A stretch of DNA of 43,237 nucleotides from an uncultured Thermogutta sp. (GTDB lineage: Bacteria > Planctomycetota > Planctomycetia > Pirellulales > Thermoguttaceae), in NCBI GenBank assembly GCA_937128505.1, contig CAKZMM010000151.1:1-43237 (forward strand), in the 5' to 3' direction. Below, in pieces: positions 1-43,237 of the stretch. A program made the translations under genes and the position numbers. Below the pieces are notes generated by a model that worked only from the letters and a program-made list of their open reading frames with translations, was not told the origin of the DNA and did not search any database. The first letter of the stretch is position 1, and each line of letters opens with the position of its first letter.

Positions 1-1467
1 TAAGGTACTAAAGCTGTGGGTTGGCCGTCGGCTCTCGCCTCAGTTTACAACCAAATTTCGGTTCTGGTCGCTCTGATTTGTTTCGGCTTTCTGTTTTCCC
101 TTACCAATCAAATTCTGTTAATGTTTCCCCGTGGGCCGCCGCGACGGCTCTGTAGGATGCTGGTGCCCATACCAAAATTCGTAGGTAATACCATCCGGAG
201 GACTGTCGCTCGCCGTAGCGGGCCCACTGGTTGTGCGAAAGTCACAAGAGGAAGGAGCACGCCAATAAAGGGAGTAAGAGGAGATAGGCGGTAACCGAAT
301 TATAATCTAAAAACTAAACAACAGAGACTTTCGCAACTGTTCGTTGAAAAGTTTTGCAATAGTAATAGCATCTGGAAATCTTGATGTAAAAACTCCCTGG
401 AACCAACGTTGAGTGAACCCAAGATAAAATCTTTTAGTGTTCGTGATCTATCTTCTAGTGCTCGTGATCTATCTTCGGCCGTTACATGGTTCAAACGCCC
501 GCCAAGCTGAACAGGCACTAAATCTCACCCGTGCCTCGCCGACAACGATGATGCAAGCCGCGGGTGGCGGTCAATCTGAAATCAGCTGGGCTATAGGTAA
601 ATTGACGCTGAGCAACTATTTTGGGACCAAGCAATCATGCTTGAAATTGCAAAATTTGTAACTCTTGGCTAGGAAGTTAGCCTATGTTTCGGATCTTTGA
701 TAATTTTCAGCGAAAACTTTGTTTCATAACGAACTCGTGTACAACAAAAGGGCAGTTTACACCGGAAACGGCGGCCTCCTCCGGCCAAAATCGTCTGCGC
801 GAATGATGCAATGTATTGAAATCTCGTAAAGATGCCTCATTTCTTCAAAACGCACACTTACACATTACCTTGTTTTAGACTTACCAGCTTCGGTGTATTG
901 TCAAGTACGGTCGCAACTTCATTCGGCGTTTCAACTTTATCCCCGATACGACAACCAACAAAAACCGAAATCCTGCCGGGTTTCAGCCGGAGCACTCAAC
1001 TCGCCCCGGACCTCTTACCCAGCGGGATCCTGCCGGTGGCCGCTAAGATCTGACCCATCAACTCCGTCAAGTTTAGATCTTTAGATACCTTAATTTGCTT
1101 TGGATCCTTCAAAGCAGGACTTCTATCGCGTTAGGGTGCCGGTTACATTTTCGAGAGCTGCGCAGAATCATTGAGTGACCACGCACATTAGTTTGCCATG
1201 AACACACAAAAAGGCGACGGTCGACTCGGCCCCTGCCGGCCCCGGCCATGCGGGGGTGATGACCTCCAACCCCTGAACCAAAAGACGCTCCGCAGGCCGG
1301 CCCCGGCCATACGGCGGTGACGAAGCGATGACCTATTATTCCTGTTATTCCTGACAAACCTTTTAACGTTGTCTCCCAAACTTATAGTCAAACTTATAGT
1401 GGTGCATTTGAGATTCAAACACACCAAGAAACTTTACTTTCTCTGCAAGTTAACAGAGGATTAATTG
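1..1467. other. gene-free stretch upstream of ileS
   Basis: No reading frame here has recognisable protein features, a convincing ribosome binding site or codon use like the neighbouring genes; the short open frames on both strands overlap each other in a random way. Visible structure is limited to a pair of near-identical GC-rich repeats (1235-1320, listed separately), a short direct repeat of ACTTATAGT around 1380-1400 and the ileS ribosome binding site at 1456-1460. No T-box core sequence was seen ahead of ileS. Confidence 0.6.
1235..1320 (+). CRISPR. possible two-repeat CRISPR remnant (type I-E-like)
   Basis: Two 25-nt copies at 1235-1259 and 1296-1320 differ at two positions and start exactly 61 nt apart, the period expected for a type I-E array. 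The core CCCCGGCCATGCGGGG has the same length and palindromic layout as the E. coli-type repeat core and is followed by GTGA. The second copy has lost part of the palindrome (CGGCGG instead of CGGGGG). No cas genes are near, and no third copy is visible 61 nt to either side. A chance GC-rich duplication cannot be excluded. Confidence 0.35.
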
Positions 1468-4400
1468 ATGTTTCGGCCAGTGGACAGCTCGCCGTCATTT
1501 CCGGCGATTGAAAGCAAAATCCTCAGATTTTGGCGCGAAAATCGGATTTACGACAAATCTTTGGAAGCCCGACGCGGAGGGCCCGCGTTTGTGTTTTATG
1601 AAGGGCCCCCAACGGCCAACGGTCTACCCCATCCGGGACACTGCTTGACCCGGGCAATCAAAGACCTCTTTCCGCGGTATCGCACCATGCGGGGCTATTA
1701 CTGTGAAAGGAAGGCAGGCTGGGATACCCATGGGCTGCCAGTGGAAGTGGAGGTTTGCAAAGAGCTCGGCTTGACCTCAAAAGCCGATATCGAGCGGTAC
1801 GGTATTCAGTCCTTTGTCGAGAAGTGTTTGGAAAGCGTCTTTCGCTACACTAAAGAATGGGAACAACTTACGGAGCGAATCGGGTTTTGGATTCACCTGG
1901 ATCAGGCCTACGTCACGTGCCACCAAAACTATGTGGAAAGTGTGTGGTGGGCTCTGAAGACACTTTTCGATCGAGGGTTGCTTTACCAAGGCTACAAGAT
2001 CGTGTGGTGGTGGGCCCAAGGGGGAACGGTACTTTCTTCGGCCGAAGTGGGGCAGGGCTACCGGCTGGTGGCCGATCCAAGCGTGTACGTTCGGCTTCCG
2101 CTGATGGATGAACCGGACGTGGACCTTCTAGTTTGGACCACCACACCGTGGACCTTGCCGTGCAATCAGTTTGCAGCAGTTCGGGCGGACTTGGAGTACA
2201 GCTTGGTCCAGATCGAAGGAGATTCCAGGAAAGTGATTTTGGCCTCGGCGATGGTGGACACGGTTATGAGCAAGGCCGGGGCTAAGTACAAGGTGGAAAG
2301 GACCTTCTTTGGGGCCGAGTTAGTCGGCCGCCGGTATCGGCCGCCGTTTGACTACTATTGGCGTTCGCAAGGGAGCAAACGGGGGCGGCTTCGCACCGGC
2401 GGTGCTGAGCCGATTGCATGGCGGGTTGTGGTAGCAGAGTTCGTCACCGTGGAGACCGGCACCGGGGTGGTGCATCAAGCTCCCGCCTTCGGCGAGGTAG
2501 ACTACGAGTTGCTTTTGGCAGAACAAGCCCGGTTTGTGGAGGGGGAGGGTCCACCGCTACTGTGCGGAGTGGCTCCGGACGGAACGTTTACCGAGGAGAT
2601 TAGCGACTACCGTGGTCGCTGGGTCAAGGATGCCGATCCGGATATTATTCGCGCGCTCAAGGATCGGGGCATTCTTTTCCATCAGGAGCAATATCTTCAC
2701 GAATATCCCTTCTGTTGGCGGGCAGAAGAAGATCCCCTGATTCAGTACCCTAGGCGGAGCTGGTTCATCCGTACCCGGCAATTCCGGGAGCAACTTTTGG
2801 CGAACAATCGTCAGATCGATTGGCTACCTCCGGAGATTCGCGATGGCCGGTTCGGCAACTTCCTGGAAACCAATGTCGACTGGGCCCTGAGTCGGGAGCG
2901 ATATTGGGGGACTCCGCTACCCATTTGGGTCTGCGAAGCCACCGGATATGCCGAAGCTATTGCCAGCTATGAGGAATTGCTAAGCAAACCGGACGTACAA
3001 GGGGTAGAGATCTGGCTTGAATGTAAACGGCAGCGCCCTGAATTGTCCGAACACCTAAAGGTGCACAAGCCTTTCATCGATGCGATCACCTACGCATCGC
3101 CGAAGGTACCCGGGGCGCGGATGCGACGAGTGCCGGATGTGATTGATTGCTGGTTCGATTCCGGCGCGATGCCCTTTGCCCAGTGGGGGTATCCGCATGA
3201 ACCGGGATCTCGGGAACGATTTGCGGGACAATTTCCGGCGGACTTTATCAGCGAAGCTATCGACCAAACACGGGGTTGGTTTTACAGTCTACTGGCCATT
3301 AGTACGCTGCTTTTCGGCGAGGGAATCGCTCGGCCGAAGACAAACGGCGGGCAAGCCAATGGCGATTGCCCCGTGGTGCCGTGGCCGCACCCCTATCGGC
3401 ACTGCGTCGTGCTGGGCCTCATGCTCGCGGAATGGTGGGAAAGTGCCGATGGGAAGCGGCGATTCCTCACGGAGCAAGAAGCTCGGGCTGCCTGCGGGAC
3501 AAAAGTCGTCCGAAAAGTCGGCAAGATGTCAAAGCATCTGAAAAACTATCGCCCACCGCAAGACATCTTCGATGTCTATGGGGCCGATGCCTTGCGGTGG
3601 TATTTCTTCGCCAATCAACCGCCGTGGAATTCGATCATCTACAGCGAGCAAGCCATTAAAGATTCGCTATCTGAATTTCTCCTGCGGCTTTGGAATGTTT
3701 ATAGCTTCTTTGTGATTTACGCCAATATCGACGGTTTCGATCCCGCGGCCCGGCTTCCGAAAACGGTCAGCGAGCTTGGCCGTGATGAATTGATGAAGGC
3801 TGAAGGTTTTCGGGCCGTGCACGAGCGGGGAGAGCTGGATCGCTGGATTCTAGGCGAGCTGCATCGCACCACGGGGGCGGTGATCGAAGCAATGGATCGG
3901 TATGATAGTTTCTCTGCCTGCTCGCGACTCGGTGGGTTTTTAGACGCCCTGTCAAACTGGTATGTGCGGCGGAGTCGAGCCCGGTTTTGGTCCAGTGAAG
4001 CCTCGAGCGATAAATGGGATGCTTATTGGACGCTGTATGAGTGCCTGATAACTCTTTGCAAATTGGTCGCTCCTTTCGTCCCCTTTACAGCCGAGGCAAT
4101 GTGGCGCAACCTGGCAGTCGAGGCGATTGGCCCCAGTGTTAAAGAAAGTGTTCATTTGTGTAGTTATCCGGAGCCAGCGGCAGAATTGATCGACGAGGAG
4201 CTTTCGGCCCAGATGGCCTTGGTGCGGGAAGTGGTTTCCCTGGGTCGGAGTGCCCGAATGGCAGCCAAGGTGAAGGTACGTCAGCCGCTGCGTCGGATCG
4301 AGGTTGCGCTGGCGGAACGCCGGTATCAGGGGTGGCTGGAAAATCATCGGTCTATCATCACGGAAGAGCTGAATGTAAAAGAGATGCATCTGTGCGAGCG

Positions 4401-4971
4401 GGCCGATCAGTTTGTGCAGTACACCATTTTACCGGATTGGAAGAAATTAGGACCGCGGCTTGGGAAGCTGCTGCTGGCCGTCAAGCAAGTCTTGTCGGAA
4501 GCAGATCCCACCAGTTTCCTGCGGCAATTGGAGGCTAATGGAGGCGTTCGCCTTACGATCGGTGATCAAGTAGTTGATTTGACGGCGGACGAGGTGCAGG
4601 TACGGCTTCAGGCGAAGCCGGGATGGGCCGCGGCACAGGGCAAGCAAGCCGTGGTGGTCCTGTCGACGGAATTGGACGAATCGTTGCTGGCCGAAGGAAT
4701 CGCACGCGAATTTACCCATCTGGTGAACACCTGCCGCAAGGAAGCTGGGTGCCAGTATACCGATCGAATACGGTTAGGCTTCCGTTGCGAAGATCGTCGC
4801 ACGGTTGAGGCAATTCAGGCGCATCGCCAGTATATTGAAAAGGAGACTCTGGCGGTTGAGATGATAGCCGACCGGATTCCGGACACTCCCCCGATCAGTG
4901 TTCGTATTGGCGATCAGCCCGTTGAGATTTATCTACAGGTGGTGGAACGGGGAGACCGCAGTTTAGCCTGA
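1468..4971 (+). CDS. ileS: isoleucine--tRNA ligase, eukaryote-like type
   Basis: Charges tRNA-Ile with isoleucine in the cytoplasm. The protein is 1167 residues, longer than the roughly 930 of the common bacterial form and typical of the second, eukaryote-like class. The class I signature HIGH appears as HPGH at about residues 55-58, and KMSKS as KMSKH at about 686-690. A CP1 editing domain lies between them (the segment WTTTPWTLPCN near residue 225 is typical), followed by the anticodon-binding domain and a DUF5915-like C-terminus. ATG at 1468 is chosen over the in-frame TTG at 1465 because GAGGA at 1456-1460 lies 7 nt upstream of it. It stands alone, with a weak hairpin just after its stop. 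From family knowledge, this class is often less sensitive to mupirocin. Confidence 0.97.
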   Translation: MFRPVDSSPSFPAIESKILRFWRENRIYDKSLEARRGGPAFVFYEGPPTANGLPHPGHCLTRAIKDLFPRYRTMRGYYCERKAGWDTHGLPVEVEVCKELGLTSKADIERYGIQSFVEKCLESVFRYTKEWEQLTERIGFWIHLDQAYVTCHQNYVESVWWALKTLFDRGLLYQGYKIVWWWAQGGTVLSSAEVGQGYRLVADPSVYVRLPLMDEPDVDLLVWTTTPWTLPCNQFAAVRADLEYSLVQIEGDSRKVILASAMVDTVMSKAGAKYKVERTFFGAELVGRRYRPPFDYYWRSQGSKRGRLRTGGAEPIAWRVVVAEFVTVETGTGVVHQAPAFGEVDYELLLAEQARFVEGEGPPLLCGVAPDGTFTEEISDYRGRWVKDADPDIIRALKDRGILFHQEQYLHEYPFCWRAEEDPLIQYPRRSWFIRTRQFREQLLANNRQIDWLPPEIRDGRFGNFLETNVDWALSRERYWGTPLPIWVCEATGYAEAIASYEELLSKPDVQGVEIWLECKRQRPELSEHLKVHKPFIDAITYASPKVPGARMRRVPDVIDCWFDSGAMPFAQWGYPHEPGSRERFAGQFPADFISEAIDQTRGWFYSLLAISTLLFGEGIARPKTNGGQANGDCPVVPWPHPYRHCVVLGLMLAEWWESADGKRRFLTEQEARAACGTKVVRKVGKMSKHLKNYRPPQDIFDVYGADALRWYFFANQPPWNSIIYSEQAIKDSLSEFLLRLWNVYSFFVIYANIDGFDPAARLPKTVSELGRDELMKAEGFRAVHERGELDRWILGELHRTTGAVIEAMDRYDSFSACSRLGGFLDALSNWYVRRSRARFWSSEASSDKWDAYWTLYECLITLCKLVAPFVPFTAEAMWRNLAVEAIGPSVKESVHLCSYPEPAAELIDEELSAQMALVREVVSLGRSARMAAKVKVRQPLRRIEVALAERRYQGWLENHRSIITEELNVKEMHLCERADQFVQYTILPDWKKLGPRLGKLLLAVKQVLSEADPTSFLRQLEANGGVRLTIGDQVVDLTADEVQVRLQAKPGWAAAQGKQAVVVLSTELDESLLAEGIAREFTHLVNTCRKEAGCQYTDRIRLGFRCEDRRTVEAIQAHRQYIEKETLAVEMIADRIPDTPPISVRIGDQPVEIYLQVVERGDRSLA

Positions 4972-5324
4972 CGGCTGCTGAGGGTTGGCTTGACTTTACC
5001 CTCCCGTTGTTATTGATTGAGTTCGGGATGATGCCCGGCGATTGTACTATTAGTGTACTATTAGATCGCGGAAACGCAGATCGGCGGCGAACTATTGCTT
5101 ATTGACAGAGTTTTGCCGATTACCGACAGAGTTTCGTCGCCTTAACCGAACTGTGTTTGCTGAACTCGGTGAATAGGCATCGACCGAAATCGCGATCAAA
5201 ACCTTCGTTCTTGTTTCCGTGTTAAAGCCGCTATTTCTGATTGGTTTTGTTTCTAGAGCCCTGATGTCGGAACATATAAGCACCTGAAGATCTTGGAGAA
5301 TTGAGCTTTCAGAGGGGCTTCACC
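4972..5324. other. gene-free stretch between ileS and the purN-like gene
   Basis: No supported gene. It holds a weak hairpin after ileS (4980-5003) and two short direct repeats, GTACTATTAG near 5045-5064 and GACAGAGTTT near 5105-5133. The purN-like ribosome binding site AGAGGGG is at 5311-5317. Confidence 0.5.
4980..5003 (+). terminator. possible weak terminator after ileS
   Basis: GAGGGT (4980-4985) and ACCCTC (4998-5003) form a 6-bp stem 9 nt after the ileS stop codon. There is no clear T-tract after it, so this may be only a 3' end hairpin. Confidence 0.3.
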
Positions 5325-6005
5325 GTGCCATTCCGGTTCCCACGAAAATCGCCCTTGAAATTAGCGGTGCTGATTTCGGGGACAGGTCGATCCCTGCGAA
5401 ATCTAATCGAAAAGATCAAGGCACGTATTCTCAACGCGGAGATTCATAACGTCATCGCGACGAGCATTCGCGCTCCGGGGCTTCAGTATGCCGAGCAAAA
5501 CCGTCTTCCCATATCATTGGTTTCTCCGCCGGATACCGCTGATGTCAGAAACCCGCCTCAGTTTGGCGAGAATCATTCGTCGGTGTGGTCCTTCAGCGAC
5601 TCAGTCTTTACTTGTTGCCGCCAAGTCGGGGCGGATCTAGTGGTGCTTGCAGGGTATACTCCGAAACTAAAGATCCCTGAGGACTTCGCCTACCGGGTGA
5701 TCACCAGTCACCCGGCTTTAACCCCGGCTTTTTCCGATCCTCAGTTATTCGGTTTACGAGTGCACGAAGCGGTGCTACAGTATGGGGTGAAAATCACGGG
5801 ATGCACGATTCATTTTGTTGACGACAGTGGTCATTGCGGCCCGGTTATCTTTCAGCAGGATATTCCGGTTTTGGAAGATGACACCGTTACTTCGTTGGAA
5901 GCTCGTGTGTTTGCCGTCGAATGTGACCTGCTGCCCCACGCGATCAATTTGATTGCAGCCGGCCGTGTGGAAGTAGAGGGACGGCAGGTCCGAATCCTTC
6001 CCTAA
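5325..6005 (+). CDS. PurN-like phosphoribosylglycinamide formyltransferase, catalytic residues changed
   Basis: Belongs to the PurN family, which transfers a formyl group from 10-formyl-THF to GAR in purine synthesis. Seen: the N-terminal nucleotide-binding motif VLISGTGRSLRNL, the folate-site region LAGYTPKLKIPEDF, and the C-terminal core HFVDDSGHCGPVIFQ. The family triad in E. coli is N106, H108 and D144. Here the aligned motif is ITSHPAL, so Asn becomes Thr while His is kept, and the Asp of the DGGP motif aligns with His (GHCGP). Activity as a GAR transformylase is therefore doubtful. GTG at 5325 is preferred over TTG at 5301 because AGAGGGG sits 7 nt before it; this gives 226 residues. 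It stands alone on the plus strand. It could be a neofunctionalised paralogue or a decaying copy with an intact frame. Confidence 0.8.
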   Translation: MPFRFPRKSPLKLAVLISGTGRSLRNLIEKIKARILNAEIHNVIATSIRAPGLQYAEQNRLPISLVSPPDTADVRNPPQFGENHSSVWSFSDSVFTCCRQVGADLVVLAGYTPKLKIPEDFAYRVITSHPALTPAFSDPQLFGLRVHEAVLQYGVKITGCTIHFVDDSGHCGPVIFQQDIPVLEDDTVTSLEARVFAVECDLLPHAINLIAAGRVEVEGRQVRILP

Positions 6006-6143
6006 GCATCGGCCTCAAACCCAACCACTCTGTACTACGCCGGTTTGAGACTCAGTCCATTGGATTCAGTCCTAGTATCAGGGCAAAATACGCTTCCGTG
6101 ATGTTCGGCCCTTGCTTTCACCGCTTCAGTAAGGAGCGACCCT

Positions 6144-7619
6144 ATGAAGCGACACATCTTTGTTCCCAAAGCGTGCAGTATTGAACCTCGAATTGTAAGC
6201 AACTCTGGGTTTGCCCGCGGGCCGCGCGGATGGGGAATTATCCTTTCGGCGATCATTTCACTGGTCCCCTTCGGCGGCATTGATACTGCGGCGATCGCTC
6301 AGGAACAGAAAGTCGATCAGTCCCGATGGATGGTCGGCTTGGCCCGGTGCGACGTTACGCCCCAGGGACCGATTTGGCTGGCCGGATACGCAGCCCGGAA
6401 CAAGCCGTCTGAAGGGGTATTAGCACCGCTGGAGGCTAAGGCGCTGTGCCTTCAGGACGCGGAAGGAAATCGAGGTTTGCTGTTGACGATGGACCTCATT
6501 GGCTTGCGAAAGGCCGTGGCAGAAAAACTTTGTACTCAGATTACCGAGAAGACGGCGTTGCGTCGCGAGCAAATTCTCCTGAATTACTCACATACCCACA
6601 CTGGACCGGTTCTTGCGTTGACGGCGCCGACGGGTTATTCCATGCCGCCGGAGGCTCAGGAAACGGTTGTGCGGTACACCGAAGACTTGCTTGTTAAACT
6701 CACCGATTTGGCGGTGAGGGCCACCCAAGACCTCAAACCGGCACAACTGGCGTGGGGCAACGGCGTGGCCTCTTTTGCCATGAATCGGCGGGAATTCACC
6801 GATCGAGGCGTGCGAATCGGGGTTAATCCACGCGGTTACGTCGATCGTTGTGTCCCCGTCCTTCGCGTCACAGGCGAAAACGGGCAGTTGCTGGCCGTGG
6901 TTTTCGGATACGCCTGCCACCCCACAACGCTGACCGGACATCATTATGAAATTTCGGGCGACTATGCCGGGTTTGCTCAAGCAAATTTGGAAGCGGAATT
7001 TCCCGACCTTCAAGCTATGTTCATGATCGGCTGTGCAGCAGATGTGAATCCTCATCCGCGGGGCGAAACTCCCCATGCCAAAGAACATGGACAGACGCTT
7101 GCCGCTGCGGTCAAAGAAGTTCTTAGCGGCAGTTTGCAGCCGGTTCGTGGCCCGCTGAAAACGGCTCTGGATTGGACCGAAATCCCGCTTCAAGGCGGGT
7201 ACAGCCGGGAGCAGCTCGAGGCCATGGCCAAAGGGCCAGATTATGTAGCCGGCAATGCCCGACGGATGCTTGAGCTGCTCGATCGAGGCGAAACCTTGGC
7301 GAAAAGTTATCAGGCCCCTCTAGCCGTTTGGCAATTCGGAGATGACCTCACCCTTGTTGCGTTGCCAGGGGAGGTGACCAGCGATTATGTACCGATGATT
7401 GACACGGCCCTCGGGCATCTGAGGCTGTGGATTGCCGCGTATTGCAATGAGGTTTTCGGCTATCTCCCGTCGGCCAAAGTGCTGAAAGAAGGGGGGTATG
7501 AAACCCGCGGCATTATTCCGGAACCGGGATTTTTTGCATTTGAGGCCGAAAAGGTCGTCGTGGACCAGATCCGACAAATGGCTCAGCGGTTAGGGCGGAA
7601 GATCCCGGAGGCGCCTTGA
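6144..7619 (+). CDS. secreted neutral/alkaline ceramidase-like hydrolase
   Basis: 491 residues with an N-terminal hydrophobic export segment (about residues 28-52, ending near AIAQEQ), so it is likely exported. The body matches the neutral ceramidase N-terminal superfamily: NYSHTHTGP carries the first zinc-binding histidines, and ACHPTTLTGHHYEISGDYAG the later metal-site region. In characterised neutral ceramidases the nucleophile is the Ser of a GDVSPN-type motif; here the matching segment reads AADVNPH, so Asn replaces Ser. The protein also lacks the C-terminal domain of the 650-700-residue enzymes. It is probably a zinc hydrolase of related but unknown substrate. The start is supported by AAGGAG 7 nt upstream. 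Confidence 0.85.
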   Translation: MKRHIFVPKACSIEPRIVSNSGFARGPRGWGIILSAIISLVPFGGIDTAAIAQEQKVDQSRWMVGLARCDVTPQGPIWLAGYAARNKPSEGVLAPLEAKALCLQDAEGNRGLLLTMDLIGLRKAVAEKLCTQITEKTALRREQILLNYSHTHTGPVLALTAPTGYSMPPEAQETVVRYTEDLLVKLTDLAVRATQDLKPAQLAWGNGVASFAMNRREFTDRGVRIGVNPRGYVDRCVPVLRVTGENGQLLAVVFGYACHPTTLTGHHYEISGDYAGFAQANLEAEFPDLQAMFMIGCAADVNPHPRGETPHAKEHGQTLAAAVKEVLSGSLQPVRGPLKTALDWTEIPLQGGYSREQLEAMAKGPDYVAGNARRMLELLDRGETLAKSYQAPLAVWQFGDDLTLVALPGEVTSDYVPMIDTALGHLRLWIAAYCNEVFGYLPSAKVLKEGGYETRGIIPEPGFFAFEAEKVVVDQIRQMAQRLGRKIPEAP

Positions 7620-7756
7620 TCGTTTGCGGAGAGTTTTGATACCTGCCTTTCCGCGATCGGGTGTCCTTGCTGATTGCTTCCTGGGCACTTACTGCGAATT
7701 TGTGTGTTCTGTCGGCCGGGGCTTTGATCGGGCAAGTGGATGCCTTCGGGTGCAGT

Positions 7757-7795
7757 GAGGCTGCGGGCGGAATATCGCAACCGTTCGGCAGCCTC
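7757..7795 (+). ncRNA. strong hairpin, part of a candidate structured RNA
   Basis: GAGGCTGC (7757-7764) pairs perfectly with GCAGCCTC (7788-7795) around a 23-nt loop that itself contains CGG/CCG. It lies 160 nt upstream of an intrinsic terminator on the same strand. No known RNA family was recognised; tmRNA and RNase P core motifs were looked for and not found. Confidence 0.3.
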
Positions 7796-7923
7796 GCGCT
7801 TCTTACCTCGAGGTTTCAAGAGGCGGTAAATGGCCACATTGTTGGAATCGGGTTCAGAAGTCAGACCTTCGGGCAGTTTAAATGTCTAAGGAAGGGGCTC
7901 ATTGGGCAGTTTAAGAAACTCGG

Positions 7924-7972
7924 GGTGACGGAGCGGTCCAACATGGTGTCACCGCCCGTCACCGCTTTTTTT
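7924..7972 (+). terminator. Rho-independent terminator
   Basis: GGTGACGG (7924-7931) pairs perfectly with CCGTCACC (7956-7963), with a further CGG/CCG pairing inside, and is followed after GC by seven T residues (7966-7972). It lies about 300 nt after the ceramidase-like gene, which is far for a simple gene end, and suggests a separate RNA or a long 3' UTR. Confidence 0.7.
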
Positions 7973-8051
7973 CGCTTGCAGGTTTCCAGAATTCTTCCAG
8001 GCCGATAAGAGGCCGCGAGTCGTGCAAGCAATCAGCTCATACCCCCCACTT

Positions 8052-8069
8052 TAGGAGCCGAGGCTCCTA
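8052..8069. repeat. perfect 18-bp palindrome
   Basis: TAGGAGCC, GA, GGCTCCTA: 8-bp perfect arms with a 2-nt centre. It could be a protein-binding site or a copy of a dispersed intergenic palindrome; only one full copy was seen in this window. Confidence 0.5.
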
Positions 8070-8407
8070 GGCCCAACGTGCGAAAAGACCGGCATTGGCA
8101 TGCCCCGCTCTCTGGAGGGGCCAAGGTCTTGCAAAGATATCTTTGCGGCTTCTGCCGGGAAAGTTGAATTTTTGGAAGGCGAAAGTTCTCGGCGTTCTAT
8201 CGGATGACCCATCGGGCAAGCAATTCTTAATCCCTCGGGCATCGTTCTGCCGACTTCGAAATGGCAACGAAGTTGGCGCTTTAGCCGGAAGGTATTCGAG
8301 GCACTGGGAGTGAAGCGATCATAAGTACGGGGGTCTTGAGCTGAAAATTTGAACTCCGCAGCAAAGACATAGTCTCACCCCAAAAAATTTCCTGATGGGC
8401 CCGGGGC

Positions 8408-9214
8408 ATGGACCGTCAACTTTTTTCTTTCATCCTGTTTTGTTTCTTGGCCATTTTGGGTCCCGTGGTCTTTATTTCTTTGCCCGACTGGTGGACGAAG
8501 TTACGGGCAGCCTTTTCAGAACCCCCGCCCTCCCCAGCGTCGACGGAAGCTCTTTTATTACCGGTAGGAGATGGAAAGGGGACAGAGGTACCTTTGGCTG
8601 GGTCGATGGTAACCGCCCTCAAACCCGTAACATCGGGGGGGACGGTAGGGGAGACCGTCGGGGCCAGCAAATCGAACGCGGATTCCGGCTTGTTGGAATT
8701 AGCTGATGTGTTTCGTTTCGATTTAACGCCTGAGGAGATCATCGCCCGCCGGCCCCGGGTCACGGCCGTTTCGTCGCATTTAGACCTGCAAGGTTATCGC
8801 ATTCCCCTGGTGACGGGAGCACGTCCGGGTGATTTGGCCGGAGCGGTGACCTATTATTTCAATGCTCGGCACGAGCTTCAGCGAATAACCTTCTCCGGTA
8901 CCACAGGCGACACTTCGCGGCTCATCCAGTTCGTGACCGAACACCACGGGCTGGCCCGCCGAATCACGAAAAGTCCAGGGATCTATCTGTATGAAAGGCC
9001 GAACCTGGCTGACGGTCCAACTAGCCAATTGCTTATTCGGCCTGCACCGGTCTTCTCGGCCGAGAACCCGTACAACCGCTTTCAGCTTGAGCTTCGGCTT
9101 GAAAATCCCGCGATAGAATCCGCGGCCGAAAAACCCAGCATATGGCCGTTTCGCCTGGGGAAATTCTTATCGAAGCTTCTTCCAGGGGGCCAAGACGCGG
9201 AAAAGCCCCTTTAA
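8408..9214 (+). CDS. membrane-anchored hypothetical protein (resembles DUF6690)
   Basis: 268 residues. One N-terminal transmembrane segment (about residues 4-25) is followed by a proline/serine-rich linker (about 35-95) and then a globular domain (about 97-240) with the stretches DLQGYRIPLVTG, AVTYYFNARHELQRITFSGTTGD and LIRPAPVFSAENPYNRFQLELRL. From memory this resembles planctomycete proteins labelled DUF6690, of unknown function; this was not checked. The charge pattern suggests anchoring in the inner membrane with the domain outside the cytoplasm. It is convergent with the diadenylate cyclase gene, so it is not co-transcribed with it. The Shine-Dalgarno sequence is weak. Confidence 0.75.
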   Translation: MDRQLFSFILFCFLAILGPVVFISLPDWWTKLRAAFSEPPPSPASTEALLLPVGDGKGTEVPLAGSMVTALKPVTSGGTVGETVGASKSNADSGLLELADVFRFDLTPEEIIARRPRVTAVSSHLDLQGYRIPLVTGARPGDLAGAVTYYFNARHELQRITFSGTTGDTSRLIQFVTEHHGLARRITKSPGIYLYERPNLADGPTSQLLIRPAPVFSAENPYNRFQLELRLENPAIESAAEKPSIWPFRLGKFLSKLLPGGQDAEKPL

Positions 9215-9360
9215 GTCCTCAAAAACCGTGTGGCTTAACTCGCGGGAAACCGAGAACTTCGCATTTTGCGAGGTTTTTCGAGGTGATACCGGGAATAGTG
9301 ATTCCGCGATCCTTCGGTTTGGAGAAAATCCCCCTCGTTACCCGACGACAGATGGATTAG

Positions 9361-9417
9361 CCCGGGAGCACTTGCCCATCGTGTAGTTGACGCAAGCTCG
9401 TGGGTCCACTCCCCGGG
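9361..9417. terminator. large inverted repeat between convergent genes
   Basis: CCCGGGAG (9361-9368) pairs with CTCCCCGGG (9409-9417) with one bulged C; inside, CTTG pairs with CAAG and CCCA with TGGG. It sits between the 3' ends of two convergent genes and may end both transcripts, but there is no T-tract. Confidence 0.4.
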
Positions 9418-9425
9418 ATAGAAAT

Positions 9426-10403
9426 TCATGCACTGCTTTCGGAAGCCGGTCGCTCGCGCTCGAACTCGCGCCACACTAAAGCGCGGCGCTGATGAGGCTC
9501 GATTCTGAGGATCACTTCCCCGTTTTTAAAGATTCGAACGGTTCCATTCGATTGACTTACGGTCACCGCAATACCGCGGGTAACCCGGCTGATGGCCGCT
9601 GCCGCCCAATGACGAGCCCCCAGCCCCTTGGAAAGCGTAATATTATCGGCGGGGGCATCGATAAAACGGCAGGTCGCCTCCACCGTTCCATCCGGAGCCA
9701 CGATTATGGCCCCGTCAAGTTGCGCAATTTCTTTAATGGCCTCGCGGACCTTCGGGTCGGCCAAGTTACGTTCCTGCCGACTGTAACCGCGGACGGGATC
9801 GAAGCTCACCGGCCGACTATGATTCAAAACGCGACGTGTGTCCCCCACGACGAACATCGTACCGACAGCTTTCCCTTCACGCCCTTCACGACCGATCTCC
9901 ACCGCTAAGTCGACGACTGTCCGCAACACATTAAGGGGGACAACGTTTTCTAATTCCCGGAGGTCTCGTCCGGTTAGACGATTTAATCGATCGCTTAAGT
10001 CGATTACGCTTAGGGAATCGACATTTTCTGCGTCGAAACCGCTGTAAATAGCCACCACGCGCGAGTCCGGGCTGAGTAGATCGTCGGCAATCGCCTCCAG
10101 CAAGGCCTGAGTGACCCGATCATAAACCGGCAGATTTTGAAACCGCGTGCATACTCCCACCAGTCCGGCTGCTTGGACCTCGCGCAAGTCCTCCTTCTTT
10201 GGAACCGCGACAATGAAGCGAGGAGGTACAGATGGCAATTGGGCATTGACCAGGCCGTGGGTCTCGGCCAGGTTCTTGAGTCTCGTCCAATCCGTCGGCC
10301 CATCCACGAGCAGTAAGACCGCGTCGGCATTCTCGTTGGCTGACAGTTGTCCCGCCAGGCTGAATAAAGCTTTGAAGCTTTCAGTGAATCGCAGCGGACT
10401 CAT
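9426..10403 (-). CDS. diadenylate cyclase (DacZ/DisA_N-type)
   Basis: Makes the second messenger c-di-AMP from two ATP. 325 residues. The C-terminal DAC domain (about residues 195-310) carries the DGA motif in AQLDGAIIVAPDG and the second motif in LGARHWAAAAISRVT; the usual third residue of the RHR triplet is Trp here. The N-terminal half is an alpha/beta domain like that of archaeal DacZ proteins, including VGTMFVVGD just ahead of the cyclase core. There is no transmembrane segment and no DisA DNA-binding helix region, so the enzyme is likely soluble. It stands alone, convergent with the gene on its left. The start ATG has only a weak ribosome binding site. Confidence 0.85.
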   Translation of the reverse strand: MSPLRFTESFKALFSLAGQLSANENADAVLLLVDGPTDWTRLKNLAETHGLVNAQLPSVPPRFIVAVPKKEDLREVQAAGLVGVCTRFQNLPVYDRVTQALLEAIADDLLSPDSRVVAIYSGFDAENVDSLSVIDLSDRLNRLTGRDLRELENVVPLNVLRTVVDLAVEIGREGREGKAVGTMFVVGDTRRVLNHSRPVSFDPVRGYSRQERNLADPKVREAIKEIAQLDGAIIVAPDGTVEATCRFIDAPADNITLSKGLGARHWAAAAISRVTRGIAVTVSQSNGTVRIFKNGEVILRIEPHQRRALVWREFERERPASESSA

Positions 10404-11452
10404 CGGGCTTGCCTGTCAACCTTGGGGATGATCGTTGAGGTGCCCCGCGCTCACATGTTGGCGAACCAACCCCTCGCCTTTGAGAGGGCCCGGTTTTGCT
10501 CGACCCCTGAGGTGGCTGGAAAGGTTAAGTCACGGGATTAGAACGTATCCACCGCACGGGAGAGCTCTCCGCTTTATCCTACGCAGTTACCGAAGTTGCC
10601 GCAACCACAAAATTCCGCCTATGGGACTCGATAACTAAAGGCCCGCCGCCAGGTCGCGATCCCGGGGAAACTCGCAGGCTAACGGGGCGAAAAACCCCGA
10701 GAACGATTTCCGTGAATCAGCGACAGGTCCGCACGAGGGCTTGGCCCACGTAGGTTAGGGCCGAGTTTCAAGGCTGTCCCTCCTACGTCTCGATACCGGA
10801 AAAGCTATAACGGCCTGACACCTCGTGTCGCCTCCCCACCGTAAAGAGGCTTAGAGTCCTTTTCGGAGGGCACGCGTCGCAAAGACGCTTCGGTCTGCGA
10901 TCCCGCACCGCTTTGCGGCGGGGTAAACGGCGGCTAAGGGATTCTAGGCAGCCCGGGAGCAAAGGGGCGGAGTCCTGCCGCTTCGTATTATGTGAAGACC
11001 AAGTCGCAGAACGCCCGGAGACAGCTTTGGTGGAGTCGGCTTCCTGGTTTCGAGGGTAAGCTGCGAAGTCCCCTACGGGAATTACTTCCGGAGACTGCTT
11101 TTCCCGTTCATCGTCGGAGGCATCGTGGTGAGGACCGAGTCTTTTTCGCCCCGCGTGCAGTCCCTTTCGTCTCCAGCGATCTTCAGCACCGAAATCCCGC
11201 GTTGATCCCGGCATTGCAAGCCTCAAAAAAGAGAATGCTTTTTAGAGGGAGCCGCTCGGCTCGAGTCCCGTACCACCTCGTTGACTTGTAGTCGACCGGC
11301 TGAGTGGGCATGAGGCATCGCCCAGCTTAAAGCGGGGGCAAAGTAGCATTTGCCGGAGGGACGCGCTTGGGAGAATGCTCCGCACAAAACTGCCGAAGGA
11401 GTTCATATTCGTGGGGCACGAAACAGTTTGGATGATTTTGAAAAGCAAGCAC
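10404..11452. other. gene-free stretch
   Basis: About 1 kb with overlapping arginine- and proline-rich frames in several phases and no recognisable domain. A minus-strand frame at 10783-11226 lacks any protein-like pattern. Small hairpins are present: CGGGG/CCCCG around 10683-10698 and GGCCC/GGGCC around 10744-10763. It may hold decayed sequence or unrecognised RNA. Confidence 0.5.
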
Positions 11453-12262
11453 TTACTGGTGGGTTGTCCACGGCGCCATTGGGTGAGGGTAGCCGGCTGC
11501 GATGTAGTCGCCGTCTTGTCGGCGGCGGAAGTATTCCCGCCAACGCTGCGCATCGAAGCCAAAGTCCCGCTCGCTTACTTGCCGCAAAGCCGCCATGGCT
11601 TGATACTGCATGGCCGGATCGCGGTCTTCAAGCGCTTGAGCCAAAGCATCCACCGCGGCCGGATTTCTAGTGCGCCCCAGGGCGCGGACTGCCGCCAATC
11701 GCACATCGGGCGAGCTATCCGAATTGGCCACACGGGCCAACCGCGTTACGCTGGCATTATCGGCCCATTGCGCTAGAAGCTGGCAAGCTACGATCCGAAG
11801 GTCTTTATCCGTATCTTGAAGTGCTAGCTCGACAATTTCCGCGCTAATGGATGACGGATAGCCGCCGAGGGCACGTAAAATCTCCAGGCGAATCAATGGG
11901 TCTGAGTCGCTGCGGTATAACTCCGCGAGCTGCGCGGCGATGGCCGCTTTTCGCGTTTCATCCGATTCCTTCGTCAATTGTCGGCCCTGGTCCCGGATCT
12001 GCTTTGCACGGGTTGTCGGCGGGACAATCCCCTCCACACGATCGGTCCAATTCTTTCCGTGGAGCGTACGCCTAACCCGGATGAATGGTCCCGGCTGTGC
12101 GCAACCCCAAAAAACGGAGGCAATTAGCAGTAAAACGACAAAAGATGCAAACTTATTCCTACGGGGCCGGAAAATGCCATGCAGCCACCATTGCAAGGGA
12201 CTCACGGAGCGGTTCCTACGAGATGTCGGCGAAATTGCTTCATGCAAGTCTTGAGACAACAT
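11453..12262 (-). CDS. HEAT-repeat lipoprotein
   Basis: 269 residues. After an unusually long basic N-terminus, a hydrophobic stretch (about residues 38-53) ends in a lipobox-like FWGC, placing the lipidated Cys near residue 54. From about residue 105 to 230 there are helical repeats of the HEAT/PBS-lyase kind, for example DPLIRLEILRALGGYP, DKDLRIVACQLLAQWAD and SPDVRLAAVRALGR. Such repeats bind partner proteins; no catalytic site is seen. AAGGA lies just upstream of the ATG at 12262, supporting this start, though a start nearer the hydrophobic segment would give a more usual signal peptide. It is probably membrane-attached. The partner is unknown. Confidence 0.8.
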   Translation of the reverse strand: MLSQDLHEAISPTSRRNRSVSPLQWWLHGIFRPRRNKFASFVVLLLIASVFWGCAQPGPFIRVRRTLHGKNWTDRVEGIVPPTTRAKQIRDQGRQLTKESDETRKAAIAAQLAELYRSDSDPLIRLEILRALGGYPSSISAEIVELALQDTDKDLRIVACQLLAQWADNASVTRLARVANSDSSPDVRLAAVRALGRTRNPAAVDALAQALEDRDPAMQYQAMAALRQVSERDFGFDAQRWREYFRRRQDGDYIAAGYPHPMAPWTTHQ

Positions 12263-12596
12263 ATCCGTCCTTGCTAGTGGGCCGTAAGTCTTTTAGAGGA
12301 GATAGAATCCTAATCGATGAGAAAACTAAACAGGTGAGATGACCAAACTCGGTACCAGATTCCCACACCCCTACGGATGGCCCTTATTTAGCACATGATC
12401 GATCTGTTTGGTGAACTTATTAAGAGTGTGTCCCACTCTGCCGAGGAAACGGAACTCACTCCGCCGTTAAGTAAGGCTATGCCTTAAAGTTCAGTAACGA
12501 TTCGCTGTTATGATGACCTTTCTCTTTTTTAAAAAGCCTAGTTCTTTTATCGGCACTATAGCCGGTTGAGGCCAGAGGCTCCAGGGTAATTTCGCG

Positions 12597-12710
12597 GGGT
12601 CGCGGGGGTTGACTGCGTCCGCTTGGCGGACTTTACACCCCGCCGCGGACCCGGTTAGGTCGCACTCGGGCAGCTCGCAGGTATGGCAGAGGCGAATGTG
12701 GCTCAGCCAC
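12597..12710 (+). ncRNA. candidate structured RNA element
   Basis: Three stacked stems are visible: GGGTC (12597-12601) with GACCC (12648-12652), GCGGGGGT (12602-12609) with ACCCCGC (12637-12643, one bulge), and GTCCGC (12617-12622) with GCGGAC (12626-12631) around a TTG loop. A second perfect hairpin, GTGGC/GCCAC, follows at 12698-12710. No known RNA family was recognised and the strand of transcription is uncertain. Confidence 0.3.
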
Positions 12711-13395
12711 CCATCAAGCCAACCCGGCAGCAGATTTAAGGCAAGACGTTCCCGCTTCTGAGTTTGTCAAGGATGCACGTGGTAAGGTTAGACATGAAAA
12801 AGTTGATTGCTTGACAAAAAATCCCTCACAAGGGAAGGCTGAGGACCGAGGTAAAATTCTCCCTTCTGCCTTTGCGGAACTCAGGGCTGAGCAGGTAGCG
12901 CGGCGAACGAGTATTCGACAAGTGTCCCTTGGGTCGGATTAATGGTGCTCCCTAGGGCCGGGTTGATGTTGCCGCATAGTGACTCGGGGAGGGGATATCC
13001 CCGCAAGAAGCTTGCGACTGCGAGGAAGTAACACCAGAGAAGTCGCTGGCGTCGTATTTTACACCAGTTTGTGGCGAGAGTTTGCCGCCGACGCCGCGAT
13101 TCTTTTACTGCTTGCGGGTTCGAGCTACTTCGGATCACTTTGGGGACCGAGTTGCTTAGAACGTGTTCGCGATCGGAAAGTATCTCGCTGTCCCTCGATG
13201 CGATGACCTGTGGCAAGGGGGCACGGTCTCGGCGAGCGACTGAGCATACTATGGAATCGCTGCGGCGTTGCCCAGGACCTCCTCAATCCGCTCGGTCCAC
13301 ACTCCGTGGGTAACAAAATTTTTTTCATACCGGAAATGGCGTTATTTATCTATCAAGGCCGGGAATTAAGGCCGGAAATGTTGTGGGCCCGCAAC

Positions 13396-13583
13396 GTGCA
13401 AGAGACCTCGGGCTATTGAGGCGTCAGAGAATATTGGGAATATTGGGCCTTCATGCGCCCCCGCCGTGAAAGAGACCTCAGGACTGCATCGAGTACACTT
13501 GCCTGTTGACATGATGGGGTTCCACTGGGAAGAGGGTGTCGCGGCCGCACCAAAGGACTCACTTTTTTGACATAATGGGTTCC
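13396..13583. repeat. pairs of decayed direct repeats
   Basis: GTGCAAGAGACCTCGGG at 13396-13412 recurs as GTGAAAGAGACCTCAGG at 13466-13482. TTGACATGATGGGGTTCC at 13506-13523 recurs as TTGACATAATGGGTTCC at 13567-13583, 61 nt later. The origin is unknown; no palindromic core is present. Confidence 0.4.
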
Positions 13584-13944
13584 TGCCGTGCGGACGGCCC
13601 CGCGGAGTTGTTCGGGGACAACTCCCGCTTGCCGGGGTTGAGGGAGACGAACTCTTCGTGGAGCCAACGGGCCGCAGCCAGCAGAAAATGGGGCCCGTCG
13701 CGTCGGATACGCGATGATTAGTGAGGGAAATTATCCAGCGATGTTTGACCGGAAATCGGGGGGGAGCATCGAGACACCCCTCCCTTCATGCCATCAAATC
13801 GTCTAACGAACCCGTCAACGGCTGAAGCAGTCAGAGAACCGTCTGGCGTCCGGGGACGTTCCGCTTATTCATTTTGAGGGAATCTTTCGCAGGCGCAAAA
13901 ACCGATAATTGAGATACTGTGCCAAAAAAATTTCTGCCGAGGTC

Positions 13945-13973
13945 TTGAAACTAAAAATTTCGCGTTCTATACT
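13945..13973 (+). promoter_or_regulatory. sigma70-like promoter of the aroF leader
   Basis: TTGAAA (13945-13950) and TATACT (13968-13973) are separated by exactly 17 nt. Transcription would start near 13980, giving about 45 nt before the leader peptide start and a leader RNA of about 200 nt up to the attenuator terminator. Confidence 0.65.
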
Positions 13974-14025
13974 GTGCGAAGGTAAACAATCGCGAGTTTT
14001 CAGGATAAGCCAGCGTAAAGTGACA

Positions 14026-14100
14026 ATGGTTATCAACTTGGTGTATTACTTCCGGTTTTACTTTAGCCCGCTGGGTCGCGGGGCCGGAAGGAGTACGTAA
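14026..14100 (+). CDS. aroF leader peptide (Tyr/Phe attenuation peptide)
   Basis: A 24-residue open frame beginning MVINLV and continuing with YYFRFYF (codons at 14044-14064), ending in TAA at 14098-14100. Six of seven consecutive codons call for Tyr or Phe, the end products that control DAHP synthase. It sits about 50 nt after a good promoter and 44 nt before an intrinsic terminator, which in turn precedes aroF. That is the layout of classical amino-acid attenuators such as the pheA leader. The ribosome binding site is weak (AAAGTGA-like). Its role is inferred from codon content and position; there is no homology evidence. Confidence 0.75.
   Translation: MVINLVYYFRFYFSPLGRGAGRST
14049..14090 (+). 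promoter_or_regulatory. pause/antiterminator segments of the aroF attenuator
   Basis: CTTCCG (14049-14054) pairs with CGGAAG (14085-14090), enclosing GCCCGC (14066-14071) paired with GCGGGGC (14078-14084, one bulge). The 5' arms overlap the Tyr/Phe codons. If a ribosome stalls there, CGGGGC (14079-14084) is freed and can pair with GCCCCG (14147-14152) of the terminator, which would block termination. Confidence 0.6.
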
Positions 14101-14143
14101 CACAGGAGGTTGAGTTAGACTCTTAGCCAGTTACGAAAGCCTG

Positions 14144-14179
14144 AAAGCCCCGAGGCCCAAGAGGTTTCGGGGCTTTTTT
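14144..14179 (+). terminator. intrinsic terminator (attenuator) ahead of aroF
   Basis: AAAGCCCCGA (14144-14153) pairs perfectly with TCGGGGCTTT (14167-14176), followed by more T residues to 14179. No protein gene other than the leader peptide lies before it, and aroF begins about 75 nt after it, so its likely job is to attenuate aroF transcription. Confidence 0.8.
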
Positions 14180-14252
14180 GTTTTCTGCGGCTTTTAGTGA
14201 CTTCTTCGAAGGTAAGCTTTGCTCGTTAGGTTCTTTGCAAAGGGGAATTGCC

Positions 14253-15341
14253 ATGATTGTAGTGATGAAACGTGGTGCAACGCCGGAACAGATCGCTCAT
14301 GTCATTCGGCTGGTGGAGGATTTGGGGCTGAAGGCAGTACCTATTTATGGCACCGAGCGCACAGTCATTGCGGCCGTCGGGGATAAGCGAGAGGACTACC
14401 GGCAATCGCTGGAAAGTGGGCCGGGGGTTGCAGAGGTCGTGCGAATTCTTGCCCCTTATAAGATGGCCAGCTTGGAGGTGAAGCCGGAGCGAACCGTGGT
14501 CGGCGTCGGACCACTTCGGGTGGGAAACTCCCACTTGGGGGTGATTGCCGGACCCTGCTCGGTGGAAAGCCTGGAACAAACCTTGGGTACGGCTCGGGCT
14601 GTGAGAGCCGCCGGCGCTACCGCCCTTCGCGGCGGGGCGTTCAAACCACGAACAAGCCCTTACAGTTTCCAAGGCCTCAAGGAGCAGGGTTTAAAGATCT
14701 TGGCCATTGCCCGAGAAGAAACCGGCCTTCCCATCGTTACGGAAGTGATGACCCCATCGGATATTTCTCTCGTGGCGGAGTATGCCGACGTCCTTCAAAT
14801 CGGGGCGCGGAACATGCAAAACTATCGGCTCCTCGAGGCGGCGGGCGAGACCGGCAAACCTATCCTTCTGAAGCGCGGACCAGCGGCCACGCTTGATGAG
14901 CTCCTCTTAGCTGCTGAATACATTTTGAATACCGGCAATCAACAGGTGATGCTTTGCGAAAGAGGGATTCGCACCTTCGAGGACCACACGCGCTACACGC
15001 TATCACTGTCGGTCGTGCCAGCCCTACATGACCGCACCCATTTGCCCGTGGTGGTGGACCCCAGCCATGGTACCGGACACACGAGCTTAGTCGCGCGAAT
15101 GGCTGCCGCCGCGGTGGCTGCGGGAGCCGATGGGCTGATCGTCGAGGTGCATCCGGAGCCGGAACGCGCTTTATCCGACGGTTACCAATCCCTGAACTTC
15201 AAGCAATTTGCAGAATTGATGGATCTTTGCCGCCGCATAGCTGCCGCCGTGGGTAAACAAATCGGGCACGCGGAGGATCTCCAGCCGTCTGTGTCAGAAC
15301 CTGCGATGGTGGCCGATAACTCATACCAGGCTGTGCGATAA
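14253..15341 (+). CDS. aroF: 3-deoxy-7-phosphoheptulonate (DAHP) synthase
   Basis: Joins phosphoenolpyruvate and erythrose 4-phosphate in the first step of aromatic amino-acid synthesis. 362 residues. An N-terminal ferredoxin-like regulatory domain (about 1-70, [18 protein letters not shown]) precedes a TIM barrel with [26 protein letters not shown] and the metal-site motif DPSHGTGH. This is the type I-beta arrangement known from Thermotoga, where the N-terminal domain mediates Tyr/Phe feedback inhibition. ATG at 14253 is chosen because AGGGGAA lies 5-6 nt upstream; an open frame extends further up but would enter the attenuator. Regulation would be double: attenuation by the Tyr/Phe leader plus allosteric inhibition. 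The last 30 or so residues form a low-similarity tail. Confidence 0.96.
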
Positions 15342-16117
15342 AAGAAGGCTTCGGGGAAGTTGGGGCTCTTATTTCGTCAGGCTCGCCGGGAAATTGTGAA
15401 GCTTGCCACCCACTTTGATGATGGTCGGCTGATGGTCAAAGCACCTTTCGACCAAAAAAGTTGCGGGATAAAACGCCCTTTCCGCCGCCGAATGCTTCGC
15501 TCGATTTTTCGTCAAAAAGTATTACGCGAGATGTTACCGCGAGATATTACGAGATATTGCCGCGAGATATTACATAGACTGTCCGGCCGCGAAAAAGCGG
15601 AACCTGGCGTAATCAAGTCGCAAAGAGCTCCGGCTTTCGGGAAAGCCATCCTTGCCAGGGTCGACCTCTTATGGAAACGGTTTGCCTAAGCACTGGGCAC
15701 ACCTGAAATGGGATTGCCCTTTGGCGGAAATTGACAAGCGCACTACGCAGGGGTATGCTAAGTTTCCAGATTGCAGGGAACAATTGCCCGATAGCTAACG
15801 AACCTACCGTCCCGGCCGTAAGGCCCCCATGCAGCCGCAGATAATCGGGAAAGGAATCGCGAAGCTTCGTCCCGAATGCTTGTTTATGGCGTGTGGGCAA
15901 CGCTCGGCCGCCGGGCCAAAGTTTCCGGCGAGTATTCGCTGCGGAGCTTCGCGCCGGATACGCGGCAACACCTCCCCGACAACCATGCCAGCTACTATCG
16001 CCCCTGTTTCACCCCGACCATCAGGTCCATGGGAATCCTGCCTGCAAATTCCGTATCGAGCGAAACCCCACCTAACGTATCCCAACCTTACTGAAAACGG
16101 ATTGAAGGAGTCCGACT
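15342..16117. other. gene-free stretch between aroF and the PL11 lyase
   Basis: No supported gene. A cluster of short repeats at 15521-15573 consists of CGCGAGAT-type units separated by ATTAC/GTTAC. The ribosome binding site of the next gene, GAAGGAG, ends at 16110. Confidence 0.5.
15521..15573. repeat. short imperfect tandem repeat
   Basis: The unit CGCGAGATATTAC or close variants recurs: CGCGAGAT starts at 15525, 15538 and 15561, with a truncated GAGATATT unit at 15551. No function is evident. Confidence 0.5.
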
Positions 16118-17950
16118 ATGTCATGCTGCCGTCTTACTACTAGATTTTTAGCTTGCGTAGGGGAAGTCCACCGTTTGTTTGCGTTGGGGGGCTGGTTACT
16201 TATTGGCCTAGTCACAATTGAAGGAACGGCTCTTCCGCAGCAAAGTTCAGCCGGAAAGCCGCCGGTTCGGGGCTATGCGCAGACGCGGATCCAGGAGCGA
16301 TTGGGCCGGGGCCTAGTGGGTGTATCATTGGGGAAGGACGGGGTTTACCTAAGTTGGCGACTTCTGCCAAGCGACCCGGCTGATGCGGCATTTGATGTTT
16401 TCCGTGCTCCGGCGGGTGGAACCAACTTCCAAAAAATTTCTCAAGAGCCGGTTCGGGCGACCACGGATTTCACCGACCGCTCTGCGAAGGCAGGACAAGC
16501 CTACCAGTACCAGGTGCGAATTCATGGGAAAGAGACCGTCGAAGAGACGGTTACCGTGGTTGCGTCGGCCGCACCGCAGGATTACATAGCGATCAAGCTC
16601 CAGGGGCCGTATACCTTTCAAAAAGTAGGCATCGCCGATCTTAACGGCGACGGGCGGTACGACTTCGTCATCAAACAGCCAAACGAAAACATTGATCCTT
16701 ATGAGAGATATTGGAAGCCGAGTCCCGACACCTACAAACTCGAGGCGTATACCGCCGATGGAACATTCCTCTGGCGTTATGACTTGGGTTGGGCCATCGA
16801 GCGGGGAATTTGGTATTCGCCTTATGTGGTGTACGACTTGGACGGCGACGGAAAAGCGGAGGTAGCCGTGAAAACCGGCGAGGGGGACCCCCGGGATGCC
16901 GACGGTCGGGTGCAAAGTGGCCCGGAACATTTGACGATCCTCGACGGGCTAACCGGGAAAGTGCGGGCTCAGGTGCCGTGGCCTTCGCGGGAAGGCTTCG
17001 GCGAGGGGCTCCGCGGCTATAACTACGCCTCCCGCAACCAGTTATGTGTTGCCTATTTGGATGGCAAGACACCGTGCCTCGTGGTGAATCGCGGAACATA
17101 CACCATTATCAAGCTTGTCGCTTATCAGTTTCACCAGGGTCAACTTCAAGAACTTTGGCGTTGGGATAACACCGCGGAACCGAAGATCTATTGGGGCCAG
17201 GGCGCCCATTGGATGCATGCAGCGGATGTAGATGCCGATGGGCGAGACGAGGTCATTCTCGGTTCGGCTGTCATCGATGACAATGGAACGGCGCTTTGGA
17301 GCACGGGGTTAGGCCACCCAGATCACGCCTATGTAGGCGATATCGACCCCACGCGGCCCGGACTGGAAATCTACTATGGAATCGAAACCCGCCAGCCCCA
17401 ACGCAACGGCATGTGCCTTGTGGAGGCAGCCACCGGGAAAATTCTTTGGGGGCATGAGGGGCCCACGCGTCACGTTCATGCTCACGGGCTTTGTAGCGAT
17501 ATCGACGCTCGGTTCCCCGGCTCGGAGTGCTACAGTGCCGATACCGATGCTCAGAAAGACTATGCGTGGTCGCGTTTGAGGACGGCTCAAGGGCAGGTGA
17601 TCAGCGAAGAAAATCTTGCCGGCTTCGGTCCCCGATGTGCTTATTGGGATGCGGATCCGCAGCGCGAGCTGATCATGGGTTCACGAATAATCGACTATGG
17701 GGCGAAAGAACCCATGGGACGAATCGAAGGAGCTCTGGTTGCCGTGGCAGACATCGTCGGGGACTGGCGGGAAGAAATCATTACAACTGTGCCGGGCGAA
17801 ATGCGAATTTATGTCACCAGATTGCCGGCGCGGGATCGGCGGCTGCCGTTAATGTGCGATCCGATCTATCGTATGGATGTGGTGGTGGCTGCCATGGGCT
17901 ACTACCAGGTGCCAATGCTCAGTTTTGATCTGGCCAGTCAAGGCAAATAA
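16118..17950 (+). CDS. secreted rhamnogalacturonan lyase, polysaccharide lyase family 11-like
   Basis: Cleaves the rhamnogalacturonan backbone of pectin by beta-elimination. 610 residues with an N-terminal hydrophobic export segment (about 15-42). An N-terminal beta domain (about 60-155; RGLVGVSLGKDGVYLSWRLL) is followed by an eight-bladed propeller rich in calcium-binding DxDGDG-type loops: IADLNGDGRYDFVIK, YDLDGDGKAEVAVKTGEG, ADVDADGRDEVILG. The late segment GDWREEIITTVPGEMRIY is also typical of PL11. The start is supported by AAGGAG 7 nt before ATG. No transporter or other pectin gene is next to it. Length and motif order match the YesW/YesX-type catalytic module. Confidence 0.9.
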   Translation: MSCCRLTTRFLACVGEVHRLFALGGWLLIGLVTIEGTALPQQSSAGKPPVRGYAQTRIQERLGRGLVGVSLGKDGVYLSWRLLPSDPADAAFDVFRAPAGGTNFQKISQEPVRATTDFTDRSAKAGQAYQYQVRIHGKETVEETVTVVASAAPQDYIAIKLQGPYTFQKVGIADLNGDGRYDFVIKQPNENIDPYERYWKPSPDTYKLEAYTADGTFLWRYDLGWAIERGIWYSPYVVYDLDGDGKAEVAVKTGEGDPRDADGRVQSGPEHLTILDGLTGKVRAQVPWPSREGFGEGLRGYNYASRNQLCVAYLDGKTPCLVVNRGTYTIIKLVAYQFHQGQLQELWRWDNTAEPKIYWGQGAHWMHAADVDADGRDEVILGSAVIDDNGTALWSTGLGHPDHAYVGDIDPTRPGLEIYYGIETRQPQRNGMCLVEAATGKILWGHEGPTRHVHAHGLCSDIDARFPGSECYSADTDAQKDYAWSRLRTAQGQVISEENLAGFGPRCAYWDADPQRELIMGSRIIDYGAKEPMGRIEGALVAVADIVGDWREEIITTVPGEMRIYVTRLPARDRRLPLMCDPIYRMDVVVAAMGYYQVPMLSFDLASQGK

Positions 17951-18121
17951 GATCTCAGGAAACAAACTCTGAAGCAAAAAAGATTTCTTGGGAAAAGGAA
18001 ACAGGATAACCACCGCAAGAGCGCGTACAGATCGACACCCAAAGAATGACTAAGAATGAAGCGCGGATAAAGCCATTAAAGGCTTGGGGAACCAACTGCT
18101 TGCCGAGTTGTTGGTGCGGAA

Positions 18122-18601
18122 CTATTTGCTGATCTGTTGGTTCCGATCGATGTCGGCCAGCCGAATGGCTTCCAGATCCGGAGAAGCCGGGACGTGCGAT
18201 TCGCACACCAATCGCCGAGCTTCTTCGAGGCGCATGCCACGAATCCAGTGGAAATAGGCTGTCACCACAGATGGCGATCGTCCCACGCCGCCAGTACAGT
18301 GCACGTAAACCTTCTGATGAGTTTGAAGTAACTGTGTGAGCTCGGTCACTGCCTTCGGAAGATTCTCGCACAGACTTTGACGATCGAAGTCCCGAATGGG
18401 GACACGAACGACATGAATCTCCCGCGCGAGATACGCCGCTTCGAGGACCGGCCAATCGATGCCGCAGCTCGTCATATCCTCGTCGGTTTGCAGATTTAGG
18501 ACAGCGGTAATCGGAAAATGTCGCTGCAGCTCATCGAGCGATTTGACATCCAGGATGCAAGATCCCAGGACAATTTGCGAATCGACCTGACTATATACCA
18601 C
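18122..18601 (-). CDS. dual-specificity phosphatase, SEX4/laforin-like
   Basis: 159 residues. The phosphatase signature is VHCTGGVGRSPSVV (about 113-126, catalytic Cys near 115), with a general-acid Asp in VPIRDFDRQ. Compared from memory with plant glucan phosphatase SEX4, several outer segments also match: YSQVDSQIVLGSC at the start, AVLNLQTDEDMTSCGIDW in the middle, and AYFHWIRGMRLEEARRLV at the end. This suggests dephosphorylation of glycogen or another phosphoglucan rather than of proteins, but no carbohydrate-binding module is present. The start is GTG at 18601, with GGGGAG 5 nt upstream. It is cytoplasmic, convergent with the PL11 lyase gene, and stands alone. Confidence 0.85.
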   Translation of the reverse strand: MVYSQVDSQIVLGSCILDVKSLDELQRHFPITAVLNLQTDEDMTSCGIDWPVLEAAYLAREIHVVRVPIRDFDRQSLCENLPKAVTELTQLLQTHQKVYVHCTGGVGRSPSVVTAYFHWIRGMRLEEARRLVCESHVPASPDLEAIRLADIDRNQQISK

Positions 18602-19719
18602 TCCGGCTCCCCAAGGCTAAATATGCATCAAATTGATGGCTTATATGAAACATTATTTTTCATCGTGTACTGCTTAAAATTTTACCATTTCGCGCTGTGG
18701 CAAGTAAGGATTGTTAAGATCTTCAAATCGCGTGCTCCCACGATTGACCGTTCAAGCCACTACTAAAAACCTCGCGGGCCGCATGCGCCGATCGTCAGAT
18801 CTTCATTTCGGGCTTTGCGCGGTGCGCTTCCGACAGATTCTGGCCAAGCAAGCTTCCGCCGGATAAACTCCGCCGGATAAACAAAGACGGTAACTCGATG
18901 TGATTTCGTCAGTTCGTTTTCGGCAACAGGTGTCGCCGAGCCAATCTAGTTTTCAGGCTGTTTGGTGATAATAGGTAAAACAGGAAGCTTGAATGAAAAA
19001 GGACGATCTTCACCGCTCTGTCCGAGGGTCAACAAAAGAATTCATGGGGGTCTGTCCGACGGTCAACAAAAGAATTTTAGGGGGAGACAGATTTCTCCGG
19101 ATTAGCCGAAGGCAATCCACGGATGAAGTGGAGTGCTGCGCTCTGTAACGATTTCTCGTGATGAGGTGGAGGCAATTGGTGGCCTTCTGGGTTCGGGCAA
19201 GGGATTGAGGAAGACACTCCGCATGATCGGGCCGAGTCTAAAGGGCAGATCGTTGTTCTCGACGGTTCTGTTTCTGTCACCAGAGGTTGCCTTTTGAAAC
19301 TGCTGCGCTTTAGCTCTTCAACTCTTTAATTTCCGAAAAGGTTACAGAACAATACTCGTCAAAAGGCATCAAATTTCCAATAATTGTGACAGAAATTCCA
19401 TTCGCTGAAACTGCCATCTGCAAAATTTATTAAGCCGTGAATGGCTTCGGGGAAGCAAAGCGGATAATTTGAACTCGGCGGTACGTGGGTAAAGTGGACG
19501 CAATTCGGACCGGAAACGGGATCACAGACAAGTCAAGCGCGCTCCAATTTTGGCACAACAAAAGGTGCGCACCCCACGTATTCGCGAAGTGAGAATTCGA
19601 GCCTTATGTAACGTTCTCTAGTGCGTTATGTTGACGGGGCATGGGGAGCCAAAAACTTGCTGTGATTTCATCCGGCTTTTCACGGCCGCACTACGAATCC
19701 TTCTTTGGGGGGTTTTACC
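18602..19719. other. gene-free stretch with a direct repeat
   Basis: No supported gene in about 1.1 kb. A 25-nt direct repeat lies at 19018-19076 (listed separately). CTCCGCCGGATAAAC-like sequence is duplicated near 18856-18880. Confidence 0.5.
19018..19076. repeat. 25-nt direct repeat, period 34
   Basis: The sequence starting CTGTCCGAGGGTCAACAAAA at 19018-19042 recurs at 19052-19076 with a single difference (G to C in the ninth base). The two copies are 9 nt apart. They could be a regulator-binding pair or a local duplication. Confidence 0.6.
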
Positions 19720-21612
19720 ATGCTGAAGGTTGCCTCAGGAACAACTAGTGAAACCTGTTTAAATGGCAAAGTTAGCGAGAATGGAGGACGTCGGATTTTC
19801 CAAAGCATTACGAGCCCCGTCAGCACTTTTTTTGTCACCGGACGGGACCAAGAGCTGCGGAAATCGGAATATTTTTTGAAGGTTTTTGGTTTCGCTTTAG
19901 CTTTAATGTGCGTGCTGAGTGTAACCTTCAGTGGTGCCCAGGGCGTTGCCTGCACGACACCGGTTTTCCAATATGCAATGTACAATTGGACACCTACCCC
20001 TTATCTCCTTTTTTATTTTTTTCCAGGAGAGATTCCCGCGGCCGATCACGCCCTCCTTGAGCGGCTTCAGACTCTAAGCAGTGAACCTCGCGAAGCTGCC
20101 AATCTTACGATTTACCGGATTGATGTAACCAAGCAGTCCGAGCTGGCTCGCTTGCCCGCGCCGATTCTGCGTGCCTGGGAAAAATTGAACGGGTCCGATG
20201 GGGCAGAGAAGGCTAACCAGTCGCCGGTAGAAGGTTCGGGAGCAAGTAGTCCTATAGCCACGGGCTGGGCACTTTTTAGCCCTTGGGGGCTGGAGCTTTA
20301 TGTGGGGCGACTGGACGAAGAGCTTTGTGAGGCTATTTTTTCTTCCCCCGCAAGGCGACGTTTGGGCGAGCTTTTTCAGTTGGGTCATGGTGCCGTAGCA
20401 ATCTTTGTGCCGGGAAGTCAGCCGGAAGCGAATAAACAGGCCGAACAAGCCTTAACCGAGCTGCAAGACCGCAGCCGCCAGCTCAACTCGGCAAATCTGG
20501 GGATAGTTCCCCCGGATCCGAGCACGCCCAATTCCGGATTCCCAGGAGGAAATTGGGACGGAAGTTCGGGAGGGTCCTCCACGCCGCAATCCTCGGCTTC
20601 TAGCGCGGGCCCCATTTCGAATGAAGTGTCGCCGGGGTTGCCGGCTGGAGTTGGGCGAGGCGAAGGGGCGCTGCCCGGGAGGGGTTCAACAGATTCTGCT
20701 TCTGGCGGAATTGGTGGAAGTACTGCGGACCCCGCTTCGCTTCTCATGCCAGCGGAGGCGGTTGCCAACCGAAATATCGATTTGGCAATCTTGCGGGTGG
20801 AACGTTCGGACCCGGCCGAAGAGTGGCTCATAAGATTCCTTATGAAAGTTCAGCCCGATCTGGAGGAATTAGCCGATAAACCGATGGTTTTCTTTTGCTT
20901 CGGTCGTGGTCGAGTTACCCCTCCGTACGTGGGTGCCGGAATCACCACGGAAAACCTGTTCAACGAATTGATGTTTTTGGCCGGCGACTGCTCTTGCTTG
21001 ATCAAGGAGGCCAACCCAGGGGTTGACCTTTTGATGTGTTGGGACTGGGACAGCACGGCATTGGCGATGGCTACAAAATATGGTGCGGCATCCCCTGCTT
21101 TACCGATTCCTTTGCATTATGAAGAGGTTTCGCCGGCAGACTCAGTCGGAACTTGGACGCCGGACGAATCATCCGAAACCTCGGAGAGTTTTACCACCAC
21201 GTTTGACCCCGCAGCGATTTCCCCGATGGCCGCCCAAGGGGTCGCCCGGGAAGATGGCTCGGGTTCCCGCTCTCGAGATCTTTTACCCGCGAATCCCTCC
21301 TCGGCGGATGCCCCGGCTTTGGGTGTTATACCTTTCCCGGCAAGGGATTCAGAAGCCGATTCGAGTGATCCCAGGGCCCGCCGCTCGGGAGAAGCTCCGA
21401 GCTCAAACCTTGGTGAAGGCCCCACCGCTAACGAGGGGAGTTCCGGTCCCAATTCCACTGTTGGCCAGAGCGAGGATAATGCAGCGTCCCGACCGGCAAG
21501 CTTTGCCCAACGGCAGATCGTTGTTTGGATGATGGCACTGGCGGCTGCGGTGGTATTGGTCTTAGGGATCGGCTTGCTAACCTCTCGTCGCGGCAAGTAC
21601 ACTAAAGACTAA
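19720..21612 (+). CDS. envelope protein with signal peptide and C-terminal membrane anchor
   Basis: 630 residues, function unknown. A hydrophobic segment (about 55-75, FALALMCVLSVTFSG) is followed by GVACTTPVFQYAMYNW, a start also seen, as I recall, in planctomycete exported proteins next to ABC transporters. Two globular parts (about 85-260 and about 340-465; the second contains VERSDPAEEWLIRFLMKVQPDLEEL and KPMVFFCFGRGRV) are separated and followed by Gly/Ser/Pro-rich linkers. A C-terminal transmembrane helix (about 605-625, IVVWMMALAAAVVLVLGIG) ends in a basic tail. The protein therefore likely faces outward from the inner membrane. ATG at 19720 is preferred because TGGGGGG lies 7 nt before it. 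An ABC ATPase gene follows 302 nt later on the same strand. Confidence 0.75.
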   Translation: MLKVASGTTSETCLNGKVSENGGRRIFQSITSPVSTFFVTGRDQELRKSEYFLKVFGFALALMCVLSVTFSGAQGVACTTPVFQYAMYNWTPTPYLLFYFFPGEIPAADHALLERLQTLSSEPREAANLTIYRIDVTKQSELARLPAPILRAWEKLNGSDGAEKANQSPVEGSGASSPIATGWALFSPWGLELYVGRLDEELCEAIFSSPARRRLGELFQLGHGAVAIFVPGSQPEANKQAEQALTELQDRSRQLNSANLGIVPPDPSTPNSGFPGGNWDGSSGGSSTPQSSASSAGPISNEVSPGLPAGVGRGEGALPGRGSTDSASGGIGGSTADPASLLMPAEAVANRNIDLAILRVERSDPAEEWLIRFLMKVQPDLEELADKPMVFFCFGRGRVTPPYVGAGITTENLFNELMFLAGDCSCLIKEANPGVDLLMCWDWDSTALAMATKYGAASPALPIPLHYEEVSPADSVGTWTPDESSETSESFTTTFDPAAISPMAAQGVAREDGSGSRSRDLLPANPSSADAPALGVIPFPARDSEADSSDPRARRSGEAPSSNLGEGPTANEGSSGPNSTVGQSEDNAASRPASFAQRQIVVWMMALAAAVVLVLGIGLLTSRRGKYTKD

Positions 21613-21914
21613 ATTTTTGGGCGCTAGAGACGCCGACCTTTCCGGGGCAAAGATCCGGCTCGTAAAAGCGGGATCTTATGGGTAAAAAACAAGGTTTTGC
21701 AAAAAATCAGTCTCGGAACAAACTTCGTTGGGATACGCAGTCGACACGCCTTTTTCTTACGCGACTTTCAAGCTCATTACCCCTTTAGCTCGCTTGAGTA
21801 TCTGATAACAAAGGTGCCGGCTTTGGATCGCTCACTCGGCCCCGAGTCAAACGAGGGGCAAAGAGCGCTTCCCGGCCGGCGGGGGGTATTGGCTACGAAT
21901 CGATGAGGTTGCCC
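21613..21914. other. gene-free stretch
   Basis: About 300 nt with no supported gene. Only short inverted repeats are visible, such as GGCG/CGCC near 21620-21635 and GATCC/GGATC near 21652-21675; none has a T-tract. Confidence 0.4.
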
Positions 21915-22586
21915 ATGATCCGGCTTGAAGAAGTTAGCAAAGTTTATTGGACCAAACAGGGGCCGGTTCGTGCTTTAAGCTCGATAAGTCTGGAGATCAA
22001 GCAGGGGGAATACGTCGTCGTGTCCGGACCGAGTGGGGCGGGCAAATCAACCCTTTTGGCCCTTATTAGCGGTCTGGCCAAGCCGAGTGCCGGGCGAATT
22101 GTTGTGGGAGATCAGGACCTGGGAGCGCTACCGCCGGCCGCGAAGGCAAAATGGCGCGCCGAAAAGATCGGCTTTATTTTTCAGCTTTTTCATTTGCTCC
22201 CCTACCTGACGGTTATCGAGAATGTTCTGGCCGCCGTCCCACCAAGCCAACGGGTCCCGGCACAGGAGCGCGCTGAAAAGATGCTCGAGCAATTTCACCT
22301 CGCACATCGGGCCCATCACTGGGCAAGCCAACTGAGTGCCGGCGAATGCCAGCGGGTAGCCATTATCCGTGCCTTGGTAAAGAAGCCGGAAATCATTCTG
22401 GCCGACGAGCCGACCGGCAATCTCGATGGTGCTAATGCAGCGGTGGTTTTCGAAGCCCTCGAGGACTTTAACCGCAAGGGGGGCACGGTCATCGTGGCCA
22501 CCCACCTTGAATCAGCGATCAAAGGGTCCGGCCGGGTTATCGCTCTAAAGAACGGTTTGCTCCAAAGCCTCGCCACTGCACAATAA
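21915..22586 (+). CDS. ABC transporter ATP-binding protein, LolD/MacB type
   Basis: ATPase subunit of an ABC system of the LolD/MacB/FtsE group. 223 residues from the ATG at 21915. Walker A is GPSGAGKST (about 36-44), the Q-loop is FQLFHLLPYLTV, the signature reads LSAGECQRVAIIRAL, with Ala for the usual second Gly of LSGGE, and Walker B with the adjacent D-loop is ILADEPTGNLD. An upstream in-frame ATG at 21903 is possible, but GAGG at 21906-21909 fits the 21915 start and MIRLEEVSKVYW is the usual beginning. No MacB/FtsX-like permease is encoded next to it; the preceding membrane-anchored protein may be a partner. Confidence 0.92.
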   Translation: MIRLEEVSKVYWTKQGPVRALSSISLEIKQGEYVVVSGPSGAGKSTLLALISGLAKPSAGRIVVGDQDLGALPPAAKAKWRAEKIGFIFQLFHLLPYLTVIENVLAAVPPSQRVPAQERAEKMLEQFHLAHRAHHWASQLSAGECQRVAIIRALVKKPEIILADEPTGNLDGANAAVVFEALEDFNRKGGTVIVATHLESAIKGSGRVIALKNGLLQSLATAQ

Positions 22587-22759
22587 AGCTCGAAAGTGCT
22601 TGGATCGCAGCCGAAATCTCTCGCGGATCTTTGCCGGCAATGTGGAGCAAGCTAACGGCGCGATGTTCCCTCGGTAAATCGTGGAAAGTGACTACCCGCC
22701 AATTTCGGTGCAGAGACGACTTGACAGGATTTCGTTCAAACGGCTGAAACGGGTGAACT

Positions 22760-23419
22760 ATGGGGGATGAAACCTTCGAATCATACCCCACGGATTTTCA
22801 GAGTTGGTTGGCCCGAACCCCGTCCCAGGACCACCTGGATCAAGCGTTGGAGCGTGCGTACGAGAACCTGCAAGAGCAATCCGAAGAGCAGCTTGTCTTC
22901 TTGGGAGCAGTGCCGATTCCTTCGGGCTGGCAATTGCCCGTGCTGAACGACGGGTTCGAACTTTTTCCGGAATCACGGCGAATTTTTACCGTAGCCGGGC
23001 AGCCGGTCTCGCCGATTTGGCAGTTGCTCGCCTTGCACTATTTGACGATTCGAGAAAGGCCGAAGAAATTGCCGCCGGAGGTCACTTTTGCGGACTTACC
23101 TGGGGCTCGAACCTACGCCGGCGTTTATCAGCAGCGGACCGTTGGTCGTCTTTGCGCCAGTGTAGGCCAAAGTAAGGCGACCCTCTTCGGGGCCGCACTT
23201 TCCTTGGGTGGACAAGTTGTCTTGGGCGGGGATTTGGCGTTTGAATTCGAGGTCTTTCCCCGGATTACCATCCGCCTAATCTGGTACGCCTCCGATGAGG
23301 AATTCAGTCCGCATGCCACGCTGCTTTTGCCCCCCAATATCGAGCAGTATTTTTGCAGCGAAGATATTGTCGTGCTTTCGGAACGGCTGGTAGCGCGGTT
23401 ATGCGGTCGTCCCTTCTAA
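22760..23419 (+). CDS. DUF3786-type protein
   Basis: 219 residues, cytoplasmic, no known activity. The segments LLALHYLTIRERPKKLPPEVTFADLPGARTYAGVY and FPRITIRLIWYASDEEFSPHATLLLPPNIEQYFCSEDIVVLSERLV match, from memory, the pattern of DUF3786, a family common in acetogens, sulfate reducers and other anaerobes and often located near corrinoid or acetyl-CoA pathway genes. It is convergent with the one-carbon operon on its right, so co-transcription is not indicated, but the neighbourhood fits. The start codon has only a weak ribosome binding site. Confidence 0.65.
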   Translation: MGDETFESYPTDFQSWLARTPSQDHLDQALERAYENLQEQSEEQLVFLGAVPIPSGWQLPVLNDGFELFPESRRIFTVAGQPVSPIWQLLALHYLTIRERPKKLPPEVTFADLPGARTYAGVYQQRTVGRLCASVGQSKATLFGAALSLGGQVVLGGDLAFEFEVFPRITIRLIWYASDEEFSPHATLLLPPNIEQYFCSEDIVVLSERLVARLCGRPF

Positions 23420-23448
23420 GAACCTTCCATGCGTGACGACTCAACTGG

Positions 23449-23644
23449 GTTATCCCCAAACATCGAGCCACCGGCACGGGAGAGCGCCTCAATCGTAGCA
23501 TCATTCGGCGGCATCCGCCTCACTTGGGGCGACCGGTGGCCGAGGCCCAGGAGAGGTTAATCCCCCGCACGTGGGGCCACCGGTGCTTGTTGATCGTGCG
23601 TTGCACGTACTGGTCCGTTAATCCCCCACACGCGGGGCCACCGG
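23449..23644 (-). CRISPR. decayed type I-E-like CRISPR array remnant
   Basis: Two well-preserved 28-nt repeats at 23556-23583 and 23617-23644 differ at two positions and are separated by a 33-nt spacer (period 61). Read on the minus strand they contain GGCCCCACGTGCGGGGG followed by ATTAAC, the layout of type I-E repeats. Two degenerate copies precede them at about 23449-23474 and 23509-23536, which start 60 nt apart; the 23537-23555 gap is only 19 nt, suggesting a deletion. No cas gene is in the window. It lies between two convergent genes. Confidence 0.6.
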
Positions 23645-23670
23645 AGGGACAATCCAGCACTGCGCCCCCA

Positions 23671-26397
23671 TTAAAGGGTGCCGTCGGGCAGCTTTTCTAT
23701 TCGCACGGCGCAAACTTTCGTCTCGGGGGTTTTAGCCACGGGATCGATGGCACAGTGCGTCAGACGGTTCGTCGGGCTTTCTGGAAAATGAAAAGTAGCA
23801 GAGATTACCCCGGGCAGGCACTCTTTGCTCAAATAGGCGTAAGCCATCATTTCCCCACGGCGAGAGACGAGCCGAATACATTCCCCGTGTTTGACTCCAA
23901 TCTTCGAGGCATCTCGAGGATGAATGCGTATCCATTCGCGATCGTGGAGAAGTTTGAGTCCTTCAACCCGCCCGGTCATCGTGCTGGTGTGATAGTGGAA
24001 AAGGCTGCGATCGGTGGTCAGAACCCACGGATATTGTTCGTCCGACCATTCAGCAGGGGGGGCGTAATCGACGGGAACAAAACGCGCCTTTCCCGTGGCG
24101 GTGGCAAATCGCTCGCGATGGAGAATCGGCGTACCTGGGTGTTGGACCTCCGGACAGGGCCATTGAAGGCCGCCATTTTCCAGCCGCTCGTACCGCACCC
24201 CTCCGTAAATCGGCACCAAGGAGGCAATCTCCTCCATGAGCTTGCTCGGTTGGGTTTCGGCAAAGCCTGGATATCCGAGCCGCTGGGCAATCTGGCTGAT
24301 GATCCAACCATCCGGCTGGGCCTCGCCGGGGGGTAAAACCGCTTTTCTGATTCGCTGAATTCGCCGCTCTGTGTTAGTGACCGTTCCATCTTTTTCGAAG
24401 ACGCACGCCGCCGGGAGCACCACATCGGCCAATTCAGCAGTTTCTGTTAGAAAGATGTCTTGAACGACAAGAAACTCTAACTTCTGAAGTGCTTCCTGTA
24501 AATGATTAGCATCGGCCTCGCTGATCAATGGGTTTTCGCCGACGATATACATGGCCCGAAGATCACCCCGATGTGCAGCGGCCGTCATTTCCGTATGCGT
24601 CAATCCGGGCCGCGACGACAGCTCGCATCCCCATGCTTTTTGGAATTTTTCCAAGGCAGCAGGTTGATCCACGCGCTGGTAGCCTGGCAATACATTCGGC
24701 AGCGCTCCCATGTCGCAAGCCCCCTGCACGTTGTTCTGCCCACGCAGGGGATTAACCCCAGAAGAACTTTTGCCGAAATTGCCCGTCAAGAGGGCCAGAT
24801 TGCTAATCGCGAGCACATTATCCGTTCCGTGACTATGTTGAGTTATTCCCATGGCATAAAGAATCATGCCGGGTTTTCGCATGGCATAAGTGCGCGCCGC
24901 TAGAACGATTTTTTCCCAGGGGACCCCGGTCCAACTGACCACTTTTTCCGGCGTGAACTTGCTTAAAGCCTGGCGGAAAGCGTCGAAGTTTTCGCAGCGG
25001 CTTTCGATGAAGCCGGTATCCATGAGATTCTCTTCGACAATGACTCGGGTCATCCCCGTCAAGAGCGCAACGTCGCTACCCGGTCGATGCTGCAGAAATT
25101 GAGTAGCGTAACGACACAATTCAATCTCTTTCGGATTAGCCACGATGAGCTCCGCCCCCGACCGTACCGCATAGATCACTTCCTGAGCCAGAACCGGATG
25201 AGCCACCGTGGTATTCGTGCCAATGGCGAAGATACATGCGGCATGACGAATTTCGGCGATCGAGTTGGTCATCGCCCCGCTACCGAGGGTCTGGGCCAAC
25301 CCCGCCACCGAGGGCGCATGGCACAGCCGCGCACAATGGTCGATGTTGTTCGTTCCTAGGCAAACGCGGGCAAATTTCTGCAAAAGGTAATTTTCTTCAT
25401 TCGTCAGTTTCGCGGAGGCGAGTACCGCTATTTGGTCGCCCCGGTAGCGACGAAAACCCTCGGCGACCCGCTCCAAAGCTTCCTCCCAAGAGTACTCGAC
25501 GAATCTTTCACCCTGGCGCACCAGGGGTTTTTTTAATCGGTCGGGATGATTGACGAACTGGTAGCCGAATCGCCCTTTCACGCAAAGGCGTCCGTGATTG
25601 ACCGGGCTTTCGCGATCCGCGCGGCAGGAGGCGATCCGGTTCCCCCGAACCCCCATATACACCGTGCAACCGACACCGCAGTAAGGACATACCGTCTTTA
25701 CCTCGCGAGCCGGGACCTCAAAGTGCTTGGGAACTAAAGCTCCCACGGGGCATCGTACCACGCATTCGCCGCAAGAAACACACGCGGATTGCGCGATCGG
25801 TCTTCCTTCGAATGGCACCACCACCGTCGCAAAACCACGGAAAGCATAATCAAGGGCGTGCACCCCCACGATTTCATCGCAAGTTCGCACACAGATTCCG
25901 CAAAGAATGCATTGGTTAGGGTCATAATCGAAAAAAGGATTGGAGCGATCGACGGCAAAGCGTCTTTCGGGGCGGCGGAGGCGGGCCAGTCGCTGTGTAT
26001 CAATCCCCACATAAGATGCCACTTGCTGAAGCTGGCACAACTGGTTCTTAGAGCACGCCAAGCAGTCCGGATAATGGTTTGCAATAAGAAGTTCCACCAC
26101 CATTTGACGGACGAGGCGGATTTCCGGGCTTTCCGTCCGGATCCGCATTCCGTCCGCTACCGGCGTCATACATGCGAGGGTCAACCCGCGGCCTTCGATT
26201 TCCACCATGCATAGCCGGCAGACGCCCACGGGTTTGAGGTCGGGATGATGGCACAAATGCGGAATATAAATCCCCTGGGCCAATGCTGCCTCTAGGACGG
26301 TGGTGCCATCGGTCGCGGAAATTTCCGTGCCATCTATGTGCAAACGCACCGGTGGCGCAAAAGTGTCTGCCTGTTCCGCCGAAACTGCGATGCCCAT
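23671..26397 (-). CDS. fdhA: formate dehydrogenase catalytic subunit, NuoG-like N-terminus
   Basis: Molybdenum- or tungsten-bis-MGD enzyme interconverting CO2 and formate. 908 residues. In order: a 2Fe-2S ferredoxin domain (CHHPDLKPVGVCRLCMVE and the later Cys in LACMTP), a His-ligated 4Fe-4S site (HYPDCLACSKNQLCQ), two 4Fe-4S clusters (CILCGICVRTCDE, CVSCGECVVRCPVGAL), the catalytic-domain 4Fe-4S (CPYCGVGCTVYMG, GRLCVKG), and the MGD domains. The active site DHCARLCHAPSVAGL has Cys where some FDHs use selenocysteine. ATG at 26397 is preferred over 26433 because GGGGAG lies 9 nt before it. It is the last gene of the one-carbon island, downstream of nuoE/nuoF-like genes that would supply the NAD(P)H-linked electron path. 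Confidence 0.95.
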   Translation of the reverse strand: MGIAVSAEQADTFAPPVRLHIDGTEISATDGTTVLEAALAQGIYIPHLCHHPDLKPVGVCRLCMVEIEGRGLTLACMTPVADGMRIRTESPEIRLVRQMVVELLIANHYPDCLACSKNQLCQLQQVASYVGIDTQRLARLRRPERRFAVDRSNPFFDYDPNQCILCGICVRTCDEIVGVHALDYAFRGFATVVVPFEGRPIAQSACVSCGECVVRCPVGALVPKHFEVPAREVKTVCPYCGVGCTVYMGVRGNRIASCRADRESPVNHGRLCVKGRFGYQFVNHPDRLKKPLVRQGERFVEYSWEEALERVAEGFRRYRGDQIAVLASAKLTNEENYLLQKFARVCLGTNNIDHCARLCHAPSVAGLAQTLGSGAMTNSIAEIRHAACIFAIGTNTTVAHPVLAQEVIYAVRSGAELIVANPKEIELCRYATQFLQHRPGSDVALLTGMTRVIVEENLMDTGFIESRCENFDAFRQALSKFTPEKVVSWTGVPWEKIVLAARTYAMRKPGMILYAMGITQHSHGTDNVLAISNLALLTGNFGKSSSGVNPLRGQNNVQGACDMGALPNVLPGYQRVDQPAALEKFQKAWGCELSSRPGLTHTEMTAAAHRGDLRAMYIVGENPLISEADANHLQEALQKLEFLVVQDIFLTETAELADVVLPAACVFEKDGTVTNTERRIQRIRKAVLPPGEAQPDGWIISQIAQRLGYPGFAETQPSKLMEEIASLVPIYGGVRYERLENGGLQWPCPEVQHPGTPILHRERFATATGKARFVPVDYAPPAEWSDEQYPWVLTTDRSLFHYHTSTMTGRVEGLKLLHDREWIRIHPRDASKIGVKHGECIRLVSRRGEMMAYAYLSKECLPGVISATFHFPESPTNRLTHCAIDPVAKTPETKVCAVRIEKLPDGTL

Positions 26398-26777
26398 CGA
26401 GGAGTTCTCCCCGCCACAGATACTAACTCGCATAGCTGCCTAATGGCGTCCTCTGAACGTGATCACGCCCGTTCAATTCAAAGCATCAAGGTGTGGCTAA
26501 TAGCAGGTTGCACCGCAAATCTCAAGTTCGTGACGCATGTTTAATGCCACTTTCCGGAATTGCGCTACAGTACACCTTTCCCAAGACGTTTCAATCCCGC
26601 GCGGTTGTCGGCGATTACAGCCCCAGTGCTTCGCTGACCTACTTTCCATTACTTATGGAGTCGATTCGCTCTTGCCCTCTGCAACTTTCCAGATTTCTGT
26701 TACTTTCAAGGATTTGAACGCTCCGCGATTTTCTGAAAATCATCTGATTTTGTTAAAATCATCCGATTTTCTCAAAA
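26398..26777. other. spacer between the nuoF-like gene and fdhA
   Basis: No supported gene in 380 nt. It holds AT-rich palindromes at 26736-26784. A separate promoter for fdhA could lie here, but no clear one was recognised. Confidence 0.5.
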
Positions 26778-26784
26778 TCATTCG
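26736..26784 (-). repeat. tandem AT-rich palindromes at the end of the nuoF-like gene
   Basis: AAAATCATCTGATTTT (26736-26751) and AAAATCATCCGATTTT (26755-26770) are followed by a half copy AAAATCATTCG (26774-26784) that overlaps the stop codon of the nuoF-like gene. The units repeat every 19 nt. They could end or slow transcription before fdhA, or bind a dimeric regulator. Confidence 0.55.
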
Positions 26785-28625
26785 ACGACTATGGCGCCCT
26801 GTGGGCACACGTCGATGCACGTGCCGCAACGGGTGCATTGCGATGGATCAATCTGCGGTCGATCCTCTCCAACGATCACCCCGTTTGCCGTGCATGAATC
26901 CGCGCAGATCATACAGCCCACGCAGATCTCACTGATCCGGAAGCGGATGAGCGCCTTGCAACTTCGCGCTGGGCACACTTTTTCGAGGTGTGCCTGATAT
27001 TCCGGGCGAAAGTACCGCAAGGTTGAAAGCACAGGATTAGGTGTCGTCTTACCCAACCCACAAAGGGAACCCAAACGCACCACTTCCGACAATTGCTCGA
27101 GTAGGGCGAGATCTTCATCACTGCCCCGCCCCTGAGTCAAATCCGTCAAGATATCCAAAAGTTGACGATTCCCTAAGCGACACGGGGGACATTCGCCGCA
27201 GGATTCTTTCTGTGCGAAATCGAGAAAATACCGGGCGAAATCGACCATGCACGTCCTCTCATCCATCACAACCACACCCCCGGAGCCCATGATCGTACCG
27301 GCGGCTTGCAGCGAATCGTAATCGATCGGCGTATCGAGCAGCTCGGCCGGGATACATCCGCCGGAGGGACCACCGATTTGCACGGCTTTAAAAGACCGAT
27401 CGTTGAGAATTCCCCCGCCGATATCATAAACCAGTCGTCGCAAGGTGGTACCCAAGGGCACTTCGACCAAACCGGTGCGTTTTACTTTACCCACCAGCGA
27501 AAAGGTCTTCGTCCCCTTACTGGCTGGAGTTCCATATTGAGCGAACCATTCGGCACCCCGTTGGAGGATCTGGGTGACACAAGCCAGGGTTTCTACATTG
27601 TTGATGACCGTGGGTTTCCCCCAAAGTCCATAGGTGGCAGGATATGGGGGGCGGGGCCGTGGCATGCCGCGGCGGCCCTCAATCGAGGCGATTAACGCGG
27701 TTTCTTCTCCGCAGACAAAGGCGCCGGCACCTTCTTTTATCCGCACGCGGAAACTGAAGCCGCTATCCAAAATGTTCTCGCCGAGAAACCCGTACGCTTC
27801 TGCCTGAGCAATCGCCGTACGCAACCGCTCCAGGGCCAAAGGATATTCGGCCCGGCAATAGATATAGGCTTCCGAGGCTCCGATCGCATAGCCGGCAATG
27901 ATCAGCCCCTCTAAAACTAAATGGGGATCTCCCTCGATGAGGGAGCGATTCATGAAGGCACCCGGGTCACCTTCATCGGCATTGCAGACCACATAACGGC
28001 GATCGGCGGAAGTCTCGCGGCAAAGCTGCCATTTTTTCCAGGTGGGAAAGCCTGCCCCGCCACGACCCCGGAGCCCCGCCTCCCGAATTCGTTCGATCAC
28101 GTTCTCCGAGCCTATCGTCAGGCCTCTCGCCAGCCCCGAATACCCCCCGTGCGCCAGATAATGATCGATGTTTGTCGGATCAATCTCGCCGCAATGGCAC
28201 AAAGTGCGTCGGACCTGGAAGCGGAAAAAATCGTGTTTTTCCAGCGGCCGAACCCCATCGAGGCTTTGACTGTTTAACGTTCCGAGTGCGATCTCGGGAG
28301 TCACTTTTTCTTCGGCAAACCATCGTCGAACAAGTTCGGGAACGCGCTCCGGCCGAACCGGCCCGTAGCAAATCCCCGGCAGATCGGGCCGCATTACACT
28401 CACCAAAGGCTCGGCATAGCAGGCCCCCGAGCATCCCACTTCCAAGAAATCGCAGTCTAAACCCAGACGCTTCGTTTCCTGGCGAAGCGCGGCCAAAACC
28501 TGCATTGCGCCGGCGGCCCGACCGCAGGTTGCCGTCCCCACCGCGATCCACGGCTTTTGTTGATCCTGCCACTGAGCCCACTTTTCGCCAGCACGCCGCT
28601 GGAGTGTTTCGAACTGCGGAGTCAT
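26778..28625 (-). CDS. NuoF-like NAD(P)H-binding flavoprotein of the formate dehydrogenase
   Basis: 615 residues. An N-terminal thioredoxin-like ferredoxin domain (GTATCGRAAGA, VGCSGACYAEPLV) is followed by the NADH- and FMN-binding NuoF core (GRGGAGFPTWKKW, VCNADEGDPGAFMNR), the NuoF 4Fe-4S motif SCGECPPCRLG, and a C-terminal pair of 4Fe-4S motifs (CVGCMICADSC, CTRCGTCIDVCPQGA). This is the HydB/HndC/FdhB layout. It would pass electrons between NAD(P)H and FdhA, and possibly ferredoxin if the complex bifurcates. ATG at 28625 overlaps the TGA of the nuoE-like gene (TGATG), so translation is coupled; a longer in-frame start would overlap nuoE much more. Confidence 0.95.
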   Translation of the reverse strand: MTPQFETLQRRAGEKWAQWQDQQKPWIAVGTATCGRAAGAMQVLAALRQETKRLGLDCDFLEVGCSGACYAEPLVSVMRPDLPGICYGPVRPERVPELVRRWFAEEKVTPEIALGTLNSQSLDGVRPLEKHDFFRFQVRRTLCHCGEIDPTNIDHYLAHGGYSGLARGLTIGSENVIERIREAGLRGRGGAGFPTWKKWQLCRETSADRRYVVCNADEGDPGAFMNRSLIEGDPHLVLEGLIIAGYAIGASEAYIYCRAEYPLALERLRTAIAQAEAYGFLGENILDSGFSFRVRIKEGAGAFVCGEETALIASIEGRRGMPRPRPPYPATYGLWGKPTVINNVETLACVTQILQRGAEWFAQYGTPASKGTKTFSLVGKVKRTGLVEVPLGTTLRRLVYDIGGGILNDRSFKAVQIGGPSGGCIPAELLDTPIDYDSLQAAGTIMGSGGVVVMDERTCMVDFARYFLDFAQKESCGECPPCRLGNRQLLDILTDLTQGRGSDEDLALLEQLSEVVRLGSLCGLGKTTPNPVLSTLRYFRPEYQAHLEKVCPARSCKALIRFRISEICVGCMICADSCTANGVIVGEDRPQIDPSQCTRCGTCIDVCPQGAIVVE

Positions 28626-29098
28626 CACCGCCCTCCACGTCCGAGAATTTCGCGGATCTTTTCGGGAGTGAGTTTTCCTGCGACTGCTTGATCGATCATG
28701 ATGCAAGGTGCAAGACCGCAGGCTCCGATGCAGGCGACCGTCTCGAGGGAGTATTCAAAGTCCGGCGTCGTTTGCCCTTCTTCAATTCCCAAATGTTGCT
28801 GAATCGCGCGCAAGATCTCGGTCGCCCCCTGCACGTAGCACGAAGTTCCCCGGCACACCATAATGTGCTTCCGCCCACGGGGTTGAAACCGGAACTGGGC
28901 ATAGAACGTGGCCACGCCGTACACAGCGCTTTCCGGTACTCGAAGGTATTCCGCCACGCGCTTCATGGCCGGCTCGGGCAAATACCCCAGTTGAGCCTGC
29001 ACCGCCTGCAAAACCGGTATCAATTCCTGCTGCTCCGGCGGAAAATTACTCAAGAGCTCTTCAAGCTGCATTTCTGTGATCTCGGTTGCTTGGTTCAT
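28625..29098 (-). CDS. NuoE-like 2Fe-2S subunit of the formate dehydrogenase
   Basis: 157 residues, a thioredoxin-like ferredoxin of the NuoE/HydC/HndA group. An N-terminal helical part (LQAVQAQLGYLPEPAMKRVAEYLRVPESAVYGVATFY) precedes the cluster motif, with Cys in CRGTSCYVQGA and CIGACGLAPC. It partners the following NuoF-like protein, with which it shares a TGATG overlap. GGAG 7 nt upstream of the ATG supports the start. The gap of 169 nt from metF is the first break in an otherwise tight mvhD-metV-metF run. Confidence 0.95.
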   Translation of the reverse strand: MNQATEITEMQLEELLSNFPPEQQELIPVLQAVQAQLGYLPEPAMKRVAEYLRVPESAVYGVATFYAQFRFQPRGRKHIMVCRGTSCYVQGATEILRAIQQHLGIEEGQTTPDFEYSLETVACIGACGLAPCIMIDQAVAGKLTPEKIREILGRGGR

Positions 29099-29267
29099 CG
29101 CCCTTCTCCGCCGCGGGAAATTGTTGATGTACCCATGTGCCGCTGCCTTGTGGCCCGCTTGTAAAATTCGGCTCTACTCGACGCCCGTCGCCATCGCTTC
29201 AACCACTCCCGCTTCTTGGCACACTTTCAACGCGAATTGCTCCCGAAATTCGACGATTGGTATCGCT

Positions 29268-30149
29268 TCACTCGGCGGTGCGGAGGATATCCGGAACCCG
29301 CTCCTCCTTGCCGATCGCCATAATGTGGACCCCGTCGCAGAGTTTTTCGTCGCGAATTTTGCGGATCATTTCCCCGGCGATTTGGATCCCCATTTCAATG
29401 GCTTTGCCCTTCGGGGCGGACGCCAAGCGATCGATGAGATGGTCCGGCACCATGATGCCCGGAACGTTCTTGTTCATATAGCGGGCCATTCCGGCCGATA
29501 CCAAAAGGACAATTCCCGCCAAAAGCTTTACGCCATTCGGCTGAGCCCGATCCAAAAACCGCTTGAAGTTGTCAAGATCGTAGATCGCCTGGGTTTGAAA
29601 GAATTGGGCCCCCGCCGCGATCTTTTTGTGAAACTTGATGATCTGGGGTTCGATCGGATCGGCTTCCGGCGTGACTACCGCACCGGCAAAGAAGTCCGTT
29701 TTCCCCTGAAGGTCATTGCCGGCCAAATCCTTCCCCTCATTCATCCCGCTGACTGTTACAAGCAATTGGACGCTATCAAGGTCGAAGACGGGCTTCGCCT
29801 GTGGATGATCGCCTACGGTTACATAATCGCCGGTAAGGCACAACACGTTGCGAATCCCCAGCACCCATGCGGAAAGAAGCTCAGATTGTAGGGCCAAACG
29901 ATTCCGATCGCGGCAGGTCAGTTGCAAAATGGGCTCGCCGCCATGGTCGAGAATCAGCCGGCAGACCGCCATCGAACTGACCCGCATCACCGAGCTCTGA
30001 TTGTCGGTGACATTTAAACCGTCCACTTTGTCTTTCAAGAGCTCAATGTGATGAATCAGAGGCTCGATGTCGGTACCTTTTGGGGGGCCGATTTCCGCAG
30101 TGATCACAAATTTCTTTTCTTGGCATGCCTGGCGAAACGGAACTCCCAT
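29268..30149 (-). CDS. metF: 5,10-methylenetetrahydrofolate reductase
   Basis: Reduces methylene-THF to methyl-THF using an FAD in a TIM barrel. 293 residues, matching the short bacterial form. Seen: FVITAEIGPPKGTD at the N-terminus with the catalytic Glu, LNVTDNQSS, LQLTCRDRNRLALQSELL, VLCLTGDY, and AGAQFFQTQAIYDLDNFKRF. It starts 4 nt after the metV stop, and metV encodes the zinc/FeS partner found with MetF in acetogens. With HdrABC-MvhD encoded just upstream, the likely form is the large MetVF-HdrABC-MvhD complex described in Moorella thermoacetica. Confidence 0.96.
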   Translation of the reverse strand: MGVPFRQACQEKKFVITAEIGPPKGTDIEPLIHHIELLKDKVDGLNVTDNQSSVMRVSSMAVCRLILDHGGEPILQLTCRDRNRLALQSELLSAWVLGIRNVLCLTGDYVTVGDHPQAKPVFDLDSVQLLVTVSGMNEGKDLAGNDLQGKTDFFAGAVVTPEADPIEPQIIKFHKKIAAGAQFFQTQAIYDLDNFKRFLDRAQPNGVKLLAGIVLLVSAGMARYMNKNVPGIMVPDHLIDRLASAPKGKAIEMGIQIAGEMIRKIRDEKLCDGVHIMAIGKEERVPDILRTAE

Positions 30150-30153
30150 GGCT

Positions 30154-30834
30154 TTAGGGCTCCTGGTTTTCCGCTTTCTGGAAGGCTTCGTGAGTGAATC
30201 GAGCTGGCTTGGTCGCCACGCTGTAATCCTTCGGCAGCTGAATCTTCTTCAATAAATCCAAGCGACCCAATTTTTCCAAACGACGATAGATGAGGGTCCA
30301 CGCACAATCCTTGGTGCCGTCAACCTCGCATTTTCCGTGGTTGGTGCCGCCACACGGTCCGTTCAGCAGGTTTTTGGCACACATCGTCATGGGGCAGATC
30401 CCGCCGGTTTGATCGAGGATGCAGTCCGCGCAAGCTGTGCACCGCTGCGACCAAACCCCGGGCCCTTCCGCTACACCGATAAAAAGTGTATTCAACGCCG
30501 GGAGAACTGGCTTATGGTCGAACCTTTCGGCCAAAAACTGAACGCCCGCCCCGCACGCTGTGGACAAAAGCAAATCATATTGATCCACACAAGCGGCTAG
30601 AGGCGCAAAATACTCGCGATCGCATTGACGGGTCACGGTAACCTCGTCGATCTGCTGACGCCGCCCTGCCAGTTTGGCCCGCATCCGCAACTGCTCGGCC
30701 AGAATCTCTACTTCCTTCTCGCCGCCGGCCATGCACACAGCCACGCACGTGCCACATCCGACGACAAGAACCCGCTCCGCTCCCTCGAGAAATCCCTCGA
30801 TTTGTTCGAGCGGTTTGCGTTTGGCCACAATCAT
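30154..30834 (-). CDS. metV: MetV-like partner of methylenetetrahydrofolate reductase
   Basis: 226 residues. Cys-rich: VVGCGTCVAVCMAGG near the N-terminus, CTACADCILDQTGGICPMTMCAKNLLNGPCGG in the second half, and GKCEVDGTKDCAWTLIYRRLE near the end. This is the methylene-THF reductase C-terminal domain pattern seen in acetogen MetV proteins, which support electron transfer to MetF. Starts 3 nt after the mvhD stop and ends 4 nt before metF, so the three genes are translationally linked. Confidence 0.93.
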   Translation of the reverse strand: MIVAKRKPLEQIEGFLEGAERVLVVGCGTCVAVCMAGGEKEVEILAEQLRMRAKLAGRRQQIDEVTVTRQCDREYFAPLAACVDQYDLLLSTACGAGVQFLAERFDHKPVLPALNTLFIGVAEGPGVWSQRCTACADCILDQTGGICPMTMCAKNLLNGPCGGTNHGKCEVDGTKDCAWTLIYRRLEKLGRLDLLKKIQLPKDYSVATKPARFTHEAFQKAENQEP

Positions 30835-30837
30835 GGT

Positions 30838-31458
30838 TTATGCTCCCGGAATCGTGCCCTCTGGTGTGCGAACTGGTGTTGCCCCTTTCTCGCGCTCCGC
30901 CTCAGTAACAAGCCGACCAAACCGGGCGGGTGGCAACGCCGGATGACTATCCGGCTCCCGTTGCAGCTTTTTACCGTACTTTTCATGGGCGGAAAATCGA
31001 AGTGGATTAGGCCCTAGAGCCATGGCCCGCTCCACCATCTGATTCGCTCGCTGCGCAAAAAGCGGCCCGGCCGACGCCGGGATATGGAAAAACTCTAATC
31101 GCTCCGGTTCCAGCCCAATTTCGGCCAGCAAATGTTTGGCATGAGCGACAACCTGGATCGCACGCAAGTTCCCCTCCAGAAAATGGCAATCACCGATGTT
31201 GCAACCGGCGACAAACACTGCATCGGCCCCTTCTTCGAAGGCTTTTAGAAGTAATAGAGCGTCGATTTTGCCCGTGCAAAGAGTCTTAATGATCCGCACC
31301 TGCGGCGAGTAGCTCAACCGCATGGAGCCCGCCAAATCCGCGGCCGTGTAAGCACAGTACGTACAGCAATAAGCAACGACCTTCGGCTCGTACGCCTTTC
31401 CAGTCTCAAGTTCGTGACCTGCCCCGTGCGCCGCATGGCTCGCCTGAGTGTCGTTCAC
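30838..31458 (-). CDS. mvhD: MvhD/FlpD-like iron-sulfur electron transfer protein
   Basis: Passes electrons to the HdrA subunit by a 2Fe-2S cluster. 206 residues from the GTG at 31458. Seen: VVAYCCTYCAYTAADLAG at about residue 27, VRIIKTLCTGKIDALLLLKAFEEGADAVFVAGCNIGDCHFLEGN, and a C-terminal helix region. The frame stays open upstream to a TTG at 31668 that overlaps hdrA, but that extension is polar, lacks family similarity and has no ribosome binding site, whereas GGAGGAAGG precedes the GTG. The 194 nt between hdrA and this start carry two copies of GAATATTC. MvhD normally links HdrA to a hydrogenase or, as in acetogens, to the MetVF complex; no hydrogenase gene is in the window. Confidence 0.9.
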   Translation of the reverse strand: MNDTQASHAAHGAGHELETGKAYEPKVVAYCCTYCAYTAADLAGSMRLSYSPQVRIIKTLCTGKIDALLLLKAFEEGADAVFVAGCNIGDCHFLEGNLRAIQVVAHAKHLLAEIGLEPERLEFFHIPASAGPLFAQRANQMVERAMALGPNPLRFSAHEKYGKKLQREPDSHPALPPARFGRLVTEAEREKGATPVRTPEGTIPGA

Positions 31459-31652
31459 CGGTCGCCCTTCCTCCAGTTCATCGGTCGTGCGATTGAAGAT
31501 CGAAAACGCAGGCTGCGAATATTCCTCTGCTTTTGAATATTCTCTTTCGCGTTTGAGCGCTACCGTTTTATTCCGAAGGGGATTTTGATCCTCTCGCTGC
31601 GACGATCGAGTTTTCGGCGCATCACAACCTTGGGCGGCGGAGCAAGGTCCTC

Positions 31653-34600
31653 CTAGCGGGCCGAGCAAAGCACCGTTAATCCCCGCGGATCGTAAAGGGC
31701 CTCCACCTTCGCCAAGAGCTGCTCGTCATCATAATGTCGAGTGACGATGGCTTTGCGCGGGCAAGCCGAAGCACACACCCCACAACCCTGACAGCTAGCC
31801 GGCTCAATGTACGCCACGCCGAATTCGTTAATCTGTGGCACATCGTACGGACAAAGCCGCACACACGTTAGGCAGGCGGCGCAGCGCGACGAATCCACTT
31901 CCGAAACCACGCCCGAGCGATATAGCACCGACTTCGAGAGCAGGGTGGCAGCCCGCGCTGCTGCCCCCTTTGCCTGCGCCACCGCTTCGCTTAGGGTTTT
32001 CGGCCCATGAGCCAATCCTGCCAAATAGATCCCTTCAGTTGCGAAATCCAGAGGGCGCAGCTTCATGTGGGCCTCGAGGAAAAACCCATCCGCCCCCAGG
32101 GGTACTTTCAACAATTGCGAAATCCGCGACGCATCCGCCGCCGGCTCGATCCCTGCCGAGAGAACCACGCAATCCGCGGACAATACCAACTCTCTTCGGA
32201 GATTTGTTTCCCAAACACTAATCCGGAGTTTTTCGCCCAGTTGAACCTCGGGTAATCGTGGCGGTTCAAAACGGAGGAACGTCACGCCCTTTTCCCGTGC
32301 TTCGCTGTAGGCAAGCTCCTGAAAACCGTAGGTCCGCATATCCCGATGCAGCACGACCACGGACACGTCTGGATTGATCGCCTTGATCGCCAAGGCATTC
32401 TTGACTGCCTGCTGGCAGCAAACCCGCGAACAATAGGGATGTTGTGGGTCGCGTGATCCCACACATTGAATCATCACTACGCTCTTTAACTTGCTGACGA
32501 AATCCGCGTCGGCTAGGCGATCTTCGAGTTCCATTTGCGTGATAACGCGCGGATCGCTCCCGTAGCCGAATTGCGTCGGACGGTGAGGCTGGGCACCGGT
32601 GGCGACGATGATCGCCCCTGCGGTGAACTCAACCGCTCGCCCGTTGCCCAGGGCCTTCACACGGAATTGGCCCACGTGTCCTGAGAGTTCGTTTAGCTCT
32701 ACACCGGTGAATAGCTTGATTTTTTCATGCGTTGAAATCTTGTCGATGAGTTGGGCCAAAAACCGCTGAGGATCCATTCCATCCAAAAGCCGCCGCAACG
32801 ATCGTGCCTGCCCGCCAAGCGCGGGTTCCCGTTCCAATAGGGCGACCGGAAAACCCTGCCGGGCCAGACTCAGGGCTGCGGTCATTCCCGCCACACCGCC
32901 CCCCAAGACCAAAGCCCGCTGCTCGATCGGCACCGCGATGTCTGGCCAAGGCCGCAGTCGGCTGGCCCGCGCCACCGCCATTCGCACTAAATCCTTCGCC
33001 TTTTGCGTGGCTTTTTCCGGCTGATCGTAATGCACCCAAGAGCACTGATCACGAATATTGGCCATCTCAAACAGATGTTTGTTCAGCCCGGCTTCCCGCA
33101 AGGTCTCTTGGAACAAGGGTTCATGAGTCCGGGGTGTACAACTGGCCACCACCACCCGGTTTAAGCAATGCTCCTCAATAATTCGACAAATTCGCGCCTG
33201 GGTATCGGTGGAACAAGTGTAGAGATTCTCCTCCGCGTACACCACATTGGGGAGTATTCGAGCATACTCCACTAGATCCGAAACCCCAACCGTCCGCGCA
33301 ATATTGGTCCCGCAACGACACACAAATACGCCAATCCGCGGTGGTTCCTTACTCACATCTCGCTCAGGCGGAAAGACTCGCTCGCTGACGCGGGTTCCTC
33401 GTACTTCAGCCAAAAGTTCTGCGGCAGCGGCCGCTGCACCGCTAGCCGTCATGACCGTTTCCGGAATATCCATCGGGGCCGCGAAACTACCGGCCACAAA
33501 AATGCCGGGCCGCCCTGTGGAGACCGGGAGTAATCCATCGCTTTTACAGAAGCCATGCTCGGTCAAATCGATACCCAGCGCCTCCGCCAGCCGAGCTGCG
33601 CTTGGCGAAGGTCGTAAGCCCACGCTCAATACGACTAAATCGAATTCTTCCTCGGCGATTCTGCCTTGCGGATCCATGAAACTGATTAGTAGATTTTTCG
33701 TCCGCTGCTGCTCCTTTACCGTGGAGATGATTCCGCGGCAAAAACGAATGCTACCGGAAGCCTTCGCCCGTTCGTAATACGCTTCGAAGCCCTTCCCGAA
33801 TGCCCGAATGTCGTTGTAGAAAATCGTCGCCTCCAAGCCCGGGACATGATCTACCGCCATGATCGCTTCTTTGATGGCATACATGCAACAAACGCTGCTA
33901 CAGTAAGGGTTACCGCATGCAGCGTCCCGGGAACCCACGCACTGGAGCCATGCCATTCGTTTTGGGGGCTGATGATCGGAGGGGCGGACGACATGCCCTT
34001 GGAATGGGCCCGAAGCACTCAGGATTCGTTCAAATTCTAAGCTGGTGATTACGTTCTTACATCGGCCGTACCCGTACTCCGGGCGCAAAGCGGGATCAAA
34101 GGGTTCAAAGCCCGGGGCCAAGATCACTGCCCCGACTTCGACGGTCACCTCCTCCGGCACCATTTGGTGGACTACCGCGCCAGCGGAACATGCCTTCACG
34201 CACTGCATGCATTCGCTGCAAAGACCGCAGGCTAAGCAGCGGGCGGCCTCGCGCCGCGCCTCTTCTGGGCTGAAGGTGCCTTCAATTTCCTGGAAATCGG
34301 TGCGTTCGCCTACTGGCAACCGCGCTGCGCGAATCCTACTTCTAACCTCGAAACGCCTTTCAGGGATGCTTGCCGCCTTTTGCGGCGCTACAACCCGTCC
34401 CAAACGCAAGTCTTCCCCCCGAAGATAGCGATCGATTGATTCGGCCGCCTCGTGCCCCTGAGCTACCGCCTCCACCACCGAGCGCGGCCCGGTTGCTAAA
34501 TCCCCAGCAGCAAAAACCCCGGGTAGTGGTGTTTCCAACGTGATAGGGTCAATCGCTAGGTTGCGGTGGTCCCGGTCCCAAAGCGGACTATCGGAATCAA

Positions 34601-36149
34601 GGAAAGAAAGATCTGGCCGCTGGCCAATCGCCACAATGACCCAGTCCGCCTCCGTACTGCTTAGCTGCGAGCCGAATCGCGGCGCAAACCGCCCCGAATC
34701 ATCGTAAACCCTAACGCACTGCTGCAATTCGATCCGGTGCACTCGACCGTTTTTACCGACAAAGCGCTTGGGCCCCCAGCCGCACGTTAACTTCACCCCC
34801 TCTTCGATCGCATCTTCGATTTCCCACGGGTATGCCGGCATTTCCTCGCGCTGCTCGAGGCACACCAGCTGCACCTCTCCAGCGCCGAGTCGCCGTGCCG
34901 TCATCGCCACGTCGATCGCCACATTCCCCCCGCCGATCACCACCACTTTGCCGAAAAGCCTCGGCGGAGTTGGCGATTTGGCCTCCCGCAGAAAGTCCAA
35001 TCCCAGCAAGACTCCGTCCAGATCTAGCCCTTGCATCGGCGAACCGTCTGTGCTCCGAGTGAGTACGGCCGGCTTTGTGCAACCAACCGCTAGGAGCACC
35101 GCCCGATAACCCTCCTTTTGCAAGCTTTCCAAAGTAAAATCCTGTCCGAAACGTACCCCGGTCTTTACCTCGAAGCCTGCCGCCAGGATGTCGGCCAAAT
35201 CTTGCTGCAAACAATCCTCCGGCAGTCGGTAGCCCGGTATTCCCAGCAGCATGGTTCCGCCGAGCTTCTCGTTTGCTTCAAAAAGCGTCACAGGATAACC
35301 GAGAAGAGCAAGGTCGCGAGCGGCCGTCAGGCCGGCGGCTCCTCCGCCGATCACAGCCACCTTCGGCCTACGTGGGTCGATTTCTCCGCGGGGGGGTGAG
35401 GCCGGGTCATGACCTTCAGCACGACGGGTGGCCACCCAATCGGCTACGGCACGCTTCAGCGGCATTATTCCCACCGATTCGTCCAACTGCCGCCGGTTGC
35501 ACTGTGCCTCGCAGGGATGATGACAGATACGCCCGCAGGCCGAAACGAATGGGTTTCGCTGCCGAATTAAATCGTAAGCTTCCGCGAACCGCCCCTGAGC
35601 GACGAGCGCCACGTAGCCCTGGCAATTCACCCCCGCCGGGCAAGCCAAAACGCAAGGGGGCCGCTCGGTTTTACTGATGGCCATGGCCCCCGGGATCGCC
35701 TGCGGATACGGCTTGAAGATCGCCTTACGAGTTCCCAGATCTTCGTCGAACTCGCTCGGTAATTCCACCGGACATGCCTGGACGCAATCCCCGCAGGCAT
35801 TGCACTTGGAAAGTTCAACGTATCTCGGCCTTTTCCGAACCTTTAATCGGAATCGCCTCGGTTCGCCCTCAATTCCCGTGACTTCCGCAAGGGTCATCAA
35901 TTCGATGTTGCGATGCTTGCCCACCTCGATCAACTTGGGCGAGATCGTGCACATGGAACAGTCGTTCGTGGGAAACGTCTTATCGAGCTGAGCCATTCGG
36001 CCGCCGATAGCCGGAGACTCTTCGATAAGGACTACGCGAAAGCCTGCCTCGGCAAGGTCCAAGGCCGCCTGCATGCCGCCGATGCCCCCACCAACGACCG
36101 CCACTGCCCCGACCTTCTCAAATGCTTGCCCCGAAGCGAAGCTGCTCAT
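31653..36149 (-). CDS. hdrA: giant HdrA fusion: HdrA with inserted GltD-like module plus second HdrA
   Basis: 1498 residues. In order: FAD-binding start of a first HdrA (AVVGGGIGGMQAALDLAEAG), with NDCSMCTISPKL and a ferredoxin motif CNACGDCVQACP; an inserted GltD/NfnB-like NAD(P)H oxidoreductase (about 160-600; CVLACPAGVNCQGYV, VAVIGGGAAGLTAARDLA, VVVIGGGNVAIDVA, GVFAAGDLATGPRSVVEAVAQG); return to HdrA with CLACGLCSECMQCVKACSAG and WLQCVGSRD; a complete second HdrA (from about 938; RIGVFVCRCGTNI, LVLGGGVAGMTAALSLA, MIQCVGSRDPQHPYC); and a C-terminal two-cluster ferredoxin (CAACLTCVRLCP, CQGCGVCASACP). This gives three flavin sites and one NAD(P)H site. ATG at 36149 has AAGGA 7 nt upstream. 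Likely the electron-bifurcating or -confurcating core that feeds MetVF. Confidence 0.93.
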   Translation of the reverse strand: MSSFASGQAFEKVGAVAVVGGGIGGMQAALDLAEAGFRVVLIEESPAIGGRMAQLDKTFPTNDCSMCTISPKLIEVGKHRNIELMTLAEVTGIEGEPRRFRLKVRKRPRYVELSKCNACGDCVQACPVELPSEFDEDLGTRKAIFKPYPQAIPGAMAISKTERPPCVLACPAGVNCQGYVALVAQGRFAEAYDLIRQRNPFVSACGRICHHPCEAQCNRRQLDESVGIMPLKRAVADWVATRRAEGHDPASPPRGEIDPRRPKVAVIGGGAAGLTAARDLALLGYPVTLFEANEKLGGTMLLGIPGYRLPEDCLQQDLADILAAGFEVKTGVRFGQDFTLESLQKEGYRAVLLAVGCTKPAVLTRSTDGSPMQGLDLDGVLLGLDFLREAKSPTPPRLFGKVVVIGGGNVAIDVAMTARRLGAGEVQLVCLEQREEMPAYPWEIEDAIEEGVKLTCGWGPKRFVGKNGRVHRIELQQCVRVYDDSGRFAPRFGSQLSSTEADWVIVAIGQRPDLSFLDSDSPLWDRDHRNLAIDPITLETPLPGVFAAGDLATGPRSVVEAVAQGHEAAESIDRYLRGEDLRLGRVVAPQKAASIPERRFEVRSRIRAARLPVGERTDFQEIEGTFSPEEARREAARCLACGLCSECMQCVKACSAGAVVHQMVPEEVTVEVGAVILAPGFEPFDPALRPEYGYGRCKNVITSLEFERILSASGPFQGHVVRPSDHQPPKRMAWLQCVGSRDAACGNPYCSSVCCMYAIKEAIMAVDHVPGLEATIFYNDIRAFGKGFEAYYERAKASGSIRFCRGIISTVKEQQRTKNLLISFMDPQGRIAEEEFDLVVLSVGLRPSPSAARLAEALGIDLTEHGFCKSDGLLPVSTGRPGIFVAGSFAAPMDIPETVMTASGAAAAAAELLAEVRGTRVSERVFPPERDVSKEPPRIGVFVCRCGTNIARTVGVSDLVEYARILPNVVYAEENLYTCSTDTQARICRIIEEHCLNRVVVASCTPRTHEPLFQETLREAGLNKHLFEMANIRDQCSWVHYDQPEKATQKAKDLVRMAVARASRLRPWPDIAVPIEQRALVLGGGVAGMTAALSLARQGFPVALLEREPALGGQARSLRRLLDGMDPQRFLAQLIDKISTHEKIKLFTGVELNELSGHVGQFRVKALGNGRAVEFTAGAIIVATGAQPHRPTQFGYGSDPRVITQMELEDRLADADFVSKLKSVVMIQCVGSRDPQHPYCSRVCCQQAVKNALAIKAINPDVSVVVLHRDMRTYGFQELAYSEAREKGVTFLRFEPPRLPEVQLGEKLRISVWETNLRRELVLSADCVVLSAGIEPAADASRISQLLKVPLGADGFFLEAHMKLRPLDFATEGIYLAGLAHGPKTLSEAVAQAKGAAARAATLLSKSVLYRSGVVSEVDSSRCAACLTCVRLCPYDVPQINEFGVAYIEPASCQGCGVCASACPRKAIVTRHYDDEQLLAKVEALYDPRGLTVLCSAR

Positions 36150-36666
36150 AGCCGATCCTTTGAGCTCGTTTTTTATCACGATCGCTTCTGACCTGATCAA
36201 GCCCCGGAGTCAACGGCTGCATACGCTAAAAACGATGCACAACCACCGTAAACTGCGGATTTTTATGAGTAGCCTAGTCCATCCATAATTTGAGCCCGAT
36301 GGATCCGGTTCGTCCGCTTAAGGCGCTCGGGCAAAGGAAAATCATCTCCCGCTTTGAAAGGCGAAGACCCTCAGGATTAACATAAACCTGCAAGGCCGAG
36401 GTGATGCAGCCTTCCTTTTGATGCCTCAGCGCCATGACACGTCGTCGTTCGTTCGAAAGAAAAAACATGATTCGGAAAGTTAGCATGATTCGGAAAGTTA
36501 AGAGGTCTGGAATATTCGCGTCGAATTGAAAACAAGGTACGGCGGAAACCTCCGAAAGTTACCGCCTTCTCTCCCGCAGACCTTTTCCCGCAAACCCTCC
36601 TCTGAATCGCATAAAAATCTCTGAATGCCATAAAGCCATCCGATGGAAAGATCGATGGGCCCGACG
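36150..36666. other. spacer between hdrB and hdrA
   Basis: No supported gene in about 520 nt. It contains an exact 18-nt tandem duplication at 36466-36501. The gap is long for an operon, so hdrA may have its own promoter here; none was clearly recognised. Confidence 0.5.
36466..36501. repeat. 18-nt tandem duplication
   Basis: CATGATTCGGAAAGTTAG at 36466-36483 is repeated immediately at 36484-36501 with only the last base changed. It lies between hdrB and hdrA. Confidence 0.8.
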
Positions 36667-37590
36667 TCAATTGGGTCGCGGCACAAACCCCTTCTGAGTA
36701 AGCAACGGTCGCGGATCAATCAAATGCCGTCTCCACAGGCGGTTCAAATCCGGCAAATCGAACGCAAGGGCCATCAATTCCGAGATATAAAATACCGGAA
36801 GCCTAGCAGCTCCTTTGCCTTCTCCGGATTCGTCGGCTTGGCGGCTATCCAAGTTCGATTGGCACAGGGGGCAATCCGTGACGATACACTCCGCTCCGGC
36901 CTCTCGCGCCGCACCCACCAATCGATCAATGAGCCGCTTGGCCACATCGGTTCTCGTGAGAACCAAGCTCCCTCCGCAACAGTCGGTTTTGTAAGACCAT
37001 GGCCGCACTTCCACCCCGAGCAGGGCCAAGAGTCGATCCATGCATTGCGGATCTTCTGCCGCCGGGGCATCAGTCACTTTCGGCGGCCGTTGCGAGAGGC
37101 ATCCGTAATAAGCAACGGCCTTTAAGCCGGTTAGTTGTCGGCGAACCCGAGCGCGAATCTCCCCCAGAAGAGGCGGCCGATCAAAAAACTCGTTGACATG
37201 CCAGACCGAAATCTGCGCGCTTTTCTGCCCGCCAGTTCCTTCCCCCTCCTCGCCGCTAGAATGCGCGGTACCCCCCACGGCGATTCCTGCCGAAACGGCG
37301 TGAGCCGCTTCCCCGTGTTTTTGGGCGTATTTCAATCGCTGAAAGCACGCAGCACACGGCACCAAAAGTTCCAGTCCGGCCCGCTCGGCAATTCGCAAGT
37401 TACGCTCCGCCAGGCCGAGGGCTAACTGATCGTTGACGAAATGCGCGCTTGACGCCCCGCAGCAATTCCAATCCTCCAACTCGCGGAGCTCGATTCCCAA
37501 TGCCCGGCAAACCGCCTGCAAACTGGCATCATACTCGGCAGCCGTTCCGTGGAGTGAACAGCCGGGATAGTAGGAAACTTGAATGGCCAC
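36667..37590 (-). CDS. hdrB: heterodisulfide reductase subunit B-like
   Basis: 307 residues with both CCG domains, each binding a noncubane 4Fe-4S cluster in characterised HdrB: first PGCSLHG, NCCGASSAHF and CAACF; second YYGCLSQRP, DCCGGSL and DCPLCQSNL. All cluster cysteines are present. A Gly/Ser/Glu-rich loop of about 25 residues (near 105-130) separates the two domains. GTG at 37590 is chosen over TTG at 37614, since GGGGG sits 8 nt before it and the family N-terminus is short. In methanogens HdrB reduces the CoM-CoB disulfide; in acetogen-type clusters such as this one it serves as an electron relay with MetVF, so its final acceptor is inferred. Confidence 0.94.
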   Translation of the reverse strand: MAIQVSYYPGCSLHGTAAEYDASLQAVCRALGIELRELEDWNCCGASSAHFVNDQLALGLAERNLRIAERAGLELLVPCAACFQRLKYAQKHGEAAHAVSAGIAVGGTAHSSGEEGEGTGGQKSAQISVWHVNEFFDRPPLLGEIRARVRRQLTGLKAVAYYGCLSQRPPKVTDAPAAEDPQCMDRLLALLGVEVRPWSYKTDCCGGSLVLTRTDVAKRLIDRLVGAAREAGAECIVTDCPLCQSNLDSRQADESGEGKGAARLPVFYISELMALAFDLPDLNRLWRRHLIDPRPLLTQKGFVPRPN

Positions 37591-37987
37591 GACATTAACC
37601 CCCGGGCGAATCAACTAGCGCTTTCGGGCACCTTCTTCGTCTTATCTTGCTGCCCAGACCCGTGCGCTATAGCTGGCGGCTCAGTGCCTTCCGAGTTTTA
37701 ATGCTCTCGCCGACTGCTGAGTCGTCAATACCTCGTCAAAATCCGCAATGACAAACATTCTTGCCGCATCTCCTGCGACAACCTTTGTTACCACTTCTCT
37801 AACTTTCTTGCCGCATTCCACGGCGATAGTTCAGCTCCTTGCCTCTGAAAACGCGCGGCAACCATACATCGCAGGATCAACCCTTAAATGGCCGCCCTGA
37901 TCCCCGCCTTGCCTGTTTGCGTACTCCTCGCTATGAGCCTCCTTACAAGAGCCAAGATTCCTTTGCGCAGGGGCCATATCGCAAAAG
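37591..37987. other. spacer between hdrC and hdrB
   Basis: About 400 nt without a supported gene. The short sequence TTCTTGCCGCAT occurs near 37758-37769 and in slightly varied form near 37806-37817. Nothing else is evident. Confidence 0.5.
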
Positions 37988-38584
37988 TCAGTCTGTCGTT
38001 TGGTAAGACTTTCGACCGGCCGGCCATGCCCCAAAAAACCGGCGCAAGAACTTGCGGCCTCTGATTCGGTGGGGCCAGAGGGGCAACTTTCCCCGCCAAA
38101 ACATCTTCCAGGCCAATCCAACATCATCAAGGAACTTGCGACTCATCAGCTTGTACCGAGCCACTGCCTCCAGTTCGAAAGCCCGGCCGTGGTGGCGAAT
38201 CGAATCCAAAAAGGCCCGATGAAATTCGGCTACCTCCTTTTGTTTCGGTGTCAAACCACGCAGGAGGCTCCGTTGACGAAGGGTGTCCATGACCCGCGCA
38301 ATATCGATTCCATTTGGACACCGCGTACTACAAGTCTGACAAGCCGCACATAACCAAATTGTTTCAGCCCGAAGTACCTCCTCTTCCAGTCCCAATTGCG
38401 TCATGAGCATGACTTGGTGGGGCAAAAGATCCATGGCGAAAGCCACCGGACACCCCGTAGAGCACTTCCCACATTGAACGCACAAAGACACCTTCTCACC
38501 ACTTGCGGCAGCCACGAGCTTGGCTAAGTGATGGGGACTCGGCGCCGAGGGAATAGACAGCCATGAGGAGACATCAATAGACAT
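37988..38584 (-). CDS. hdrC: heterodisulfide reductase subunit C-like
   Basis: 198 residues. Two 4Fe-4S motifs, CVQCGKCSTGCPVAFAMD and CAACQTCSTRCPNGIDIARV, sit in the N-terminal half and carry electrons from HdrA to HdrB. The C-terminal part (about 110-198) is helical and basic. ATG at 38584 has GGAGG 6 nt upstream and is preferred over the in-frame start 18 nt earlier. The order hdrC-hdrB-hdrA-mvhD-metV-metF matches the subunits of the acetogen methylene-THF reductase complex. Confidence 0.95.
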   Translation of the reverse strand: MSIDVSSWLSIPSAPSPHHLAKLVAAASGEKVSLCVQCGKCSTGCPVAFAMDLLPHQVMLMTQLGLEEEVLRAETIWLCAACQTCSTRCPNGIDIARVMDTLRQRSLLRGLTPKQKEVAEFHRAFLDSIRHHGRAFELEAVARYKLMSRKFLDDVGLAWKMFWRGKLPLWPHRIRGRKFLRRFFGAWPAGRKSYQTTD

Positions 38585-39121
38585 CGGCTGCCTCCACGCC
38601 AAAAAGAATCAAAGGTTTTCGCCAGAATTGTCAGTCTCTTACGACATTATATAGCTTAAGCGTATCTCCGCAACGCGTTTGTGTTACTGACTCTCGGACC
38701 AAGGGGGAGAGCATGCCGGGAATCCGGTTCATATCCGGGCATCACTGCAATTCAACTCCAAGTCCGCAGTGACATCAGTCAACCAAATCAAACTCACCTG
38801 GATATTGACACTTCACAATCTTTCCTGTTTTTATAGCGTTAATAAACTCGCCCATGAATTTTCTTAAATGTGACAATAATTGGTCAGCTCGCAGATAAAA
38901 AAGCCTTTTTTCTGTCGGAAGAAGGTATATCCAGCAGAAAAGGAGAGCACGGTCTCCTCCTCTTGTCATCAAACTCCCTATATCTACTTACCGATTCATC
39001 CCTCTTTCTATCCATGGTCAGCTCGCGTTCCCTTCTTCGGGACACCATAGACTCTCCCCGAAGCCTCCCCCGGTCGACGCAAAGAAGCCCCAACGCGTCC
39101 GAGGAACCATCCCCCAACTCA
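38585..39121. other. spacer between folD and hdrC
   Basis: About 540 nt with no supported gene. Open frames here on both strands are low-complexity (Ser/Arg-rich). No clear promoter or terminator was recognised. Confidence 0.5.
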
Positions 39122-40012
39122 TCAGCATCGGCCGTCGACGGCAAGTTTGGCGGCTTTTAACGTATTTTTCATCAACATAGTAATAGTCATCGGACCAACA
39201 CCGCCGGGAACCGGCGTGATCTTACCAGCTACCTCTTTGACGGCATCAAAATCCACGTCGCCCACCAATTTCGGCTTTCCACTACTGGTGATCCCCACCC
39301 GGTTGACCCCTACGTCAATGACCGTTGCGCCCGGGCGAACCATATCTGCGGTGATCGCTTTAGCGCGACCGGCCGCGACGATCAAGATCTCGGCCCGGCG
39401 GGTGTGCGCGGCAATATCCCGGGTTTTCGTATGGCAGACGGTTACCGTGGCGTTGGCCCCTGGCTTCTTCTGAAGCAGCATCACCGCGATTGGTTTCCCC
39501 ACGATATTGCTCCGACCTACCACCACAATTTCCGCACCCTCCGTGGGCGTTCCAGACCGGAGAATCAGTTCCTGAATTCCTGCCGGGGTACACGGTGGAA
39601 AAATCTCCTCCCCAATCATTAGCCGACCCACGTTCACCGGATGGAACCCGTCTACATCCTTGTTCGCGTCAATAGCAAAAAGTACTTTGCTTTCGTCCAT
39701 TTGGTCCGGCAAAGGTAATTGCACTAAAATGCCGTGAACCTCGGGATTGCGGTTCAACTCGTCGATCAGCTTCAGCAGGTTTGCCTCCGAGGTTTCCGCT
39801 GGTAAGGCATGATGAATGGATCGCATCCCGAGCTCTTCGCAGGCACGTCCTTTCGCGGTCACGTAAGACACAGAGGCCGGATTCTCGCCGACAAGAACGG
39901 TGCAAAGCCCCGGCGTGATCCCCGATCGCGCCTTAAAATCGGCAATCTCCTGCGCGAGCTCGCGGCGGATTTGCTCGGCTACCTGTTTGCCATCAATGAT
40001 CTCTGCTGCCAT
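39122..40012 (-). CDS. folD: bifunctional methylene-THF dehydrogenase / methenyl-THF cyclohydrolase
   Basis: Interconverts 10-formyl-THF, methenyl-THF and methylene-THF with NAD(P)H; it supplies the middle steps between Fhs and MetF, so no separate cyclohydrolase is needed. 296 residues, normal for the family. Seen: SYVTAKGRACEELG with the catalytic Lys, VQLPLPDQMDESKVLFAID, KDVDGFHPVNVG, and the nucleotide-binding region VVGRSNIVGKPIA. ATG at 40012 has GGGAG 7 nt upstream and replaces a start 24 nt earlier. Confidence 0.97.
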   Translation of the reverse strand: MAAEIIDGKQVAEQIRRELAQEIADFKARSGITPGLCTVLVGENPASVSYVTAKGRACEELGMRSIHHALPAETSEANLLKLIDELNRNPEVHGILVQLPLPDQMDESKVLFAIDANKDVDGFHPVNVGRLMIGEEIFPPCTPAGIQELILRSGTPTEGAEIVVVGRSNIVGKPIAVMLLQKKPGANATVTVCHTKTRDIAAHTRRAEILIVAAGRAKAITADMVRPGATVIDVGVNRVGITSSGKPKLVGDVDFDAVKEVAGKITPVPGGVGPMTITMLMKNTLKAAKLAVDGRC

Positions 40013-40433
40013 GGCTATACTCCCGGCTGACTTCAATCATCTTCATCCTGCCCAACGGGGTTTGAGCAAACCCCTGTTCAGGATCCCAACTCCCATTCGA
40101 TTATGTCCCCCCTGAAGCGATCCTTCTAACTTTCAGAAAGGGAGGCTATCCAGCTTCCAAAGGCGAAGCGCCCTACGCGTATTTTCCTGTTTCGAGGCCA
40201 CAGCGAGCTTGTTTTCGGTTCATCTGGACCTCTCCGAAGCCGAAAGCGCCGCCTGAGGATGTCCATAGATCGCGATTGGGCATTGGTCTGCCAGGTGTGC
40301 CTTTGCCTCATTGCCCGAAAGATCCCGGCAGACCTCTTTTCTAACGCAACTAAATTTTTTTCTGATACCTAGTGGGCGCGATAATGCGCGAGAGTCCCGA
40401 GTCTCCGCCCACTGAACGACCCTCGCCATAGCG
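40013..40433. other. spacer between fhs and folD
   Basis: About 420 nt without a supported gene or clear regulatory signal. Confidence 0.5.
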
Positions 40434-42206
40434 CTAAAACAGACCGCGGACTTGTCCGGTTTCGACATCCACATCGATCCGCCTAAATGCCGGGTCGGAG
40501 CTGGTTCCGGGCATCAGGGAAATGGTTCCGGCCACAGGGCAAATGAAGCGCGCCCCGCCGTATACCAGGAAATCGCGTACGGGAAGGACCCATCCCTTCG
40601 GCACCCCCTTGCGATTGGGGTCGTGACTGAGACTCAAATGCGTCTTCACCATCATCGTGGCAAACTGGCGGTAGTGCGGATCGCTTTCTAACCGCTTTGC
40701 CTTCTCTTCAGCCTCCGGCGTGTACGAGACCCCATCGGCCCCATAGACTTCCCGCGCGATCCGCTCGATCCGCTGACGCAGCGGAAGTTCCAAGTCGTAA
40801 AGAAAGCGAAATTCGTTTTTTTCCTCGCAGGCATCGATCACGGCATCAGCCAGCTCCAAGGCACCTTCGCCTCCCTTGAGCCAGTGATTGGAGACCGCCA
40901 CCCGGGCACCGACCTCCTCGACCATTCGCCGGACGAGTCGGATTTCCGCCTCCGTGTCGGTGTGGAAGCGGTTGATGCATACCACCGGTTTGATCCCCGA
41001 TTTCTTCACCGTGGCGATGTGATGGAGAAGGTTGCCCATACCATCCTCGAGCCAAGCCAGGTTTTCTTCGAAGTATTCCTTCGGGATCGGCTTTCCCGGC
41101 GGGCAGGGTGGCGCCCCCGCATTCACACCGTGATGCTTCAATCCTCGAACAGTTGTGGTGATCACCGCCACGTTCGGAATTTTACCTGAATTACGGCACT
41201 TCACATTCCAGAATTTTTCGAAACCGATATCCGCACCGAATCCAGATTCGGTGATGTGGTAATCGGCCAGCTTTAAGCACAACATGTCGCCGACCACCGA
41301 GGATTGCCCGATTGCAATATTGGCAAACGGCCCCGCATGCACAAAACACGGTTGCCCCTCCAAGGATTGCAGCAAATTGGGATAAATGGCATGGCGTAGC
41401 CAGGCGGTCATCGCCCCGGCCACCTCCAGATCTTCGGTCGTAATCGGCCCGCCTTGCTTGTCGTAAGCTACGATGATTTGTCCGATCCGCTGGCGGAGGT
41501 CCTTTAAGTCGCTGAAAATCGACAAGATCGCCATGACCTCGGACGAGACGGCGATATTGAATTTGCTCTGCATCATGTAGCCGTCCATTCGGCCGCCGAT
41601 CCCAATGATGATGTTCCGCAAGGCCTGGGCACAAAAATCGATAACCCAACCCATCTCCACGTTTGTCGGGTCGATATCCAACCGTCGCAGGCCGATCTTT
41701 TCCAGATAAGCATCGCTGTAGTTTCTCTCGTGCTGGAGCCTCGCAGTCAGCGCAACCATTGCCAAATTATGGGCATTCATCACGGCATTGATGTCCCCGG
41801 TAAGCCCAAGGGAGAAATCGGTCAGCGGAATGACCTGCGACAGTCCGCCCCCGGCAGCCGAACCTTTGATATTCATCGTCGGGCCACCCGAGGGTTGCCG
41901 GATACAAGCCACGACCTTTTTGCCTCGTTTGCCCAGCCCTTGCAACAACCCGATGGTGGTCGTCGATTTGCCCTCGCCCAGCGGAGTGGGATTGATAGCC
42001 GTCACATCGATGAACTTACCATCGGGCTTATCCTTCAGCCGGTCCAAAGTCCGCCGGTAATCCACCTTGGCCACATAATGCCCGTAGGGGATCAGCTCGT
42101 CACGGCAGATGCCCAGCTCATCCGCCAATTGGTAACAGGTCTTCATCCGCGACTCGGCCTCAGCGGCAATTTCCCAATCCTTATGCTCCCTCGGATCGAG
42201 CACCAC
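40434..42206 (-). CDS. fhs: formate--tetrahydrofolate ligase
   Basis: Uses ATP to activate formate as 10-formyl-THF, the energy-consuming entry step of the methyl branch. 590 residues, slightly longer than the usual 555-560. The P-loop region is [14 protein letters not shown], followed by [19 protein letters not shown] and [32 protein letters not shown] and [19 protein letters not shown] lie in the central part. The start is a GTG preceded by a perfect AGGAGG at 6 nt spacing; a second GTG follows immediately. First gene of the minus-strand one-carbon island. Confidence 0.97.
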
Positions 42207-42328
42207 AGGACACCTCCTTTCCAGGCTCGGGGGTTAACTGGAATTGCAGACCACAACCGACAGTCGAACGGAATACGAGCGCAAAAGGCAACGAAAGATG
42301 GGCCCTGGAAGACGTGTTGACCGATACC

Positions 42329-42357
42329 TTCCTACCAGCTTGATGGACCGCTGTCAA
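42329..42357 (-). promoter_or_regulatory. possible promoter of the one-carbon island
   Basis: On the minus strand a perfect TTGACA (42352-42357) is followed after 17 nt by TAGGAA (42329-42334), a poor match to the usual -10 box. It lies about 120 nt upstream of fhs. The weak -10 keeps confidence low. Confidence 0.3.
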
Positions 42358-42385
42358 TCCCCTCGACGAGCTTATTTCTCCGGCA

Positions 42386-43144
42386 TCACTTTTTGGGGAT
42401 GAGTTCGCGATCTTTGGCGAGCCGGGTTTTGCGGTGGGAGGTGGTGCCTGAGGCGTTGCGCTTGCGGTAGTATTCCACTAATGTACATGCTTCCTCCAGG
42501 CTCAACCGCGGGCGGGGTAGCGCAGCCCGCAGCAGCCGCATGGCCATGTCCAGGGTCAACTCGGGGACTTCGCGCCCCAGAGCCTGCCGTTGAGCACCAA
42601 GTACAGATGCGCCAACGCCACCAGGCCCATGTGATGATGCCAGTTTGTCCACGAGCGGGCTTCACCGTCCGCTGTCCCCGCCAATGTAACCCCCAAAAGA
42701 AACACACCCATCTGGCAGTTTTCCTTCTTCCCCAATCGTCGGCACCATTGCCGTGCCACCCCAACCCTTTCGCTTCCCCGCTTCACAAACCCCGAGCTAT
42801 CCATCACCCCCACCGTGCCCAGCGGCCACTGCCGGGCCGCAGGCACGAACTCCTCGGTAAAGACCGCCTGGATTTCTTGCTGCACCGCCTCGGCCCCAAG
42901 GACAAACCGTCAAAAACCGCTGCCAGGCCAACACCACCGCTTGCGAGAGCTTCCTTTCGGCCCCCCACAGCCCTCCGAACTCCAAGGCCATCGGCTCCAC
43001 GCTCTCGCGGCCATCAGCCTGAAGCAGAGCAAGAATGTAACTAAAAGAATGCTCTCGAGATTTCCGTCGCCCAAACAGCCGCGCAAAACGCTTGTGCAAA
43101 TCCGCCAGCCGCTCCGCTGCTGCGCGTAGTTCGCCCGCACCCAT
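42386..43144 (-). pseudogene. IS701-family transposase remnant
   Basis: Three minus-strand reading frames must be joined to read it. The first, from ATG 43144 with AGGAGG 8 nt upstream, has RFARLFGRRKSREHSFSYIL and LLQADGRESVEPMALEFG. The second, entered near 42895, has QEIQAVFTEEFVPAARQWPLG, GVMDSSGFVKRGSERVGVARQW with the first catalytic Asp, and ENCQMGVFLLGVT. It then jumps near 42670 to HHHMGLVALAHLYLVL, a C-terminal segment, so roughly 150 or more middle residues are missing. The third frame, from about 42590, has LTLDMAMRLLRAALPRP and LVEYYRKRNASGTTSHRK to a stop at 42386. Two frameshifts and the deletion make it non-functional. Confidence 0.8.
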
Positions 43145-43237
43145 GAGCCAGTCCTCCTGGAAACTTCCATGAACCCTCCACCCCCCCAGCTAACCCCACC
43201 GCGCTTCCAATACGCCACAAGTCCCCCAAAATCTCCA

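Follow-up and report, generated by a model that had tools for sequence, protein, structure and literature searches.

To which electron-transfer system does a planctomycete protein that combines two HdrA units and a GltD-like module in one chain belong? Such a protein, of 1498 residues, is encoded at positions 31653 to 36149 on the minus strand of the window, by which we mean the whole 43,237-nucleotide stretch of DNA analyzed here (contig CAKZMM010000151.1 of an uncultured Thermogutta sp.). A preliminary description had seen in it a self-contained bifurcation core joining NAD(P)H, ferredoxin, and MetVF. We consider it, at a probability of about 0.82, to be the HdrA of a type IV (Moorella-type) methylene-THF reductase (MTHFR), HdrCBA-MvhD-MetVF, a presumed electron-splitting or electron-joining system, in a planctomycete endowed with Wood-Ljungdahl genes. 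In the acetogenic bacterium from which such a flavoprotein is already known, it is thought to feed NADH electrons into the folate branch of CO2 fixation. The third electron carrier of the type IV methylene-THF reductases is a question in acetogen bioenergetics to which this locus gives no answer. The comparison of homologues does provide testable handles: variation among them in the coenzyme-site motif, a bifurcation pair that unit 2, unlike unit 1, has often lost, and a formate dehydrogenase encoded within the gene run.

A single chain conserved across homologues

The frame runs uninterrupted on the minus strand from an ATG at 36149 down to 31653. A TTG at 36200 offers an alternative start, giving 1515 residues, and the corresponding plus-strand frame has stops throughout. 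Pfam models recover four Pyr_redox_2 stretches, a match at residues 160 to 242 to Fer4_20, the N-terminal Fe-S domain of GltD type, and a C-terminal Fer4. The NCBIfam HdrA2 model scores 1025.7 bits in five stretches and does not reach its cut-off of 1100, as may well happen with a fused chain.

The best 80 of more than 580 matches were retained as genome loci, a set that leans towards full length because of this choice. The architecture lies in one chain in 75 of these 80, including 20 whose frame contains a single TGA codon; of the remainder, four (L028, L052, L065, and L087) are cut by contig ends and one (L081) is broken by stops. A full or near-full chain is likewise seen in 29 of 30 Bacillota loci, the other (L134) ending with its contig. 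Since 75 of the best 80 loci keep the architecture as a single chain, chance can be excluded as its origin, and its recurrence in these and the 29 Bacillota loci rules out an artefact of frame or assembly. The closest relatives among the best 80 are planctomycete, namely, a Pirellulales protein at 66% identity (L044) and one from Thermoguttaceae at 63% (L009). Matches at E <= 1e-100, many of which are partial, come from 37 of 294 genomes drawn from the phylum of the window, a count that includes the source genome. Residue conservation is given below over a 76-row alignment of the window protein, 55 single-frame homologues, and the 20 with one in-frame TGA, the five incomplete loci being left out.

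Domain anatomy

The order along the chain is a TrxR-like HdrA unit with an inserted ferredoxin that is split by a GltD/NfnB module, a second HdrA unit, and a C-terminal ferredoxin. An AlphaFold2 model of residues 1 to 935, computed from 56 sequences (the window protein and 55 of the 75 homologues), has a pLDDT of 90.9 and a pTM of 0.86. It aligns with 422 residues of the HdrA structure 8rwn_A (1.6 A, 46% identity, Z 49.2), with model residues 11 to 916 spanning around the GltD insert, so that the module is indeed inserted within the first HdrA unit, as first described, and not appended to it. The insert itself, as residues 160 to 655 of the model, matches NfnABC 9bov_A over 471 residues (2.1 A, 40% identity, Z 45.8). 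The model of residues 925 to 1498, from 46 sequences (the window protein and 45 of the 75 homologues; pLDDT 88.7, pTM 0.77), aligns with 546 of the 643 residues of HdrA 8rvu_A (Z 42.7, rmsd 3.5) and lacks the inserted ferredoxin. The second unit thus has the N- and C-terminal domains of HdrA but is not the full second HdrA that had been proposed. Likewise, the two-cluster ferredoxin thought to follow it is present, but as HdrA's own C-terminal domain, with nothing added. Compared with solved HdrA structures, unit 1 is without the N- and C-terminal domains and unit 2 is without the inserted ferredoxin; hence, the two are complementary.

All domains lie on the minus strand. The N-terminal half of the unit 1 TrxR-like FAD domain (residues ~13 to 112; 35814 to 36113), supported by conserved residues and the model, holds a GxGxxG motif (G20 to G25) and C64/C67; its bounds, like those of the C-terminal half (residues 661 to 925), were placed from motifs. 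It is followed by the first half of the inserted ferredoxin (C116, C119, C122, and C126; 35670 to 35813), each cysteine being present in 76/76 rows. The GltD/NfnB-like insert (residues ~161 to 630; 34260 to 35669), which is supported by Pfam, solved-structure alignments, residue conservation, and the model, has Fe-S cysteines at 166, 170, 209, 213, and 217, an FAD motif (G268 to G273), an NAD site (G406 to A411), and a coenzyme motif (C430-L431-E432). The C-terminal cysteines of the module and the second half of the inserted ferredoxin come next (C638, C641, C644, C647, C650, and C654, again each in 76/76 rows; 34170 to 34259), and then the C-terminal half of the unit 1 TrxR-like domain, with E707, K760, and a C737/C750/C754/C755 cluster (33375 to 34169). 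In unit 2, residue conservation and the model delineate an N-terminal Fe-S domain (C944, C946, C979, and C1004; 32940 to 33341) and a TrxR-like FAD domain with E1209, K1250, and a C1229/C1240/C1244/C1245 cluster (31914 to 32921). The C-terminal 2[4Fe-4S] ferredoxin domain (31680 to 31898) is recovered by Pfam and residue conservation.

Flavin, cluster, and bifurcation residues

The cofactor complement anticipated in the preliminary description, three flavins, one NAD(P)H site, and many FeS clusters, agrees with what the conserved residues predict: the window protein has three FAD motifs, one NAD site, and both E/K pairs (E707/K760 and E1209/K1250), and at 37 positions a cysteine is conserved in 80% or more of the 76 rows. 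A loss of flavin-binding residues was looked for in this alignment, and they are intact in all units. The FAD-motif glycines of the GltD module and unit 2 are present in 76/76 rows, and the unit 1 motif is intact wherever it is covered (G20 in 63/76 rows, the other 13 being gaps).

A glutamate and a lysine, E356/K409 in HdrA of M. thermolithotrophicus, are given as the pair marking the bifurcating flavin (PMC9430772, available in part). The corresponding pair of unit 1 is near-invariant (E707 in 76/76 and K760 in 74/76 rows). In unit 2, E1209 is found in 43/76 and K1250 in 54/76 rows, with both together in the window protein and 37 of the 75 homologues. As the pair is missing from unit 2 in 38/76 rows, this unit may not bifurcate in general, and the unit 1 flavin would be the constant bifurcation site.

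The structure of a methanogen HdrA has a cluster ligand, Cys197, that crosses between two HdrA copies, according to the available part of PMC9012536. Its equivalent is C67 in unit 1. Unit 2 has none: the stretch checked contains a cysteine in 1/76 rows, and in 1/31 rows of an alignment of the 30 Bacillota loci with the window protein. The loss is complementary, unit 1 having C67 and no N-terminal domain, and the same source describes this kind of complementarity for both fused HdrA and Moorella HdrA; in the ANME HdrA3/4 proteins that it describes, the unit order is reversed relative to the window protein. At the position of Cys67 (window codon 35949 to 35951), 20 of the 75 homologues, including L018, L021, and L027, have an in-frame TGA, which at a cross-unit cluster ligand probably encodes selenocysteine.

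Relationship to the Moorella-type MTHFR and other systems

The architecture, which had been implied to be new, is already published for the MTHFR HdrA of M. thermoacetica (PMC9430772), the outcome named beforehand as telling against the claim. In the available text, that protein is type IV, with 1487 residues (162.8 kDa); an additional ferredoxin and TrxR-like domain interrupted by GltD is followed by an HdrA without inserted ferredoxin (residues 922 to 1487), and the cofactors listed are eight [4Fe-4S] clusters, three FAD, and one NAD(P)H site, with E696/K750 and E1204/K1246. Compared with this description, the window protein has the same domain order, the same position of GltD inside the first TrxR/ferredoxin unit, a second unit likewise devoid of inserted ferredoxin, and E and K in both units. 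We also searched 249 genomes of the Desulfofundulus phylum (Bacillota), 48 of which gave a match at E <= 1e-150, and took loci for 30. Five of the 30 (L106, L108, L111, L112, and L113) encode a protein of exactly 1487 residues from the start codon with all four published residue numbers and, on this fingerprint, are presumably Moorella. These five proteins are 52% identical (51.8 to 52.3%) to the window protein. All five have the type IV gene order HdrC-HdrB-HdrA-MvhD-MetV-MetF, as does the window. The window HdrA is thus a real, well-preserved orthologue of a described protein. It differs from the M. thermoacetica system in its planctomycete host and in a gene run that adds Fhs, FolD, and NuoE-NuoF-FdhA.

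Other known systems are less similar. A GltD/NfnB module within the inserted ferredoxin of HdrA is a trait of type III HdrA and ANME-1 HdrA9-11 (PMC12054007 and PMC9012536, in their available parts), and in the window protein the cysteine motifs at 116 to 126 and 638 to 654 flank the insert in this way. However, type III HdrA is described there as otherwise most like type I, with a single HdrA, whereas the window protein has a second HdrA fused behind; a type III variant, A9-TRX-C, is also named in these papers. The methanogen HdrA layout (about 650 residues, one unit with an N-terminal domain, an uninterrupted inserted ferredoxin, and a C-terminal ferredoxin) differs from the two units and interrupted ferredoxin seen here. 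The MTHFR HdrA of Sporomusa ovata (101 kDa) shares two TrxR-like units and a MetVF gene cluster with the window but, as far as the available text of PMC9430772 describes it, is without the GltD insert and has E/K in one unit only. HdrL of Desulfobacterium autotrophicum, by its description in part of PMC2702500 a heterodisulfide reductase/glutamate synthase fusion adjoining mvhD, may be likened to it, but HdrL1 is located with dsr genes. From the accessible portions of the literature, similar gene clusters have been published for Chloroflexi (PMC5736913) and Actinobacteria (PMC7325909), HdrABC adjoining metF for syntrophic sulfate reducers (PMC10553843), GltD/NfnB inserts in HdrA for ANME-1 and Bathyarchaeota (PMC9012536, PMC12054007), and Wood-Ljungdahl genes for Pirellulales (PMC13335318). 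A non-exhaustive literature search found no planctomycete example of an HdrCBA-MvhD-MetVF operon. The novelty is limited, as far as we found, to the host lineage, the linkage to formate dehydrogenase genes, and what the comparison of residues and motifs has shown.

Gene run and host genome

The minus-strand run begins with Fhs, the formate-THF ligase (40434 to 42206; profile matches), FolD (39122 to 40036; NCBIfam), an HdrC-like protein with two CxxCxxCxxxC motifs (37988 to 38602; profile matches and motifs), and an HdrB-like protein with two CCG motifs (36667 to 37614; Pfam, NCBIfam, and motifs). HdrA is followed by MvhD/FlpD (30838 to 31668; Pfam), MetV (30154 to 30834; PF12225), and MetF (29268 to 30149; PF02219), and then by a NuoE-like [2Fe-2S] subunit (28625 to 29098; Pfam), a NuoF-like NADH/FMN subunit (26778 to 28706; Pfam and NCBIfam), and the alpha subunit of a formate dehydrogenase, FdhA, with a NuoG-type N terminus (23671 to 26433; Pfam and NCBIfam). 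The proposed link to MetVF is therefore borne out by MetV and MetF in the same run. A self-contained core is not supported, as HdrB, HdrC, MvhD, MetV, and MetF are all encoded by separate genes. The TTG-start frame of MvhD has about 90 residues ahead of the homology and a long C-terminal tail; because homology begins near residue 93, the true start probably lies downstream, likely at a later GTG.

The NuoE-NuoF-FdhA genes (23671 to 29098) directly follow metF in the window and also in L044, and in L060 NuoE and NuoF are present before the contig ends; these genes are absent after metF in L059 and L011, where the flank has room. Cys371 of the window FdhA corresponds to an in-frame TGA in the L044 homologue (L044 21497 to 21499). 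In L009, about 9 kb of opposite-strand genes (14850 to 23206) lie between hdrA and mvhD, and the MetV gene is found past this block, apparently on the same contig (number 40). The block was considered as a CODH/ACS locus and rejected, since Pfam identifies PilM-like and DUF1559 genes, with one frame without a match.

The source genome (5.58 Mb in 198 contigs, 98% complete) has an ACS gene beside CODH, a CoFeSP subunit, and RACo genes on another contig (C170), and the locus thereby extends type IV MTHFR to a planctomycete with CODH/ACS. The genome also encodes MqnC, above its cut-off, NuoD, a [NiFe] hydrogenase with MvhD, HdrA, and EtfAB, and a [FeFe] hydrogenase with NuoE and NuoF, so that several electron partners are possible. 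Rnf was rejected as an energy partner: the sole sizeable match in an RnfC search of this genome scores 192 bits, below the cut-off of 245.95, and is more likely a microcompartment protein because it adjoins a BMC shell gene.

The coenzyme site of the GltD insert

The nearest solved structures to the insert, inclusive of the cysteine motif at its C-terminal end, are the GltD-like subunits of NfnABC and StnABC (9bov_A and 8oh5_C), which are separate from HdrA and have a Y-R-R motif, found in all five of the solved sequences (of eight) whose alignments were inspected, where the window protein has C430-L431-E432. In this position, behind the NAD(P) Rossmann strand, Y-R-R presumably holds the 2'-phosphate of NADPH, and the window insert lacks this mark of the NfnB/GltD NADPH site. 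Two Y-R-R-type structures, 9bov and 9n5v, are titled NAD-bound, the titles not saying at which site. C-L-E is found in all five loci with the Moorella fingerprint, and NADH oxidation is reported to occur at Moorella HdrA (PMC8760232 and PMC9430772, in part). From these three residues we predict a preference for NADH. Against this, a rule that contrasts GxGxxG with GxGxxA (given in the available part of PMC12054007) would assign NADP to the GxGxxA site of the window protein; this rule does not separate the motif groups, GxGxxA being present at the NAD site in 75/76 rows.

Glutamate occupies the third place of the motif in 53 of 106 rows (C-L-E, S-L-E, A-L-E, or M-L-E). The motif has changed at least 9 times on the 76-row tree, 8 of these changes being forced by well supported branches, and 11 times on the larger tree. 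In the 87 assessable rows, MetVF lies downstream of hdrA in 42 x-L-E rows and is missing from 2, as against 23 with and 20 without in the Y-R-R type; here, downstream means a MetV or MetF match within about 4.5 kb, with some labels assigned by hand, L009 scored as linked although its MetV sits beyond the 9-kb block, and the Bacillota labels resting on about 1.5 kb of flank. The single Y-S-R row (L032), grouped with Y-R-R, is not among the assessable rows. An independent-pairs test on the tree was not significant (8 pairs, with the traits agreeing in 0.8 on average and never opposed), and a link between motif and MetVF is therefore not shown beyond shared descent.

Proposed mechanism and alternatives

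By analogy with methanogen HdrA and the work on Moorella, NADH would reduce the FAD of the GltD insert by hydride transfer, and the electrons would pass through the clusters of GltD and the split ferredoxin, and then through a cluster shared by the unit 2 N-terminal domain and Cys67, to the unit 1 FAD. This flavin would split or join electron pairs, whichever the direction of the reaction. One branch would lead via HdrC-HdrB to MetV-MetF, where methylene-THF is reduced, and along the other, electrons would be exchanged with a third carrier by way of the C-terminal ferredoxin domain and MvhD. Units 1 and 2 would form one asymmetric HdrA pair in a single chain. Bifurcation is unproven even in Moorella, since NADH-driven methylene-THF reduction was never observed with its complex, according to the available text of PMC8760232; for the S. 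ovata homologue, the accessible part of PMC9430772 reports no co-reduction of NAD(P)+ or ferredoxin.

Among the alternatives, one that we regard as possible, if unlikely, is confurcation with quinol, in which NADH and menaquinol jointly reduce methylene-THF and MvhD links the complex to a membrane partner. It has been put forward for M. thermoacetica (PMC13040438), where it is a proposal only, and the MqnC and NuoD genes of the source genome are in keeping with it. No membrane-family match was obtained among the scanned genes of the run, and MenB gave no match in the genome, although MqnC is indicative of the other route. We give distinctly less credence to a plain relay without bifurcation, in which the extra flavins merely wire NADH to MetVF. 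The reaction is exergonic alone, the reverse requiring +23 kJ/mol (PMC13391211), and a coupled reaction is not reported in the available parts of PMC9430772 and PMC8760232. Yet the E/K pair by which bifurcating HdrA is recognized is near-invariant in unit 1, and the uncoupled NADH-dependent reduction was sought in Moorella and not observed (PMC8760232, in part).

The core originally proposed, bifurcating NADPH or NADH electrons to ferredoxin and MetVF in a self-contained manner, now appears improbable. The split inserted-ferredoxin cysteines are all retained, E and K are present in both units, and the source genome encodes CODH/ACS, an enzyme that uses ferredoxin. However, the GltD module splits the very domain that serves ferredoxin in methanogen HdrA, an insertion that may block ferredoxin, as argued in the available text of PMC12054007, and the second carrier of the Moorella complex is stated not to be ferredoxin (PMC13040438, PMC13391211). 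A ferredoxin partner is for these reasons not supported, and the separate genes of the other subunits also count against this reading. We think it very unlikely, too, that in these planctomycetes the MTHFR forms a physical unit with the neighboring NADH-dependent formate dehydrogenase of the NuoEF type, with MvhD (or NuoE) joining the C-terminal ferredoxin domain of HdrA to NuoEF-FdhA. The third carrier would then be either the CO2/formate couple or NAD+ at NuoF, and, if true, one electron-splitting machine would drive both CO2-to-formate and methylene-to-methyl conversion. Finally, a paralogue with another function that merely lies beside metVF is highly improbable, for although MetVF is missing downstream in 22 of the 87 assessable rows (20 of the Y-R-R and 2 of the x-L-E type), it is present in 65, the window included, where MvhD, MetV, and MetF follow immediately in the Moorella order.

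Other features of the window and the source genome

Elsewhere in the window are a 635-residue frame without a Pfam match (19705 to 21612, plus strand) and two unrelated neighbors, a DacZ-like diadenylate cyclase (9426 to 10403, minus strand) and a family 11 rhamnogalacturonan lyase (16118 to 17950, plus strand). In the source genome, an RnfC-like protein with a NuoF-type FMN domain lies beside a BMC shell protein in a likely microcompartment locus (contig C84; L138 5271 to 7694). A single run on contig C29 (L141 5538 to 17490) encodes HdrD-like proteins, EtfAB, HdrA, MvhD, and both [NiFe] hydrogenase subunits, possibly an H2/Etf/Hdr complex. Contig C154 carries a second GltD-insert HdrA of 1116 residues (L139 7359 to 10709), which follows HdrC and HdrB genes and, having one unit that includes an N-terminal domain, shows the type III layout.
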